In this document: piece by piece, positions 1-64,000 of the stretch
Layout: every line of letters begins with the position of its first letter
Position numbering within the stretch: position 1 is the first letter of the stretch
Assembly (NCBI GenBank): GCA_029777095.1
Contig: JAKOTS010000057.1
Location: 1-64,000 of the forward strand
Direction: 5' to 3'
DNA from: Actinomycetes bacterium
GTDB lineage: Bacteria > Actinomycetota > Actinomycetes > Actinomycetales > Microbacteriaceae
Length of the DNA stretch: 64,000 nucleotides
The notes under the pieces: model-generated
Told to the model about the DNA's origin: nothing
What the model saw: only the letters and a program-made list of their open reading frames with translations
The model's database searches: none
Position numbers and translations under genes: made by a program

Positions 1-1
1 G

Positions 2-301
2 CGTTTTGACCAAAACGTGCCCCAACCCCGACAAACCGCGACGGGGGAGCAGGCAATGGGCGGCGAGCGGGCAGGCACAGGGGCGGGCGCCGGGTCAGGC
101 TGCCCGAGCGACGCCCTCACCGACCGCGAAGCCGAGGTGCTCTCGCTCCTCGCCCAGGCGCTGAGCAACGCCGAGATCGCCGAGCGCCTCTTCATCGGCG
201 AGGCAACCGTGAAGTCGCACGTGTCGAAGGTGCTGCAAAAGCTCGGCGCCCGCGACCGGGTGCAGGCCGTGGTGTTTGCTCATCGCAACGGGTTGGCGTG
301 A
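2..301 (+). CDS. LuxR-family response regulator, C-terminal HTH domain (5' truncated by window edge)
   Basis: [52 protein letters not shown] is a classic GerE/LuxR HTH; frame is open to the window start. Confidence 0.85.
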
Positions 302-340
302 GCCGCGGCATCCGCTCACTGTCTCTCGACACGCCGACTC

Positions 341-360
341 TCTCCCCCACACGGGGGAGA
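341..360. terminator. hairpin downstream of the luxR-type gene
   Basis: TCTCCCCC-ACAC-GGGGGAGA perfect 8-bp stem; no clear U tract. Confidence 0.4.
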
Positions 361-450
361 TGCAACACGCACCGCAAAACCCGTCGCATGGCGGATGCCC
401 CGCCCGCCCGCACTCCGTAGCGTTGATGTCATCGCAATCAAGGAGGACGC

Positions 451-1335
451 ATGCTCGAGCTTCGAGGCATCACCAAGAGTTACGGCGGACGGCGGGTGCT
501 CGACGACGTCACGTTTAACGTCGCCCCAGGCCGACTGACCGGCTTCGTCGGCGGCAACGGCGCAGGCAAGACCACCACCATGCGCATCGTGCTCGGTGTG
601 CTCGCCGACGACGGCGGCAGCGTCTCGCTCGACGGCACGCCCCTCACCGCGGCCGACCGCCGCCGCTTCGGCTACATGCCCGAAGAGCGTGGTCTCTACC
701 CCAAGATGAAGGTGCTCGAGCAGATCGTCTACCTCGCCCGCCTGCACGGTTTTAGCAAGGCGGATGCCACGGCCGAAGCAACCGCGATCCTCGAACAGCT
801 TGGACTCGGCGAGCGCCTCGGCGACAACGTCGAGACCCTCTCGCTGGGCAACCAGCAGCGCGCGCAGATCGCCGCGGCACTCGTGCATGACCCGAAGGTG
901 CTCATCCTCGACGAGCCGTTCTCCGGTCTTGATCCCCTCGCCGTTGACGTCGTCGCGAGCGTCCTGCAGGAGCGCGCCTCGCGCGGCACCGCGGTGCTCT
1001 TCTCCTCGCACCAGCTCGATGTCGTCGAGCGCCTGTGCGACGACCTCGCGATCATCGCGGGCGGCACGATCCGGGCCGCCGGCCCGCGCGACGCCCTGCG
1101 CGAGCAGCACTCCACGCGTCGCTACGAGCTCGTCTCCTCGGCGGATACCGGTTGGCTCCGCGGTGAGCAGGGCGTCACGATCATCGACTTCGACGGCGGA
1201 TACGCCCTCTTCGACGTCGACTCTGACGCCACCGCGCAGCGGGTCTTGCGCCAGGCAGTCACCCTCGGTGATGTCGCAAGCTTCTCGCCGCAGCATCCAA
1301 CTCTTGCCCAGATCTTCAAGGAGGTCATCCAGTGA
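451..1335 (+). CDS. ABC transporter ATP-binding protein
   Basis: Walker A GGNGAGKTT, LSLGNQQR signature, LILDEPFSGLDP Walker B. Confidence 0.93.
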   Translation: MLELRGITKSYGGRRVLDDVTFNVAPGRLTGFVGGNGAGKTTTMRIVLGVLADDGGSVSLDGTPLTAADRRRFGYMPEERGLYPKMKVLEQIVYLARLHGFSKADATAEATAILEQLGLGERLGDNVETLSLGNQQRAQIAAALVHDPKVLILDEPFSGLDPLAVDVVASVLQERASRGTAVLFSSHQLDVVERLCDDLAIIAGGTIRAAGPRDALREQHSTRRYELVSSADTGWLRGEQGVTIIDFDGGYALFDVDSDATAQRVLRQAVTLGDVASFSPQHPTLAQIFKEVIQ

Positions 1336-2462
1336 GCACCGCAACACGCAACTCGAACGCCAGCGCAAACCGCACCCCCACGCGTGCGCCCAACGAGCTG
1401 GGGAGCGTCTGGCTCGTCGCCGAGCGCGAGATCGGCTCGAAGCTGCGCAGCAAGGCGTTCATCATTTCGACCGCGATTCTGTTCGCGATCGCGCTGGCGG
1501 GCATCCTCTTCGCGGGTTTCGCCTCGAAGGATGTCTCGGGCACGCCGGTCGCCGCAGCCGGCGCCGTCGCAACCGAACTTGAAGGTGTTGCCGGGCTCGA
1601 GATCACGCCGGTCGCCGATCGTGCCGCCGCTGAGGCGCTGGTCGCGAGCGGCGATGTTGATGCGGCCGTTGTGGCCGATGCATCCAGCCCCGTCGGTTAC
1701 GTCGTCATCGCCGACTCGAGCGCACCCACCTCGCTGCTGTTGACGCTCGCGCAGGTGCCGCCGGTCGAGCTTTTGAACCCCGCCGAGACCGATGCGGGGC
1801 TCCGCTACCTCGTCGCGATCGGCTTCGGCGTCGTGTTCTTGATGGCCGCCAGCCTGTTCGGCAGCACGATCGCACAGAGTGTCGTCGAAGAGAAGCAGAC
1901 CCGCGTGGTCGAGATTTTGATCTCGGCGATTCCTGCCCGGTCGCTGCTCGCCGGCAAGGTGATCGGCAACACCGTGCTCGCGATGGGGCAGATCCTCGGG
2001 CTCGCGGCGATCGCGATCATCGGGCTCACCGTCACCGGGCAGACCGCCCTCTTGCAGGGGCTCGGCACGCCGATCGTGTGGTTCGCGGTGTTCTTCCTGT
2101 TCGGCTTCATCCTGCTCGCGTCGCTGTTCGCGGCCGCGGCGGCGATGGTCTCGCGGCAGGAGGACATCGGCTCCACCACGATGCCGCTCACGATGCTCGT
2201 CATGGCGCCGTACATGCTGGTGATCCTGTTCAACGACAACGCCCTCGTGATGTCGATCATGTCGTACGTGCCGTTCTCGGCACCCGTGGGCATGCCCATG
2301 CGACTGTTCCTCGGCGAGGCGCAGTGGTGGGAGCCGCTGCTGTCGCTCGTCATCCTCCTCGTCACCTGCGTCGCCGCGATCTGGGTGGGTGCGAAGATCT
2401 ACGAAAACTCGCTCCTGCGCATGGGCGCCCGCGTGAAGCTGGGCGAGGCGCTGCGCGGCTAG
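1332..2462 (+). CDS. ABC-2 type (NatB-like) exporter permease
   Basis: 4-bp overlap with the ATPase gene; hydrophobic segments; VVEEKQTRVVEILISAIPARSLLAGKV motif typical of ABC-2 permeases. Confidence 0.88.
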   Translation: MSTATRNSNASANRTPTRAPNELGSVWLVAEREIGSKLRSKAFIISTAILFAIALAGILFAGFASKDVSGTPVAAAGAVATELEGVAGLEITPVADRAAAEALVASGDVDAAVVADASSPVGYVVIADSSAPTSLLLTLAQVPPVELLNPAETDAGLRYLVAIGFGVVFLMAASLFGSTIAQSVVEEKQTRVVEILISAIPARSLLAGKVIGNTVLAMGQILGLAAIAIIGLTVTGQTALLQGLGTPIVWFAVFFLFGFILLASLFAAAAAMVSRQEDIGSTTMPLTMLVMAPYMLVILFNDNALVMSIMSYVPFSAPVGMPMRLFLGEAQWWEPLLSLVILLVTCVAAIWVGAKIYENSLLRMGARVKLGEALRG

Positions 2463-2512
2463 CGTTTGGCGCTTGGCGTTTCGCGTTTCGCGTTGAGTGC
2501 GAGCGCGAGCGC

Positions 2513-2549
2513 GCGGCGGGTCGGCCCACACCGGGTCGGCCCGCCGCGG
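2513..2549. terminator. GC-rich hairpin downstream of the ABC permease
   Basis: GCGGCGGGTCGGCCC / GGGTCGGCCCGCCGC form a long stem with G-U wobbles. Confidence 0.4.
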
Positions 2550-2625
2550 CGTTTGCGCCCGCACACCCCAGCCCGAAGTGCGATGTTTGGGCCGCGGCAT
2601 CCGCTGTATTTGTGAAAATGGATGC

Positions 2626-3699
2626 ATGGACTCGCTGCACGATGCCAACATCCACCATTTCGCCTCTGACAATCACGCCGGCGCGCACCCGGACGTGCTT
2701 GCGGCCCTGGCCGCGGCCAACGGCGGACATCAAGACGCGTACGGCGCCGATGCCTACACGGCGCGGCTCGACGAGGTGCTCGAGGGGCACTTTGGGACGG
2801 GCGTCGACGTCTACCCGGTGTTCAACGGCACCGGCGCGAACGTCGTCGGCCTGCAGTCGATGCTGCCGCGCTGGGGCGGCGTCATCACGGCGCGCACCGC
2901 GCACATCAACGTCGACGAGAACGGCGCCCCCGAGCGCATCGGCGGCATGAAGCTGCTCGCGCTCGACACCCCCGACGGCAAGCTCCGCCCCGAGCAGATC
3001 GACCGCGAAGTGTGGGGCTGGGGCGACGAACACCGGGCGCAGCCGCTCGTGGTGTCGATCACGCAGTCGACCGAGCTGGGCACGAACTACACGCCCGAGG
3101 AAGTGCGTGCGATCGCCGATGCCGCGCACTCGCAGGGGCTGCGCCTCCACCTTGACGGCGCGCGCATCGCGAATGCCGCCGCCTCGCTGGGCGTGCCGCT
3201 GCGCGCATTCACCACCGATGCGGGCGTCGACGTGCTGTCGCTCGGCGGCACGAAGAACGGGGCGATCGGGGCCGAGGCGATCGTTGTGTTGCGGCCTGAG
3301 GCATCCGAGGGTCTTCGCTATCTGCGCAAGCTCAACATGCAGCTCGGCTCAAAGCAGCGCTTCGCCTCGGCCCAGCTCATCGCGCTGTTCGAGGGCCAGC
3401 TGTGGCGCGACTCGGCGGCGCACGCGAACGCCATGGCCACGCGGCTTCGCAGCCGACTCACGGATGCCGCCGCCACCGCCCCGCTCACCCTGACCTTCAC
3501 CCAGCCAACCGAATCGAATGCCGTGTTTGCGCGGCTTCCCGCCGCTGCGGCGAACGCGTTGCGCCCCCGCTTTGGGTTCTACGACTGGGCGGGCCCGTTC
3601 GCCGATGGAACCGTTGAAGTGCGGTGGATGTGCTCGTGGGACACGACCCCCGAGCACGTCGACGCCTTTGCCGACGCGATCATCGCTGGGTGTGGGTAG
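2626..3699 (+). CDS. low-specificity L-threonine aldolase / beta-eliminating lyase family
   Basis: FASDNHAGAHPDVLAAL, HLDGARIANAAASLG, LSLGGTKNGAIGAEAIV (PLP lysine); start taken at MDSLHDAN. Confidence 0.88.
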   Translation: MDSLHDANIHHFASDNHAGAHPDVLAALAAANGGHQDAYGADAYTARLDEVLEGHFGTGVDVYPVFNGTGANVVGLQSMLPRWGGVITARTAHINVDENGAPERIGGMKLLALDTPDGKLRPEQIDREVWGWGDEHRAQPLVVSITQSTELGTNYTPEEVRAIADAAHSQGLRLHLDGARIANAAASLGVPLRAFTTDAGVDVLSLGGTKNGAIGAEAIVVLRPEASEGLRYLRKLNMQLGSKQRFASAQLIALFEGQLWRDSAAHANAMATRLRSRLTDAAATAPLTLTFTQPTESNAVFARLPAAAANALRPRFGFYDWAGPFADGTVEVRWMCSWDTTPEHVDAFADAIIAGCG

Positions 3700-3823
3700 T
3701 GCGCCGGGTGCGCCGCACGTGTTGGGTGCGCCGGGTGCACCGGGAATAAATTCCCGCGCATAGAGTTAGACCCTATGGGCCAATGGCGACCCATCCCGCC
3801 TGAAATGTGAAAGTGAGGTCGCC

Positions 3824-4417
3824 GTGCACGCGTCCACCCTGAGTTCTGACCGCCGCGCCGAGACCGACAGCCCCCTGCTTGATGTGCTCGTGCACCGCTG
3901 GAGCCCGCGCGCGTACGACGCGACCGAGGCTATCGACGAAGCCAAGCTGGGGAGCGCACTCGAGGCTGCCCGCTGGTCGCCCTCGGCCGGTAACACGCAG
4001 CCCTGGCGCTTCATCGTGGCCCGCCGCGGCACCCCCGAGCACGCCACCGTGCAAGCAAACCTCGTCGGCTTCAACAAGGAGTGGGCAGGCGACGCCGCTG
4101 TGCTGATCGTCGCGATCGCCGAGCACACGAACGAGAACGGCGACGCCATGACCTGGGCGCATTACGACCTCGGCCAGGCGATGGCACACCTCTCGGTGCA
4201 GGCGCACCACGACGGCCTCCACGTGCACCAGATGGGTGGCTTCGACGGCTCGGCGCTGAGCGACGCGTTCGAGCTTGACTCGCGCTTCGCCCCCGTCACC
4301 GTTGCGACGCTCGGCACGCTCGGCGACCCGGCGCAGCTGCCCGAGGTGTTGCAGGAGCGCGAGGTCGCACCGCGCACACGCCGCGCCCTCGGCGACTCAG
4401 TCATCGTCGACGCGTAG
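3824..4417 (+). CDS. nitroreductase family protein
   Basis: RWSPRAYDAT...ARWSPSAGNTQPWRFIVARRG. Confidence 0.88.
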   Translation: MHASTLSSDRRAETDSPLLDVLVHRWSPRAYDATEAIDEAKLGSALEAARWSPSAGNTQPWRFIVARRGTPEHATVQANLVGFNKEWAGDAAVLIVAIAEHTNENGDAMTWAHYDLGQAMAHLSVQAHHDGLHVHQMGGFDGSALSDAFELDSRFAPVTVATLGTLGDPAQLPEVLQEREVAPRTRRALGDSVIVDA

Positions 4418-4497
4418 GCGCCGGCGCGGCGCTTCGCTGCGTCGCCCCAGCGGTTCCCCGTCGCGCTCGTTCCCCTGCTCCCGCGCGCCCCCGCTCC

Positions 4498-4548
4498 CCC
4501 GTCGCGAAACGCCGCTACGAACGCCCAAAAGCGACAAAACGCGACGGG
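4498..4548. repeat. intergenic hairpin repeat, copy A
   Basis: CCCGTCGCGAAACGCCG...AAAAGCGACAAAACGCGACGGG, 9-bp inverted ends; near-identical to 6575-6625. Confidence 0.8.
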
Positions 4549-4623
4549 TGAGCGGCATTGCGTGCGCGGGCTTGGGCGAGCGGAATTGGGGCGGGGCGGC
4601 GGCGGCACCCGGAGCACTCGGCC

Positions 4624-5142
4624 CTAAGCGGTGCCGTCGCTCGACGCCGGAAGTTCTTGGCGATCGGGATGGAACGCGGTGAAGACTGAATACGTTTCGC
4701 CACCGGCATCCGGACCACGCTCTTTGAATTCATTGATCAGAGCGTAGAGCCTGTCTTCGAACTCGGATTTCGACGCGTCGTTGAGCTTGAGACCGAGCCA
4801 GCTGATCTGGAGATCGTCGGGGCTCAGGCCTTCGATCTGCTGAAGGAACGTCTCGACCAGCACGGGCGCCGCGTTCGGAATCTTGGCCGTCCACGACCGC
4901 CCCGTGGCGCGATACGGCACCTCTCGGGCACCCTGCGCACCCGCCCGCTCGGGCTCTGCGACGAGGAATCCGGTCTGCACGAGCGTCCGCACATGGTGCA
5001 GCATCGTGCCCGGGTTGACACCGAGCAGCGCGGCGAGCTCCTTGTTGGTACGTGATGTGTGGGCGCACAGCCGCAGCGTGCGCAGCCGGAACGGCGAGCT
5101 CAGCGCGCGCGCCATCGCCTGGGCTTCGGCATCCGCGGTCAT
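4624..5142 (-). CDS. ArsR-type winged-helix transcriptional regulator
   Basis: ALSSPFRLRTLRLCAHTSRTNKELAALLGVNPGTMLHHVRTLVQTGFLV. Confidence 0.85.
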   Translation of the reverse strand: MTADAEAQAMARALSSPFRLRTLRLCAHTSRTNKELAALLGVNPGTMLHHVRTLVQTGFLVAEPERAGAQGAREVPYRATGRSWTAKIPNAAPVLVETFLQQIEGLSPDDLQISWLGLKLNDASKSEFEDRLYALINEFKERGPDAGGETYSVFTAFHPDRQELPASSDGTA

Positions 5143-5161
5143 GCCCCCACGCTACGTCACC

Positions 5162-5179
5162 GATTGACACATCTCAATC
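5162..5179. promoter_or_regulatory. operator-like inverted repeat 1 (ArsR/MFS divergent promoter)
   Basis: GATTGA-CACATC-TCAATC. Confidence 0.7.
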
Positions 5180-5192
5180 AGTGACGCAGACT

Positions 5193-5210
5193 GATTGGCA
5201 TGTCTCAATC
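5193..5210. promoter_or_regulatory. operator-like inverted repeat 2, overlapping the predicted MFS start codon
   Basis: GATTGG-CATGTC-TCAATC, 31 bp from repeat 1. Confidence 0.7.
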
Positions 5211-6525
5211 GGAGGGATCGCCCACGGGCGAGCCACAAGCATCCGACCCGCGTGAAGAAATGCAGGATGCCGCATCCCTCGCACCCCGCTCACTCTGGCA
5301 CGACCGCAACTTCCTCACGATGTGGGGAGGTCAGTCGCTTAGCCAGTTCGGCGCGCAGTTGACCGAACTCGCGATTCCTGTGCTCGCGGTCTTGGTGCTG
5401 GGCGCGACCGAGTTCGAGGTCGGAGTGCTCACGGCCGCGGGTCTCGCCGCGTTCCTCGTGGTTGGCCTGCCCGCCGGTGCGTGGATCGACAGGCTTCGCA
5501 AGCGCCACGTGATGATCTGGGCCGACGGGGTGCGCGTCCTCGCGCTCGCCGTGATCCCCACGCTGTGGGCGTTCGACATGCTCGAGATGTGGCACCTCTA
5601 TGCGGTCGCGCTGGTCGTGGGCGTGGCGACGGTTTTCTTTGACGTCTCGTACCAGAGCCTGATCCCGTCGCTCGTGCCGCCGCCGCAGATCGCCGAAGCG
5701 AACGGCAAGCTCGAGTCAACGCACCAACTCGCTGGCGTCGCCGGTCCCGCCGCGGGCGGCTGGCTCATCGGCGTGCTGGGCGCGCCCCTCGCGATCGCGG
5801 GCACCGCCATCACCTACCTCGCGTCGTTCTTCGCGCTGCTGCGCACGCGCGACTTCGAGCAGCCCCGTGACCCCGCCGATCACGCGCCGATTCTGCACGA
5901 AATCGGCGAAGGCCTGCGCTGGGTGTTCGGCAACCATCTGTTGCGCCGCATTGTGGCGACGACCGGCGTCTCGAACTTGTTCAACACGATCTCGTTCACG
6001 ATGCTGCCCATCTTCCTGCTCCGCGAGCTCGGCCTCAGCCCCGCGTCGATGGGCGTGATTTTCGCGCTCGGTGCAGTGGGCGGCTTGCTCGGCGCCATCG
6101 CAACACCGCACATCGTTCGCAAGATCGGCGAGGCGCGCGCGATCCCGGTGGGCGCGATCGCGTTCAGCGTGGTGGCGATGGGGTTGCCGATCGCGGCCAT
6201 GATCCCGCAATTCGCGTTCGCGCTGCTGGTCGTGCAGGGGTTTATCGGCAGCTTCACGGTGCTGCTGTACAACATCACGCAGGTCACCTTCCGCCAGCGC
6301 ATCACGCCGCCACGCCTGCTCGGACGTATGAACGCGTCGGTCCGGTTCGTCGTGTGGGGCGTCATGCCCATCGCCGCGCTCGTCGCCGGCATGCTTGGCG
6401 AGTCGCTAGGGGTGCTCGCCACCATGTGGATCGGCGCGATCGGCCAGCTTTTCTCGGCCCTCTTCGTCGTGATCGGGCCGTTCTGGCGCATGCGGGAGCT
6501 ACCGACCACGACGACGACCTCGTAA
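5200..6525 (+). CDS. MFS transporter
   Basis: 441 aa polytopic protein, FLTMWGGQSLSQFGAQLTELAIPVLAV; start codon uncertain. Confidence 0.88.
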   Translation: MSQSEGSPTGEPQASDPREEMQDAASLAPRSLWHDRNFLTMWGGQSLSQFGAQLTELAIPVLAVLVLGATEFEVGVLTAAGLAAFLVVGLPAGAWIDRLRKRHVMIWADGVRVLALAVIPTLWAFDMLEMWHLYAVALVVGVATVFFDVSYQSLIPSLVPPPQIAEANGKLESTHQLAGVAGPAAGGWLIGVLGAPLAIAGTAITYLASFFALLRTRDFEQPRDPADHAPILHEIGEGLRWVFGNHLLRRIVATTGVSNLFNTISFTMLPIFLLRELGLSPASMGVIFALGAVGGLLGAIATPHIVRKIGEARAIPVGAIAFSVVAMGLPIAAMIPQFAFALLVVQGFIGSFTVLLYNITQVTFRQRITPPRLLGRMNASVRFVVWGVMPIAALVAGMLGESLGVLATMWIGAIGQLFSALFVVIGPFWRMRELPTTTTTS

Positions 6526-6574
6526 CGCGGGCAGCGCGCGCCGTCGTCGCCCGTTCCCCCGTCACGTTCGCTCC

Positions 6575-6625
6575 CCCGTCGCGAAACGCCGCAACACACG
6601 CCCAAAAGCGACAAAACGCGACGGG
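6575..6625. repeat. intergenic hairpin repeat, copy B
   Basis: CCCGTCGCGAAACGCCGC...AAAAGCGACAAAACGCGACGGG. Confidence 0.8.
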
Positions 6626-6749
6626 TGAGCAAAGTTTGGCGGGCGGCGCCGGCACCGCGGCACCGCATCGATGCGCGGCAGGGCGCGACAGGGCGCCGCG
6701 TCGGGGCGGGGGTCGACAGGGCAGGGCAGGCCGGGACGAGACGCCCGCC

Positions 6750-7265
6750 CTAGCGCACCGCGCCCGACGAGGGCTCAGCGCCGACCCGGGGCGCCGGCAT
6801 CCCATCCGGACGCCGCGAGCGCACGATACCGAGGATCGCGAGCACAATCGTCGCCACCCACATGATGAAGGCGAACACCGCGGCAAGCACGCTGATGAAC
6901 GAACTCATCTCGTCGCTGATGCCGCCATCCGTCAACAGCGAGATCGCCGACGAGGAGGTCGGCCCGTCGGCCTGGTCGAGCACCGTCAGGCCCAGGAGCA
7001 CAAGTGCGCCCCACAGCATCCATGACACGGTCGCGAACGAACGGCGAGTGGATGCCACCGGCCGCACATCGCGGTCAAACACGGTCAAGACCGGGGCGAT
7101 GTAGAGCAAGAGCATCATCGGGATCCCGAAAATGAACCCTCCGACGGCGAGCCAGCCGAGCTCGGCGCCCAAGAGACCGCGTCCCCAGAACAAGAAGGAA
7201 ATGACCAGGACGGGCGCAATCCACTGGGCAATAAATGCGACTCTGCCGGCGACCGAATATTTCAT
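6750..7265 (-). CDS. small integral membrane protein, unknown function
   Basis: 171 aa, about four hydrophobic segments; 4-bp overlap with the upstream GH15 gene. Confidence 0.7.
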   Translation of the reverse strand: MKYSVAGRVAFIAQWIAPVLVISFLFWGRGLLGAELGWLAVGGFIFGIPMMLLLYIAPVLTVFDRDVRPVASTRRSFATVSWMLWGALVLLGLTVLDQADGPTSSSAISLLTDGGISDEMSSFISVLAAVFAFIMWVATIVLAILGIVRSRRPDGMPAPRVGAEPSSGAVR

Positions 7266-9085
7266 GTATCGACACTAGCGAGCGAACCTGGCCCATTACG
7301 CCGATGTGCACCGCGGCCCAGATTGCCGCCAAGCGCGTCGGCGGCGCGCACCAGCGCGAGGTGCGAAAAGGCCTGTGGCGTGTTGCCCGCGTGGCGGCGC
7401 ATCGTCACGTCGTACTCCTCCGAGAGCAGGCCCAGGTCGTTCGCGATTCCGCACAGTCTGTCCATGAGCGCCGTCGCTTCGCCGAGCCGGCCCGTCGCCG
7501 CGTACTGCTCCACGAGCCAAAATGAGCACGCGAGAAATGGATGCTCCGACCCCGCCACCCCGTCGCCCAAGGTGTCGGTGCGATAGCGGTGCACCAGGCC
7601 GTCGCGCATGAGCTGGGACTCGATCACGGCGACCGTGCGGAGCATGCGGGGATCATCGGGGGCGCAGAACCCCACGAGGGGCAACAGGAGCAAAGAGGCA
7701 TCCACCTCATTCGAGCCGTAGGACTGCACGAACGAGGCCCCGTCATCGCCGAGGCCGTGCGTTTCGACCTCTTCGCGGATCCGATCGCGCAGGGCTTCCC
7801 ACCGCTCGGCGGGCCCGTCGAGGCCGTGCTCGCGCACTGCGCGCACGCCGCGGTCGAGCGCCGCCCACACCATCACGCGCGAGTGCGTGAACATGCGGGG
7901 CTCTCCGCGCATCTCCCAGATACCGTGGTCGGGCTTGTCGATCTGCGCCTCGACAAAATCGAGGAGCGCGCGCTGGAGGGGCCAGGAGAAGTCGGTTTCT
8001 TCGAGGCCGGCCAGCCGCGCCGCCTCGAGCGCGACCATCACCTCACCGACGACGTCGGCCTGAAACTGCTCGACGGCCCCGTTGCCGATTCGTACCGGCG
8101 CCGCGCCGTCGTAGCCCGGGAGGTTTGGTAGCTCGCGTTCGGGCAGGTCGCGCTCGCCGGCGATCCCGTACATGATCTGCACGTCGGCCGCGTCGCCCGC
8201 AATCGCGCGAAGCAACCACCCGCGCCACTGCTGCACCTCGGCCGCAAACCCGTGCGCGATGAGCGCCTCGATAGTCAACGAGGCGTCGCGCAACCAGACG
8301 TAGCGGTAGTCCCAATTTCGCACCCCGCCGAACTCCTCGGGCAGCGATGTCGTCGGCGCCGCGACGATCCCGCCGGTCTCTTCGTGCGTCAGCGCGCGCA
8401 GCACCAGGAGCGATCGCACCACCTCCGCGTGGCGCGGCCCGTCGTGGTCGATGCCTGCGGCCCAGTTGTGCCACCAGCTGGTGGTGTGTGCCAGTGCCGC
8501 GTCGGCATCGCAGGCGGGCGGCGCGCTGTGATGCGAGGGGAACCAGGTCAGGGTGAGGTCGGTCGTGTGCGCGGGAGTCACAGTGACGGTGCCGCGGTGC
8601 GCAAAACCATCGGCGTGCAGCCGCACGCCGCGGACGACGATTGCGTCGGGGCCCGCGATCGCGACGAGGGCGGGTTCGTCGTCGGTGCCGACCTGGCGCA
8701 TCCACGGCATCGACCTGGCATAGTCGGGGCGCACCCGCAGTTCGACCTCGAACTCAACGTGGCCCTCGACCCCGCGAATGCGGCGCACGATATCGGTGTG
8801 CTCGTCGTGCGGCATGAACTCGATCACCTCGGCCACGCCGGTCGCAGTCGTCCAGCGTGTGTGCAGGACGAAGCAGTCGCCCTCGTACGCGCGCGTGGCG
8901 GTTGCCTCGGGGTCGGTGGGGCGGAGCCGCCATCGGCCGTGGCGTTCATCGCCAAGCAGCGCGCCGAAGAGCGAGGGGGAATCGAAGCGGGGCAGACACA
9001 ACCAGTCGATACTGCCCTCGCGAGAAACGAGTGCCGCGGCGCGGCAGTCACTGAGCACTGCGTAGTCCTCGATGGGAGCTGCCAT
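7262..9085 (-). CDS. glycoside hydrolase family 15-like protein (glucoamylase/trehalase type)
   Basis: IEDYAVLSDCRAAALVSREGSIDWLCLPRFDSPSLFGALLG; RNWDYRYVWLRDASLTIEALIAHGF; start reassigned to MAAPIEDY. Confidence 0.9.
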   Translation of the reverse strand: MAAPIEDYAVLSDCRAAALVSREGSIDWLCLPRFDSPSLFGALLGDERHGRWRLRPTDPEATATRAYEGDCFVLHTRWTTATGVAEVIEFMPHDEHTDIVRRIRGVEGHVEFEVELRVRPDYARSMPWMRQVGTDDEPALVAIAGPDAIVVRGVRLHADGFAHRGTVTVTPAHTTDLTLTWFPSHHSAPPACDADAALAHTTSWWHNWAAGIDHDGPRHAEVVRSLLVLRALTHEETGGIVAAPTTSLPEEFGGVRNWDYRYVWLRDASLTIEALIAHGFAAEVQQWRGWLLRAIAGDAADVQIMYGIAGERDLPERELPNLPGYDGAAPVRIGNGAVEQFQADVVGEVMVALEAARLAGLEETDFSWPLQRALLDFVEAQIDKPDHGIWEMRGEPRMFTHSRVMVWAALDRGVRAVREHGLDGPAERWEALRDRIREEVETHGLGDDGASFVQSYGSNEVDASLLLLPLVGFCAPDDPRMLRTVAVIESQLMRDGLVHRYRTDTLGDGVAGSEHPFLACSFWLVEQYAATGRLGEATALMDRLCGIANDLGLLSEEYDVTMRRHAGNTPQAFSHLALVRAADALGGNLGRGAHRRNGPGSLASVDT

Positions 9086-9122
9086 GCCCTCATCCTGCCA
9101 GCGGTGGCGGCAGCACAGGAAG

Positions 9123-9157
9123 ATGGCCCAGGGAACGCGGCGCGTTCCCTGGGCCAT
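9123..9157 (-). terminator. strong palindromic hairpin downstream of clpB
   Basis: ATGGCCCAGGGAACGC-GGC-GCGTTCCCTGGGCCAT, 16-bp perfect stem. Confidence 0.7.
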
Positions 9158-9162
9158 GACTG

Positions 9163-11331
9163 CTAGTTGCCTTCTCGCCTCGGTGAGTCGCTCACGATTG
9201 AGAGCGACGAACCGTCGGCCGAGACATCCACTCGTACCGTGTCGCCATCGCGCACCCCACCCGAGAGGATCGCCATCGCGAGGCGGTCCTGAATCTCGGA
9301 CTGGATCAGCCGGCGCAACGGGCGCGCCCCGTACATCGGGTCGTAGCCTCGCTCGGCCAGCCAAGCCCGGGCATCGGGCGTGACCGCCAGGGTGAGGCGA
9401 CGTTCGTGCAGCCGCTCCTGGAGCCGATCGACCGAGATCTCGACGATCTGCGCGAGATCGTCTTCGGTGAGCGCCTGGAAGACGACAATATCGTCGAGGC
9501 GGTTCACGAACTCGGGCTTGAACGCCTGCCGCACGAGCGCCTGCACGGCCTCGTTCTTTGTGGCGAGGTCGAGCGTCGGGTCGATGAGAATCTGCGACCC
9601 GAGGTTTGACGTGAGCACGAGAATGACGTTGCGGAAGTCAACCGTGCGGCCTTGGCCGTCGGTCAACCGACCGTCGTCCATCACCTGCAGCAGCACGTCG
9701 AACACCTCGGGGTGCGCCTTCTCAACCTCGTCGAGTAGCACGACGCTGTAGGGGCGCCGGCGCACGGCCTCGGTCAGCTGACCGCCCTGCTCGTAGCCCA
9801 CGTAGCCCGGAGGTGCACCAACCAGTCGCGAGACCGAGTGCTTCTCGCCGTACTCCGACATGTCGATACGCACCATGGCGTGCTCGTCGTCGAAGAGGAA
9901 CTGCGCGAGCGCCTTGGCGAGCTCGGTCTTGCCGACACCGGTCGGGCCGAGAAAAAGGAACGAACCGGTGGGGCGACCGGGGTCGCTGATGCCGGCACGC
10001 GAGCGGCGAACCGCATCCGAGACGGCCTTGACCGGCGCCTTCTGCCCGATGATCCGCTTGCCGAGCTCCTGCTCAAGGTGCAGCAGCTTCTCGGTTTCGC
10101 CCTGGAGGAGACGCCCGACGGGGATTCCCGTCCACGCCGCGATCACGCCCGCGATGTCTTCCTCGGTGACCTGGTCGTTGACCATGCGGCCCTCGGCGGG
10201 GGTCTCTTCGGCACGTTCGGCGTCGAGAAGGTCGCGCTCAAGCTGTGGAATCTCGCCGTACAGCAGGCGCGACGCCTGCTCCAGCTTGCCCTCACGCTGG
10301 GCGCGTTCGGCAGCGCTACGGGCCGCGTCGAGGCGAGTCTTGAGCTCGCCCACGCGGTTCAGCGATGCGCGTTCTGCCTCCCACCGGGCCTGCAGTTCGG
10401 CAAGGCGCGCCTTGCGCTCGGCGAGGTCTTCGCGAAGCTTCGCGAGGCGCTCCTTCGAGGCGTCGTCTTTCTCCTTCTTCAGCGCGAGCTCTTCGAGCTT
10501 GAGGCGGTCGACCCCGCGGCGCAGCTCGTCGATCGCGACGGGCGCCGAGTCGATCTCCATGCGCAGGCGCGACGCGGCTTCGTCGATGAGGTCGATCGCC
10601 TTGTCGGGCAGCTGACGGCTCGGAATGTAGCGGTTGCTCAGGCTCGCGGCCGCGACCAGCGCCGAATCGGCGATGGCGACCTTGTGGTGCGCCTCGTAGC
10701 GCTCCTTCAGCCCGCGAAGGATCGCGATCGTGTCTTCGACCGAGGGCTCGCCAACATAGACCTGCTGGAATCGACGCTCGAGCGCGGCATCCTTCTCAAT
10801 AAATTCGCGGTACTCGTTGAGCGTTGTTGCGCCGATGAGGTGCAGTTCGCCGCGTGCGAGCATCGGCTTGAGCATGTTGGATGCCGCAACCGACCCTTCG
10901 CCGCCGCCCGCGCCCATCAGCACGTGCAGTTCGTCGATGAAGGTGATCACGCGGCCTTCAGACTCGGTGATTTCTTTGAGCACGCTCTTGAGGCGCTCTT
11001 CAAACTGCCCGCGATACATCGCGCCGGCAACGAGTGCCGAGATGTCGAGGCTGATCAGGTCTTTGCCCTTGAGGCTTTCGGCCACGTCGCCAGCGACAAT
11101 GCGCTGCGCGAGGCCCTCGGCGACAGCGGTCTTGCCAACGCCGGGCTCGCCAATGAGGACGGGGTTGTTCTTCGTGCGACGGGTGAGCACCTGGCTGACG
11201 CGACGAATCTCGCTGTCGCGCCCGATCACCGGGTCGAGTTTGCCCTGTCGTGCCAGTTCGGTGAGGTTGATACCAAACTGTTCGAGGGCGCTCTTCTGCT
11301 CCTCCTGTCCGGGGTTCTGCGTAGCGTTCAT
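9163..11331 (-). CDS. clpB: ClpB disaggregase (short form without the Clp N-domain)
   Basis: Two AAA+ modules ([41 protein letters not shown]) with middle coiled-coil; start [38 protein letters not shown]. Confidence 0.93.
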
Positions 11332-11362
11332 GTTTCTCCTGAAATTCGAGTGCGACTTCAAA

Positions 11363-11383
11363 GTTGAGTCGCTATGGCTCAAG
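11363..11383. promoter_or_regulatory. HAIR-like (HspR) operator upstream of clpB
   Basis: GTTGAGT-N7-GCTCAAG against consensus CTTGAGT-N7-ACTCAAG. Confidence 0.75.
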
Positions 11384-11461
11384 TTTACCAGAGGCGGATG
11401 CCGGCGGCAAGGGTTTTGCGCGATGCCGGCGCATTCCTGCGCGCTGCCCACCAACGCAAAA

Positions 11462-11489
11462 GCGGGGCGTGCCCAAAGGCACGCCCCGC
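11462..11489 (-). terminator. hairpin between the dapA-like gene 3' end and clpB
   Basis: GCGGGGCGTGCC-CAAA-GGCACGCCCCGC, 12-bp stem. Confidence 0.65.
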
Positions 11490-11493
11490 GAAG

Positions 11494-11519
11494 CGCCGGC
11501 CCGCATCGCGGGGCCGGCG
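11494..11519 (-). terminator. second GC hairpin downstream of the dapA-like gene
   Basis: CGCCGGCCC-gcatcgcg-GGGCCGGCG. Confidence 0.5.
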
Positions 11520-11534
11520 TGGTACGTCGTGTGG

Positions 11535-12404
11535 CTAGCGGTACGCCGCCAGCACGCGGTCGATCTCGGCGAGGGCCGCATCATCGGGCTCTGCGAGCGC
11601 CATGCGGCAGACGCCGTCGGCAACGCCCATCGCGCGGTACGCAGCCTTCATGCGCGGCATGTCGCCACCAATCACCGAAACGATGTCGTCGACGTCGGCC
11701 TGCGCACGCGCGAGCAGCTCGGCGTCACCGCTGTCGGCGGCGGCGGCCAGCGCCCGGAACGGCTTCGGCAGCACCGAAGAGACGCCTGAGACGACACCCT
11801 GCGCACCGGCGGAACCGGCCTCGACGAGCTCGCGATCGGCGCCCGTGTAGAGCACGAACTCGGCGGGCACGACGGCGCGGTACGCGCGGATGTCGTCGAG
11901 GCTCAGCTCGCTCATCTTTGCGCCGACAACGTTGGGCAGCTTCGCGAGCCGTGCAAGCAGCTCGGGGCTCACGGTGTTGCCCGAGAGCTTCGGGTAGATG
12001 TAGATGAACATCGCGCCGTCGCCGACGGCCTCAGACACGGCGGCGAAGTAGTCGTAGAGCGAATCCTGCGTCGAGGAGAGGTAGTACGGCGTGAGCACTG
12101 CAAACTCGCGGGCACCGAGCTCGCGAGCGATCTGCACGCGGCGAACCGCTTCGTAGGCACTGGGGCGACCCACGTGCACGATCACGCGCATGCTCTCGCT
12201 GAGCTCTTCAAGCGCGACGCCGACGATCTGCGTGAACTCGTCTTCGGCGATGGCCGGGAACTCACCCGTGGTGCCGAGCACGAACGCGCCCTCGTTGCCC
12301 GACTGAGCGACGTAGCGGAAGATCGAGCGGCTCCCCTCGAGGTCGAGGCTGCCGTCCGTGTGGAAGCTCGTGGGGATGGCGGTCACGATATCGCGGCGGG
12401 TCAC
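11535..12404 (-). CDS. dihydrodipicolinate synthase/N-acetylneuraminate lyase superfamily aldolase
   Basis: [30 protein letters not shown] (Schiff-base Lys); GTG start overlapping the tctA stop. Confidence 0.88.
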
Positions 12405-14074
12405 TTGTCGTTCTCCTTGGTGTCGGTTGCTGCGGCGGCAGGCTGTGCGGCATCGCTCGCGGCGTTGATGGTGTTCGGGTCGACGGGCAGAACGCCCGTC
12501 ATGGGGTCTGGGAGCGCGTCGATGGCTCCGTGCTTGGCTTCGATATCGGCGACCAGGTCGTCGGCGAGGATCGAATCGGCAAGCGAGGCGCGCTTGCCGC
12601 GCGGCTTGCGAGCGTTGCGGATGGCGGGCATCAGGATCGAGAGCACCGCGAGCACGAGCAGCACGATCGTGATCGGGCTGATGACCTCGAAGAACGGGCG
12701 CGTGGGGAGAATCGCCAGCGTGCGCGAGAGGTTCTCTTCGGCGAGCGGGCCGAGCAGCAGACCCAGCACGATTGGGCCGGCCGGCACCGACATGCGCTTG
12801 AGCAGCACCCCGATGACGCCGAAGACGAGCATCGTCACGACGGTCGAGAGGCTGTTTGACGTCGCGAAGGTGCCGATGATGCAGAAGATCAGGATGCCGG
12901 GCCACAAGAAGCTCTGCGGCACATCGAGCAGCTTCACCATGCCGCGCATGCGCACGAGGCTCAGGCCGAGTGACAGCAGCGTGGCGACGAGCATGATCGC
13001 GACGATCGAGACGACCAGGTCGGGGCGATTTGCGAACAGCGTGGGCCCGGGGGTGATGCCCCAGATCATCATCGAACCGATCATGACGGCCATGACTGAG
13101 TCGCCCGGAATACCGAGCGCCATCGTGGTCGTCAATGAGCCGCCGAGCGTCGCGCTCGATGCGGTGTCGGCCGCGGTGACGCCCTCGAGCGAGCCCTTGC
13201 CGAACAGGTCGGGTCGCTTCGACGCCTTGCGGGCCCGCTCCCAGCCGATGAGGCCGGCAATGTCGCCGCCGGCGGCGGGCACGAGGCCCACGCCGAGGCC
13301 GACGCCACCGCCCACGAAGAGCGCGGTGCGCGACTGCTTGAACTCGCCCTTGGTGGGCCACCAGCGGCCGAGGCTCGAGATCGGGCGCACCTTCGAACTG
13401 CTGTGCGTGAGCATCTGATCGAAGAGCTCGGCGATGCCGAACAGCCCAATGATCACGGCAATAAAGTTGACGCCTTCAACCAGCTCCAACACGCCAAATG
13501 TGAAGCGGTGGTCGGCAGTCGCGGCATAGGTGCCGACCGTGCCGAGCATGAGGCCGAACAGACCGGCGAGGATGCCCTTGAGCATCGACTTCGACGAGAT
13601 GCCGATCATGATCGAGATTCCGAACACGACGAGCGCGAACAGCTCGGGCGAGCGGAAGTAGTCGCGCGCAAACGTCGCCACCGGAACGGCGGCAACGGAG
13701 AAGAGCACGAGTGAGGCGAGGATGCCGATTGCCGTGACGATCGCGGACATGGTCAACGCGAGGCCGGCACGGCCCTGTTTCGCCATCGGATACCCATCAA
13801 GGGTGGTCGCGATTGAGGCGGGCGTGCCCGGCGTGTTGATCAGGATCGAGGGCACCCGGTCACCGAAGTTTGCTGCGACGTAGATGGTCAGCAGCACCGC
13901 GAGCCCCTGGACGGGCTCGAGCGTCATGGTGAAACCGGCGGCCAGCGCAACGGCCATGGTCGCGGTGATCCCCGGGAATGCGCCTACGAGAAAGCCGAGG
14001 AGCAGACCGACGATGAGGTAGAGGATGATCGAGACGTCCATGAGGGCGCCGATCCCATCGAAAAAGGCGTTCAC
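12401..14074 (-). CDS. tctA: tripartite tricarboxylate transporter large permease TctA
   Basis: LLLGFLVGAFPGITATMAVALAAGFTMTLEP...YVAANFGDRVPSILINTPGTPASIATTLDGYPMAKQG. Confidence 0.93.
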   Translation of the reverse strand: MNAFFDGIGALMDVSIILYLIVGLLLGFLVGAFPGITATMAVALAAGFTMTLEPVQGLAVLLTIYVAANFGDRVPSILINTPGTPASIATTLDGYPMAKQGRAGLALTMSAIVTAIGILASLVLFSVAAVPVATFARDYFRSPELFALVVFGISIMIGISSKSMLKGILAGLFGLMLGTVGTYAATADHRFTFGVLELVEGVNFIAVIIGLFGIAELFDQMLTHSSSKVRPISSLGRWWPTKGEFKQSRTALFVGGGVGLGVGLVPAAGGDIAGLIGWERARKASKRPDLFGKGSLEGVTAADTASSATLGGSLTTTMALGIPGDSVMAVMIGSMMIWGITPGPTLFANRPDLVVSIVAIMLVATLLSLGLSLVRMRGMVKLLDVPQSFLWPGILIFCIIGTFATSNSLSTVVTMLVFGVIGVLLKRMSVPAGPIVLGLLLGPLAEENLSRTLAILPTRPFFEVISPITIVLLVLAVLSILMPAIRNARKPRGKRASLADSILADDLVADIEAKHGAIDALPDPMTGVLPVDPNTINAASDAAQPAAAATDTKENDK

Positions 14075-14601
14075 AGGGGGATCCTCAAAAGCATGCCAAA
14101 CAGGACGTAGATGAGTGCGGTGAGGGCGACCGGATACACGACCAGCCCAACCCAGCGGCGCTGTCCGTATACGAACATCAGCGCGAACAGATAGAGCGCG
14201 GTGGCAACGGGGAAGAGCTCAACCCGGTAACCGAAGAGCACCGCGGAGGATGCGCTCCACACCGCGACAAACGCGACGGTCAGCACGCCGGTGATGAGCA
14301 CGCGGACCACGCCACCCGGCTGAATGCGATCGATGTCTTCGCGGGTGGGTGCCGGGCGCGCGATCGCGACGACCAGCAGCAGCACCGCAATGGCGACGGC
14401 AGTGGTGCCGAGCACGAGCGGCCAGAACCGCGCGTCGATTTGGCCGGGAGGGGCCTCCCGGCGCAGGACGATCTGCGTGCTGAGGTACAGGTAGCCGGCG
14501 CTGAAGAGGAGCGCGACGACGGCAAGGGTGATTTCGAGTGGGCGCGACGCCGCGGCGCTGCCCCCCGTGTCGTGCTCTGGTGCGATGTCGGTGGTCGACA
14601 T
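14071..14601 (-). CDS. tctB: tripartite tricarboxylate transporter TctB family protein
   Basis: Small membrane protein between tctC and tctA, overlapping tctA by 4 bp; start MSTTDIAPEHD. Confidence 0.82.
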   Translation of the reverse strand: MSTTDIAPEHDTGGSAAASRPLEITLAVVALLFSAGYLYLSTQIVLRREAPPGQIDARFWPLVLGTTAVAIAVLLLVVAIARPAPTREDIDRIQPGGVVRVLITGVLTVAFVAVWSASSAVLFGYRVELFPVATALYLFALMFVYGQRRWVGLVVYPVALTALIYVLFGMLLRIPL

Positions 14602-14662
14602 GATGATTGCTGCTCCGGTTTGTGGGGTGGGGCACTCGCGCGCCCCACCCCACAAGATCCGA

Positions 14663-15637
14663 TTAGCCCAGCAGTTCCTTGAACAGGCCGAACTGCTCGT
14701 TCACGAACGTGGTGAACTCAGCCGAGTCGCGGTAGACGACGAGGTTGCCCGCGCCCTCCTGGAACTCGCGGTACGAGTCGCTGTCGACGGCCTTCTTGAT
14801 GGCAGCTTCGAGCGTTGCCTTCACATCGGCGGGGAGACCGGCGGGTGCGTAGATGCCACCCCAGCCACCGAAGATGACCTCGCTGCCGATTGCCTCAGAC
14901 GAGGTCGGGACGTCAGCGACGCCCGGGTGACGCACGTCGTTGAGCACGGCGAGGATGCGAACAGCGTCACCCTGGCCGAGTGCTTCGCCGAGGCCCGAAA
15001 CTGCTGCGTCGGTCTCGCCCGATGCCGCCGCGGCAACGGCGGTTGCGCCGCCGTCGTAGGGAACGGGGGTGAAGGTCGCGTCGGTCTCTGCGCCGAGGCC
15101 GAGGGCCGCAGCTTCCCAGATCGAGCCAGCGCCCGAGTTCGCGACGGTGACCGCGCCGGAGCGGGCCTTGGTCACGAGCTCTTCGAGCGTGGTGATGTCG
15201 CTCTTCGCGCTGACCGTGACAACGCCCGGGGCCAGCATGATCTGGCCGAGCATGTCGTAGTTCTTGGGCAGGACGTCTGCGCCCTGCGTGGTGTTGAGCA
15301 TGGCGATCTCGACGGGGCCGAAACCGATCACATAGCCGTCGGCGGGCTGCGCTGCGACGTACTCCATCGCGAGCGCGCCGGCTGCACCGGGCATGTTCTC
15401 GGCGATCACGCTGACACCGAGGATGCCCTCGAGCTCAGCCGCAAGCGCGCGCGATGAGAGGTCGGATCCTCCACCCGGGTTCGCCTGGATGATGAGACGG
15501 ATGTCCTTCTGGGGGAAAGCTGATTCGGCGGCGTCTCCACCCTCTTCTACCTTGCTGCAGGCAGAGAGGACGAGGGCCGCGGCCGCGACAGCCGCAACGG
15601 CGGCGGCGGCACGGAAGATGCGCTTACGGGGCATCAT
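14663..15637 (-). CDS. tctC: tripartite tricarboxylate transporter substrate-binding lipoprotein (TctC/Bug)
   Basis: Lipobox LVLSACSKV; FPQKDIRLIIQANPGGGSDLSSRALAAELEGILG. Confidence 0.92.
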   Translation of the reverse strand: MMPRKRIFRAAAAVAAVAAAALVLSACSKVEEGGDAAESAFPQKDIRLIIQANPGGGSDLSSRALAAELEGILGVSVIAENMPGAAGALAMEYVAAQPADGYVIGFGPVEIAMLNTTQGADVLPKNYDMLGQIMLAPGVVTVSAKSDITTLEELVTKARSGAVTVANSGAGSIWEAAALGLGAETDATFTPVPYDGGATAVAAAASGETDAAVSGLGEALGQGDAVRILAVLNDVRHPGVADVPTSSEAIGSEVIFGGWGGIYAPAGLPADVKATLEAAIKKAVDSDSYREFQEGAGNLVVYRDSAEFTTFVNEQFGLFKELLG

Positions 15638-15687
15638 CGCTCCTTTGGTGCGTGGCCGACGGAGTTGTCGGCCCGGTAACGCTAGCA

Positions 15688-15706
15688 CTGTTGACTGTTA
15701 ACAATT
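15688..15706 (-). promoter_or_regulatory. GntR operator candidate upstream of tctC
   Basis: AATTGTTAACAGTCAACAG (minus strand), nearly identical to the 16408-16426 site. Confidence 0.75.
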
Positions 15707-15724
15707 AAGAAAGATGCGCGTCTG

Positions 15725-16393
15725 TTATCTCGTGGGGCGAGCGGCTAGCTCGAGCGAGAGCCGGGTGCGGGCACCGTCAAGATGCTCGCCGAGCACTCTG
15801 CGCGCCGCAGCGACATCGCCCGAACGCATCACCGCGTAGAGACGGTCGTGATCGGCCGCCGAGTCCTGCAGATCTTCGTCGTGGTTGATCGTCACTTCGA
15901 GCAGCGCCGCGAATGTCGGCAGGTATTGCTGCCACGCAGCCTCGAGCCGCGGGTGGTCGGCAAGTGCGTAGATCTCGGAATGAAAGTCGAGGTCGGCAAC
16001 CGCAAAAGCGTTGTGTTCACCGAGGTCTGCCGCCGCCAGCATGCGGCTCACGGCGTCTCGTGAGGGCCGCCAGCGCGCATCGTCGACAACGCGCATCGCG
16101 CGTTCGGTGGCGAGATGTTCGAGCGCCCCGCGAAGGCTATAGAGCTGGTCAACGTCGTCGTCGCTCAGCCCAACGATGTAGATGCCGCGCGGCTTGTGCA
16201 CCTCGATGAGCTTCTCAAAGCTCAGCTGCATGATCGCGTCGCGCACCGGCCCGCGACTGACCGCAAACTCTTCGGCGAGCGCCTCTTCGGTGAGGCGCGA
16301 ACCGGGGACCAGCTCGCCCCGCACGATGCGCTGACGCAGCACATCGGCTACCTGGGCTCCCAGTGAAGCGCTCCGTTGCACAACTTTTCCCAC
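15725..16393 (-). CDS. GntR (FadR/FCD subfamily) transcriptional regulator
   Basis: LRQRIVRGELVPGSRLTEEALAEEFAVSRGPVRDAIMQL; C-terminal FCD-like helical domain; GTG start. Confidence 0.9.
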   Translation of the reverse strand: MGKVVQRSASLGAQVADVLRQRIVRGELVPGSRLTEEALAEEFAVSRGPVRDAIMQLSFEKLIEVHKPRGIYIVGLSDDDVDQLYSLRGALEHLATERAMRVVDDARWRPSRDAVSRMLAAADLGEHNAFAVADLDFHSEIYALADHPRLEAAWQQYLPTFAALLEVTINHDEDLQDSAADHDRLYAVMRSGDVAAARRVLGEHLDGARTRLSLELAARPTR

Positions 16394-16407
16394 GACGTTC
16401 TCCTGCC

Positions 16408-16426
16408 AATTGTTGACAGTCGACAG
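16408..16426 (+). promoter_or_regulatory. GntR operator candidate upstream of gntR
   Basis: AATTGTTGACAGTCGACAG. Confidence 0.75.
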
Positions 16427-16437
16427 ACTACGGTGTG

Positions 16438-17766
16438 TCAGCGCTTCGCGGCCACTTCGGCGGCCGCCGCGTAGACCCCGAGCATGCGTTCGGAGACGAC
16501 CTCAGGATCGAACTCGCGGGCGGCGAGCACGGCGCGGGCCGAGGCATCCACCACTTCATTCGGGTGCTCGGCAAGATGCACGATGGCGTCGGCCATGCCA
16601 GCACTCGTGTGGGGGGATGCCAGGATCCCAGCGGCCTCGAGCCCCTCGGTGAGCGCGGGGTCGACGTACAAGACGCTGCGCCCAGCGTGCAACGCTTCGA
16701 TCACGGTCATCGGCTGGTTGTCGAAGCCGTAGGACGTGAGCGCGACGAGGTCGGCTCGGCGCATCGCGGCCGAAACGTCGTTCCGGGCGAGGCGTCCGGC
16801 AAAGCGCACGGGCGCGCCGGCCGCGCGCTGCTCGGCCTCGGCACGCAGCGGCCCGTCGCCGATGATTTCGACGTCGAGGGCGCCCGGGGCAAGCCGGAGC
16901 GCGGCGGCCGCGACCGCGTCAACAAACTCGAGCAACCGCTTTTCGGGCACGAGCCGGCCAACCCACACGATGCGCAGGGGCGGGGCAGGGGCATCCGCGG
17001 GCGAATCAGACAGGTCAGGCACCGCCGCCAGGGCCTCCCCCGGTTCGTCGCCGAGGGCAATCGCGTTCGGCACCGCGTGCACGTGCGCGAGGCCCGCCGC
17101 CGAAAGGCGCTCGCCCTGGTGCACCGACGGCGACACAACCGCGTCGACATGCTGCCCCATCGAGAGCGTGACATTTCGCAGCGCCGAATCGAGCGGACGA
17201 ACCGCGAGCGACTCGTGTCCGGCCGGGAACCCGCGAAGCCACCGCGTGAATCCGCGCACCCCGGCCGCGGCGATCACGCCGGCCGCTCGGGGCATCGGCG
17301 CCTGCCAGAAGAACGTGTGCACCGTCTGCACGATCGGGAGGCCGAGCTCGCGAGCCGCGGCAACCGCCGCCGCAGAGAGCCCGAACTCGGAGTGCAGGTG
17401 CACCACCTCGATGCCGCGCACGCGAAACTCTTCGAGCAGTCGCGCCCGCAACTTCGTGCTGTTGCGCACGACGGGCAGGTCGACCCCGGCGAGTGTGACG
17501 CGGGCCGGAACGGCCACGACGCCGCCGTCGCCCTGGGCCCAGGCATCCGCCCAGCTCTCGGCGCCATTCTCGGCGCCAGCACCAGCTGCAGCACCAACAC
17601 CAGACTCAGCCCCAGCCCCAGCCCCGCGGCCCCGCCCGCCACGCACTGGCGCCACAATCGTGACGCTGTGCCCGCGCTCGCGCAGAATGCGCGCCTGATC
17701 AAGAAACGCGCTCTGCGCCCCACCGAGGTAGTCGAGCGAATAGTCGCAAACGAGCGCGATGCGCAT
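16438..17766 (-). CDS. glycosyltransferase family 4
   Basis: MRIALVCDYSLDYLGGAQSAFLDQARILRERGHSVTIVAP; RIVWVGRLVPEKRLLEFVDAV. Confidence 0.88.
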   Translation of the reverse strand: MRIALVCDYSLDYLGGAQSAFLDQARILRERGHSVTIVAPVRGGRGRGAGAGAESGVGAAAGAGAENGAESWADAWAQGDGGVVAVPARVTLAGVDLPVVRNSTKLRARLLEEFRVRGIEVVHLHSEFGLSAAAVAAARELGLPIVQTVHTFFWQAPMPRAAGVIAAAGVRGFTRWLRGFPAGHESLAVRPLDSALRNVTLSMGQHVDAVVSPSVHQGERLSAAGLAHVHAVPNAIALGDEPGEALAAVPDLSDSPADAPAPPLRIVWVGRLVPEKRLLEFVDAVAAAALRLAPGALDVEIIGDGPLRAEAEQRAAGAPVRFAGRLARNDVSAAMRRADLVALTSYGFDNQPMTVIEALHAGRSVLYVDPALTEGLEAAGILASPHTSAGMADAIVHLAEHPNEVVDASARAVLAAREFDPEVVSERMLGVYAAAAEVAAKR

Positions 17767-17778
17767 GACTGAGCCCCG

Positions 17779-19029
17779 CTAGCCCTCGACGGGCAGGCCC
17801 CGGTAGAGCGCCTCGAAGGTGCGCAGCGTGCGGTCGATATCGTGCACCTTCACGCCCTCGAGCGAGCTCTCCTGCAGGCGCAGGCGCTCGGCGGGGTCGG
17901 CCGTGAGCACGGTCGTGAGCTTCGCCGCGAGGTCGTCACGGCTCGTCGGGTCGAAGAGGTAGCCGTTCTCGCCGTCGTGCACGAGGTGCGGCAGGGCCAT
18001 CGCGTCGGCGGCGACGACCGGAAGCCCGGATGCCATCGCCTCCATGGTCGCGATCGACTGCAACTCGGCGATCGAGGGCATCGCGAAGACGCTCGCCCGC
18101 GTGTAGATCGCGCGCAACTCGTCTTCGTCGACGCGGCCGTAGAAGGTCACGCGATCGCTCAGCCCGAGGCTTTTCGCGTGGTGCTCGAGGTTGCGCAGCT
18201 GGTCGCCGCCGCCCACGATGTCGACCTTCACGTTGAGCTTCGGGTCCATCGACTGCACCGCTTCGAGCAGCAAGTCGATCTGCTTCTCGCGGGTGAGGCG
18301 GCCAACAAACAGCACGCGATTCTCGGCGCGCGGAGTGAGGTCTGCCGTGTAATTCGAGGCTCGGATGCCGCAGCTCACCGCGCGCACATCCGTCAAACCC
18401 GTCGCCTGCACAAAGAAGTCGGCGGCGCGCTGGGTCGGGGTCGTGATGGCCTGGGCGAGCACGAACGTGCGCTTCGCCATGTCCCAACCCCACTTCACGA
18501 ACCTGCCCTTGAGGAAGGGCGGCAGCTTGGTGAAGTCAAGGATGTTCTCGGGCATCACGTGGTTGGTACCGACGACACGAATCCCGCGCTTGTGCGCCTC
18601 GTAGGCGAGGCCGCGGCCGATCACGATGTGTGACTGGAAGTGCACCACGTCGGGCTGCACCTCGTCGAGCACCTGCCTGGCATAGAACTTGGAGCGCCAG
18701 GGCCACACGAAACGAAGCCAGTCGTGTGGGGGCCAGCGCAGGGAGGGCAGGCGGTGCACGGTCATCGGTTCGCCCTCGATGATCTCGATGCCCGTGCTGC
18801 GGCGGTATTCCTGTGCCGGCGCCATGATAAATACATGGTGGCCGCGCGCAACCAGTCCGGCGGCGAGCCGTTCGGTGAATCGCGCGGCGCCGTTGACGTC
18901 GGGGTAGAAGGTGTCACCACCGATGACGATGCGCAGGGGCTTGCTGGGGGCCGAGTCTGCGCGGTCGGCGCTCCTCGTCTCAGTTGTCACGGGAGAACTA
19001 CTGCCTATCTCTCTGCGGCGGGACGACAC
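17779..19029 (-). CDS. glycosyltransferase family 4
   Basis: GGDTFYPDVNGAARFTERLAAGLVARGHHVFI; VLFVGRLTREKQIDLLLEA. Confidence 0.9.
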   Translation of the reverse strand: MSSRRREIGSSSPVTTETRSADRADSAPSKPLRIVIGGDTFYPDVNGAARFTERLAAGLVARGHHVFIMAPAQEYRRSTGIEIIEGEPMTVHRLPSLRWPPHDWLRFVWPWRSKFYARQVLDEVQPDVVHFQSHIVIGRGLAYEAHKRGIRVVGTNHVMPENILDFTKLPPFLKGRFVKWGWDMAKRTFVLAQAITTPTQRAADFFVQATGLTDVRAVSCGIRASNYTADLTPRAENRVLFVGRLTREKQIDLLLEAVQSMDPKLNVKVDIVGGGDQLRNLEHHAKSLGLSDRVTFYGRVDEDELRAIYTRASVFAMPSIAELQSIATMEAMASGLPVVAADAMALPHLVHDGENGYLFDPTSRDDLAAKLTTVLTADPAERLRLQESSLEGVKVHDIDRTLRTFEALYRGLPVEG

Positions 19030-19109
19030 GAGTTGCGTGCATCCAGGAGGGCCAAGTCTAACCGCGGCACCCTGTGCGCTTCGTAGACCCGCGCAACTAC
19101 CCTGAATGC

Positions 19110-19715
19110 ATGCCCCGTCTCATTGCCACCCCCGACCTGACCCTGTGGATTCCGGTCACCGGATCGCTTGGCCTGCGCGGTCGTCGCGCAAGAAAGAAGG
19201 CGATCGGGATGCTGCTTGCCCAAGCTTTGCGTGGTGTCACGCCCGGCACGGGCGAAGGTGAAGCGCCGGGTGGCGGCATCCGGGGCAAAGGGCTTGCCGC
19301 GTGGACGCTCAGCCAGGCCGCGCCGTTGATGATGCGAAAGCTTGAGGGTCGCGTGCTCGCGTACCTGTGGCGTGACGACCCCGAGCTCGTCGTCACGCTC
19401 GCGACCGTGATCGACGCAAGCAACGACATGCGCATTGCGCAGGCGATGTCTGACGAGGTGGGCGAAGATTTTCGCTCGCGCTACCTCGGCATGGGCGAGA
19501 AGTTTGTGCGCACCGAACCGGGCGGCGCGACCGCCACGATCACGTACCTCTGGGACACGGGCTCGCAGTTCGTCACGCTCTCGGCGATCGCGGGCGACCC
19601 CCTGCGCGTGGGCACGCTGGCGCCGGCGCTCGATGAGCTCGCCCGCACCGTTCGCCTGGTCGACGACATTGCTGTCGGCGAAACCGGCGAGGTGCTGCGG
19701 CTCGACCCTTCTTGA
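19110..19715 (+). CDS. conserved hypothetical protein
   Basis: 201 aa from MPRLIATPDL; actinobacterial codon pattern; no family recognised. Confidence 0.6.
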   Translation: MPRLIATPDLTLWIPVTGSLGLRGRRARKKAIGMLLAQALRGVTPGTGEGEAPGGGIRGKGLAAWTLSQAAPLMMRKLEGRVLAYLWRDDPELVVTLATVIDASNDMRIAQAMSDEVGEDFRSRYLGMGEKFVRTEPGGATATITYLWDTGSQFVTLSAIAGDPLRVGTLAPALDELARTVRLVDDIAVGETGEVLRLDPS

Positions 19716-19771
19716 TCGACCCGCAGCACCCGCCGGCCATGCCTGATCGGGTGTGACCCCGACGAGCCCGG

Positions 19772-21412
19772 CTATGCCGGGATGTTCACCGTGCCAACGA
19801 GGTGCACGTGCACGCCCAGGCGCTCGAACATTGCGGCCTTCGCGAGCAGCGCGCGATCGGCGGTTTCGGCGTCCGGCGCGTAGACCAGCTGCGCGTGGTT
19901 GGCCTTGTGGTGCGCCATGAACTGGTCGCGCGTGACATCGTGCAGCACGACGTGGGCGATGGGCCACTCGGGGTTCGTGGCATCCTTGCGTCGCTGCGTC
20001 TCTTCGGCGGGGAGCTCGACGACCGATCCGCGGAGGAGGTCGACGTGCAGCTCGCCACCGGCGATGTAGACGCGGCTCAGGACGATCTCACCGGGCTTCG
20101 ACACACCGTTGAGCGTCGCGCCGCCGGCCGGGAAGAAGACGTGGCCCTGGCGCCAGCCCTCTGCCTTGTCGTAGCCACCGAGGTGCGATGCGGGCACCGA
20201 ACCCGAGATCTCGTAGACCCAGACGAAGTCGCCGCCGAAGTCTTCGCCCCAGCGCACATCGTGCAGCGTGTTGTCGGGCACGAGGCCCATCGCACGCCAG
20301 ACGCGGTCGGTGATGAGCGCGTCGACAGCAACGCCCTCGTCGGCCTCGTTGAAGTGGGGGAACGCGCGACCCTCGTGCAGCACGCGCGAGCCGTCGCGGC
20401 TCGTCACTGGCGGACGCTCGGTGGCGTTGAGCAGGCCTTCGGCGAGATCGGATGCCGGAACCAGGTCCTTCAGGCCCTGCTGGTACTGAATGCCCACCGC
20501 GTCGAGACCGAAGTCGTCAGATATGCGCAGCGCCGCGATGTACATCTTGTACTGCCAGCGCAGCTGCGTGGTGGTCAGCTCGGTCGCCTCGTCGGTGCCG
20601 AGCTTGAAGGTCATGCCGTGGTCGATCAGCCAGGTCCCAACGGCCTCTGCCTCTTCGTCACCCACGGTGAGCATTTCGGCGTAGAGCGCCGACTGCGACA
20701 GGCGCTCCTTGTAGATGCCGAGCTTGTTGAGCAGCTCGTCATCGAAGATCGCGTTGTACATGCCCATGCAGCCCTCATCGAACACGCCGATGATTGCCTT
20801 GTCTGCCAGCATCTCGTCGGCGAGCGCGTAGCCGAGCTCGCGCTCGGGGCTCTCGGCGAGCGCCGGAAGGGGGCGCACGTGCGAGACGTCGTGCGTGATG
20901 CTGCCGGTCTCGATCCACTCGGCGAGCTTGGTCTTGAACCACTCGTCGGTGAAGTCAACGCTCCACAGGGTCGAGTAGGGCTTGTCCATCTTGGTGAGGC
21001 CGGCGTTCAGGCCGAGCAGGCCCACGAGGCCAGGCCACTCGCCCTCGAAGTTGGCGACGGTGAGGATCGGTCCTTCGTGCGTGCGCAGGCCCGCGAGCAC
21101 GTGGTGCGAGTACTGCCAGACGGCCTCGGCAACGATCAGCGGCGCGCCGGTGGGGATCGACTTGAAGACCTCCATGCCCATGCGCTGGCTCGAGATGAAG
21201 CCGTGGCCGGTGGCCGGGTCGATCTCATTTGCGCGGATGACGGTCCAGCCGAGATCGGCGAACGCTGCGGTGACAGCGGCCTCCATGGCCGCCTGGGTCG
21301 GCCACCCCTCGGTATTGGCGGGTTCGCGCAGGTCGCCGCTCGCGATCAAGTACGCGGTTTTTGGCGCGGCAACCGGGCGTTCGCTTCGAACGGGCAGAGT
21401 GTATGTGCTCAT
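19772..21412 (-). CDS. L-fucose/D-arabinose isomerase-like protein
   Basis: 546 aa FucI-like; FDEGCMGMYNAIFDDELLNKLG; overlaps the kinase gene by 4 bp. Confidence 0.75.
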   Translation of the reverse strand: MSTYTLPVRSERPVAAPKTAYLIASGDLREPANTEGWPTQAAMEAAVTAAFADLGWTVIRANEIDPATGHGFISSQRMGMEVFKSIPTGAPLIVAEAVWQYSHHVLAGLRTHEGPILTVANFEGEWPGLVGLLGLNAGLTKMDKPYSTLWSVDFTDEWFKTKLAEWIETGSITHDVSHVRPLPALAESPERELGYALADEMLADKAIIGVFDEGCMGMYNAIFDDELLNKLGIYKERLSQSALYAEMLTVGDEEAEAVGTWLIDHGMTFKLGTDEATELTTTQLRWQYKMYIAALRISDDFGLDAVGIQYQQGLKDLVPASDLAEGLLNATERPPVTSRDGSRVLHEGRAFPHFNEADEGVAVDALITDRVWRAMGLVPDNTLHDVRWGEDFGGDFVWVYEISGSVPASHLGGYDKAEGWRQGHVFFPAGGATLNGVSKPGEIVLSRVYIAGGELHVDLLRGSVVELPAEETQRRKDATNPEWPIAHVVLHDVTRDQFMAHHKANHAQLVYAPDAETADRALLAKAAMFERLGVHVHLVGTVNIPA

Positions 21413-22929
21413 TTCGTGCTTCTTTCTGTGCGTTGCAAGCGAGCGAGCTCGTGGACCACTCGCTTGGTGTTCTCGTAGGTTTCGAGGTACAGCGCGAACA
21501 GCTCGTCATAGGCTGCCGCGACATCGGGGTTCGGTTTGATCGTTTGGGCGACGGGATTCCACTCGCCCATCGTCGGCTCGGTGCCGGGGGCCGCGATCGC
21601 GCACGCGGCGAGGAACGCGACACCGTAGCTCGCGCCGATCGTCGTGCGGGGCACCTCCTGCGTGAGGCCCGTGACGTCGGAGACGACCTGCAACCAGAGC
21701 GCACCCTGGGTGCCACCGCCGACGGCAACGATGCGGCGGATGTCGGCGCCGGCCGCGCGCATGGTCTCGACGTTGTGCCGCACGCCGAAGGCCGTGGCCT
21801 CCAGCGCCGAGCGATAGAGGTCACCGCGGGTGTGACTGAGCGTCAGCCCGGCGATCACGCCGCGGGCGTCCGGGTCGAGGATGGGGGTGCGCTCGCCCGC
21901 GAAATAGGGCAGCGTCAGCAGGCCCCGCGCGCCGGGACCAGATTCTGCGGCCTCGGCCAGCAGCGTCGGGTAGTCGGCGCCCGAAAGGTCTTTCAGCCAC
22001 GCGGTCAGCGCGCCCGAGGTCGAAAGCCCGCCGGCGAGGTTTCGGGTGCCGGGAAAGGCCCCGACCGTCGTCCACATCGAGGGGGTGCGAAGCGTCTCGG
22101 TGCCCGTCGCAACCAAAAACATCGTGGTGCCGTACATGAGCATCAGGTCGCCGAACTCGTGGGCGCCGACGCTGACAGCCTCGCTCCACGCATCGATCGT
22201 TCCGGCAATGACGGGAATGCCCGCGGGCAGACCGGTTGCGGCGGCTGCGGCATCCGTCACCTGACCGGCGATGTCGCCCGCCCAGAGCAGGCGGGGCGCC
22301 TCGATGCCGGGTGCGTAACGCGCCCAGTTGTCGGCATGCCACTCTTCGCGCTCGACGTCGTAGAGGGGCGAGACCTGGCTCGCCGACTGGTGGTCGAGCA
22401 CGTAGGCGCCGGTGAGGTGGCGGGCGAGCCACGAAGCGGGCATGAACAGGCGGCGCGCGGCGGCGTAGGCGGCCGGCTCTTCGTCGGCAATCCACACGAT
22501 CTTGGGCCCACCGGCCTGCGTGGTGAGCGTCGAGCCGCCCACGCGCGTGATCTCGGCCACGCCGAGCTCGTCGGTCATCCGGTCGATCTGGGCGGTCGCT
22601 CGCGTGTCGACGCCATACAGAATGGCCGGGCGCACCGGCTCGTCGGCGTCGTCGGCAAGCAGCACGCAGGGCCCCATGCCGCTGACCCCCACTGCCGCGA
22701 TCTCGACTTCAAGCTGCGAAGCGGATGCCGCGGCCAGCAGCTCGCGCGTCAGCTGCACAAACTCGGCCCACCAGATGCGGCCGTCCATCTCGACCCAGCC
22801 TGTGCGGGGGCGCTGCACGTCGTGTGCGACCGTGGCCGAGGCGAGGATCTCGCCGTGAGCGTCGACAAGGACACCCTTGCTGCTTGATGTGCCGATATCG
22901 ACACCGATGGTGCACCGCGCGGGCATCAT
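21409..22929 (-). CDS. FGGY-family carbohydrate kinase (predicted D-ribulokinase)
   Basis: CTIGVDIGTSSSKGVLVDAHG; IVAVGGGTQGALWLQVVSDVTG. Confidence 0.9.
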   Translation of the reverse strand: MMPARCTIGVDIGTSSSKGVLVDAHGEILASATVAHDVQRPRTGWVEMDGRIWWAEFVQLTRELLAAASASQLEVEIAAVGVSGMGPCVLLADDADEPVRPAILYGVDTRATAQIDRMTDELGVAEITRVGGSTLTTQAGGPKIVWIADEEPAAYAAARRLFMPASWLARHLTGAYVLDHQSASQVSPLYDVEREEWHADNWARYAPGIEAPRLLWAGDIAGQVTDAAAAATGLPAGIPVIAGTIDAWSEAVSVGAHEFGDLMLMYGTTMFLVATGTETLRTPSMWTTVGAFPGTRNLAGGLSTSGALTAWLKDLSGADYPTLLAEAAESGPGARGLLTLPYFAGERTPILDPDARGVIAGLTLSHTRGDLYRSALEATAFGVRHNVETMRAAGADIRRIVAVGGGTQGALWLQVVSDVTGLTQEVPRTTIGASYGVAFLAACAIAAPGTEPTMGEWNPVAQTIKPNPDVAAAYDELFALYLETYENTKRVVHELARLQRTERSTK

Positions 22930-22974
22930 GTTCTCCTCGTGAAACGTGCGGGCGCGTGCTGCGCTCACACCTAG

Positions 22975-22988
22975 TGAAATCGATTTCA
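22975..22988. promoter_or_regulatory. LacI operator 1 (kinase-isomerase promoter)
   Basis: TGAAATCGATTTCA, perfect 14-bp palindrome. Confidence 0.85.
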
Positions 22989-23077
22989 AGTTTAGTTGTA
23001 GAAGTGGTCAGTAGGGCGACGGACAAGGGCGACGAACTGGGGCGCGCGAGGCAGGCTGCGTGCTCACCCGCGCGGGG

Positions 23078-24085
23078 CTACCCGCCCGCTGGCACCGCAG
23101 GTGCATCGCACCCACGGGCTGGTTGCAGTTCGCTGCGCAACACCACCGTGCGTGCGGGTTGCTGGTCGCCATCGATGCGCTCGAGCAGCATCTTTGCCGC
23201 GGTGACGCCCATGTGGCGGGCGGGCAGCCGCACCACGGTCACGGCACTCGGCGAGAGCGTTGTGAACGGGAGCGAGCCCACCACCGCCACCCCGAACTTG
23301 GGCGGCGTCAGCCCGCGCTCGGTGAGCACCTGAATCGCCCCCACGCCGAGCAGATTGTTTGCCGCGACGACCGCGTCGGGCGGCTCGGGCATCGACAGCA
23401 GCTCTTCCATTTTGGCGCGGCCGCCATCAACCCGAAACGTCGAAAAGCGCAGGTAGGGTTCTGGGTCGAAGTCGGGCAGGCGCGCGGCAAGCACGGCCCG
23501 CCATCCCTCGGCGCGCTCCTGCGCGGTCTCGATCGGCTCGGGCCCCGTGATGCACGCGATGCGGGTGAACCCCGCCTGCACGAGGTTCTCGGTGGCGGCC
23601 TGTCCGGCCGCGCGGTTCTCCATCACAACGCCGTCGATGTCGTAGCCGGCGCCGCGATCGACGGCCACAATCGGTCGCCCCGTGGCGATCAGATCGTCGA
23701 GATTCGTGTGATCGGATGCCGGTGCCAAAATCACGCCCGCCATCCGCTCCGAGATCGCGATCTTCAGGTAGTTCGCTTCCTTCTCGATCTGCGAATCCGA
23801 GTTGCAGATCACGAGCGAGTAGCCGGCCGCTGAGGCGACGTCTTCGACGCCCCTGGCCATCTCGGTGAAGTAGGGGTTTTCAATGTCGGGGAGCACGAGC
23901 GCGATGACCTCGGAGGCCTGCCTGCGGAGGCTCCGCGCGTTGCGATTGGGCGTGAAGCGCAACTGCTGTGCAGCGTCGCGCACCGCGAGCGTCTTCTGTT
24001 CTGACACCCCCATGCCGTTGAACACGCGTGACACCGTCGCCGGAGACACCCCCGCGAGCTTCGCAACCTCATAGATCGTGACCAT
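23078..24085 (-). CDS. LacI-family transcriptional regulator
   Basis: VTIYEVAKLAGVSPATVSRVFNGMGVSEQKTLAVRDAAQQLRFTPNRNARSLR. Confidence 0.95.
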   Translation of the reverse strand: MVTIYEVAKLAGVSPATVSRVFNGMGVSEQKTLAVRDAAQQLRFTPNRNARSLRRQASEVIALVLPDIENPYFTEMARGVEDVASAAGYSLVICNSDSQIEKEANYLKIAISERMAGVILAPASDHTNLDDLIATGRPIVAVDRGAGYDIDGVVMENRAAGQAATENLVQAGFTRIACITGPEPIETAQERAEGWRAVLAARLPDFDPEPYLRFSTFRVDGGRAKMEELLSMPEPPDAVVAANNLLGVGAIQVLTERGLTPPKFGVAVVGSLPFTTLSPSAVTVVRLPARHMGVTAAKMLLERIDGDQQPARTVVLRSELQPARGCDAPAVPAGG

Positions 24086-24119
24086 GTATCGCCCCCTCCC
24101 CTGCGTGTGATTCGTTGTC

Positions 24120-24133
24120 TGAAATCGATTGCA
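24120..24133. promoter_or_regulatory. LacI operator 2 (upstream of lacI)
   Basis: TGAAATCGATTGCA. Confidence 0.85.
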
Positions 24134-24164
24134 TCACACTCGCTAAATGCGTCAAAATCCGGCG

Positions 24165-26765
24165 TCAGCTCATCGGTCGTCCCCCCTTGACCTCGCCGCT
24201 CGCGCCCCCGCCGGCCGCAAAGACCGGAGCGGCGGCTGGCGCCCCTGCAGAAAGCACCACCCGCCCCAGCTCGCCATCCCCAAATCGAATCACCGTGGCA
24301 TCGAGCACCCCGGCCGCGCAGCTCACCCGTACTCGCCCCCCGAGCACGTCGACGGTGCCGTGCCCGGTCGATGACACCCACGGCCAGCGACCGTCGCGGG
24401 CGAGGTGCATCTCGCCGCTCAGCTCGTCGATTCGCACGCCGGTGCGTGCCTGCAAGACCGTCCACCCCGCCATCGCCCGCGAGTAGTGGTCGCCGCATTC
24501 GATCTCGTTGTACGGGTTGCGGCGCCGGCCATCGTGCCGTGTCCAGAGCGCATCGAGCACGGCGTCGGCTTCGGCATCCAATCCCTCCCACAGGCAGTGC
24601 GCCGCCACCTGATATTCGATGCCGCTCCACACCTCGTCTGCATACCGCGTCGGCACCGCCGGGCGCCCACCCGATGGCCACGAACACATCAACAGGCCCG
24701 AATCATCGGCGGCATCGGCGTAGACCCGGTACGGGTGCTCGAAGTTCTCGAAGCCGTGTTTGAGGTTGGTGGCGACCACGTGGGCAAGCGCGGTGCGCAC
24801 GTGGTCTGCGGGCAGGATGTGCCCGAGACCGAGTTGGTGCGCCCACCACTGGCCGATCAGCTGGTCGCTCAAGGTCCCCGTCAACCACTGGAAATCAGAC
24901 GGGTCGTCGGGGTCGAGCTTTTGCACATAGTGGGTGCCGTCAAAGAGCAGCTCGTCATAGAGGCGCGAGCCCGACTCGAACCGTTCGCGCACCTCGGCCG
25001 CGACCTCGGCGTCGCCCGCCACCGCGGCCAGCTCTTCCATCGCACGAAGCGCCGCGAGCCACAGCGTGCCCATGAACGTGTTCACACCGGCGAGATCGAT
25101 GTCGTGCGTGCTGGGTTGGATGCCTCGCAGCACGCCATCCCCATCGGCATCCCATTTCTCGGCAATATGCCGATACAGCGTGACCAGCCGCGGCCAGCGC
25201 GCCTTCACCCAGGCGTCCCCGGCGCCGTGTTGCGCGTCGCGGAGCGACTTGAGGATCGTGGCAAGCATGCCGTCGAGCGCGGGTTCTTCGGGACCGCCGA
25301 TCATTTCGTCCCACATTTGCCGCAGATAGACGGGCACGCGCAGGCGATGCGGGATCGCGCCGTTCGGCGCCTGCATCACGTCAAATTCGGTGTCGCGCAT
25401 GTTGCGCTCAAGCGAGGGCCAAAGGGCGGCGAGCGCAGCCTCGTACTGCCACACGTGGGTGCAGTTGAGCGGGCACGAGCCACCGAACGCGCCCGACCAC
25501 ATCGTGGTCGATGCCCCGAGCGACCCCTCATACCCATAGAAGCGGCCGTCCGCGCCCATGAAACACGTGGGGCTGCGCACAAGCGAGGCCTGCGCCGCCA
25601 TCCGGTCGACGGTGCGTTCGTCAAGATCCGAGTCGATGAGCGTGCGGGTCCACGCGAGCGTGTCTTGCACGAGCGAGTCCCAGTTCTCGGCCACCTGCTG
25701 CTGCACATCGAGGGCGTCGAGATAGCGGCCGGCGTAGGAGTTGCCGACGAAGAAGCGTGAACCGCCCCACTCGGGGTGCGGTTGGCCGAACTGCTCGATG
25801 TCGACAAAGCGGTTGGAGAAGTGCCACGACATGCTGAACCGAATCACCCGGGTTTGCCCGGGCTCAAGCCAGAACGGCACGCCCACGACACCCAGCCACG
25901 AGCGGCCCGGCGCGCTCGGCCCCGACGCCGAGCGCGGTCCGTTCAGCTGCGGGTCGGCGATCATCGGCGCCTGCTCGAGCTTCGCCCGACCGTTGTTGAG
26001 CGCGCGCGATTCGAGGAACGAGACGAGGTGTTCGACGCCCGCGCACCGCGGCACGACCGCCGCATATTCATCGTCGGCCGCGAGCACCATCTGCCCGGCA
26101 AACTGGTCGCTCTCGGCGAGGCTCGGGTTGTCCATCACCACGCGGGTCCACCCCTTGCCGCGCACCAGGCGGTTGACGTTGCCGCCGAGCCCGGGGGTCG
26201 TCTCGGCAATGGGGGTGACGCCGTCCCAGCCGATCGCGTTCAACAGTGACCCGGCGAGCGTGCCGTGCACCTCGACGGGGCCGTCGTTGGTGAGGGTGAA
26301 TTCAAACAGGGCGGCGGGGATGCTGCTGGTATCGACATCGCCCGGAACCATGGGGTTGAGCACCCGCATGCTCGCGCGCAGCGGCACCCGATCGTCGCCG
26401 TACTCGACCTCGGCGACCGGGTAGGTGGCGCTGAATCGAGCCTCGGCCATGGTGCCGACGCGATCGGCGGCCCGAAGCATCCACTCGGGCACTTCGCCGT
26501 CGGTCACGAGCGGCGCCGCGGGATCGGGCACCGGGGTGCCCTGCAGCATTGTGACCACCTGCACCGGCGGCTCGACCCGAGAGAGCCGGAGCCAGAAGCC
26601 AGTGCCGGGCAGGGCGCCGCGGTGATTTGGCATGCCGCTGAGTTGCCATTGGCGAAGCGAGCCATCGGCGTTGACGGCGAACCCTCCGGTACCGATGCCC
26701 CCGACCGGCATTGCCAGTGCGGGTGCGTCGGTGTGCGGGATCCGTTGACCAAGAACCTGACTCAT
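24165..26765 (-). CDS. glycoside hydrolase family 116-like protein (candidate exo-D-arabinofuranosidase), no signal peptide
   Basis: AMPVGGIGTGGFAVNADGSLRQWQLSG; GSCPLNCTHVWQYEAALAALWPSLERNMRDTEF; GIQPSTHDIDLAGVNTFMGTLWLAALRAMEELA; start MSQVLGQ. Confidence 0.88.
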   Translation of the reverse strand: MSQVLGQRIPHTDAPALAMPVGGIGTGGFAVNADGSLRQWQLSGMPNHRGALPGTGFWLRLSRVEPPVQVVTMLQGTPVPDPAAPLVTDGEVPEWMLRAADRVGTMAEARFSATYPVAEVEYGDDRVPLRASMRVLNPMVPGDVDTSSIPAALFEFTLTNDGPVEVHGTLAGSLLNAIGWDGVTPIAETTPGLGGNVNRLVRGKGWTRVVMDNPSLAESDQFAGQMVLAADDEYAAVVPRCAGVEHLVSFLESRALNNGRAKLEQAPMIADPQLNGPRSASGPSAPGRSWLGVVGVPFWLEPGQTRVIRFSMSWHFSNRFVDIEQFGQPHPEWGGSRFFVGNSYAGRYLDALDVQQQVAENWDSLVQDTLAWTRTLIDSDLDERTVDRMAAQASLVRSPTCFMGADGRFYGYEGSLGASTTMWSGAFGGSCPLNCTHVWQYEAALAALWPSLERNMRDTEFDVMQAPNGAIPHRLRVPVYLRQMWDEMIGGPEEPALDGMLATILKSLRDAQHGAGDAWVKARWPRLVTLYRHIAEKWDADGDGVLRGIQPSTHDIDLAGVNTFMGTLWLAALRAMEELAAVAGDAEVAAEVRERFESGSRLYDELLFDGTHYVQKLDPDDPSDFQWLTGTLSDQLIGQWWAHQLGLGHILPADHVRTALAHVVATNLKHGFENFEHPYRVYADAADDSGLLMCSWPSGGRPAVPTRYADEVWSGIEYQVAAHCLWEGLDAEADAVLDALWTRHDGRRRNPYNEIECGDHYSRAMAGWTVLQARTGVRIDELSGEMHLARDGRWPWVSSTGHGTVDVLGGRVRVSCAAGVLDATVIRFGDGELGRVVLSAGAPAAAPVFAAGGGASGEVKGGRPMS

Positions 26766-26769
26766 GTTG

Positions 26770-27573
26770 CTACTCCTTCGTGGAGGACTGCGTGGAGGGC
26801 GTGGAGGGCTTTGAGGGCTTCGTGGGCTTCGTGGCGAACTTCGCGTCAAACGTCGTGGTGGTTCTCGTGAACAGCGGGGCGAGCGCCGGCAGCGACACCC
26901 CGGCGCGAACCACGGTGGGCCACGCGGCGCCGACGGCGAGCGCGGCCAGCAGGCCGGGGGCGAGGGCGGTGAGCCCCGGCAGCCCAGACATCCCGACCCA
27001 CGCGAGCGCACAGCCAACGATTGCGGTCGCGATGGCCGGGAGCGGAAACCGCAGCACCGAATAGCAGGCGACCAGCACGATCGCGCGCAGCGAGCTCTCG
27101 GGGCGGGCGTCCGCGAGCGGCAACGCCACGATCGCCACCAGCGCGAACACCACGGTTGCGAGCGAACCGGCGGTCGCGGCAATCGCGAACAACGTCGCCC
27201 CCGATTGCGCTGCGGCAAATGCCGCGACCAGGCTCAGTGCCGCGGCGAGCCCGCACGGCAGCACGATCGCCTCGGCCCGCAGCGCCCGGCGCCACCAGGC
27301 CGGGCGCGGGCCGGTGCGCTCGAACACCTCCGAGTGCAGGCGCTCGACGCAGGCAAGCAGCAGCGGGGCGCCAAACAGGCAGACGGCGAGCGCGACGACC
27401 GGGCTGTCGGCACCGAAAATCGCGCCGGCGATGAGGGTGGGCACCAAGAGGGCGCATCCGCTCGCCAACAACACCGGAAGACTTCGCCAGAACGCCATCG
27501 GCATCCGCCGCAAAACCGGGTCGGCCTGGCGCGAGGCGGCTGACTGCCCACCGAGCCCTTCGGCCGCGCTCAT
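26770..27573 (-). CDS. integral membrane protein of the glycan locus (YesL-like placement)
   Basis: Overlaps the permease stop (ATGA); several TM segments; low-complexity TKPSKPSTPSTQSSTKE tail. Confidence 0.7.
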   Translation of the reverse strand: MSAAEGLGGQSAASRQADPVLRRMPMAFWRSLPVLLASGCALLVPTLIAGAIFGADSPVVALAVCLFGAPLLLACVERLHSEVFERTGPRPAWWRRALRAEAIVLPCGLAAALSLVAAFAAAQSGATLFAIAATAGSLATVVFALVAIVALPLADARPESSLRAIVLVACYSVLRFPLPAIATAIVGCALAWVGMSGLPGLTALAPGLLAALAVGAAWPTVVRAGVSLPALAPLFTRTTTTFDAKFATKPTKPSKPSTPSTQSSTKE

Positions 27574-28469
27574 CCTTTCAGCCCCGATGACGCAACGCTC
27601 GCCACAAACTGGCGCTGGAAGATCAGGAACACGATCAGCAACGGGGCGACCACCATCGTGATGGCGGCGAAGACGACCGTCGCGGGCGCCGCACCGAACC
27701 CCTGCTGCAACACGACAAGGCCCAGGGGCAGCGTCATGTTCTCTGGGCTTGAGAGGAAGATCAACGGTCCGAAATATCCGTTCCAGGATGCCTCGAAGCT
27801 CAGGATCGCGAGCGCCGAGAGTGCGGGGCCCGACAGTGGCAGCAGCATCCGGAACAAGATCCATGCGTGCCCGGCGCCGTCGATCTTCGCGGCCTCGTCG
27901 AGCTCGCGTGGGATCGTCCTGAAGTACTGCGTGAGGAAGAAGATCTGGAAGACGTTCACGAGGGCGGGCAACCACAGCGCGGCGAGCGTGTCGACCAGAC
28001 CGAGCTGGCGCATCATGATGAAAATCGGGATGATCACGAGCTGCGCCGGCACCATCATGGCCGAGAGCATGACCACAAGGAGCGCGCCGCTGCCCCGGAA
28101 CGAAACGCGGGCGAACCCATAGGCCGCGAGCACCGAGAAGGTCAGCGACCCGACCGTGATGATCACCGCGAGAAAGAGCGAGTTCATGAACTGCTGCATG
28201 AATGGCACGTACTCGAACACGTTGACGAAGTTGTCAACCGTGAACGGCACGGGCAACCACTTTGGGGGTTCGGTAAACGCCTCCGCGCCCACCGTGAAGC
28301 TCGTCGAGATGAGCCAGTACAGCGGGGCAAGCATCAGCACGCCGAACACGATCAGCACGATGCTGAGCACGACGTCGCCCCAGTGCAGGCGTCGCGTGTG
28401 CGTGCGCGCGTTCACGCGCCCGAGCAGGTCTGGTTGGAGGCCGGTGCGAACACCGGGTGCAATGCTCAT
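27570..28469 (-). CDS. carbohydrate ABC transporter permease (CUT1, MalG-like)
   Basis: EAAKIDGAGHAWILFRMLLPLSGPALSALAILSFEASWN (EAA loop). Confidence 0.93.
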   Translation of the reverse strand: MSIAPGVRTGLQPDLLGRVNARTHTRRLHWGDVVLSIVLIVFGVLMLAPLYWLISTSFTVGAEAFTEPPKWLPVPFTVDNFVNVFEYVPFMQQFMNSLFLAVIITVGSLTFSVLAAYGFARVSFRGSGALLVVMLSAMMVPAQLVIIPIFIMMRQLGLVDTLAALWLPALVNVFQIFFLTQYFRTIPRELDEAAKIDGAGHAWILFRMLLPLSGPALSALAILSFEASWNGYFGPLIFLSSPENMTLPLGLVVLQQGFGAAPATVVFAAITMVVAPLLIVFLIFQRQFVASVASSGLKG

Positions 28470-29365
28470 GCTTCAAACACCCACTTCTTGCGCCCCCAGA
28501 ATTGCAGGAGCGTCACGCCCATCACGATGAGGAATACCAGGATGGCCACGGCCGCCGCGTACCCCATTTGGAACGACTGGAAGCCCTTTTCGTAGAGGTA
28601 CATCACGATGGTCGTGGTCGAGTTTTGCGGCCCGCCCTTTGTAATGATCTGGATCGGTTCGAACACCTGGAACGCGCCGATGAACGTGATGATCATGGCG
28701 AAGAACATGGTGGGCGACATCAGCGGGAGCGTGACCTTCCAGAACACCTGCCACGAGTTCGCGCCGTCAGTGCGGGCCGCTTCGATGAGCTCGGGCGAGA
28801 CCGTTTGCAGCCCGGCGAGCATGATGATGAAGGTGAAGCCCAGCGTGTGCCAGAGGTCGATGAAGATAATCGCCGGGAGCGCCCATGACGGATCGGTGAA
28901 GAAGTTGGGGGTGTCGATGCCGATCATCGCCGCGTATTGCGAGACGAACCCGAACGTGGGGTCAAGCACGTACTTCCACAGCAGCGACACTGCCGCCCAC
29001 GAGATGAGGAACGGGAAGAACACGGCGACCCGCAAGAAATAGCTCAGGTATCGGTTGACCACCCGGTTCACGGCAATTGCCAGGAGCAGTCCCAAGACGA
29101 TGTGCGTCACGATCGACGCGAACGCGAAGACGAACGTGTTCGCGAGCACGCGCGGCAGGATCGGATCGGTGAACAGCTTGACGAAGTTGTCGAGCCCGAT
29201 GAACACCGGGTCGGTGAGCAGATCCCACTTGAAGAGGGCGAGCCCAATGGCGAAGACGAACGGGCCCGCGATGAAGATCAGGAACAGCAGGGTGGCGGGG
29301 CTGACGAACAGCCAGCCCGCCACCTCGGTGCGACGCCGCTGGCGCACTGCGCCAGGACGTCGCAC
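28466..29365 (-). CDS. carbohydrate ABC transporter permease (CUT1, MalF-like); start uncertain (29365 or 29440)
   Basis: EAARTDGANSWQVFWKVTLPLMSPTMFFAMIITFIGAFQVF; overlaps the downstream permease by 4 bp. Confidence 0.9.
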   Translation of the reverse strand: MRRPGAVRQRRRTEVAGWLFVSPATLLFLIFIAGPFVFAIGLALFKWDLLTDPVFIGLDNFVKLFTDPILPRVLANTFVFAFASIVTHIVLGLLLAIAVNRVVNRYLSYFLRVAVFFPFLISWAAVSLLWKYVLDPTFGFVSQYAAMIGIDTPNFFTDPSWALPAIIFIDLWHTLGFTFIIMLAGLQTVSPELIEAARTDGANSWQVFWKVTLPLMSPTMFFAMIITFIGAFQVFEPIQIITKGGPQNSTTTIVMYLYEKGFQSFQMGYAAAVAILVFLIVMGVTLLQFWGRKKWVFEA

Positions 29366-29375
29366 CGATGCTGAA

Positions 29376-30698
29376 CTACTTGTTAGCGACAAGGCTCTCC
29401 AGCTTTGTCTGGGCCGCGTCGAGGGTGGCCTTCGCGTCACCCTGACCGGAGATAATCGTCAGCCACGCCTCTTCGATGACCTTCTGCGCCTCGGCGCCAC
29501 GGTCAATCGACGGGATCGGCGTTGCGTAGCTCATCGCTTCGCTCAGGCGGATACTGCCCTCGGGCGCGTTGTCGGTGAAGGCACTCGACTTCGCCACCGA
29601 TTCGCGTGCGGGCACGATGGTGCCACCGATGGTGGCGAAGTACTCACCGGCATCCTTCGACATCAAGAACTTGATGAAGGTCCAGGCGGCCTCCTGGTTC
29701 TTGCTGTTCTTCGCGATGTTCCAGGCATCCCAACCCACTGGCGACCCGTTCGTCGTCTTGGTGGGCCAGTTGACGACCACCGTGTCGGCGACCATGTCGA
29801 GATTACGGATGCTGAGGACCGGCCAACGACCACCGTTGAGGCTTGCGAGCTTGCCCTGCTTGTAGGCTGCCTCGGCGTCAAACTGCCCGCCCGGTTCGGG
29901 TGAGAGCCCCTCGGCGACGAGCTGGCGTGCCATCTCGGCCGATTGGATCGCGGCGGGGCTGTTGTACGTCGGCTTTGTCCAGTCCGCGTTGAAGGTGCTC
30001 GCACCGTTCGTGGTCAGCCACGGCATTGCATCACCGAAGTAGCTCGACCCAGCGGCCTGAATGTAGGCGCCGGTCTTGTCTTTGATCGCGTGGCCGGCCG
30101 CGAGATATTCGTCCCACGTCCAGTTGCCATCAGCCGGGATCGTGACCCCCGCGGCGTCGAAGACCGACTTGTTGAGGTACATGCCCATGGTGTTGAACCC
30201 GCCCGGAATGAAGAGCGTTTCACCATTGGGGCCCGACGCAAACTCCTCGTTGAACTGCTTCAACTTGGGGTTGATGTCGGCCCAGTAGTCATCGACGACT
30301 GCCTTGTCTTGTTCGATGAACGGGCCGAGGTCGGCGAGCACACCCTTTGACGCGAAGAGGCGCTGCCCCTCGGTTGCCACCTGGATGATGTCGATGACCT
30401 GCCCACCGGCGAGCCGCGTGGCGACGGTGTTCGAGAAGTCGGCCCAGTTGCCGGCTGGGATGCCCTGGGCCTTGAGCTTGATGTCGGGGTACTGCTTGTT
30501 GAACTCTGCAAAGAGCGCGTTGAACGCCTTCTGCTGGTTGGCGTCACCGAGGTAAACGAAGGTCAGCTCGCCACTATCGGGACTCCCCGACGGGCTGCTG
30601 CCTCCACCACCTCCGCCGCCTGAACACCCGGCAATCAACACACTTGTCGTGGCGATGGCAAGCACTGCAAGTGCTGTTCTGCCTCTTCTGAAACGCAT
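29376..30698 (-). CDS. extracellular sugar-binding lipoprotein of the CUT1 ABC transporter
   Basis: Lipobox VLIAGCSGGGGGG; FNKQYPDIKLKAQGIPAGNWADFSNTVATRLAGGQVIDI; start MRFRRGRTAL. Confidence 0.92.
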   Translation of the reverse strand: MRFRRGRTALAVLAIATTSVLIAGCSGGGGGGGSSPSGSPDSGELTFVYLGDANQQKAFNALFAEFNKQYPDIKLKAQGIPAGNWADFSNTVATRLAGGQVIDIIQVATEGQRLFASKGVLADLGPFIEQDKAVVDDYWADINPKLKQFNEEFASGPNGETLFIPGGFNTMGMYLNKSVFDAAGVTIPADGNWTWDEYLAAGHAIKDKTGAYIQAAGSSYFGDAMPWLTTNGASTFNADWTKPTYNSPAAIQSAEMARQLVAEGLSPEPGGQFDAEAAYKQGKLASLNGGRWPVLSIRNLDMVADTVVVNWPTKTTNGSPVGWDAWNIAKNSKNQEAAWTFIKFLMSKDAGEYFATIGGTIVPARESVAKSSAFTDNAPEGSIRLSEAMSYATPIPSIDRGAEAQKVIEEAWLTIISGQGDAKATLDAAQTKLESLVANK

Positions 30699-30817
30699 CG
30701 CATCCTCCTCAGACTTGAGACTCGTCGGTGAGTCACCACGGAAGGGGAGCATTGGCATCGATTCTCCGGTGCTCGTAAACGTGGCGGGTCGGATGACCTC
30801 TCACGCAGGAGGCTAGG

Positions 30818-30831
30818 AGAAATCGATTTCA
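30818..30831. promoter_or_regulatory. LacI operator 3 (upstream of the sugar-binding protein gene)
   Basis: AGAAATCGATTTCA. Confidence 0.82.
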
Positions 30832-30977
30832 TCCACAAGGGCCTGAGCGAGCGCTCGCACTTGCCCACTCGAGCGCGATTGCATGGATTGTTACGGGGAA
30901 TCGAAAACCCACGCGATTTTCCGGGGCTGTCGCCCGGCAGGGCCGTTGACAGCCCGGGAGTGTGTCACTAGATTGAC

Positions 30978-30999
30978 TGAAATCGATTGCACAATCGAT
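30978..30999. promoter_or_regulatory. LacI operator 4 (upstream of the DUF2961 gene), composite site
   Basis: TGAAATCGATTGCA overlapping ATCGATTG-CA-CAATCGAT. Confidence 0.85.
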
Positions 31000-31038
31000 G
31001 GACGCGTCATGCCAGAACACGAGGAAGTGCCTGTCAAG

Positions 31039-32187
31039 ATGAATACACAATCGCCGCTCAATTCCGGCCTTTCGAGCCCCGGACTTTCGAGCATCGCTGG
31101 CCTGCGGCCGCTGCGCACGAGATCGATCTCGCCAGAAAACTTCGACGGCAGCGTCGGCGGCGGCGCACGCGCCACCGAGGGCACCGGCGCAGCGTGCGCC
31201 GTCGACCTCGGACCGGGCTGGAAGATCTCACCGAGCGTCGACATCAAGGCCGGCGACACTTTCGACCTCGCGAACATTTCGGGCGCCGGCAAGATCACCC
31301 ACATCTGGATCACGACACACACCGACAACTGGCGCACCCTCATCCTCCGCGCCTACTGGGACGGCGCCGACGAGCCCGCGGTCGAGGTGCCCTACGGCGA
31401 CTTCTTCTGCAACGGCTGGGGCGTGTTCGCGCAGGTCACTTCGCAGGTGATCGCCGCGAACCCGCACGGCGGGTTCAACTCGTACTGGCCGATGCCGTTT
31501 CGCACCGGCGCGCGCCTCACCGTCGAGAACACCTCGGTCGTCGACGTACGCGTGTACTACCAAATCACGTACGAAGAGGGCGGCAACTACGAGAACGACG
31601 GCTACTTCCACGCCCAGTGGCGCCGCTCGAACCCGCTCGACGAGGCAACACCCCACGTCCTCGTGGAGGGCGTCGAAGGGCAGGGCCACTACGTCGGCAC
31701 CTACATCGCGTGGGGGGTCAACTCCAACGGGTGGTGGGGCGAGGGCGAGGTGAAGTTCTACCTCGATGACGACGTCGAGCACCCGACAATCTGCGGCACC
31801 GGCACCGAGGATTACTTCGGTGGGGCCTGGAACTTCGATGTGCCTGGTGAGGGCTACACCGCGTTCTCGACGCCATATTTGGGGATGCCGCAGGTGATCC
31901 GGCCCGATGGGCTCTACGTCAGCCAGCAGCGATTCGGGCTCTACAGGTGGCACCTGCCCGACCCGATCTTCTTCTCGAAGCGGCTCGCGAAGGTCGATGT
32001 GCAGGCGCTCGGTTGGAAGAGCGGATGGCGCTACCTGCCGCTGCGCGACGACATCGCCTCGACCGCCCTGTTCTACCTCGACCGGCCCACCGCCCGTCGA
32101 CCGAAGTCGCCCTCGGCCGACGACATGGAGGTACACCTAGGCACAAGCGCGGTGCCCGACCTCGGTGCGACACCGCCGCGGTCATAG
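31039..32187 (+). CDS. DUF2961/GH172-family glycoside hydrolase (candidate exo-alpha-D-arabinofuranosidase), no signal peptide
   Basis: RTRSISPENFDGSVGGG; EVPYGDFFCNGWG; GTGTEDYFGGAWNF; GLYRWHLPDPIFF. Confidence 0.92.
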   Translation: MNTQSPLNSGLSSPGLSSIAGLRPLRTRSISPENFDGSVGGGARATEGTGAACAVDLGPGWKISPSVDIKAGDTFDLANISGAGKITHIWITTHTDNWRTLILRAYWDGADEPAVEVPYGDFFCNGWGVFAQVTSQVIAANPHGGFNSYWPMPFRTGARLTVENTSVVDVRVYYQITYEEGGNYENDGYFHAQWRRSNPLDEATPHVLVEGVEGQGHYVGTYIAWGVNSNGWWGEGEVKFYLDDDVEHPTICGTGTEDYFGGAWNFDVPGEGYTAFSTPYLGMPQVIRPDGLYVSQQRFGLYRWHLPDPIFFSKRLAKVDVQALGWKSGWRYLPLRDDIASTALFYLDRPTARRPKSPSADDMEVHLGTSAVPDLGATPPRS

Positions 32188-32199
32188 CGGGGCTGGTCT

Positions 32200-33363
32200 T
32201 CAGCCCGACACCTTGTCGAGATGCACTGAGAACCAGAACACGTTGTACGGGCCCCACTGCGAGAGATCGAAGTAGACCGTGCGCCCGTCGTCGCTCACAT
32301 AGCGCGGGTTCATGTAGGGCGCGTACAGGCCCGGATATTCGGTGCCCGACACAATCTCGAGCGGGTCGCCCCACGGCCCCCACGGGGTGAGCCCTTCGCG
32401 CATGTACGCCGAGCCGCCATCCGAGTACGTCATCAGCCAGCGCTCGAGGTAGTTCGAATACATCACCGACATCTCGCCGATCGTGCCATCGAGCACGATC
32501 GCGGCGTCGTCCATCTGCGCGCTCCACTTGGGTGAACCCGAGGCATCGGTGCCGGTGAAATAGCTGTAGGCACCGGCATCCTCAACCGCGTCCGTCGTCG
32601 CAGGCACGCGCATGAGCGCGACGCCGCCAAATCGGCCGGCAGGAATCGCCCAGATGTAGACGTAGTCGGTGCCGCCTTCGCGCACCTGCACCGTCGCGAA
32701 CTGAATGAAGTTTGAGTCGCCCGGCCAGCGAACGCCCTCGACCTGGGTCCAGGTTTGGCCCTGGTCGATTGACTTTGCAAGGCCGCTGTAACCGGCATCC
32801 CACATGCCCGCATCGCCCCAGTGCGAGACCGACATGTAGGCCAGGTACATCGCGTCGCCGATCGCGAACGCGTGCGTGGGAATCTTGGTGACCTCGCCGC
32901 TGCCATCGCCCGGCCCGTGATCGCCCTCGACCAGTGCCGCCGCGAGCCCGATCGCATCTTCGGCCCACCCGCCAAAGGTGATGCCGTCGCTCGGGTCGTC
33001 GTCGGTGCTCCACGCCATCACGTTCGAGCGCCACATGCCGCCCTCGCCGCCATAGGCATCCGGGTCGCGCAGTCCGAACGTATCGCCAAAGAAGAAGTAG
33101 GTGCGATCGTCGACCGTCAGCATCGAGCCGAGGTCGGTACCGGCAACGCCCACCGCCTCGGTGTCGTTGATTGCCCCCGGGCCGGTGAGCTGGGCGATTT
33201 CTTTCAACCCGCTCACGCCCGAGAGCACAAAGGGGCGATCCGCGTCGGGGCTGACGTCGACCCGGCCGCCGCCAGCGCCCCCGGCGCTACACGCGCCGAG
33301 CAGCAACGCGAGCGCGGTGGCCGCGCCGATGGTCACAAGCAACTGCGATGCTCGAGTGCGCAT
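32200..33363 (-). CDS. DUF4185/GH183-family secreted lipoprotein (candidate endo-D-arabinanase)
   Basis: Lipobox LLLGACSAG; TYFFFGDTFGLRDPDAYGGEGGMWRSNVMAWSTDDDPSDGITF; LYAPYMNPRYVSDDGRTVYFDLSQWGPYNVFW. Confidence 0.88.
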   Translation of the reverse strand: MRTRASQLLVTIGAATALALLLGACSAGGAGGGRVDVSPDADRPFVLSGVSGLKEIAQLTGPGAINDTEAVGVAGTDLGSMLTVDDRTYFFFGDTFGLRDPDAYGGEGGMWRSNVMAWSTDDDPSDGITFGGWAEDAIGLAAALVEGDHGPGDGSGEVTKIPTHAFAIGDAMYLAYMSVSHWGDAGMWDAGYSGLAKSIDQGQTWTQVEGVRWPGDSNFIQFATVQVREGGTDYVYIWAIPAGRFGGVALMRVPATTDAVEDAGAYSYFTGTDASGSPKWSAQMDDAAIVLDGTIGEMSVMYSNYLERWLMTYSDGGSAYMREGLTPWGPWGDPLEIVSGTEYPGLYAPYMNPRYVSDDGRTVYFDLSQWGPYNVFWFSVHLDKVSG

Positions 33364-33396
33364 GATCCCCCTCGATCGATGTGCCTCGAGCGTACT

Positions 33397-33410
33397 CGGC
33401 ATCGATTTCA
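33397..33410. promoter_or_regulatory. LacI half-degenerate operator 5 (upstream of the DUF4185 gene)
   Basis: CGGCATCGATTTCA; one intact half (ATCGATTTCA). Confidence 0.6.
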
Positions 33411-33417
33411 GAGAGAA

Positions 33418-33454
33418 GGGCGCAGGCGCCCAAAAGTGAGGTGCGCCTGCGCCC
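33418..33454. terminator. hairpin at the 3' end of hspR
   Basis: GGGCGCAGGCGC / GCGCCTGCGCCC, 12-bp stem. Confidence 0.5.
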
Positions 33455-33472
33455 CAAAAAGAGAGGTGCGGG

Positions 33473-33934
33473 TTAGCGCTGGTCGTCTTCGCCGGCTTGC
33501 GGATGCATCGACCCCGGCCGCCACAGCACCACATCGGTCTGCCGGCGAAGCCGGGTTCCGGCCCGCAGCGTCACGACAGAGCCGGTTGCGGCGGCGGCGA
33601 ACACGCGCCCACCTGGGCGCTGCTCGCGCTCGGCGGCGAGGAGCCCTTCGAGCTCAGCCACCCGGCGGTGCAACGAATGCACCTGTTCTTCGAGCAGCAA
33701 CACCCGCGAGATTGCGGGCAGGCTCATGCCGTCCGCCGACAGGCGTGCCACCTCGCGCAGCTGCTCGATGTTGCGGGTCGAGTAGCGCCGCGAACCACCG
33801 CGAGTACGACCGGGAACCACAAGGCCCAACCGGTCGTACTGTCGCAGTGTTTGCGGGTGCATTCCCGCAAGCTCGGCCGCAATCGCGATCGCAAACAGCG
33901 GGACATCCTCATCGATCGAGGCATCCATCGTCAT
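33473..33934 (-). CDS. hspR: MerR-type heat shock repressor HspR
   Basis: FAIAIAAELAGMHPQTLRQYDRLGLVVPGRTRGGSRRYSTRNIEQLREVARLSADGMSLPAI; last gene after dnaK-grpE-dnaJ. Confidence 0.93.
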   Translation of the reverse strand: MTMDASIDEDVPLFAIAIAAELAGMHPQTLRQYDRLGLVVPGRTRGGSRRYSTRNIEQLREVARLSADGMSLPAISRVLLLEEQVHSLHRRVAELEGLLAAEREQRPGGRVFAAAATGSVVTLRAGTRLRRQTDVVLWRPGSMHPQAGEDDQR

Positions 33935-33966
33935 TCACCTCACTCATTAGACCGAACATGCGGCGC

Positions 33967-34953
33967 CTAGCCTCTTGCCTTCGCCATCAGTTCGTCACGC
34001 GGGTTCTCACCCGGTTCGACCTCGCGGTACTTCTCGAGCGCCTCGCGCGCGGCGTCGTCAAGGTGTGCCGGAACGGCAACCTGCACGACGGCGAGCAAAT
34101 CGCCCGTGCCCTTCGTGCTCGTGATGCCGCGGCCTTTGACACGCAGCACCCGACCACTCGGGGTTCCCGGCGCGACCCGCAATTTCACGGGGTCACCGCC
34201 GAGGGTCGGCACCTCAATGGTGGCGCCGAGGGCTGCCTCCACGAAGGTGACGGGAACGGTCACGCGAAGGTTGAGACCATCGCGTTCGAAGACCGGGTGC
34301 TTGCGCACCTTCACCTGCACGACGATGTCGCCGTTTTCGCCGCCGTCCGGTGAGGGACGACCGCGGCCGCGGAGGCGGATCTTCTGCCCGTCGGCAACGC
34401 CGGCGGGAATCTTGACCTTGAATGGCCGACCGTCTTCGCCCTGCAGCGAGATCGTCTCGCCACGCGCCGCCGTCACGAAATCGAGCGTGGTGCGTGCCGT
34501 GACGTCTTGACCCTTGGTGGGGCCGCCAAAGCCGCGGTATCCGCCGCTCGTCTGACCAAAACCACCACCCTGCTGGCCAAAGAGGCCACCAAAGAGGTCT
34601 TCGTAACTCTGCCCGGAGGCCTGCGGGCGGCCGCGGCCGCCACCCTGCTGGCCGAACCTGCTGAACACGTCATCGAAGCCCTGGTTGCTCTGGCCACCCG
34701 CGGTGAAGCGGGCGCCAGAGCCCATGGCGCGAATCTGGTCGTATTCGGCGCGCTGTTCGGCGTCAGAGAGCACCGAGTACGCCTCGCTGATCTCTTTAAA
34801 CTTGGCCTCGGCGGCGGCATCACCCTGATTTGAGTCGGGGTGATATTTGCGGGCGAGCTTCCGATAGGTCTTTTTCAGCTCGGCAGCGTCGACCGTCTTG
34901 GCCACACCCAGCGTCTTGTAGAAGTCCTTATCGAACCAATCCTGACTCGCCAT
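33967..34953 (-). CDS. dnaJ: DnaJ-family co-chaperone (DnaJ1/CbpA type without zinc finger)
   Basis: DFYKTLGVAKTVDAAELKKTYRKLARKYHPDSNQGD; G/F-rich linker; no CxxCxGxG repeats. Confidence 0.92.
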   Translation of the reverse strand: MASQDWFDKDFYKTLGVAKTVDAAELKKTYRKLARKYHPDSNQGDAAAEAKFKEISEAYSVLSDAEQRAEYDQIRAMGSGARFTAGGQSNQGFDDVFSRFGQQGGGRGRPQASGQSYEDLFGGLFGQQGGGFGQTSGGYRGFGGPTKGQDVTARTTLDFVTAARGETISLQGEDGRPFKVKIPAGVADGQKIRLRGRGRPSPDGGENGDIVVQVKVRKHPVFERDGLNLRVTVPVTFVEAALGATIEVPTLGGDPVKLRVAPGTPSGRVLRVKGRGITSTKGTGDLLAVVQVAVPAHLDDAAREALEKYREVEPGENPRDELMAKARG

Positions 34954-34960
34954 ATCGCCT

Positions 34961-35602
34961 CTATTCCGCCGGAACCGCGACGACGACCTTTGCGGGTCGA
35001 AGCTCTACGGAACCCAGCATGTAGCCGATTTCGACGACCTCGAGGATCGTTGGCTCGGTCGCACCCGGGGTGGGAGCCTGGAAGATTGCTTCGTGGCGTT
35101 GCGGGTCGAACAGCTCGCCCGCCTCACCGTACGATTCGAGGCCCATTTTCTCGGCAACGAAACGAATCTTCTCGGCGATGGTCGCGAAGGCGCTCCCAGG
35201 TTCGAGGTCACCGTGCTTTTCTGCCCGGTCGAGGTCATCGAGCGCGGGCAGCAGGCTGCGTGCAGCCTCGCCCTTCGCGCGCTCGATCTCGACCAGCCGC
35301 TGCTCTTCGGTGCGCCGACGGTAGTTGGCGTACTCGGCGGTCAGCCGCTGCAGATCAGCAAGGTGCTCGGCGGCCGCCCCCGCAAGCTGCGGGTTGTGTT
35401 CGGCGAGCGCCTCGTCTTCAACGCCGTGAGCGGATGCCTCAGCCGTCTGCTCTGCGTTCAAAATGTCGTCAATCGTGAGGTCACCATCGAAGTCCGACCC
35501 GCGCGGGCCGGGGCCGGAGGCGTGTGCCTCCGACCCCTGCGTCGCTCCGGGCTGAACCTCGTCGTGACCCTCGGGGCCCTGATCGGGGTTCTTGTCCGTC
35601 AT
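34961..35602 (-). CDS. grpE: nucleotide exchange factor GrpE
   Basis: LTAEYANYRRRTEEQRLVEIERAKGEAARSLLPALDDLDRA; GYMLGSVELRPAKVVVA. Confidence 0.93.
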   Translation of the reverse strand: MTDKNPDQGPEGHDEVQPGATQGSEAHASGPGPRGSDFDGDLTIDDILNAEQTAEASAHGVEDEALAEHNPQLAGAAAEHLADLQRLTAEYANYRRRTEEQRLVEIERAKGEAARSLLPALDDLDRAEKHGDLEPGSAFATIAEKIRFVAEKMGLESYGEAGELFDPQRHEAIFQAPTPGATEPTILEVVEIGYMLGSVELRPAKVVVAVPAE

Positions 35603-35604
35603 GA

Positions 35605-37461
35605 TTACTTCTTCTCGTCCTCGTCTTCGACAACCTCTGCGTCGATCACGTCTTCGTCAGCGTCTGCCGACTCTGCGCGGTCGTCGCTGGTGTCGCTTGC
35701 GGTTTCTTGTTCCTGGCCCTGCGCGTAGATCGCTTCGCCGAGCTTCTGCTGGCTCTCGTTGAGCGCGTCGTACGCAGTCTTCACTGCGGCGTCGTCTTCA
35801 CCTGCGAGCGCGGTCTTCAGCGCGTCGACATCTGCCTGCACCGACGTCTTCACGTCTTCGGGCAGCTTGTCTTCGTTGTCCTTGATCAGCTTCTCGATCG
35901 AGTAGGTGAGCTGCTCGGCCTGGTTGCGAGTCTCTGCCGATTCGCGACGCTGCTTGTCTTCAGCCGCGTGCTCTTCAGCCTCGCGCACCATGCGCTCGAT
36001 GTCTTCCTTCGACAGCGACGAGCCGCCGGTGATCGTCATCGACTGCTCCTTGCCCGTGCCCTTGTCCTTTGCAGACACGTGCACAATGCCGTTTGCGTCG
36101 ATGTCGAACGTGACCTCGATCTGCGGGACGCCTCGGGGTGCCGGAGCGATACCCGTGAGCTCGAAGGTGCCGAGCTGCTTGTTGTCGCGCGTGAAGTCAC
36201 GCTCACCCTGGAAGACCTGGATGGCCACCGAAGGCTGGTTGTCGTCGGCGGTCGTGAAGGTCTCGCTGCGCTTGGTCGGGATGGCCGTGTTGCGCTCGAT
36301 GAGCTTGGTCATCATGCCGCCCTTGGTCTCGATACCGAGGCTCAGGGGGGTGACGTCGATCAGCAGCACGTCCTTGCGCTCGCCGCGCAGCACGCCAGCC
36401 TGGAGGGCGGCGCCGACGGCGACGACCTCGTCAGGGTTGACACCCTTGTTGGCGTCCTTACCGGTCTCCTGCTTGACGAGCTCGGCAACGGCGGGCATGC
36501 GAGTCGAACCACCAACGAGCACGACGTGGTCGATTTCGCTGACCTTGACGCCGGCTTCGCGGATGACATCTGCGAACGGCTTCTTGGTGCGGTCGAGGAG
36601 GTCCTTGGTGAGGTCTTCGAACTTGGCACGCGTGATGGTCTCAGACAGCGAAACCGGGCCGTTCTCGGTGAGCGAGAGGTAGGGAAGGTTCACGCTGGTC
36701 GAGGTCGACGAGCTGAGCTCCTTCTTTGCCTGCTCTGCAGCCTCCTTGAGGCGCTGCAGTGCGATCTTGTCGCCCGAGACGTCAACACCCGTGGTGTCCT
36801 TGAACTGCTTGATCAGGTAGTCGACGAGACGCTGGTCCCAGTCGTCGCCACCGAGGCGGTTGTCGCCTGCGGTCGAGCGCACCTGGATGGTGGAGAAGTC
36901 GTCGTCCTTGCCCACTTCGAGCAGCGAGACGTCAAACGTTCCGCCACCGAGGTCGAACACCAGGATGAGCTCGTCTTCTTTACCCTTGTCGAGGCCGTAT
37001 GCAAGCGCCGCGGCGGTGGGCTCGTTGATGATGCGGAGCACGTTCAAGCCCGCAACCTCACCGGCCTCCTTGGTTGCCTGACGCTCTGCGTCGTTGAAGT
37101 AGGCGGGCACGGTGATGACAGCGTCGGTCACGGTGTCGCCGAGGTACTCCTCAGCGTCGCGCTTGAGCTTGCCGAGAATACGGGCCGAGATCTCCTGCGG
37201 CGAGTACTTCTTGTCGTCGACCGCGAAGGTCCAGTCGGTGCCCATGTGGCGCTTGACTGAAGCAAGGGTGCGGTCAACGTTGGTGACGGCCTGGCGCTTT
37301 GCGGTCTCACCGACGAGCACCTCGCCGTCCTTGGTAAATGCGACCACCGACGGGGTGGTGCGGAAGCCTTCGGCGTTAGCGATAACCTTCGGCTCGCCAC
37401 CCTCGAGGACGGCAACGACCGAGTTCGTGGTTCCGAGGTCGATTCCCACTGCACGTGACAT
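35605..37461 (-). CDS. dnaK: molecular chaperone DnaK (Hsp70)
   Basis: [61 protein letters not shown]. Confidence 0.98.
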
Positions 37462-37534
37462 ATGTGTCTCTCTCTTTCGTGTCGCGCGGGGTGCCGCGCG
37501 GCGTTGGGGTTGATCTGAAATTCTTGGGGCTGGA

Positions 37535-37555
37535 CTTGAGTCCAACAGGCTCAAT
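37535..37555. promoter_or_regulatory. HAIR-like site 1 upstream of dnaK
   Basis: CTTGAGT-N7-GCTCAAT. Confidence 0.8.
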
Positions 37556-37562
37556 GTTACAG

Positions 37563-37583
37563 GTTGAGCCAACCCGTGTCAAC
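37563..37583. promoter_or_regulatory. HAIR-like site 2 upstream of dnaK
   Basis: GTTGAGC-N7-TGTCAAC. Confidence 0.6.
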
Positions 37584-37588
37584 ACGAA

Positions 37589-37609
37589 GTTGATATGAGC
37601 TAGCTCAAC
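37589..37609. promoter_or_regulatory. HAIR-like site 3 upstream of dnaK
   Basis: GTTGATA-N7-GCTCAAC. Confidence 0.65.
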
Positions 37610-37713
37610 TTTGAAGCTCCCTTTTTTGAGGCACCGCGGCCACAATTCTCGAGGTGCCGCGGCGCGCCGCCAGAGACACCCATCGTTCATCAATTCGCCG
37701 TAGCGTGACCACC

Positions 37714-39138
37714 ATGTCGCTGTCAGATGCACCTGCCCCCGGCGCTCCGGCCACGCCGCCGCCCACCGCGAACACTGGCGCCCTGAGCGCAATGGGCGCA
37801 ATGTTCCAAGACACCGACGACAACCGTGTCGTGCCACGAAAGCAGATCTATTCGTGGGCCCTGTGGGACTGGGCGACCCAGCCGTTCAACTCGGTATTGC
37901 TGACCTTTGTCTTCGCATCGCTCTATCTTGTCTCCGACAATTTCTTGCCGGCCGACGTTGCGGGGCTCGCAAACGACGACCCGCTGAAGCAGAGCGCGAT
38001 GGCGACGCTGACGAGCGGTTACGGGCTCGCGACGTTTATTGCCGGCATCCTGATTCTGATTCTTGCCCCGGTGCTTGGGCAGCAGGCCGACCGCCGAGGC
38101 AACAAGAAGCGCGGGCTCATGCTGTTCACCGCGCTGCTGGCGCTCGCGCAGTTTGCGCTGTTTTTCGTGCACGCCGACCCCTCGTATTTCTGGTTCGGCG
38201 CGATCGTGCTCTCGCTCGGGGCTGTTGTCGCCGAGATCGCGGGCGTGAACTACAACTCGATGCTCGTGCAGATCTCGACGCCGCGCACGGTGGGGCGCGT
38301 CAGCGGGCTCGGATGGGGCATGGGATACATCGGCGGCATCGTCGCACTCACGCTCGTGGTCGTGCTGACCACCTTCAACTGGTTCGGCATGGATACGTCT
38401 GACGGCATGGCGTACCGCCTCATCGCCGTCGGCTGCGGCGTGTGGACGATCGTGTTCTCGATCCCGATCTTCTTGAACGTGCCCGAGGCGCCCGCGCGCA
38501 TGGGCGCCGCGCGGGTCGGCTTCTTCCGCAGCTATGTCGTGCTGGTGCAAGACATCACGCGCCTGTACAAGAACCACCGCCCGACGTTTTGGTTCTTGGT
38601 CTCAAGCGCCGTCTACCGCGACGGACTCGCCGGAGTCTTCGCCTTCGGCGGCATCCTCGCGGCCGTCGTCTTCGGCTTCACCCCCACCGAGGTGATGATC
38701 TTCGGCATCGCGGCTAACGTCGTCGCCGGCATCTCAACGATTCTTGCGGGGCGCGCAGACGACCGGTTCGGCGCGCGCAGCGTGATCGTAACCGCACTGA
38801 CCGGGCTCGTAACCATCGCCCTGCTGCTGTTCTTCTTCCGCGACGTCGGCACGATCGTGTTCTGGGTCGGCGGGCTCCTGCTCTCGGCATTCGTCGGGCC
38901 GGCGCAGGCGGCAAGCCGTTCGCTGCTCGCCCGCGTCACCCCGACGGGCATGCAGGGCGAGATCTTCGGCCTCTACGCCACAACCGGACGCGTCGCGAGC
39001 TTCATCGCACCGGGCCTCTGGGCCCTGTTCATCGCACTCTTCGGCGCGACGTACTGGGGCATCCTCGGCATCACGATCGTGCTGGCCGTGGGCCTGTTTC
39101 TCCTGCTGTTGGTGAAGCTTCCGCCGCACCGGAGGTAG
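37714..39138 (+). CDS. MFS transporter, UMF1/Atg22-like
   Basis: IYSWALWDWATQPFNSVLLTFVFASLYL; VLGQQADRRGNKKRGL. Confidence 0.88.
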   Translation: MSLSDAPAPGAPATPPPTANTGALSAMGAMFQDTDDNRVVPRKQIYSWALWDWATQPFNSVLLTFVFASLYLVSDNFLPADVAGLANDDPLKQSAMATLTSGYGLATFIAGILILILAPVLGQQADRRGNKKRGLMLFTALLALAQFALFFVHADPSYFWFGAIVLSLGAVVAEIAGVNYNSMLVQISTPRTVGRVSGLGWGMGYIGGIVALTLVVVLTTFNWFGMDTSDGMAYRLIAVGCGVWTIVFSIPIFLNVPEAPARMGAARVGFFRSYVVLVQDITRLYKNHRPTFWFLVSSAVYRDGLAGVFAFGGILAAVVFGFTPTEVMIFGIAANVVAGISTILAGRADDRFGARSVIVTALTGLVTIALLLFFFRDVGTIVFWVGGLLLSAFVGPAQAASRSLLARVTPTGMQGEIFGLYATTGRVASFIAPGLWALFIALFGATYWGILGITIVLAVGLFLLLLVKLPPHRR

Positions 39139-39168
39139 GGGCGGAAGTTGTTGCTGGCGCGGCGTTGC

Positions 39169-39774
39169 CTAAGCGCCAGGCGATCCCGCGTCGGTGACCG
39201 CCACGTCCGAGCGGTGGAAGTTCTGGAATGATCGGGATGCCGTGGGCCCCCGCTGCCCCTGATACCGGTTGCCGTACGGCCCCGACCCATAAGGGTTCTC
39301 GGCCGGCGACGACAGCCTGAAGAAGCAGAGCTGTCCGATCTTCATGCCCGGCCACAGCTTGATCGGCAGCGTGGCGACGTTCGAGAGTTCAAGGGTGACG
39401 TGCCCTGAAAAGCCGGGGTCGATGAAACCCGCGGTCGAGTGCGTGAGCAGGCCGAGGCGTCCAAGTGACGACTTGCCCTCGAGTCGCGCCGCCACATCGT
39501 CGGGCAAGCTGACCTGCTCAAACGTCGCGCCAAGCACGAACTCGCCCGGGTGCAGGATGAATGCCTCGTCGGGGCTCGTCTCGATGAGCTGCGTCAGGTC
39601 GGGCTGATCGGCGGCCGGGTCGATGAACGGGTACTTGTGGTTGTCGAAGAGTCGAAAGTAGCGGTCGAGCCGCACATCGACGCTCGACGGCTGCACCATG
39701 TCGGTCGTGAAGGGCTCAAGGCCGATGCGACCGGCGGCAAGCTCTTTTTTGATATCGCGGTCTGAGAGGAGCAC
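39169..39774 (-). CDS. dcd: dCTP deaminase
   Basis: [57 protein letters not shown]. Confidence 0.96.
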
Positions 39775-39896
39775 GCGCCAAGCCTACCGAGCCGGTCGCG
39801 CTAGGATATTCAGTGTTGCCCTCAATTCGCGAGCAAACCGCGACTCGGGTGATGTCGTTCACTTGCACGGCCCGGCTTCTCGGCCGGCAAGAGTGC

Positions 39897-39970
39897 GGGG
39901 CTGTAGTTCAATGGTAGAACTTCTGCTTCCCAAGCAGATAGCGCGGGTTCGATTCCCGTCAGCCCCTCCA
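39897..39970 (+). tRNA. tRNA-Gly (anticodon CCC), CCA encoded
   Basis: GGGGCTG acceptor pairs CAGCCCC; D-arm GTTCAATGGTAGAAC; anticodon stem-loop TCTGC-TTCCCAA-GCAGA; T-loop GTTCGATTC; terminal TCCA. Confidence 0.93.
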
Positions 39971-40088
39971 CGCGCCCGTTCGGGTGCTTCCCCATGCGCC
40001 GCACGCCCGGCCGCCGCGCCGCCGCACGCCTCTGCCGTTCCGCCGCCCTGTCTGACCGGCGCTCCGCATCGGCCACCCTTCCGCTCCG

Positions 40089-40140
40089 CAGTCGCGAAAC
40101 GCCGCGAAACCGCGCACAAAGCGACAAAACGCGACGGGGG
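40089..40140. repeat. intergenic hairpin repeat, copy C
   Basis: CAGTCGCGAAACGCCGCGAAACCGCGCACAAAGCGACAAAACGCGACGGGGG. Confidence 0.8.
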
Positions 40141-40203
40141 AACGGGACATGGGTCGGGCCGTCACCGGTTCGGCGCTCCCGCGCGGCCCAGTCGCGGGCG
40201 CGC

Positions 40204-40303
40204 GCGACACTAACTCAGGAAAAACGGTGTCCAGCGAGACGAAGCCCCCGGAAATACGGGGGCGCATGGCGCCCGTCGCCAGGTTTTCCTGAGTTAGTGT
40301 CGC
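40204..40303. mobile_element. 100-bp MITE-like/palindromic element with perfect 20-bp terminal inverted repeats
   Basis: GCGACACTAACTCAGGAAAA ... TTTTCCTGAGTTAGTGTCGC; internal CCCCCG-GAAATA-CGGGGG hairpin; no ORF. Confidence 0.7.
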
Positions 40304-40343
40304 CACACGGCGCACCCCGCCTGCACCATGCCGTCCCGCTCCG

Positions 40344-40395
40344 CAGTCGCGAAACGCCGCGAACCCCCGCACAAAGCGACAAAACGCGACGGGGG
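40344..40395. repeat. intergenic hairpin repeat, copy D
   Basis: CAGTCGCGAAACGCCGCGAACCCCCGCACAAAGCGACAAAACGCGACGGGGG. Confidence 0.8.
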
Positions 40396-40458
40396 AACGG
40401 GACAAAGCATCGCCCGTCACTGGTTCCGCGCTCCCGCCCCGCACCGCGCCCCGCTCAG

Positions 40459-40510
40459 CAGTCGCGAAACGCCGCGAAACCCCGCACAAAGCGACAAGAC
40501 GCGACGGGGG
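40459..40510. repeat. intergenic hairpin repeat, copy E
   Basis: CAGTCGCGAAACGCCGCGAAACCCCGCACAAAGCGACAAGACGCGACGGGGG. Confidence 0.8.
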
Positions 40511-40633
40511 AACGGGAGAGGCGGTGGGACGCGCGGCGCGCGGCGCGTGCGGGGCGCGCGAGGGAACGGCAGAGGCGTGCGGGGCGCGCGGCGAAACGGC
40601 AGAGACGCGCGGCGCGCCGCCGCGCCGAGGCCC

Positions 40634-41314
40634 CTACAGCCCCGTCATGCCACGCAGGCGGTGACCGACCGCGATCGACTCACCGCTCAGCGGACGCGAC
40701 AGCGGCGAGATCAGGAACGCGATGAGGTCGGCGATCTCGTCGGGGCTCGACTGTCCGCTCGAGCCCATCTGTACGTCGGGGATGGGGGTGTGGGTGATGA
40801 CGCCGGGGCTGATCGCATTGACCGTGACCCCGGTGCCCGCGACCTGGTCGGCGAGGTGCTTGGACGCGATGATGAGCGCGGCGTTGCGCAGCGAGCCGGT
40901 CATGTTTGCGGTGAGCGAGGCGTTCTGTCCGCTCACCCCAACCACGCGGCCGTAGCCGGCGGCGGTCATGCTCGGCAGCACGGCGTTGGCGACGCGCAAG
41001 AACGTCATCGCCTTCGTGTCAATGCCGTCGAGCACGCGCGACGGCTCCGAGTTGAGCTTGGGGTCGGTGATGGTCGGCACCGTTGCCGCCGTCATCACCA
41101 GGCCGTCGATGCGCCCGTGCTCGGCGATGACGCTCGCAACCGCGGCATCCACCGACTCGTCGCTCATCGCATCCATGACGACGCCGTCAGTCGAATTGCG
41201 TGACGCGGGGATCGCGATTGCACCCTCTGCGCGCAGGCGCTTGACGACAGCACTGCCGAGCAACCCGTGCCCACCGACGACGAGAATGACGCGTTCTTTG
41301 AGTTGAAGATCCAT
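40634..41314 (-). CDS. SDR-family oxidoreductase
   Basis: RVILVVGGHGLLGSAVVKRL; GRIDGLVMTAA; GTGVTVNAISPGVI; start MDLQLKE. Confidence 0.85.
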   Translation of the reverse strand: MDLQLKERVILVVGGHGLLGSAVVKRLRAEGAIAIPASRNSTDGVVMDAMSDESVDAAVASVIAEHGRIDGLVMTAATVPTITDPKLNSEPSRVLDGIDTKAMTFLRVANAVLPSMTAAGYGRVVGVSGQNASLTANMTGSLRNAALIIASKHLADQVAGTGVTVNAISPGVITHTPIPDVQMGSSGQSSPDEIADLIAFLISPLSRPLSGESIAVGHRLRGMTGL

Positions 41315-41383
41315 GCGAATCAGAGTAACTACGCACGGCCCCCACGATGTGAAGTCGCCACAGATTCCTGCAAGAATGACGAA

Positions 41384-42007
41384 ATGCAACGGTCCAGAGC
41401 TTCTCGCGCACTGCGCGGGCTCATCGGGGCCTCAATTGCTACATTCGTGGCCCTGCTTTCGCACCTCGCGGCCGGTGGCGCGATGCCCGGATGGATCGGT
41501 ATCGCCCTCCCCTGGCTGCTTTCGGTGATGGTGTGCACCCTGCTCGCGGGCCGCGCGCTCTCGCTCATTCGCCTGTCACTCAGCGTGATCGCGAGCCAGG
41601 CGCTCTTTCACTTCCTCTTCATCTTCGGCTTCATCACCCGAAGTGGTGCGGCGGCCGCCGCCCAGAACGCGCACGCCCACCACTCCGCACCCGGCACGAT
41701 GACGCTGCCACCGGTCTCGGCGATCCCCGTCGACGCGTTCGTTGGCGACACCGCCATGTGGATCTCGCACGGCATCGCCGCCCTCATCACCGTCGCGTCG
41801 CTCTACCGCGGCGAGCGCACGCTCCTGCAGTTGCGCGAGCTCGCACGCGACATCTCGGCTTGGACCGCCCGCGCCTTCGGCGTCGTCGCACTGCCGCTGC
41901 CACTGCGGCCGGTCCGCGTGCGCGCCACCCGCCTCTCACTCCGCGCCCCCGGCGCCGGTCCCGCTCGCTCGTCGCTTCAGCGGCGAGGCCCACCTCTCTG
42001 CGCCTGA
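41384..42007 (+). CDS. integral membrane protein upstream of copC
   Basis: Several TM segments and a His-rich loop (NAHAHHSAPG); start MQRSRASRAL. Confidence 0.7.
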   Translation: MQRSRASRALRGLIGASIATFVALLSHLAAGGAMPGWIGIALPWLLSVMVCTLLAGRALSLIRLSLSVIASQALFHFLFIFGFITRSGAAAAAQNAHAHHSAPGTMTLPPVSAIPVDAFVGDTAMWISHGIAALITVASLYRGERTLLQLRELARDISAWTARAFGVVALPLPLRPVRVRATRLSLRAPGAGPARSSLQRRGPPLCA

Positions 42008-42123
42008 TCTGACCGCGGTGTGGTCGCCAATTGTGGCGCCATGCACCGCTTCTTGCTCGGCCCTTGTCGAGTGATCAATTGCGCGTGGATGCCGCAGCCC
42101 GGCGTCCAGAGAGAGGTTTTGCC

Positions 42124-42828
42124 ATGTTTCGCCCTCGCCTGTTTGCGATGGGGGTGCTGGTAGCGGCGTTCGCGGTGTTCGCGACGTCTGTGCCCGCATC
42201 GGCCCATGACGCACTGATCGGCAGCACGCCGGAGCCGGGAGCACGCCTCACCGAGGCGCCGGCCGAGGTCTCGCTGCGGTTCTCCGACGATGTGCTCACC
42301 CTCGGGGCGGCGGTCATCGTCGCCGACGGGGCCGGCCGCGACTGGGTGGTGGGCGATGTCAGAATCGCCGGCAACTCCGTCTCGGCGGCGCTCGACGGGC
42401 CCCTCCCCGAGGCCGGCTACGAGCTGCGCTGGCGCGTGGTCTCGTCTGACGGCCACCCCATTTCGGGGCTCGTGCCGTTCACGGTCGGCGAGGGTGCACC
42501 CCTCGTCAGGTCGACCGCCGACAACGACGGCGAAAGCGGCAACACCGGCAGCACCGGCAACAACACCAACGATGACGGCGCGAACAACGCCAGACCCGAT
42601 GTTGTTGTCGACACCACCGAACCCGCGCAAGGTCAGGTCGCTGAAGGGTTCGGCGGTATCCCCCGAGTCGTCGCACTCGGGGTGGGCGGCGCCGTCGTTG
42701 CGCTCGCCATCGCCGCACTCATTGCATTCACCCGCCGGCGCGCTCGCGCAGGCGGCCAGGTGGCCGGGCAGGACCCCGCCACCACACCACACTCCCGCGA
42801 CGAATCGTCCGGAAACTCTTCGCTGTGA
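42124..42828 (+). CDS. CopC-domain copper-binding protein with C-terminal TM anchor
   Basis: Signal peptide then SAHDALIGSTPEPGARLTEAPAEVSLRFSDDV...YELRWRVVSSDGHPISGLVPFTV. Confidence 0.9.
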   Translation: MFRPRLFAMGVLVAAFAVFATSVPASAHDALIGSTPEPGARLTEAPAEVSLRFSDDVLTLGAAVIVADGAGRDWVVGDVRIAGNSVSAALDGPLPEAGYELRWRVVSSDGHPISGLVPFTVGEGAPLVRSTADNDGESGNTGSTGNNTNDDGANNARPDVVVDTTEPAQGQVAEGFGGIPRVVALGVGGAVVALAIAALIAFTRRRARAGGQVAGQDPATTPHSRDESSGNSSL

Positions 42829-42839
42829 AAGGCATCTCT

Positions 42840-43361
42840 ATGAACACTTCCACCACCCTCCGTCTTGCCGCCCTTGTCGCCGCGGCGGGCCTCACCCTCA
42901 CTGCCTGCGCGGCAACACCAGCTCCAACGCCCCCGGCTGCCAGCCAGGGGGTGGCTGAGGCATCCACCGTCGTCACCATCACCGATGCCTGGTTCAAGGC
43001 CGCCGATGAGGGGATGTCTGGGGCATTCGGTACGTTCAACAACGCGGGCGCCGATGACGTGACCATCGTGTCGGCGTCGAGCGAGGTCGCGCACATGGTC
43101 GAGCTCCACGAGACCACCGAGAACGCCAGTGGCGAGCTCGAGATGCGCGAGGTCAAGGGCGGATTCACGATCCCCGCCGGCGGCTCGTTCGCTCTCGAGC
43201 CCGGCGCAAATCACCTCATGTTTATGGGGCTGATGGCGCCGCTGCAGGCGGGTGCCACCGTTGAGGTCACCGTGACCTTCGACGACGGTTCGACGTTCAC
43301 ATTCGAGGCTCCGGTCAAGGACTACTCGGGCGCGAACGAGAACTACGAAACGGGCGAGTAG
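42840..43361 (+). CDS. PCu(A)C-type copper chaperone lipoprotein
   Basis: Lipobox LTLTACAAT; HMVELHETTENASGELEMREVKGGFTIPAGGSFALEPGANHLMFMGL. Confidence 0.9.
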   Translation: MNTSTTLRLAALVAAAGLTLTACAATPAPTPPAASQGVAEASTVVTITDAWFKAADEGMSGAFGTFNNAGADDVTIVSASSEVAHMVELHETTENASGELEMREVKGGFTIPAGGSFALEPGANHLMFMGLMAPLQAGATVEVTVTFDDGSTFTFEAPVKDYSGANENYETGE

Positions 43362-44620
43362 TGCCCACGTCCGGAACGCACGACAAGGCGGCCCGGGCCA
43401 AGGCGACCCGGCGACAGTTCCTCCTCGGAGGAGCCGTCGCCGGCGTCGGCGCGGCCGCCGTGATCGGGCTCGACAGCATCCTGAACCGTCCCGACACCCC
43501 CGCCACCGCGACGCCAGCGGCACCCGAAATCGCGACGATCCACGGCGGCGAGACGGTACCGTTCTACGGCCGTCACCAGGCCGGGATCGCCACCACACCG
43601 CAGGCGCACGCCACCCTGATCGCGCTCGACCTGCGCGAAGGCAGCGACCGCGGGGCACTCGGGCGCATGATGCGCCTGTTGAGCGACGACGCGGCTCGGC
43701 TCACGCAGGGGCGGGCTGCCCTGGCCGACTCCGAACCAGAACTCGCTGTCGCCCCCGCGCGGCTCACGGTCACGTTCGGCTTCGGCCCGGGTTTCGTGGC
43801 CCGCGCGGGCGGCACCGCGCCGCCGTGGCTCGCCCCGCTCCCGCCGTTCACGGTCGATCGTCTTCAGCCCGAGTTCAGCGACGGCGACCTGCTGCTGCAG
43901 ATCGCCTCAGACGACCCACTCACGGTTTCGCACACGGCGCGCATGCTGCTCAAAGACACTCGCAGCTTCGCGACGGTCCGCTGGGTGCAGCGCGGTTTTC
44001 GGCGCGCGACCGGCACCGAAGCGTCGGGCACAACCATGCGCAACCTCTTCGGGCAAGTGGATGGCACGGCCAACGTCGCACCAGGCACCGCCGAGTTCGA
44101 CAAGGTCGTGTGGAACACGGGCAGCACAGACACAGCCGCGTGGATGGCCGGCGGAACGAGTGCGGTGGTGCGCCGCATCCATATGAATCTCGACACCTGG
44201 GATCACCTCGACCGGGGTGGCCGCGAACAGTCGGTTGGGCGCACGCTCGCGAATGGGGCGCCGCTGACCGGACGCAACGAGCACGACGAGCCCGACTTCG
44301 AAGCGAAGACGGCGATTGGGTTTCCGGTGATCCCCGAGTTCTCGCACATGCGCCGAGCGCGCAGCGACAACCCGGACGAGCAGATCTTTCGGCGCGCGTA
44401 CAACTACGACGACGCGCCGGAGGGAACCGAGATCGCGAATGCGGGGCTCGTGTTCATCGCGTTTCAGGCCGATGTCGACCGGCAGTTCACGCCGATGCAG
44501 CGCCGGCTCGACGAGCTCGACCTGCTCAACACGTGGACGACGCCAATCGGTTCGTCGGTCTTCGCGATCCCGCCCGGCTGCGCCGAGGGTGGGTTCGTGG
44601 GCGACACGCTGCTCGCGTAA
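43361..44620 (+). CDS. Tat-secreted Dyp-type peroxidase
   Basis: Tat motif TRRQFLLGGAVAG; NLFGQVDGTANV (GxxDG); GTG start overlapping the previous stop. Confidence 0.93.
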   Translation: MPTSGTHDKAARAKATRRQFLLGGAVAGVGAAAVIGLDSILNRPDTPATATPAAPEIATIHGGETVPFYGRHQAGIATTPQAHATLIALDLREGSDRGALGRMMRLLSDDAARLTQGRAALADSEPELAVAPARLTVTFGFGPGFVARAGGTAPPWLAPLPPFTVDRLQPEFSDGDLLLQIASDDPLTVSHTARMLLKDTRSFATVRWVQRGFRRATGTEASGTTMRNLFGQVDGTANVAPGTAEFDKVVWNTGSTDTAAWMAGGTSAVVRRIHMNLDTWDHLDRGGREQSVGRTLANGAPLTGRNEHDEPDFEAKTAIGFPVIPEFSHMRRARSDNPDEQIFRRAYNYDDAPEGTEIANAGLVFIAFQADVDRQFTPMQRRLDELDLLNTWTTPIGSSVFAIPPGCAEGGFVGDTLLA

Positions 44621-44629
44621 CTCAGCAAC

Positions 44630-45940
44630 CTACTCGGCCGCGGCGGGCGCCGGCTGGCAGACGGCCAGTTGCGTGATCTCTTCGCCGTACTGCTCCGCCG
44701 TCCACGGCAAGCCAAACTCGGGGGCGGTATGCTCCGCGGCGGCCGGGGCCTTCGAGGCGATGGCGGCGAGCTGCCACGCGAGGTCGCGCACCAGTGCGGG
44801 GCTCGCGGCCGAATTATTTAGCACCGCGACGACCACGAGGCCCGTGGCTGGGTCGGCGAAGGCCGCCGTGAGGTAGCCGGGCATCGAACCGAACTGGCCG
44901 ATCAACGAACCGGCCTGAAAGACGCCACCCGTCGCGGTATACCAAGCCGGCACGCCCTCTCCAGCCGGAAGCGGCGTTGCAAAGCGCTGCACGGCGAGCT
45001 TCGCTGCCGCCGACTCGTCGTTGCCGCCCGCCTTGTCGGCGAGCAGCGAGCCCGCGGCGAGCGCCCGCATATAGGCACCGAGGTCATTCACCGTTGTCAC
45101 GACACCCGAGTCGGTGAAGCCAATTGACGACGAGAGCACCGTGACGTCTTGCAGGGCGGCGCAGTCTGAACTGCTCCGATACCCCGGGAGCGCATCGGCG
45201 CCGGGTGAAGCTGCCGCAGAGCCCGGGAGCACGCTGTTGCGCAGGGCGAGGGGCGTGAAGACGTACTGCGAGAGGAGGTCTGCCGCGCTCATGCGGGTGG
45301 CGTTTTCGAGCGCGATGCCGAGGAGCACATACCCAGCATCGGCGTCTGTGTAGGCCGCGCCGGGCGTGGCCGCGTGTGCCTCGCCGAGGCCAAAGCTCGC
45401 GAGTTCGCGCGGGCTCCACACGCGAGCCGGGTTGCTCATCCACGTGGATTCGAGCGAGATGGCGTACGAGCCGACCCCCGAGCTGCCGTTACACAGTTGC
45501 TCAAGGGTGACGTTCTTCAGCGCGGGGACGCCGCCGGCGTACTTGGTCACCGCGTCGTCGAGCGCAACGCGACCGTCAGCCGCGAGCCCGTACAGCACGT
45601 CACAAATCATGGGCCGGGTCACATCACCGGCACGGAACGGCATCGAAGTCGTCACGGGGATGTCGCCGCCGGCGGTCGTCGTGCCCACCCCGGCCACCCA
45701 CGAGCCACTCCACGGCGCCCAGACTCCGACGATCGCGCCGGGTGCTGCGGCCATGCCCATCGCGTGGCCGACCGCCTCTTCGAGCGCGGCCTGCGTCTCT
45801 GGCGCGAACGGTGACTCTGACTGCGCCGGCAGGTCGAGCGAGATGGCCTGGCCACCGGCGCATGCACTGAGTGTGAGGAGCATCGCGCCAATTGTCGCGG
45901 TGAGCGCAACGATTCGACGGCGCGTGGTGCCTGCCCGCAT
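44630..45940 (-). CDS. serine hydrolase, beta-lactamase/D-alanyl-D-alanine carboxypeptidase-like, lipoprotein
   Basis: Lipobox LLTLSACAGG; beta-lactamase-like fold context VTTVNDLGAYMRALAAG. Confidence 0.75.
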   Translation of the reverse strand: MRAGTTRRRIVALTATIGAMLLTLSACAGGQAISLDLPAQSESPFAPETQAALEEAVGHAMGMAAAPGAIVGVWAPWSGSWVAGVGTTTAGGDIPVTTSMPFRAGDVTRPMICDVLYGLAADGRVALDDAVTKYAGGVPALKNVTLEQLCNGSSGVGSYAISLESTWMSNPARVWSPRELASFGLGEAHAATPGAAYTDADAGYVLLGIALENATRMSAADLLSQYVFTPLALRNSVLPGSAAASPGADALPGYRSSSDCAALQDVTVLSSSIGFTDSGVVTTVNDLGAYMRALAAGSLLADKAGGNDESAAAKLAVQRFATPLPAGEGVPAWYTATGGVFQAGSLIGQFGSMPGYLTAAFADPATGLVVVAVLNNSAASPALVRDLAWQLAAIASKAPAAAEHTAPEFGLPWTAEQYGEEITQLAVCQPAPAAAE

Positions 45941-46014
45941 GTGAACCCCCGGTGTGATGTCCAGGTGATTCTATCCCGCCCTGCGAGCCATACCCTGAGC
46001 ACAACCCGCCTAAC

Positions 46015-46347
46015 ATGGTGATCGTGCCCCACATTTTTGAAGACAACGTCCGCGCCGCAGTGCTCCACCACATGAACGACGACCACCAGGACGACAACCT
46101 GTTGATCACGCGCGCGTTCGGTGGCGCCGGTGGCACGAAGGCTGATGTGACCGCTGCCGAGATGACCGGCTTCGACGGCGACGGCGGCGACTGGACGATC
46201 ACGCTTGCCGACGGCACGAGCACCGAGGCCCGCATCGCGTGGCCGATCGGTTCGATCTCGGAGCGCATCGAGGTTCGTCAGCAGATCGTGCAGCTTTATG
46301 ACGACGCATGCGTAGCGCTCGGCGTCGAGCCGCGCCCGCACGAGTAG
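46015..46347 (+). CDS. DUF2470-domain protein (HugZ C-terminal-like)
   Basis: NVRAAVLHHMNDDHQDDNLLITRAFGG. Confidence 0.85.
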   Translation: MVIVPHIFEDNVRAAVLHHMNDDHQDDNLLITRAFGGAGGTKADVTAAEMTGFDGDGGDWTITLADGTSTEARIAWPIGSISERIEVRQQIVQLYDDACVALGVEPRPHE

Positions 46348-46406
46348 CGAATTACCGCGGATTTCTCGACACCGCGTCAGGTTCACAGGCGCCTGACGGC
46401 GGTTGC

Positions 46407-46425
46407 TAAGGTCTGCCTAAGTAAG
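46407..46425. promoter_or_regulatory. DtxR/IdeR-like iron box upstream of heme oxygenase
   Basis: TAAGGTCTGCCTAAGTAAG resembles TTAGGTTAGSCTAACCTAA. Confidence 0.6.
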
Positions 46426-46453
46426 CGCCTCGTGAATTCGCTACAATTGAGCC

Positions 46454-47104
46454 ATGTCTGTCACACCCTTCTCCACCGCCGTGCGTGAGCGCAGCACCGC
46501 CGCCCACTCCAGCAGTGAAGGCTCGGGTTTCATGAGCGAGCTGTTGAAGGGCGACGGCACGCTCGACGATTACATCGCGCTCGTTGCCCAGCACTACTTC
46601 ATCTACGTTGCCCTCGAGGCCGCTGCCGACAACATGCGCAGCGAGCCCGTGGCATCCGCGTTCATCACCGATGCCCTCACGCGCCTGCCCGCCTGCGAAG
46701 CCGACCTCACGGCGCTTTTGGGTGCGAACTGGCTCGAGCAGATCGCACCGCTGCCCGCGACGCAGCGTTACGTCGACCGCATCAACGAGATCGGTTCTGA
46801 CTGGGCCGGTGGGTTCATCGCCCACCACTACACCCGCTACCTCGGCGACCTCTCGGGCGGCATCTTCATCGGCCGCGTGATGGCGCGTCGCTTCAACCTC
46901 GAAAACGGTGGCGTCACGTTCTATACGTTCGATGACATCGCCGACCCGACCGTCTTCAAGAACGAGTACCGTGCACAGCTTGACGCCGTGACGTGGAGCG
47001 AAGAAGAGCGCGAGCGCGTGATCGAAGAGGTCCTCGCTGCCTACCAGTTCAACACCGACGTGTTCGAAGACCTCGCTGCCGCCAAGAACGGTGCACTGGT
47101 CTAA
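46454..47104 (+). CDS. hmuO: heme oxygenase (biliverdin-producing)
   Basis: SVRERSTAAHSSSEGSGFMSELLKG; AHHYTRYLGDLSGGIFIGRVMARRF. Confidence 0.92.
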   Translation: MSVTPFSTAVRERSTAAHSSSEGSGFMSELLKGDGTLDDYIALVAQHYFIYVALEAAADNMRSEPVASAFITDALTRLPACEADLTALLGANWLEQIAPLPATQRYVDRINEIGSDWAGGFIAHHYTRYLGDLSGGIFIGRVMARRFNLENGGVTFYTFDDIADPTVFKNEYRAQLDAVTWSEEERERVIEEVLAAYQFNTDVFEDLAAAKNGALV

Positions 47105-47130
47105 CCGCAGCGCCTACGTTCGGAGCCGTC

Positions 47131-48303
47131 CTAGATCGCGACGGGCGGAACGGCTTCAGGCGCCTGCGGGCCCACATATCGTGCCGATGGGCGGATGATC
47201 TTCGGGTCGATCGACTGTTCAAGGACGTTCGCCGTCCATCCGAGGACGCGGGCAGCTGCGAACGTGGGCGTGAACAGGTCGCGGTCGATGCCGCAAAGTT
47301 CCATCACGATTGCGGCGTACCACTCAAGGTTGGTGTGGAGTGCTCGACCCGGTTTGAACGCCTCGAGGAGCACTGGAACGCGTTCTTCTACCTGGATCGC
47401 GAAGTCGACTCTCGGCCCGCCGAACGTCTTTGCGACGGCCTTCAACAGCGCCGACCGCGGGTCCTCGGTGCGGTAGACCGGGTGGCCAAATCCCATGATG
47501 CGCTCTCCGGCGGTGAGCCGTTCGCCGATCCAGGCATCGATATTTTCGGGGCTCCCGATCGCGTCGAGCGTGTCAAGCGCGCGGCTTGGTGCACCTCCGT
47601 GGAGCGGTCCTGACAACGCACCCAGCGCCCCCACCAAACATGAGGCGGCATCGGCACCTGTCGACGCAATCACTCTGGCCGTGAAGGTCGACGCATTGAA
47701 ACCATGGTCGACTGCCGCCGCCAAATATGCAGAGAGACCCTCGACCGCTCGCCGCTGCGGAACAACTCCTTGCAGCATGTAAAGGTAATTGGCGACGTAC
47801 CCCATCTCCGGTCTCGGCGCGACGGGGTGCAGCCCGAGTCGGAGCCGGTGGAGAGCCGCGATAATCGTGGGAGTCTTGCTTGCCAGACCGACGAGATCGT
47901 CACGACGTTGTTCGACACTGAGGTCGTAGAGCGGGCAAAGCCCGGCTCGTGCACCTTCGAGCGACAGCGCCACTCGCAACCCAGCAAGCCCATCAGCGTG
48001 CATCGACGATTTCGCGATGGCGGGGAGCGCCTCGCTCAAGGCGATGGGGAGCGCTGATGCATCCGCGATCTGTGCCGCGAACGCCGCGCGCTCGACCGGT
48101 GTGGGCAGTGCACCGTCAAGCATGAGTTGCCAGATGTCTTCAACCGATCGCGTGCGAGCAAGTTCAGTCGCCGAATATTGACGGTAGTGGTAAAAACCCT
48201 CCTGCCCCCGCACGTCGCTGAGCGCCGTCTCGGTGACGATCACGTTCGCGAGACCACGCGGCACGTCAATTGGGGTGTCATCCATCCGGATCGCTGACTT
48301 CAT
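47131..48303 (-). CDS. citrate synthase, CitA-like
   Basis: SGPLHGGAPSRAL; MGFGHPVYRTEDPRSALL; LHTNLEWYAAIVME; start MKSAIRMDDTP. Confidence 0.9.
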   Translation of the reverse strand: MKSAIRMDDTPIDVPRGLANVIVTETALSDVRGQEGFYHYRQYSATELARTRSVEDIWQLMLDGALPTPVERAAFAAQIADASALPIALSEALPAIAKSSMHADGLAGLRVALSLEGARAGLCPLYDLSVEQRRDDLVGLASKTPTIIAALHRLRLGLHPVAPRPEMGYVANYLYMLQGVVPQRRAVEGLSAYLAAAVDHGFNASTFTARVIASTGADAASCLVGALGALSGPLHGGAPSRALDTLDAIGSPENIDAWIGERLTAGERIMGFGHPVYRTEDPRSALLKAVAKTFGGPRVDFAIQVEERVPVLLEAFKPGRALHTNLEWYAAIVMELCGIDRDLFTPTFAAARVLGWTANVLEQSIDPKIIRPSARYVGPQAPEAVPPVAI

Positions 48304-48384
48304 CGTGTTCTCCCGAGTCGTTTGTTCACCGCGTCTTGCGAGCGCTGCGTCGTTCGTGCAACTAGGGTGACTACAGCACCGACA

Positions 48385-48418
48385 TTGATTTTCGGCAATC
48401 AAACATTGATCGAATCAA
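48385..48418. promoter_or_regulatory. operator-like repeats between divergent citrate synthase genes
   Basis: TTGATT-TTCGGC-AATCAA and TTGAT-CGA-ATCAA. Confidence 0.55.
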
Positions 48419-48442
48419 CACCCTCCTCCTAGGCCGGTCGAT

Positions 48443-49705
48443 ATGACACCTCCCAGCACGCGATTGACCAGCGCCCAGGTCGCCGCTCGGCTTGACGTGA
48501 AGCCCGCGACGCTTTACGCCTACGTGTCGCGGGGCCTGCTCAGGAGCGCACGGGCTGAGAACGGGGGTTCGACGTTCGATCCGCTCGACGTAGAGGCGTT
48601 CGCCGCGTCACGGCGCAGGGGATCCAGGTCGGGCGGCAGCTCGGCCGGACGGCCACTGACGGTCGTCGAGTCCGACCTCACGCTGCTGCAAGACGACGCG
48701 CTCTATTTTCGGGGCGTCTCGGCCGTCGATCTCGCCCGTCGGTGCCAGTTCGAAGAAGCTGTAAGCATGCTCTGGGCGACACCGCACCAGCGCGATGGCG
48801 CCCCTGACCAGCTCGTGAGCGATCCCGAGACCGTCGCTGCAATCCGTCTGGCCGCCGCGAGTCTGGGCGATACCCCGCGGTTCGTGGATCGATTCAGACT
48901 CGCGCTCCTCATCTGCGCCCTGCATGACCCGGAGCGGGCTTCATTGCAGCCATCGGCGGTCATGAGCGCTGGCAGACGGATGCTCGCGGCGGTCGTTGAC
49001 GCGCTGCCCGACCTCCAACCGGCTCCGTCCGCAGCGGCTCCGCTCGCGCGCAGGCTCTGGGCGAAAATCTCGCCGCTTGAACCGTCGACCGGCAACCTTC
49101 GCGTCCTCAACGCGACAATGGTGCTCTGCATGGACCACGACCTCGCGATCTCGACGATGTCTGCACGAGTTGCGGCCTCTGCCCGCGCAGACCCTTACGC
49201 CGCGGTCACCGCGGCGTTGAGCACGTTCGACGGCGCTGTGCACGGTGCTGCGAGCATCGCAGCAGTCAGCATGCTGACCGAGACGCTGCAAACCGGAAAC
49301 GCCGAGCAGGCGATCTCTCGCCAAATCAAGAAGACGGGGATGATTCCGGGGTTCGGTCACCTCATCTACCGCGACGTTGACCCGCGCGCGGAGTTGCTGC
49401 TCGCAGCGATGCGGCAGCTTCCCTCGTTTCAAGGTGCGACAACCGCCGCCGATCGCATCGTTGCCGTCGTCCGCGCACGGAGCCCACGACCCGCGAATCT
49501 CGACCTCGCCCTTGCGGCGCTGGCGATTGGCGGCGAGATGGACACAGACGCAGGGGAGCTCATCTTCGCGGTCTCGCGAACAGCCGGTTGGATCGCGCAC
49601 GCGCTCGACGAGTACACCCAACCCGCAGCACGACTTCGTCCGGAGTCAAGGTATACGGGCGCCCGCCCCGCTAGCCCCGCAGCGGCGCGCTTCGCTGCGC
49701 CATAA
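48443..49705 (+). CDS. citrate synthase-like protein with N-terminal MerR/excisionase-type HTH
   Basis: RLTSAQVAARLDVKPATLYAYVSRGLLRS; FDGAVHGAAS; IPGFGHLIYRDVDPRAELLL; RPANLDLALAAL. Confidence 0.88.
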   Translation: MTPPSTRLTSAQVAARLDVKPATLYAYVSRGLLRSARAENGGSTFDPLDVEAFAASRRRGSRSGGSSAGRPLTVVESDLTLLQDDALYFRGVSAVDLARRCQFEEAVSMLWATPHQRDGAPDQLVSDPETVAAIRLAAASLGDTPRFVDRFRLALLICALHDPERASLQPSAVMSAGRRMLAAVVDALPDLQPAPSAAAPLARRLWAKISPLEPSTGNLRVLNATMVLCMDHDLAISTMSARVAASARADPYAAVTAALSTFDGAVHGAASIAAVSMLTETLQTGNAEQAISRQIKKTGMIPGFGHLIYRDVDPRAELLLAAMRQLPSFQGATTAADRIVAVVRARSPRPANLDLALAALAIGGEMDTDAGELIFAVSRTAGWIAHALDEYTQPAARLRPESRYTGARPASPAAARFAAP

Positions 49706-51053
49706 AGCGCTGCACATCGGGGTCGACCTTGATGTCGCTCGGCCGCAGTGGCCGCGAAAGGTAGAGCCCTTCGAGCGACGTGAGCCGGCTGAGCGCGACG
49801 TACGTTTGCCCCGGGCTGAACGCACCCGAACCCAGGTCGACGATCGCACGATCGTAGGTCTTGCCCTGCGACTTGTGAATGGTCACGGCCCAGGCGAGGC
49901 GCAGCGGAAACTGAGTGAACTCGGCGACAACTTCACGCGAGAGCTTTTTGGATGCCGCGTGGTAGCTGTAGCGGTACTTCTCCCACGCGACCGGGTCAAC
50001 CTCATGATCGGTCCCGTCGACGTCGACGTGCACGGTCCCGCCGATGCTCGTCACCGTACCGATCGTGCCGTTCACCCAGCGCTGGCCGTCGGGCCCGCCA
50101 CCCACGTCATTGCGCAGGAACATCACCTGCGCGCCCTCCTTCAGCGAGAGCTCGCCGTCTGCCGGGTAGTTCGACTCGCGACCGAAGTCGCCGTTGACCT
50201 CTGCCACCGCGGTCTGCGCGCGGCCGGGGAGCGCCTCGAGGTGGCGCCGGTTGATGTTCGACACAATGTCGTTGCGCGACGCGAGCGTGATGATCGAGTC
50301 GCCCGCATCGAGCCCCTTGCCAAGGGTGGGCGGCTTTCGCGCCCCCATTCCGTTCAGAATGCCGGCAATCTCGGCCGTCACCTGCCCATGGCGCACGGCG
50401 TTCAGCATTGCCTTGAAACCGTCGTCGGCCTGGCGGTGGATGTCGACGAGTTCGACGATGCGGAGGGGTGCGGCATCCACTGCCTCTAAATCGAGCGCAC
50501 CATCGCCGCCGGACGTTCCCGCCCAGACCTTGGCGTCGAAGAACCAGAACGAGCGGTAATGATCGCGCACGTACGCGAGCTCGTCGCCGCGGGGCGGAAC
50601 GGGCGCGAGTTGGTAGGGGTCGCCGAACATCACGAGCTGCACGCCCCCGAACGGCTCACGTCGGCGGGCGCGGGCCTGGCGGAGCGAACGGTCGATCGCG
50701 TCCATCAGGTCGGCGTTGACCATCGAGATCTCGTCGATGACGAGGGTGTCGATCGCGTTGAGGATCTTGCGCGTGGCATCGTTCTGGTCGATGTCTTGGT
50801 CGGCGATCAGTCCGATCGGCAGCCGGAAGAGCGAGTGGATCGTTTGCCCGTCGACGTTGAGGGCGGCCACACCCGTCGGGGCACACACGGCGATCTGCTT
50901 CGCCGTGTTCCACGCCAGGTGGCCCAGCACGGTCGATTTGCCGGTGCCGGCGCGGCCCGTCACAAAGATGTGTTCATTGGTGTCTTCAATGAGACGAAAC
51001 AGGGCCTGCTGCTCGGCAGACAGCTCCACGACGGTCACGACAGCATCACCCAA
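49671..51053 (-). CDS. Pif1/RecD-like SF1 DNA helicase
   Basis: IFVTGRAGTGKSTVLGHL; APTGVAALNVDGQTIHSLF; VIDEISMVNADLMDAID; TIHKSQGKTYDRAIVDLG; YVALSRLTSLEGLYL. Confidence 0.93.
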   Translation of the reverse strand: MGDAVVTVVELSAEQQALFRLIEDTNEHIFVTGRAGTGKSTVLGHLAWNTAKQIAVCAPTGVAALNVDGQTIHSLFRLPIGLIADQDIDQNDATRKILNAIDTLVIDEISMVNADLMDAIDRSLRQARARRREPFGGVQLVMFGDPYQLAPVPPRGDELAYVRDHYRSFWFFDAKVWAGTSGGDGALDLEAVDAAPLRIVELVDIHRQADDGFKAMLNAVRHGQVTAEIAGILNGMGARKPPTLGKGLDAGDSIITLASRNDIVSNINRRHLEALPGRAQTAVAEVNGDFGRESNYPADGELSLKEGAQVMFLRNDVGGGPDGQRWVNGTIGTVTSIGGTVHVDVDGTDHEVDPVAWEKYRYSYHAASKKLSREVVAEFTQFPLRLAWAVTIHKSQGKTYDRAIVDLGSGAFSPGQTYVALSRLTSLEGLYLSRPLRPSDIKVDPDVQRFMAQRSAPLRG

Positions 51054-51089
51054 GCAATGTTACCCGGCGGGGTTTCGTAGACTGGCCGG

Positions 51090-52163
51090 GTGGAGCCTGC
51101 CGAGAATGACGCGCCGCCGCGGCGAAAGCGCGCTCTTGCGATCGATCTGACGATCCTCGGCGTCGTCGGCCTCCTGCTGATCGCGGCGCTCGGCGCCACC
51201 GGCGTGATCCTGTATCGCGAGTTCTACAGCCCCACCGCCTATGCGATGCGCTACCTGTCGCTCCTCCAAGACCACCGGGCCGCTGATGCACTCGACATGC
51301 CGGGTGTTCGCGTCGACTCGATCGCGCTCGACAAGGCGTCACTCCCGGCGGGCGCATCCGATGCCCTGCTTCGCCGCGCCGCCCTCGGCCAGCTCAGCGA
51401 CATCGAGCCGGTGAGTGAGACCACGAAGAACGGTGTCACCACCGTGACCGTCTCTTACACGGCGCACGGGACCCCCGGCACCACGACGTTCCGCATCGCT
51501 CAGGACGGCTGGCTTGGGGTCGCCCCCACCTGGCGTTTCACTCAGAGCCCGCTGAGCGTCATCGACCTCACGGTGCGCGGCTCGATGCGTTTTTCGGTGA
51601 ATGGCTTCGAGGTCGACAAGCGTCAGGTTTCCGTCGATGGCGTGGATGCTGACCCCCTCGCCCCCGTTCCGATGCTGGTGTTCTCCCCGGGCATCTATTC
51701 GGTCACGGTCGACACCGCCATCTCGCGCAGCGACGGTGTGCTTGTGCTCGCCGATGCGCCGCTGCGAAACACCCCCATCGACATTCAGGCCGAACCGACG
51801 CCCGAGTTCGTGAACGTTGTGCAAGAGGAGGTCAACGGCTTCCTCGATGCCTGCGCCACCCAGCAGGTGTTGCAGCCCACGGGTTGCCCGTTCGGATTCT
51901 TCGTCACCAACCGGATCGTCGCGCCGCCGGAGTGGTCGATGGCCGAATACCCGGTCGTGAACGTCGTGCCGCACGGCGCCGACTGGCGGATCGTGCCCGC
52001 TGACGGCCGGGCGCACATCAATGTTGGCGTGCGGTCGCTCTTTGACGGCTCGGTGCGCAACGTCGACGAAGACGTCGAGTTTACGATCGACGGCACGATC
52101 ACGCTGCTCGGCGACGGCACCATCTCGATCCGCGTCGGCGGCGGCGAGCAGGGGCTCGACTAG
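51090..52163 (+). CDS. membrane-anchored hypothetical protein
   Basis: N-terminal TM then long extracytoplasmic domain; GTG start. Confidence 0.65.
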   Translation: MEPAENDAPPRRKRALAIDLTILGVVGLLLIAALGATGVILYREFYSPTAYAMRYLSLLQDHRAADALDMPGVRVDSIALDKASLPAGASDALLRRAALGQLSDIEPVSETTKNGVTTVTVSYTAHGTPGTTTFRIAQDGWLGVAPTWRFTQSPLSVIDLTVRGSMRFSVNGFEVDKRQVSVDGVDADPLAPVPMLVFSPGIYSVTVDTAISRSDGVLVLADAPLRNTPIDIQAEPTPEFVNVVQEEVNGFLDACATQQVLQPTGCPFGFFVTNRIVAPPEWSMAEYPVVNVVPHGADWRIVPADGRAHINVGVRSLFDGSVRNVDEDVEFTIDGTITLLGDGTISIRVGGGEQGLD

Positions 52164-52180
52164 CGCGCTACTGAGCGCCC

Positions 52181-52224
52181 GCTACTGCCGACACCAGCAG
52201 CTACTGCCGAGCAGCTACTGCCGA
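52181..52224. repeat. short repeats carrying the copD-ctaG 3' end
   Basis: GCTACTGCCGA three times (52181, 52200, 52214); the last contains the stop codon. Confidence 0.7.
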
Positions 52225-54344
52225 CCAGCGCCCTCCTGGGCCGCCTCGCGCGCCGCGTCCCGCGCCGCGATGCCGGCGAGCTGGGCATTGTAGTCGGCCA
52301 GCTCGGCATCACCCGTACGGTCGGCAGTGCGATCGAGGCGCGTCTGTTCCTTCTGGTCGCTGCGGCTCCATTGGATCGCCACCGTGATCGCCAAGATCAG
52401 CGATGGGATCTCGCCCACGCTCCAGGCGACACCACCGCCGGCGCGTTGGTCGTCCATCGGCGTCCCGCCCCACGTGCGGCCCATCGCCCCGAACCACTCG
52501 GCAACGAACAGGCCCTCCTGCGCCATGATCGCCACACCGAAGAACGCGTGCACCGCCATCACGAGCAGCAGGAGCACAAGGCGCCCGGCGTGCGGGAGTC
52601 GGTATGGCACCGGGTCGATGCCGATGAGCGACTGGGCGAAGAGGTAGCCCGAGATCAAGAAGTGCACGACCATCCACTGGTGGCCGAGGTGGTCTTCCAT
52701 CGACCAGCGGAAGATCCCGGTGTAGTAGAACACCCAGAGCGAGACCACGAAGATCGCGGCGGTCACGAACGGGTTCGTGATGACCTTCGCGAACGGGGTG
52801 TTCACGGCCCACATGATCCACTCGCGCCCACCACGGGTGCCATCGTCGCGCTTGCGAATCGTGCGCAGCGCAAGCGTCACCGGCGCGCCGGTGACCAACA
52901 AGATCGGGATGCCCATGGCCAACGCCATGTGCCCGAGCATGTGCACGCTGAAGAGGTACTCCTGGTAGGCGTTGATCGGGCCGTTCGTCACCCAGAACAA
53001 CAGCAGCACGCCGGCAACCCACGCAATGGTGCGATAGAGCGGCCAGGCATCGCCGCGGCGGCGCATGCGGCGCACACCGGCGAGGTAGAAGAACAGTCCG
53101 AACGCGCACGCAACGATCCAGAGCAGATCGACGTGCCACTCGGTCAGCCACTGCAGGGGGCCGAGCTCGGGCGGCAGTAGCCGGTCGGTGAGGCGCTGCG
53201 CGGGCGTGGGAATCTCGGCGGCCTCCTGCGGTACGGGCGGCGCGGTGCGGGCAAGCGCGACGGCCGCGCCCGAGGCGATCCCCATCAGCACCAACTCGAG
53301 CACGATCAATCCCCAGAACCGGCGGTCTGCGGCAACCTGGCCGGCGCGCGACGCGGCTCGGCTGGGCTCGGCGGGCGAGGTGCGGGTTGCCGAACGCTTT
53401 TGATGTGTGGATGCCGCAGCCGAGGCATCCACTCGCCGACGCGGTGCCGACACGGCGCGCGAAGGCCCAACCATGCGGTTGATGATGGCGCGGCGATAGA
53501 TCGCCCCAAGCACGCCGATCGCGAGCAGCGCTGTCACCTTGACGAGAATGAGGATGCCGTAGGGAGTGAGGAGGGCGTCCCATGCGCCGACGCGCAGCGC
53601 GGCGCTCGCGTAGCCCGAGAATGCGACGACCAAGAACGCGGCGAGGGCGAGCGACGAGTAGCGCAGCAGCACGCGCGTCATCTTGTCGCGGTCGATGACC
53701 GGGCGAATCACGATGAGAAGGATCAGCCCGCCGAGCCAGACGGCGGCGCCAACGAGGTGGAGGAAGAGTCCGGTGACGGCGATGTTGTGGCCCGCGGCGC
53801 CGGCCGTGTGGCCCTGCGTCGCCATCGGGTAGAGCGCGGCGATCGAGAGCGCGAGCAGCAGCGCCGTGCCGAGCCAGCCACGCACGGCGAACGCGACCAC
53901 GGTGATGATCGCGCCGGCAACGACGGTCATGAGCCAGGCGCGGCCCATCGGGATATCGAGCATGAACGCCGCGAGCTGGGCGCCGAACTCGGCGTCGGGG
54001 CGGACGGTCGTCGGAAACGCGTTGAGGTAGGTAAAGAAGGCGGTGACGGCGCTCGCGATGGTGAAGATCGCAGCAGACACGGATGCCACATTCATCGCGG
54101 TCTCAAACTCACGCTCGCCCACCTTGAGCGCGAAGAGCGCGAGCACGAGCGTGCCGATGATGCCCGCGGCGCCGAGGTTGACGAAGAGCCGGGCTACCGG
54201 GAGGCCCCAGCGGACGAACGGGCCGGCGTCAAGCAGGAGTTGCGGCGCGGCCCCGCCACCGAACGCGAGCCCCGCAACGAGCGAAACGAGCGCAAAGCCA
54301 AGGAGGATGAGGGGGCCGAGAAGGCGCAAACGACGGGGTGACAC
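52215..54344 (-). CDS. CopD-domain / CtaG-type cytochrome c oxidase assembly fusion membrane protein
   Basis: 709 aa polytopic; N-terminal CopD-like, C-terminal LTEWHVDLLWIVACAFGLFFYLAGVRRM...FSVHMLGHMALAMGIPILLVTGAPVTLALR. Confidence 0.88.
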   Translation of the reverse strand: MSPRRLRLLGPLILLGFALVSLVAGLAFGGGAAPQLLLDAGPFVRWGLPVARLFVNLGAAGIIGTLVLALFALKVGEREFETAMNVASVSAAIFTIASAVTAFFTYLNAFPTTVRPDAEFGAQLAAFMLDIPMGRAWLMTVVAGAIITVVAFAVRGWLGTALLLALSIAALYPMATQGHTAGAAGHNIAVTGLFLHLVGAAVWLGGLILLIVIRPVIDRDKMTRVLLRYSSLALAAFLVVAFSGYASAALRVGAWDALLTPYGILILVKVTALLAIGVLGAIYRRAIINRMVGPSRAVSAPRRRVDASAAASTHQKRSATRTSPAEPSRAASRAGQVAADRRFWGLIVLELVLMGIASGAAVALARTAPPVPQEAAEIPTPAQRLTDRLLPPELGPLQWLTEWHVDLLWIVACAFGLFFYLAGVRRMRRRGDAWPLYRTIAWVAGVLLLFWVTNGPINAYQEYLFSVHMLGHMALAMGIPILLVTGAPVTLALRTIRKRDDGTRGGREWIMWAVNTPFAKVITNPFVTAAIFVVSLWVFYYTGIFRWSMEDHLGHQWMVVHFLISGYLFAQSLIGIDPVPYRLPHAGRLVLLLLVMAVHAFFGVAIMAQEGLFVAEWFGAMGRTWGGTPMDDQRAGGGVAWSVGEIPSLILAITVAIQWSRSDQKEQTRLDRTADRTGDAELADYNAQLAGIAARDAAREAAQEGAGRQ

Positions 54345-54404
54345 CCCCCAAGCCTACGTTTGCTTGGCGTGAGTATCGAACCGTGGCCGTCGGCGCAAAA
54401 ACGT

Positions 54405-54441
54405 CAGAGGGGGACACCGCGATTCGCGGCGTCCCCCTCTG
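54405..54441 (-). terminator. Rho-independent terminator of the HU gene
   Basis: CAGAGGGGGACACCGCG-ATT-CGCGGCGTCCCCCTCTG followed on the minus strand by ACGTTTTTGC. Confidence 0.85.
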
Positions 54442-54455
54442 GCAAGAAAGCGGTC

Positions 54456-54743
54456 TTACTTGACGGCTGCCTTGAGCTTCGAGCCTGCGGTCACCTTGAC
54501 GCGGTGGCCAGCGGGGATCTTGATTTCGTCGCCAGTCTGGGGGTTGCGGCCGGTGCGAGCCGACGTTGCAACCTTCTCGAATGCGATCCAACCCGGGATC
54601 GAGACCTTGTTGCCTGCGGCAACTGCGTCAGAAACCGTGGCGAAGAGGCTGTCGAGGACGCCGCTGACGGCTGCCTGGCTCTGGCCGGTGGCGCTTGCGA
54701 TGCTCGCGACGAGTTCGGTCTTGGTGATGGACTTGTCAGCCAT
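54456..54743 (-). CDS. hup: HU-family DNA-binding protein
   Basis: MADKSITKTELVASIASATGQSQAAVSGVLDSLFATVSDAVAAGNKVSIPGWIAFEKVATSARTGRNPQTGDEIKIPA. Confidence 0.96.
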   Translation of the reverse strand: MADKSITKTELVASIASATGQSQAAVSGVLDSLFATVSDAVAAGNKVSIPGWIAFEKVATSARTGRNPQTGDEIKIPAGHRVKVTAGSKLKAAVK

Positions 54744-55072
54744 GGAGATGTCCTCCTCGGACATTGCGGCTTGTGAGCCGCAAAATTTGCTTGGACCAAG
54801 GCGCGAATGCCCCCGGCTGGTCTGATCGACCGTGACGAATGTACCAACTCTCCGCGTGATTTCGCGGATTTTCACGGTGTTTGGAGCGGGTTCGGGCGTG
54901 TCGCGACCCAATTTCACCGGATTTCGCCTGAAATTGCCGGATTTCGCCAATACTTGCGCACTCCGGCGCGCAAACGCAGATGCAATCGCAGGCCACCCGT
55001 ACGCAACAAAGAAGAGGCGAGGCCCATTCGGCCCCGCCTCTTCTTTACTACTTGGTGCTTACTGCGTCGTGC

Positions 55073-55378
55073 TTACCAGCTCGACTTGGTCACGCCGGGC
55101 AGCTCGCCACGGTGTGCCATGTCGCGGAAGCGAACACGCGAGACACCGAACTTGGTGAGCATTCCACGGGGACGACCGTCGATGGCGTCGCGGCTGCGAA
55201 CGCGCACCGGCGAAGCGTTGCGGGGCAGCTTCTGCAGGCCCAGACGTGCAGCTTCGCGCTGCTCGTCCGTGCTGGTCGGGTCGACGAGTGCCTTCTTGAG
55301 TTCAAGGCGCTTTGCGGCGTAGCGCTCGACGATAACCTTGCGCTGCTCGTTGCGAGCGATCTTGCTCTTCTTCGCCAT
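55073..55378 (-). CDS. rpsN: 30S ribosomal protein S14 (zinc-independent, long form)
   Basis: [30 protein letters not shown]...[39 protein letters not shown]; no CxxC. Confidence 0.96.
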
Positions 55379-55380
55379 CT

Positions 55381-55551
55381 CTAGCGCTCCTCACGGAAGT
55401 CAACGTGCTTGCGCACTACGGGGTCGTACTTCTTGAGCACGATACGGTCGGGGTTGTTGCGACGGTTCTTGCGGGTCACGTAGGTGTACCCGGTTCCGGC
55501 CGTCGAACGGAGCTTGATGATCGGACGAACGTCCTGTGACTTCTTGGCCAT
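55381..55551 (-). CDS. rpmG: 50S ribosomal protein L33 (zinc-independent); absent from the supplied ORF track
   Basis: Own translation: [56 protein letters not shown]. Confidence 0.95.
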
Positions 55552-55787
55552 TAGAGCTTCACACCCTTCGCCTGCAGGTCACGAATGACCGACTCGATGC
55601 CACGCGCGTCGATGACCTTGATGCCCTTGGCCGACACGTTGAGCTTGATGTTGCGCCCAAGCGAGGGCACGAAATAGGTTTTGCGCTGCACGTTCGGGTC
55701 GAAGCGACGCTTCGTCCGGCGGTGCGAGTGCGAGATGTTGTGACCGAAGCCGGGAATAGCTCCAGTCACCTGGCACACTGCTGCCAT
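55551..55787 (-). CDS. rpmB: 50S ribosomal protein L28
   Basis: [68 protein letters not shown] overlap with rpmG. Confidence 0.96.
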
Positions 55788-56033
55788 AATTTTTTCTCCT
55801 TAGATACCGTGCGACCGGACGGCCGCACCCAAGATCCCTTGTCTGCACACACCGCTTCACGACCCATTCGGGCAACGACCTTGACGGCCAACATGAGGGG
55901 GTGGGTACCGAACTACGTGCGAGGAAGCACGCAGACCACGGGAAATCTTAGCACGCCCCGCGCGTCGCGCTTTGCATCGCCAACAGTTGGGACTATGCAG
56001 CCGGGCAACGGCCGGGGCCCAGTCCTGCTCGTG

Positions 56034-56495
56034 CTACGCCGAAATCGGAATCGGCGGGCCGAGGATCAGCAGCACGGTGAAGACACCGGCGATGACCACG
56101 GCCGCGATGCTCGTCCACACGATCGGTCGACGCAGCACCATCGCCTGCACGTGCTCGAAGAAGCCGCTCGGCTTCTCACCGCCCGGGGCGAGGCGCCATC
56201 CGCCGTTCAGTAGCCCGCGCTTATCGATCGCGATGTCGAACGGCAGCGTCGCGAACGGCACAACCGCGCTCACGAGGCCGAGGATACCGACGCTCGGCTT
56301 CCACTTCTGGTTGATCCACACAAAAATCGTCATCGCGCCGTAGCTCAGAAAAACGAAGCCATGGATGCCTCCAGCCGGCGAAACCCACATGTCAGTGGTC
56401 TTCGTGACGTACTTGAGAAACATCGCGGTCAGCAGCAACGCCCAGGTGATGACTTCGGCGATGGCGAGGGTGCGGTAAAGAATACGAGGAGACAT
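56034..56495 (-). CDS. DUF3817-type integral membrane protein
   Basis: RTLAIAEVITWALLLTAMFLKYV...GGIHGFVFLSYGAMTIFVWINQKW. Confidence 0.8.
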   Translation of the reverse strand: MSPRILYRTLAIAEVITWALLLTAMFLKYVTKTTDMWVSPAGGIHGFVFLSYGAMTIFVWINQKWKPSVGILGLVSAVVPFATLPFDIAIDKRGLLNGGWRLAPGGEKPSGFFEHVQAMVLRRPIVWTSIAAVVIAGVFTVLLILGPPIPISA

Positions 56496-56531
56496 AGGCT
56501 CTCAGCCTACGGCGCGTACCTTGGCATGTGC

Positions 56532-57638
56532 TCAGTCGTTTGGTTGATTCTTCTCGGCGCTGTCGGCGGCGGCGTTCGGCCGTGCTGTCTTCCCGCGCTG
56601 CGCGCTTCTTCGCCGCAGATCCAGGACGAAACCACCCGCGGCGAGGGCGACCGCCACGACACACAATCCCACGAATACGAGCAACCTGACGTTGCCGTTG
56701 ATTGTCTCGACGTTCCACGTGGAGAGGTCAACGGCGGTAGCAGCAGAGTCCTCGCCGAGCACTCGAGCGATCAGCGGATCGACCGTGATCGAGGCAACCG
56801 CGGCGACGAAGACCGCGACTGCGGCACCGTAAAGGCCCGGTCCAGGTAGATATCGAATCACAAGCGCGATGATCCAAACCGGCACGAGGCCGATGGCTGC
56901 GATAACCAGTGCGGGTGAGAGCCAGAGTTCCGGCATCCCAAGCGCGGCGAGCGTGACGGCAAGGAACGCGGCGATGGCGATCGTGTCAATCGCGAGAGCG
57001 AGGACCATCACGTGTGGGCGGAGACCAGCGGGGAGCGGTGCGACGCGCAACAAGATCGGCCCGAAGCAGATGACGATCGTCAGCGCCACGGCCGCGATGC
57101 TGATGGGCAACCACGGCCCCGCACCATAGAGCAGCGCCACGACACCGAGCAGTGCGAACAGCCAGAAGGTGGCGGAAGCAAGTGTCACCCAGCCACGGCG
57201 CGCGATTCCGAGCAGGGGAAGCGTCGTGAGCGTGAATGCGAGGGCGACCGCGGTGAGCACCACCCAGAACCAACTCAGCGTGTGCTCCACCGAGAGGTTC
57301 ACGATGAACGAGGTGATGATTGCGGCGCCGTAGGCGAGCGAGGTGGTCCAGAGCAATGCCGCTCGCCAGCGGCGGTACACCTTGGCATCACGGCGGTCAT
57401 GCCGTTCCTCGCGGTTCTCGCTTGCGCTGATGAGCTCGTCGCTGCTCACCCCGAGGACCTTTGCGAGCGCGGGCACGGAGGTGATGTCGGGGTACGAGAG
57501 TCCGCGTTCCCACTTGGAGACCGCCGACTCAGTGACGTGCAGCTGGCGTGCGAGTTCGCGCTGGGTGAGCCCGACTGAGCGGCGCCTTTCGGCGACGAAC
57601 TTGCCGAAGTCATGTTTGGTGCTGTGCATGCCTTCCAT
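56532..57638 (-). CDS. XRE-family HTH domain fused to a multi-pass membrane domain
   Basis: FGKFVAERRRSVGLTQRELARQLHVTESAVSKWERGLSYPDITSVPALAKVLGVS followed by several TM segments. Confidence 0.85.
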   Translation of the reverse strand: MEGMHSTKHDFGKFVAERRRSVGLTQRELARQLHVTESAVSKWERGLSYPDITSVPALAKVLGVSSDELISASENREERHDRRDAKVYRRWRAALLWTTSLAYGAAIITSFIVNLSVEHTLSWFWVVLTAVALAFTLTTLPLLGIARRGWVTLASATFWLFALLGVVALLYGAGPWLPISIAAVALTIVICFGPILLRVAPLPAGLRPHVMVLALAIDTIAIAAFLAVTLAALGMPELWLSPALVIAAIGLVPVWIIALVIRYLPGPGLYGAAVAVFVAAVASITVDPLIARVLGEDSAATAVDLSTWNVETINGNVRLLVFVGLCVVAVALAAGGFVLDLRRRSAQRGKTARPNAAADSAEKNQPND

Positions 57639-57814
57639 CCAACCAACCGAACGTCGTCAAGGGTCACCAATTCGTGCGTTCGGCGCCTCGACCATTCGTC
57701 CAGTCCCGAAATTCCGGCGTTTTCTGGCGCGAAAGGAGCGGGTTCAGAGCGCTCCGACGCCAGCCAGCGGTTCCAAGCTGCCCAGCAAGACGTGTCGCCC
57801 GGGGCTCGTTTGCG

Positions 57815-58507
57815 TCACGGCAGCGCGCTCTCGACACCGGGCGCAGCCCCCGGCCCGGCCCGAAACACCGACACCGTCGGGTCGCCGGCAATCCAGAAGC
57901 GCCACGGAAACTCGGCCGTCCCCGCCCGCCCGCTCACACCCACGCGCGGACCGGACGCAATATCGACGAGCGGGGAATCGCGCACCCAGAGCCGCGCGAC
58001 AGCCCCCGCGCGCGGTGCGCCGCCGGCGAGCGCGTCGATGCCATTGTGCTGCGACCACACAAGCCCCAGCGCCTGGCCGAGCCGCCCAGGGCCACGGGCC
58101 AGGTCGCGCGGCGCGCGGCTTGCGGGGCGACGCAGGGTCGCGGCATCCGTGCCCTCGATCACTTCGCCGGCACGAAGCAACACTCCCGAGGCGATGCCAT
58201 CGGGCGAGCAGGCGACGTTGACGCACGAGTGGATGCCACGGCTCAAATAGACGTACAGATGCCCGGGTTCACCCCACATCGTGGCGTTGCGGTTGGTCTT
58301 GCCCATGCGCGCGTGCGATCCAGGATCGGGCACGGGGCCAGTGCCACGGCCGTGATACGCCTCGACCTCGGTGATGCGGAGCGCCACCGAAACGCCAGCA
58401 ACGCTCGTGCAGAGGATGCCTCCGAGCAGTGTCGGCGCGACCGCGAGGGCGTCGCGCTCAAGGTCACCGCGCGTGGGCTGGTGAAAGCCCGGCCGGCTAT
58501 TGGCCAT
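57815..58507 (-). CDS. DNA-3-methyladenine glycosylase (AAG/MPG family)
   Basis: LLGGILCTSVAGVSVALRITEVEAYHG; GEPGHLYVYLSRGIHSCVNV; RGPGRLGQALG. Confidence 0.92.
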   Translation of the reverse strand: MANSRPGFHQPTRGDLERDALAVAPTLLGGILCTSVAGVSVALRITEVEAYHGRGTGPVPDPGSHARMGKTNRNATMWGEPGHLYVYLSRGIHSCVNVACSPDGIASGVLLRAGEVIEGTDAATLRRPASRAPRDLARGPGRLGQALGLVWSQHNGIDALAGGAPRAGAVARLWVRDSPLVDIASGPRVGVSGRAGTAEFPWRFWIAGDPTVSVFRAGPGAAPGVESALP

Positions 58508-58898
58508 CTCGTGCCCGTGAACAGGCGGGGCACCGCCCGAAGATGTCGACGACGTGCTGGGCCTGGGTGAAGCCGTACTGCGCCGCAGTTGCCTGGGCCC
58601 ACTGCTCGACCTCGCGGGCCTCAATCTCGACCGCCATGCCGCACGACTTGCAGATGAGGTGGTGATGGTGGTCGGTGCTCACGCACGCGCGAAAGAGGTT
58701 TTCGCCGTCGGGGCCCTGGAGCGAGTCGGCCTCGCCGCGCTCGGCAAGATCGGCGAGTGCCCGGTAGACCGTCGCCAGGCCGATGCTCGTGCCCGCTTCG
58801 TGCAGCGACGAGTGCAGCGCCTGTGCGCTGACAAAACCCGCGCGCGAGTCGAGTGCCTCACGCACCGCCTCACGCTGCCACGTATTGCGCTTCGCCAT
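58497..58898 (-). CDS. zur: Fur-family regulator, probable Zur
   Basis: NTWQREAVREALDSRAGFVSAQALHSSL...LATVYRALADLAERGEAD; STDHHHHLICKSCG; next to znuBCA. Confidence 0.92.
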   Translation of the reverse strand: MAKRNTWQREAVREALDSRAGFVSAQALHSSLHEAGTSIGLATVYRALADLAERGEADSLQGPDGENLFRACVSTDHHHHLICKSCGMAVEIEAREVEQWAQATAAQYGFTQAQHVVDIFGRCPACSRARDGQ

Positions 58899-58908
58899 GC
58901 CCGTCAGT

Positions 58909-59778
58909 CTAGGCCGCGACGGGTCGCGCGACGCGGGCGCGGCCCCAGGCCACCACCCTGCACACGACGTAGATGGAGAACGAAATGGTGGTGATGTATG
59001 GGCTCACCGGCAGCGTGCCGGCAATCGCGAGGAGGATGCCGCCGACGGCCGAGACGAACCCGAACACCGCCGCAAGCACCGGCACCGCGAGCGGGCCAGC
59101 GCTCAGGCGCATCGCCGCCGCAGCCGGCGTGACGAGCAGCGCCATCACGAGCAGCGCGCCAATGATCTGCACGCTCACGGCCACGACCGCGCCGAGCAAC
59201 AGCATGAACCCAATGCTCACGAGCGTGCTCGGGATGCCCCGCGCCGCCGCCGACGCCGGGTCGAGCGAGTCGAACCGCAACGGCCGCCACACGAGCAGCA
59301 ACACGACGAACACCGCGACGCAGATGCCAATCAGCCATGCGAGGTCGGGGGTATCGACCGAGATGATCTGCCCCGTGAGCAGGCTGAATCGGTTGGCGCT
59401 GCGGCCGTCATAGAGCGAGAGAAACAGGATGCCGAGGCCCAAACCAAAAGGCATCAACACGCCGATGATCGAGTTGCGGTCGCGCGCCTTTGCACCGAGC
59501 ACGCCGATGAGGGCGGCGGCAACCATCGCGCCCACCAGCGACCCGCCAACGATGTTGAAGCCGAAGAGCAGCGCGGCCGCGGCACCGGCGAACGACATTT
59601 CGCTCACTCCGTGGACGGCGAATGCGAGGTCGCGCTGCATCACGAACACGCCGATCAGGCCACCGACAAGCCCGAGCACGGCGCCCGCGATGAGCGAGTT
59701 CTGCACGAGCGCGAGCAGCGCGCCGTAGTCCTCAAACGAGAAGATGTCGCTCCACGAGACCAGGGGTACAGAGATCAT
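58909..59778 (-). CDS. znuB: zinc/manganese ABC transporter permease
   Basis: ABC-3 family; FAVHGVSEMSFAGAAAALLFGFNIVGGSLVGA. Confidence 0.92.
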   Translation of the reverse strand: MISVPLVSWSDIFSFEDYGALLALVQNSLIAGAVLGLVGGLIGVFVMQRDLAFAVHGVSEMSFAGAAAALLFGFNIVGGSLVGAMVAAALIGVLGAKARDRNSIIGVLMPFGLGLGILFLSLYDGRSANRFSLLTGQIISVDTPDLAWLIGICVAVFVVLLLVWRPLRFDSLDPASAAARGIPSTLVSIGFMLLLGAVVAVSVQIIGALLVMALLVTPAAAAMRLSAGPLAVPVLAAVFGFVSAVGGILLAIAGTLPVSPYITTISFSIYVVCRVVAWGRARVARPVAA

Positions 59779-60614
59779 GCGACGACCTCGCCGCCGTGCG
59801 CGCCGTGCCCGTCGTCATGCGGGTGATGGTGGTCGGTATCGGGCACACCGACCACGACCAGGCGATCACCGGCACGCAGCACGTACACCGGGGCACCATA
59901 GAGCTCGGTCAGCACGCTGGTCTGCAGCACCTCGTCGGGGGTGCCGAGCGTAAACCTGCCGCCGGCGATGTAGAGCACGCGGTCGACCATCCCGAGGATC
60001 GGGTTGATATCGTGAGTCACAAACAGCACGGCGGCGCCCCGCTCACGGCGTTGCCGGTCGATGATCGCGGTGACCGCCTGCTGGTTCGCGAGGTCGAGGC
60101 TCGAGAGCGGCTCGTCACAGAGCAGGAGCGCGGGCTCGTCGGCGAGCGCCTGACCGATGCGGAGGCGCTGTTGCTCGCCGCCAGAGAGCAAGCCCACTGG
60201 GCGCTCGGCAAAGGCCTCGGCCCCGACGTCGTGCAGGAGCTGGTCGACGCGTTCGCGATCGCTCTTCCGGCGCAGCGGCAGGCCGAACCGCGTGCCATTG
60301 ACGCCGAGTTCGACGAGGTCACGGGCACGGAGGTTGGTGTCGGGCGGCAGCGGACGCGTCTGCGCGATGTACCCAATCTCGGGGTTTCCGCGGCGCACGG
60401 GCCGGCCGGCAACGGTGACGGTGCCGGCGCTCAGCGCTTGCAACCCGAGGATCGCGCGCAGCAGCGTTGTCTTGCCCGAGCCGCTCGGGCCGAGCACCGC
60501 GATGAACTCGCCGGGGCGCACGGCCAGGTCAAGGCCGCTCCAGAGTTCGTTGCCATCGCGCACGAGCGCCGCGCCAGAGATGTCGAGCACGGGTGCCGCG
60601 TTCACGTCGCTCAT
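59775..60614 (-). CDS. znuC: zinc/manganese ABC transporter ATP-binding protein
   Basis: VLGPSGSGKTTLLRAILGL; LLSGGEQQRLRIGQALADEPALLLCDEPLSSLD. Confidence 0.94.
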   Translation of the reverse strand: MSDVNAAPVLDISGAALVRDGNELWSGLDLAVRPGEFIAVLGPSGSGKTTLLRAILGLQALSAGTVTVAGRPVRRGNPEIGYIAQTRPLPPDTNLRARDLVELGVNGTRFGLPLRRKSDRERVDQLLHDVGAEAFAERPVGLLSGGEQQRLRIGQALADEPALLLCDEPLSSLDLANQQAVTAIIDRQRRERGAAVLFVTHDINPILGMVDRVLYIAGGRFTLGTPDEVLQTSVLTELYGAPVYVLRAGDRLVVVGVPDTDHHHPHDDGHGAHGGEVVA

Positions 60615-61639
60615 GCGCCCAGCGCGGTCGCGAGCCGCTTCACGTTGTCGCTCATCCAGTCAACGTACGTGGTGATGGCGTCGGCGCCCGAGCCGTCCGG
60701 CAGGGTTTCGGTGAATGCCACGATCGGCACACCTGCGGTGGTTGCGGCATCCATCACTCGCTTCGTCTCTGCACCGGCGGTCTGCCCATTCACGAGCACG
60801 GCGCGCACATCACCCGACTCGACCACGCGCAGCGATGCGAGGAGCGTGGCCGGTGAGACGTCGCGGCCAGACTCGACCGCCGCGGCGAAACCTTCTGGCG
60901 CGAGATCGACCAGGTCGGCCGCCGTCACGAGATAGCCGGCGAGCGGTTCGGTAAGAAAGACGCCCTCCCCCGCGTGCTCGGCGGCGATCTGCGCGAGCTG
61001 CGCCTGCACGCCCTCAAGGTCGGCAGCAAACGTCGCAGCGTTCGCGGCGAAGCCCTCGGCCCCTTCGGGATCGAGCGCACCGAGGTCGGCGGCGATCTGG
61101 CGGGCGAGCCCGATCATGGTGGCGGGATCAAACCAGACGTGCTCGTTGAGCTCGTGATCGTGATCGTTGTCGTGATCGTTGAGCGCGTGATCGTGCTCGC
61201 TGAGCTCGTCGCCCGCGGCATCCGCCTCTGGCAGAAAACCCTCTGGCAGAAAATCGACCGCGGTGATGACGACGGGGCCACCGTCGGCGGCCCCATTGCC
61301 TGCAGCCTTGATCAGCTGCGTGAAGAACTCGTCGTAGCCGCCGCCGTTCTCAATCGCGAGCTGGGCTCGCTGCACCGCAAGCTGATCGCGGGCCGTCGAC
61401 TCGTAGGCGTGCGGGTCTTGCGCACCCGAGTCGATGATCGAGGTCACGGTGACGCGGTCGCCGCCGATTTCTTCGGCGATCTGGCCATAGATATTGGTGG
61501 ATGCCACAACCCGCACCCGCGGATCGTCCTCGCCCTTCGGCCCGGCCGAGCACCCCGAAAGCACGAGCATCGCTGCCGCAAGCGTCGCCAAAAGCGACAT
61601 CGCGTATGCGGGCATGGTCAAGCGTCGGGAGACTGGCAC
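60611..61639 (-). CDS. znuA: zinc-binding lipoprotein (ZnuA), His/Asp-rich loop
   Basis: Lipobox LVLSGCSAG; VASTNIYGQIAEEIGGDRVTVTSII; SEHDHALNDHDNDHDHELNEHVWFDP. Confidence 0.94.
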   Translation of the reverse strand: MPVSRRLTMPAYAMSLLATLAAAMLVLSGCSAGPKGEDDPRVRVVASTNIYGQIAEEIGGDRVTVTSIIDSGAQDPHAYESTARDQLAVQRAQLAIENGGGYDEFFTQLIKAAGNGAADGGPVVITAVDFLPEGFLPEADAAGDELSEHDHALNDHDNDHDHELNEHVWFDPATMIGLARQIAADLGALDPEGAEGFAANAATFAADLEGVQAQLAQIAAEHAGEGVFLTEPLAGYLVTAADLVDLAPEGFAAAVESGRDVSPATLLASLRVVESGDVRAVLVNGQTAGAETKRVMDAATTAGVPIVAFTETLPDGSGADAITTYVDWMSDNVKRLATALGA

Positions 61640-61658
61640 CCGTCAAGACTAAACCCTA

Positions 61659-61675
61659 TTGATAATGATTCTCAA
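61659..61675. promoter_or_regulatory. Zur/Fur-type box upstream of znuA
   Basis: TTGATAATGATTCTCAA, interrupted palindrome about 20 bp before the GTG start. Confidence 0.75.
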
Positions 61676-61739
61676 GTGTTTCACGTGCAACATACGTTCG
61701 CCGTGCGCTCCGGCCTTGCTCACGCACCGCGCGTTCAGC

Positions 61740-63173
61740 TCAGTCGAGCAGCAGTGCGGGTTCTTCGAGCACCGATGCGACATCCGCCACAAAGCGCGAG
61801 ACGACGTCGCCGTCGACCACGCGGTGGTCGAACGAACCGGCGACCGTCGTGACGTAGCGCGGGCGCACCTCGCCGTCGATGACCCACGGCTTCTGCTTGA
61901 TCGTGCCCATGGCAACGATCGCAACCTCACCGGGGTTCAAGATCGGCGTTCCGGCATCCATGCCAAACACGCCGATGTTTGTCACCGTGATGGTGCCGCC
62001 GGCCTGCTCTTCCATGCTGGTCTTGCCATCGCGAGCGGTGAGCGTGAGCTGCTCGAGCGCCTGGGCGAGCTCGCGCAGGCTGAGCTCTTGCGCGTCTTTG
62101 ACGTTGGGCACGATCAGGCCGCGCGGCGTTGCCGCGGCGACGCCGAGGTTGACGTAGTGGCGCACCACGATGTGAGCACCGTTGTCGGTGTCGACCCACG
62201 CCGAGTTGACTGTGGGGTTGCGCTGCACGGCCCAGATGATTGCCTTCGCCATGATCAACAGCGGCGAAACCTTCACGCCGGCAAAGTCGGGCGAGGTCTT
62301 GAGACGGCGCACGAATTCCATCGTGCGCGTGGCGTCGACGTCGACCCACACCGACACGTGCGGCGCGGTGAAGGCGCTGCGCGACATGCCCTTGGCGATG
62401 GCCTTGCGCACGCCCTTGACCGGGATGATCTCTTCGCGATCCTCGCGCCACTCGGGCGTCTGGATGTTGCGGAACAGGCTCGCCTGCGTCGCGTGCCGGA
62501 TGACATCGTCACGCGTGATCTCGCCGGCAAGGCCAGTCGGCTGCACAGTTGCGAGGTCGACGTCGAGGTCTTTCGCGAGCTTTCGGATCGGCGGCTTGGC
62601 GATCACGGCCGAAGATGCCGCGGCGGGAATACTGGCGGGACGACGCGGCTCACCGGGCGCGGCGACGAGTCGCCCACCAAGTTCGGTGGGTGCCTCGGCC
62701 GCCCGCGCGGGAGCCGCGGCGGGGGCGGGTGTTCCCGCTGCCGATGCAGCGGCGCCGCGGACGCGACGTCGCGACGAGACGGGCTCGGCGGTGCCGTAGC
62801 CGACGAGCACGGCGCCCGATCCACCCTCGTTCCCCGCTGCGTCCTCTTCAGAGATCGATGCCGCGGCGTCTGCCTCGAGCTGTGCGGCTTCGGGGTTTGC
62901 GCCGGCGGCGGCCGGGGCATCCCCTGCACTTCCCTCGCTCAGCACCGTGATGATGGGCGCCCCGACCTCAACTGTGTCGCCCTCGTTTGCGAGCAATGCG
63001 CCAACAGTGCCGGCGAACGGCGATGGCAGCTCGACGATCGACTTGGCGGTCTCGATCTCAACGATCACGTCGTTCACGGCGATGGTGTCGCCGGATGCGA
63101 CGCGCCACGTCACGATCTCTGCCTCGGTGAGCCCTTCGCCCACGTCTGGCATCAAGAACCTCTGCTCAGTCAT
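61740..63173 (-). CDS. 2-oxoacid dehydrogenase dihydrolipoamide acyltransferase (E2)
   Basis: Lipoyl domain [14 protein letters not shown]...[34 protein letters not shown] catalytic motif. Confidence 0.93.
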
Positions 63174-63251
63174 CGAGTCCCCTTCAGGTCGTGCAAGTTA
63201 CGCAATCGGGTGTCTGCCGACTCGGTATATGTCAACATCGGCATAAATGAG

Positions 63252-64000
63252 TTAGTACGCGAGCGAACGGTCGACCGCTTCAAGGATCCGGTCGACGTCG
63301 GGCAGGTACGCGCCCTCAATCTTGGCGGGTGGAAACGGCACGTCCCACCCAGAGACCCGCAGCACGGGGGCCTCGAGGGAGTAGAACGCGCGCTCTGTCA
63401 CGGTCGCCGAGATCTCGCTGCCGACGCTCGTGAAGCCGGGGGCCTCCTGGGCGTAAACCATGCGGCCGGTCTTCTGCACCGACGCGACGATCGGGTCAAA
63501 ATCAACGGGTGAGAGCGAACGCACATCGACGACTTCGATGCTCGTGCCCTCTGTTGCCGCCAGCTCGGCCGCCTGCAACAGCATCGCGACGATGGCACCG
63601 TGGCCGACGAGGGTCACATCGGTGCCCTGGCGCACAACGCGGCTCGCGTGCAGCGGCACCGCGCGCTCGGCGGTGTTGACCTCGCCCTTGATCCAATACC
63701 GGCCCTTAGGCTCGAGGAAGATCACCGGGTCGTTGCTGTTGATCGCGTCCTGGATCATCCAGTACGCGTCGTTCGGGGTTGACGGGCTCACCACGCGCAG
63801 GCCGGGCGTGTGCGTGAAGTACGCTTCGGGGCTTTCCTGGTGGTGCTCGATCGCGCCGATGTGCCCGCCGTAGGGGATGCGAATCACGACGGGCATGCTG
63901 AGCGCACCCTCGTGTCGGTTCGTCATCTTCGCCAGTTGCGCGGTGATCTGGTCGAAGGCAGGAAACACGAAGCCGTCGAACTGAATCTCGCACACGGGGC
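63252..64000 (-). CDS. 2-oxoacid dehydrogenase E1 beta subunit (5' truncated by window edge)
   Basis: CEIQFDGFVFPAFDQITAQLAKM; RIPYGGHIGAIEHHQESPEAYFTHTPGLRVV. Confidence 0.93.
   Translation of the reverse strand, partial: PVCEIQFDGFVFPAFDQITAQLAKMTNRHEGALSMPVVIRIPYGGHIGAIEHHQESPEAYFTHTPGLRVVSPSTPNDAYWMIQDAINSNDPVIFLEPKGRYWIKGEVNTAERAVPLHASRVVRQGTDVTLVGHGAIVAMLLQAAELAATEGTSIEVVDVRSLSPVDFDPIVASVQKTGRMVYAQEAPGFTSVGSEISATVTERAFYSLEAPVLRVSGWDVPFPPAKIEGAYLPDVDRILEAVDRSLAY

Follow-up and report, generated by a model that had tools for sequence, protein, structure and literature searches.

What does a small Microbacterium, with a genome of 2.43 Mb, do with ten clustered genes that code for GH183, GH172 and GH116 proteins, a CUT1 ABC importer, a membrane protein, a LacI regulator, an FGGY kinase and a FucI-fold isomerase? 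D-arabinan is an unusual sugar polymer of the mycobacterial wall. It is proposed here that the genes form a D-arabinan utilisation locus, with endo-cleavage, import, exo-cleavage, an isomerase plus kinase and a LacI switch, a reading that is given a probability of roughly 0.85. It draws on the families, catalytic residues, location signals, operator pattern and conservation observed here.

All ten genes named in the initial annotation are present at 19772-33363 of the window (the whole stretch of 64,000 nucleotides that was analysed), as clean reading frames with high GC3. The Pfam assignments in Table 1 are matches above the Pfam cut-off; in an NCBIfam search, neither the hydrolases nor the isomerase received a specific name. 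In a genome-wide domain search, DUF4185, DUF2961 and DUF608 had one match each, every one of them within the locus. The gene order is kept in another small Microbacterium genome (G297) at 68-93% identity, with 77% for GH183; thus, the clustering is not due to chance.

In the proposed pathway, of which the enzymatic activities, LacI binding, the inducer and the natural prey polymer are what we infer, the surface GH183 lipoprotein would cleave D-arabinan in arabinogalactan or lipoarabinomannan of the mycobacterial type. The importer, made up of a binding lipoprotein and two permeases with a shared ATPase, would take up the D-arabino-oligosaccharides. In the cytosol, GH116 would take off the terminal beta-D-Araf and GH172 the alpha-D-Araf; the isomerase would then turn D-arabinose into D-ribulose, and the kinase would yield D-ribulose 5-phosphate. 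The LacI repressor, with its operator TGAAATCGATTNCA, would act as the joint switch for five transcription units. Such a route, already suggested initially, agrees with the published pathway of Microbacterium arabinogalactanolyticum (PMC10509167). Feeding on mycolic-acid bacteria, which the initial annotation also put forward, induction of the locus and a matching specificity of the kinase are likewise inferred.

Table 1. Genes and predicted operators of the locus (positions in the window)
Feature	Position	Strand	Basis
FucI-fold isomerase, predicted D-arabinose isomerase	19772..21412	-	Fucose_iso_C E 2.4e-9 (Pfam); profile; AF2/Foldseek
FGGY kinase, predicted D-ribulokinase	21409..22929	-	FGGY_N/C (Pfam)
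Predicted LacI operator, perfect palindrome TGAAATCGATTTCA, upstream of kinase-isomerase	22975..22988	.	motif scan
LacI-family regulator of the locus	23078..24085	-	LacI + Peripla_BP (Pfam)
Predicted LacI operator TGAAATCGATTGCA, upstream of LacI	24120..24133	.	motif scan
GH116, predicted cytosolic exo-beta-D-arabinofuranosidase, minority clade (type B)	24165..26765	-	Glyco_hydr_116N E 7.9e-43 + DUF608 E 1.1e-36 (Pfam); residues; tree
Membrane protein, 267 aa, six hydrophobic segments	26770..27573	-	frame + hydrophobic-segment scan
ABC permease (MalG/UgpE type), type B	27570..28469	-	BPD_transp_1 E 2.4e-15
ABC permease (MalF/UgpA type), type B	28466..29440	-	BPD_transp_1 E 2.3e-21
CUT1 solute-binding lipoprotein (SBP), type B	29376..30698	-	SBP_bac_1 E 5.1e-33 (Pfam); lipobox IAGC
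Predicted LacI operator AGAAATCGATTTCA, upstream of SBP gene	30818..30831	.	motif scan
Predicted LacI operator TGAAATCGATTGCA, end 47 bp before GH172 start	30978..30991	.	motif scan
GH172 (DUF2961), predicted cytosolic exo-alpha-D-arabinofuranosidase, ExoMA1 type	31039..32187	+	DUF2961 E 3.6e-86 (Pfam); ExoMA1 match; residues; signal scan
GH183 (DUF4185) lipoprotein, predicted surface endo-D-arabinanase	32200..33363	-	DUF4185 E 6.5e-83, 278.9 bits vs cut-off 39.5 (Pfam); lipobox LGAC, residue 22; EndoMA1 residues; tree
Weak predicted operator, 2 mismatches, upstream of GH183	33397..33410	.	motif scan

The GH183 protein is predicted to be an endo-D-arabinanase on the cell surface. All three essential acids are present in the alignment, namely the catalytic Asp33 and Asp51 and the essential Glu243 (EndoMA1 numbering). 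Arg198, Trp138, Leu292 and Tyr293 of EndoMA1 are also kept, and Pro141 is replaced by Ala. In the tree, the protein falls in an SBP-adjacent (MIAR_33320-like) clade, which also provides the sole full-length GH183 of several relatives. The published member, MIAR_33320, was matched to this clade via synteny, and its expression failed (PMC10509167); no characterised member of the clade was identified.

The GH172 protein is nearest to ExoMA1 (8ic8), with 781.9 bits vs 121.8 to the difructose-dianhydride enzyme alphaFFase1; the counter-case named in the initial annotation, a grouping with the latter activity, did not arise. Asn253 and Glu223/Glu245 of ExoMA1 are found by pairwise alignment, the AWNF motif being identical. 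In ExoMA1, Asn253 confers the D-Araf specificity, and the fructofuranosidase has Gly299 at this position (PMC10509167). The hydrophobic-segment scan found no signal segment in GH172.

For GH116, another activity has to be weighed. The type-B protein is about 33% identical to ExoMA2, whose type is assigned to GH116 subfamily 4, it belongs to a separate deep clade (support 100/100, in a tree without subfamily 1-3 sequences), and it bears an insertion beside the nucleophile. It might, therefore, be a beta-glucosidase or some other beta-glycosidase, and the pathway could then not complete beta-capped arabinan. However, a 24-sequence alignment reveals that Glu431 (nucleophile), Asp557 (acid/base), His446 and Arg483 of ExoMA2 are retained. 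It is the His446/Arg483 pair that sets ExoMA2 apart from the beta-glucosidase TxGH116, which has Asp452 and His507 (PMC10509167); the beta-glucosidase pair is not present here. The bit scores point the same way (322 to ExoMA2, the nearest solved structure, vs about 81 to TxGH116). Further, the gene is part of the regulon, and in whole genomes it takes the place of the ExoMA2 type: the type-B clade occurs in 10 of 369 Microbacterium genomes and stands in for the ExoMA2 type in 10 of the 75 with a GH116 match, and the two types were never found together in those 75. A beta-glycosidase is, on the whole, unlikely. A loss of the nucleophile, suggested by phmmer, which put Ser opposite, was rejected, since the 24-sequence alignment places Glu in a YEG/FEG/WEG motif followed by a nine-residue insertion.

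Two further readings concern the polymer itself. The beta-D-Araf-ase activity predicted for GH116 fits the beta-linked non-reducing ends of arabinogalactan and lipoarabinomannan, and mycobacterial wall extract induces the related locus of M. arabinogalactanolyticum (PMC10509167). Both points argue against the view that the locus serves non-mycobacterial D-arabinofuranose, be it from pilin or LPS glycans or from oligosaccharides left over by other degraders, with GH183 only trimming. Such sources do exist, as D-Araf occurs in the pili of P. aeruginosa and in some LPS (PMC10115798), and the single GH183 of the genome would suit this view, which is nevertheless regarded as quite unlikely. As for remodelling of the host's own wall arabinan, mycobacterial GH183 enzymes are thought to target their own walls (PMC10115798). 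But a domain search for Arabinose_trans/Emb had no match in the host genome while detecting the Corynebacterium glutamicum control, so own arabinan synthesis is not expected. Self-remodelling was rejected on this ground and, with an importer, an isomerase and a kinase also present in the locus, is next to inconceivable.

In D-arabinan utilisation, the last steps would fall to the isomerase and the kinase. The closest solved relative of the isomerase by profile is the D-arabinose isomerase of Bacillus pallidus (3a9r; E 8.4e-9), which supports the assignment made initially as a prediction; a single-sequence phmmer search against the PDB gave nothing. The AF2 model (pLDDT 89.9) matched FucI in Foldseek with a probability of 1.00 (E 4.9e-20) and 3a9r with E 2.9e-19. 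The whole-chain TM was only about 0.5 with a large rmsd, possibly due to a different domain placement. The protein shares its fold and C-terminal region with FucI and 3a9r, at about 16% identity. Of the metal ligands Glu, Asp and His of the FucI superfamily, the His has a candidate in His506, which is invariant in 19 relatives and aligns with a His of the C-terminal region of 3a9r; Glu and Asp could be placed only tentatively. The protein represents a separate branch, kept beside GH172 in Actinomycetota, with no specific NCBIfam model. The kinase falls below every specific NCBIfam cut-off (XylB, 305.5 vs 380; L-ribulokinase, 135.6 vs 583), and its placement goes no further than the FGGY family as a whole. 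A search of the literature for these two enzymes in Actinobacteria yielded no helpful papers.

The importer and its counterpart in the published locus are not orthologues. Its SBP is 54-57% identical to proteins of Jiangella, Flexivirga and Microlunatus, while the match to type-A clusters was undetected or about 24%. Importer type and GH116 type are swapped independently of each other. The ATPase is probably a shared UgpC/MsmK-like one encoded outside the locus; a UgpC-like gene is found elsewhere in the genome, on contig C85. The real start of the MalF/UgpA-type permease probably lies downstream of 29440.

The LacI regulator is 60-85% identical to the GH172-adjacent LacI of Microbacterium, Sanguibacter, Agromyces and others. 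Co-regulation of the locus is predicted from the shared operator, which precedes five transcription units. In the window, 9 strand-hits were observed vs 0.5 expected, and genome-wide the motif is essentially limited to the locus. Among loci that have a close LacI, 31 of 32 carry the motif upstream of GH172, vs 1 of 47 among the remaining loci. Further regulon members elsewhere in the genome were rejected: the three extra one-mismatch sites lie within a pdhB-like gene (C91), within a methyltransferase-like frame (C25) and at the start of a different LacI gene (C109), and the regulon thus seems limited to the locus. The shared operator of the locus is a prediction newly visible in this analysis, and its motif offers a means of finding such loci in further genomes.

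This kind of locus was already published in 2023, even for Microbacterium. The D-arabinan PUL of M. arabinogalactanolyticum (MIAR_33170-33320; Shimokawa et al. 2023, PMC10509167) has characterised enzymes, and both D-arabinose and an extract of mycobacterial walls induced it. It has GH183, GH172, GH116, an SBP/permease importer, an isomerase and a kinase in common with the present locus, whose GH172 is closely related to ExoMA1. The present isomerase, kinase, LacI and GH172 mostly share 73-86% identity with their counterparts in named Microbacterium species whose clusters are of the ExoMA2 type. However, M. arabinogalactanolyticum has four GH183 against one here, its GH116 belongs to a different clade, its permeases are about 30% identical and its gene order differs; the text of PMC10509167 has no mention of a LacI regulator or operator. 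Similarly, the PUL of Dysgonomonas gadei (Al-Jourani et al. 2023, PMC10115798) uses GH172 and DUF4185/GH183 for D-arabinan, but this organism belongs to Bacteroidota and the likeness is by family only. In other genera, a cluster of Jiangella anatolica (L050) and a Mycobacterium-labelled MAG (L037) have GH116 of the same clade (53-55%). L050 further shares the importer type (SBP 54%, permeases 67-70%) and the GH183 clade (65%), and it has an additional GH183, of the EndoMA1 type, as well as another ABC importer. In the stretch read, neither the isomerase nor the kinase had a match.

What is new against the published systems is the minority GH116 clade, the non-orthologous importer, the SBP-adjacent sole GH183 and the predicted operator. 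There is a reasonable case that the SBP-adjacent GH183 is the sole endo-D-arabinanase of minimal loci and that a second GH116 clade of exo-beta-D-arabinofuranosidases displaces the ExoMA2 type, under a LacI whose operator is common across Actinomycetota; for neither clade was a characterised member identified. With one endo-enzyme, two exo-enzymes and one importer, the locus would be a minimal pathway for eating mycobacterial arabinan, which makes the functions of both clades directly testable. D-arabinan-degrading enzymes are also tools to dissect mycobacterial arabinogalactan and lipoarabinomannan.

The membrane protein had no family matches in a Pfam search. A 203-aa ORF at 26846-27457 was rejected as its coding frame in favour of the one in Table 1. 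The gene is kept between the MalG/UgpE-type permease and GH116 in three genomes (G297, G277 and G004).

All ten genes that the initial annotation had assigned to 19772-33363 are real and are found there, and its view of their function, the utilisation of D-arabinan, is very likely correct. The locus is a compact variant in which GH116 and importer are both swapped, with only one GH183 and a predicted operator. Shimokawa et al. 2023 (PMC10509167) described the corresponding locus of M. arabinogalactanolyticum, where four GH183 genes stand with those for the GH172 ExoMA1, the GH116 ExoMA2, an ABC importer and a kinase and an isomerase, both putative. It was shown there that D-arabinose and mycobacterial wall extract induce the hydrolase and solute-binding protein (SBP) genes, and related clusters are mentioned in other Actinobacteria (PMC10509167). 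D-arabinan enzymes and a PUL are also known from Bacteroidota (Al-Jourani et al. 2023, PMC10115798). The kind is thus known, and the window adds a new case. The route suggested initially, from surface endo-cleavage and import to cytosolic exo-cleavage and D-arabinose catabolism, follows the same logic as the pathway proposed in PMC10509167.

From the permeases through the membrane protein to GH116, the genes overlap or lie end to end. Lipoboxes are present in the GH183 (LGAC) and the binding protein (IAGC), and scanning of the GH172 and GH116 sequences revealed no signal or membrane segment in either. This arrangement fits endo-cleavage at the surface and exo-cleavage in the cytosol. The host genome belongs to the genus that includes Microbacterium; at 2.43 Mb (132 contigs, 96.8% complete), it is small against the genus sample, which is mostly of 3-4.5 Mb. 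Its only matches to DUF4185, DUF2961 and DUF608, one each, lie within the locus, and no Emb arabinosyltransferase match was found in it.

Positions of the locus, its predicted operators and other features (window coordinates unless a compared GH172 locus, L, is named)
Feature	Position	Strand	Description
TctA, TctB, TctC genes	12401-15688		tripartite tricarboxylate transporter
GntR/FCD regulator	15725-16393		adjoins the TctABC genes
two GT4-type glycosyltransferases	16438-19029		neighbours, past the isomerase gene, with no operator match in their vicinity
D-arabinan locus, from the isomerase end	19772-33363	minus unless marked	isomerase, FGGY kinase, LacI, GH116, membrane protein, two permeases, binding lipoprotein, GH172 (plus), GH183 lipoprotein
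predicted operator	22975		upstream of kinase-isomerase; perfect palindrome
predicted operator	24120		upstream of LacI; palindrome match
predicted operator	30818		upstream of binding protein; palindrome match
predicted operator	30978		upstream of GH172; palindrome match
predicted operator	33397		upstream of GH183; weak match
dnaK-grpE-dnaJ and MerR-type regulator (probably hspR)	33473-37572		other border of the locus
L037	10001-13710		GH172, then directly type-B GH116
L142	5831-7322		kinase gene in two pieces
L050	2502-17681		Jiangella anatolica cluster

The family assignments of the three hydrolases hold. The GH172 is far nearer to ExoMA1 (781.9 bits over 368 residues) than to a fructofuranosidase (about 122 bits), and it keeps the Asn at ExoMA1 position 253 that blocks fructose (PMC10509167). 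Similarly, the GH116 scores 322 bits to ExoMA2 against about 81 to beta-glucosidases. It retains the nucleophile, the acid/base and His446/Arg483 (ExoMA2 numbering), the two residues by which ExoMA2 differs from a beta-glucosidase (PMC10509167). The GH183 scores 170.7 bits to EndoMA1 and conserves Asp33, Asp51 and Glu243, each essential by mutation in that enzyme (PMC10509167).

In the tree, the window GH183 falls apart from the EndoMA1 clade, among SBP-adjacent genes of Microbacterium clusters. By synteny it is matched to MIAR_33320, a protein that the authors could not obtain in soluble form (PMC10509167). The SBP-adjacent type is the sole full-length GH183 in eight genomes of the genus (G000, G297, G229, G345, G346, G257, G078 and G001), other matches in some of them being partial (about 41 bits). 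If these single-GH183 loci work, the SBP-adjacent clade must be an endo-D-arabinanase. The window's only GH183 belongs to a clade not characterised in a paper on the same genus (PMC10509167).

For the isomerase, a profile from 19 relatives best matched the B. pallidus D-arabinose isomerase (E 8.4e-9), and the predicted structure (pLDDT 89.9) matched FucI, D-arabinose isomerase and then AraA. The kinase was assigned to the FGGY family at large. In L142, a type-B (window-type) cluster of G257, the kinase gene aligns in different frames, which may reflect a frameshift or a sequencing error. Seven Streptomyces loci (L040, L046, L047, L048, L051, L055, L064) carry the isomerase beside GH172 in another arrangement, with a CUT1-type importer, the kinase except in L064, and no GH116 match; a different system that releases D-arabinose may therefore make use of the catabolic core as well.

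Five sets of locus genes have upstream palindromes following the pattern TGAAATCGATTNCA, with nine strand-hits against 0.5 in shuffled sequence. Elsewhere in the genome, the motif recurs at only three places, each with one mismatch: once at another lacI and twice inside coding frames that are unrelated. Upstream of GH172, a site with no more than one mismatch occurs in 31/32 of the loci whose LacI is at least 48% identical, as against 1/47 others, although these counts are not independent, many loci being closely related Microbacterium; 45 of 5041 background windows have such a site. The pattern is common to Streptomyces, Actinotalea, Sanguibacter, Promicromonospora, Agromyces, Planctomonas and Pseudonocardia. 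From these sequence patterns, the locus LacI is predicted to bind the motif; the text of PMC10509167 mentions neither LacI nor operator.

Among 80 GH172 loci, the window's isomerase, kinase, LacI and GH172 mostly share 73-86% identity with named Microbacterium species, whereas its GH116 shares only about 33%. Nor is the importer orthologous to theirs (permeases about 30%, SBP undetected or about 24%). The two GH116 types form separate, fully supported clades. A search of 369 genus genomes gave 10 with the window type (71-100%), 65 with a distant GH116 (up to 41%) and none with both, and we infer that both types fill the same role. Type-B GH116 mostly accompanies a type-B importer (G297, G229, G345, G346, G257, G004), but G098 and G210 pair it with the published-type (type-A) importer. 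The modules thus exchange independently, while core and operator are retained.

Outside the genus, Flexivirga and Microlunatus match the window in the importer only. A Mycobacterium wall would contain D-arabinan; the GH172-GH116 pair of L037, from a MAG labelled Mycobacterium sp. CP_BE_BS_38, could possibly recycle the cell's own wall or stand on a mis-binned contig. Jiangella resembles the window in GH116 (53%), SBP (54%) and permeases (67-70%). Its rich cluster L050 has the type-B importer and GH116 alongside GH172 and LacI, and it also carries another ABC importer and two GH183 that fall in different clades.

Follow-up and report, generated by a model that had tools for sequence, protein, structure and literature searches.

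D-Arabinan is a hallmark component of the mycobacterial cell wall and, to our knowledge, it was not until 2023 that the enzymes digesting it were identified. Previous work on M. arabinogalactanolyticum showed induction of genes of its D-arabinan locus by D-arabinose or by an extract of mycobacterial cell walls, and this induction and the associated enzyme activities are those demonstrated in that relative (PMC10509167); no LacI protein or operator is mentioned in the main text of the paper. LacI-family regulators of local sugar regulons follow recognised rules, in that an even palindrome with a central CG is found a short distance upstream of catabolic operons that neighbour the regulator gene (PMC4052901, the main text of which mentions neither arabinose nor ribulose). 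Among open-licence papers, nothing relevant was found on D-arabinose with LacI and Microbacterium, and no paper was found on a regulator of D-arabinan genes.

Here, a window of 64,000 nucleotides (the whole stretch of DNA that was analysed), from a genome of 2.43 Mb in 132 contigs that is 97% complete, was examined. The genome belongs to Microbacterium, since the closest named relatives of the LacI-family regulator encoded in the window are from Microbacterium and Agromyces and the same-genus genomes used for comparison are Microbacterium. The product of the GH172 (DUF2961) gene (31039..32187, + strand), a putative exo-alpha-D-arabinofuranosidase, has the exo-alpha-D-arabinofuranosidase 8ic8 as its best solved relative (E 8.8e-235), the GH183 (DUF4185) lipoprotein (32200..33363, − strand; PF13810), a putative endo-D-arabinanase, matches the endo-D-arabinanase 8hhv (E 5e-49), and the GH116 glycosidase (24165..26774, − strand), a putative exo-beta-D-arabinofuranosidase, gives a long match to the exo-beta-D-arabinofuranosidase 8ic6 (E 1.8e-94). 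Because of these three matches the locus is taken to serve D-arabinan utilisation and, judged by sequence, is a compact variant of the M. arabinogalactanolyticum locus (PMC10509167). The two have in common GH183, GH172 (84% identical), GH116, an ABC importer, a kinase and an isomerase; their LacI proteins are orthologous (74%) and their operators the same. Conversely, the window has one GH183 gene as opposed to four, its ABC transporter is a different one, and its GH116, placed after the transporter, is of a distant type. Two such distant GH116 types (∼31–37% identical) substitute for each other among these loci, the comparison taking in the window gene and those of L055, L059, L060, L062, L066, L071, L076, L084 and L091; proteins of the window type retain equivalents of ExoMA2 Asp557 (acid/base) and His446. 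Where ExoMA2 has its nucleophile, Glu431, these proteins have Ser, and a few residues earlier they all share the Glu of YEGSLG.

The remaining genes of the locus are all on the − strand. The ABC transporter comprises a solute-binding lipoprotein (29376..30700, start approximate; PF01547, with a visible lipobox) and two sugar permeases (28466..29440, the start of which may be further in, and 27570..28469; both PF00528). The genes for the second permease and GH116 are separated by a 267-residue open frame (26770-27573) that has no Pfam match and is partly hydrophobic-looking; it may encode a membrane protein belonging to the transporter operon. The FGGY sugar kinase, a putative D-ribulokinase (21409..22932; PF00370/PF02782, with an NCBIfam XylB-like match below cut-off), is followed by a putative D-arabinose isomerase (19772..21412) with an L-fucose isomerase C-terminal domain; a PDB search with the latter gave no match, and its assignment therefore rests on PF02952 and context. 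The LacI-family regulator (23078..24085) combines an N-terminal LacI HTH (PF00356) with a periplasmic-binding-protein-like sensor domain (PF00532/PF13377), these Pfam matches being above cut-offs, and its recognition helix, VSPATVSRVFN, is identical among the commonest variants of the protein. It passes no specific NCBIfam equivalog cut-off. The ribose repressor RbsR (PDB 9ny7; NCBIfam NF007743) is its best solved-structure and family match and has the same architecture, but the score of the window protein (170.5 versus 531 bits) falls far below the NF007743 equivalog cut-off and its gene is linked to D-arabinose rather than ribose genes.

The short motif TGAAATCGATTTC(A/G) is the repeated element upstream of the D-arabinan-degradation genes in this Microbacterium. 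Four putative operators have at most one mismatch each to TGAAATCGATTKCA. A perfect palindrome, TGAAATCGATTTCA (22975..22988, − strand), lies ∼45 bp upstream of the kinase start and immediately 3′ of a −10-like TAAACT; TGCAATCGATTTCA (24120..24133, − strand), read towards lacI, lies ∼35 bp upstream of the start of that gene; TGAAATCGATTTCT (30818..30831, − strand), read towards the transporter operon, sits within the 17 bp spacer of TTGTGG-N17-TAGCCT; and TGAAATCGATTGCA (30978..30991, + strand), read towards GH172, lies 3 bp past the −10 of TTGACA-N17-TAGATT and covers the predicted +1, a layout also found in locus L091. A fifth, half-degenerate putative operator of uncertain function, TGAAATCGATGCCG (33397..33410, − strand), is located ∼33 bp upstream of the GH183 start. 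The window sites, as palindromic even operators with a central CG near promoters and 30–140 bp upstream of genes, resemble those of other LacI-family local sugar regulons (PMC4052901), from which they differ in having a conserved core of 14 bp.

All five strings listed in the initial annotation are present at these coordinates. When all positions of the window were scored with a position weight matrix trained on sites from other species, exactly these sites ranked as the top five (31.3, 25.7, 25.7, 24.4 and 13.8; next best, 7.9). The description there of the site at 33397 as a half-degenerate copy stands in so far as the left half, TGAAATCG, is perfect, whereas its mismatches to the genus consensus TGAAATCGATTTCG number two rather than three. 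With up to three mismatches allowed, 12 matches were present in the window against 4.7 expected from dinucleotide shuffles, 1 of 100 of which reached 12. In the whole genome, the 13-mer GAAATCGATTKCA was found with zero mismatches only at the four strong sites. Near-matches outside the locus were rejected as coding coincidences, those fetched (one mismatch to the 13-mer or two to the consensus) being inside long open frames. Only one further LacI-type palindrome exists in the genome, TGAAAACGATTCCA (G000:C109:111429-111442); it lies immediately 5′ of a different lacI gene, of which it is probably the operator.

Across 149 Microbacterium genomes, the exact motif TGAAATCGATTTCR was present in 52 of the 53 with an orthologue of the window LacI (a match at E at most 1e-100) and in none of the 96 without (Fisher p ∼1e-39, a value to which shared descent contributes, the events not being independent); 120 of the 121 exact copies were within 20 kb of lacI. 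The LacI-negative genomes, which amount to hundreds of megabases free of any exact copy, were used as the better control, a reversed-pattern control having been rejected as unfair because reversal creates rare TAG-containing words. Absence from LacI-negative sequence, together with the tight clustering near lacI, is hard to explain otherwise and, since the exact form occurs only where the lacI gene is present, the local LacI-family repressor is almost certainly the reader of the motif. Motif density at unrelated promoters comparable to that at the locus, the outcome that the initial annotation had set against its own proposal, was looked for and not seen. No such motif was found within two mismatches near LacI homologues of 46–50% identity (L044 and L045), and the operator therefore belongs to the closer group of LacI orthologues. 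The sole exact operator far from lacI in the 149 genomes (L173:3935; G122:C1:617934) lies ∼40 bp upstream of a gene of the GH127 family (PF07944), which may be a remote member of the regulon.

The positions of the sites are conserved in 80 named Microbacterium and Agromyces loci, in which the genes for LacI, kinase and isomerase usually form one group. In 79 of the 80, the interval separating lacI from the kinase/isomerase genes contains a site with no more than one mismatch; the sequence of the other (L122) stops before that region. Most of the 14 columns of the kinase-upstream site are invariant or nearly so. Other sites precede genes for GH172, GH183 and solute-binding proteins, some of these solute-binding proteins being too divergent to be found with that of the window, and operators are kept where the transporter behind them has been replaced by a very different one. 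The genus consensus is asymmetric, with one half-site perfect and the other weakened. An operator just upstream of lacI was found in all 46 loci in which GH172 is divergent from lacI but in only 5 of 32 otherwise; its role is therefore at least as much in the control of GH172 as in that of lacI, and what is conserved is not lacI autoregulation in itself. In the window, where GH172 is next to the transporter, this gene has its own operator copy, and lacI retains one too. In L079, L087, L101, L105, L114, L116 and others, the combination of LacI, operator, kinase and isomerase has no D-arabinan glycosidases nearby, which suggests that the use of free D-arabinose is the core function.

In M. arabinogalactanolyticum, all of the published D-arabinose-induced genes fall in units downstream of a copy of the motif, with putative operon limits drawn from gene order. 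Copies are found ahead of the kinase-GH116-isomerase unit, in the interval from lacI to GH172 (behind which are two GH183 genes), ahead of the transporter operon, which holds a further GH183, and ahead of the final GH183. Among 136 exact 13-mers from the 80 loci, a TANNNT −10 lies exactly 2 bp 3′ of the 14-mer in 81% and a TTG lies 7–8 bp 5′ of it in 80%; indeed, 109 copies have a complete predicted promoter of 17 or 18 bp spacing with the operator within the spacer. The transporter site of the window has this geometry and the GH183 site a weaker form of it, while at GH172 and the kinase the operator comes right after the −10. Both placements fit repression by exclusion of RNA polymerase from these predicted promoters.

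Co-occurrence, conserved positions, promoter geometry and the published D-arabinose induction of orthologues thus support the local LacI regulon that the initial annotation had proposed for these genes. Very probably, judging from sequence comparison, the regulator is a dedicated repressor of its own gene, the kinase-isomerase operon, the ABC transporter-GH116 operon and GH172, and probably, more weakly, of GH183, with release by D-arabinose or its first metabolites. In this model, in which LacI binding, the repressive sign and the effector are what we infer, the protein would bind within or just downstream of the promoters and block RNA polymerase. Imported D-arabinan fragments would be cut to D-arabinose, and this sugar or its first metabolites (D-ribulose, D-ribulose-5-phosphate) would release the repressor, allowing all of the pathway to be expressed.

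If the locus were simply one of the targets of a global LacI-type regulator (CcpA-like or RbsR-like), this would account for the general LacI-family form of the motif, and the genome has five LacI-domain genes. Such a regulator is nonetheless very improbable, given that the exact motif is missing from all 96 LacI-negative genomes and is essentially confined to the neighbourhood of lacI, and that even the loose family pattern TGNAANCGNTTNCA recurs in the genome at one other place only, adjoining a different lacI gene. Nor is it at all probable that the same regulator acts at the same sites as an activator or, in the style of PurR, with a co-repressor, as might be supposed from some LacI-family proteins that bind DNA with ligand (PMC4052901). 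The sites occupy the −35/−10 interval or overlap +1, positions at which a bound protein obstructs polymerase, and this argues for repression rather than activation; D-arabinose also induces the genes in relatives.

With respect to the effector of the proposed repressor, D-arabinose or an early metabolite is likely because the genes reported as induced in M. arabinogalactanolyticum fall in operator-preceded units. An imported arabino-oligosaccharide could instead be sensed, as the stronger induction of GH172 by mycobacterial cell-wall extract than by D-arabinose (6.0- versus 3.5-fold) might suggest, but this is unlikely: D-arabinose alone suffices for induction, the regulator, operator, kinase and isomerase are kept in many genomes without nearby glycosidases, and the nearest solved relative is a ribose repressor. 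The extent of the regulon at GH183 is more finely balanced. The fifth site scores 13.8, as opposed to at least 24.4 for family sites, and in the closest relative, L091, whose LacI is 91% identical, this position reads CGGCGTCGATGCCG, with the same −10 and a score far below that of any site, such that 33397 may be a decaying operator; that it is not an operator, leaving the window GH183 outside the regulon, has slightly less than an even chance. Against this, it is the best-scoring position of the window after the four strong sites, its perfect half lies at the family-typical distance of exactly 2 bp before the −10-like TACGCT, full sites are found at GH183 orthologues elsewhere, and scores as high occur at only ∼11 of 511,144 coding positions. 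The prospects of 33397 working as an operator thus appear roughly even, and GH183 is a probable member only, because the site is half-degenerate and the nearest relative does not keep one. Contrary to what had been hoped for from a genome-wide scan, no further regulon members were found in this genome, in which 32200..33363 is the only DUF4185 gene and GH183 paralogues are absent.

The mechanism is that of a conventional LacI regulon, and such local regulons are common; ordinary in kind, this one is apparently new in its description. In the papers found, there is no description of how D-arabinan genes are switched on in non-mycobacterial degraders, and a defined regulator and operator would explain the published induction by D-arabinose. 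There is perhaps an even chance that the regulator is a genus-wide dedicated sensor of D-arabinose, its operator remaining fixed while transporter type, GH116 type and GH183 number are swapped. If so, the operator alone could serve as a sequence tag leading to further, as yet unknown D-arabinan enzymes, for example the remote GH127-family gene of one species. The regulator and operator together are a natural candidate for a D-arabinose biosensor.
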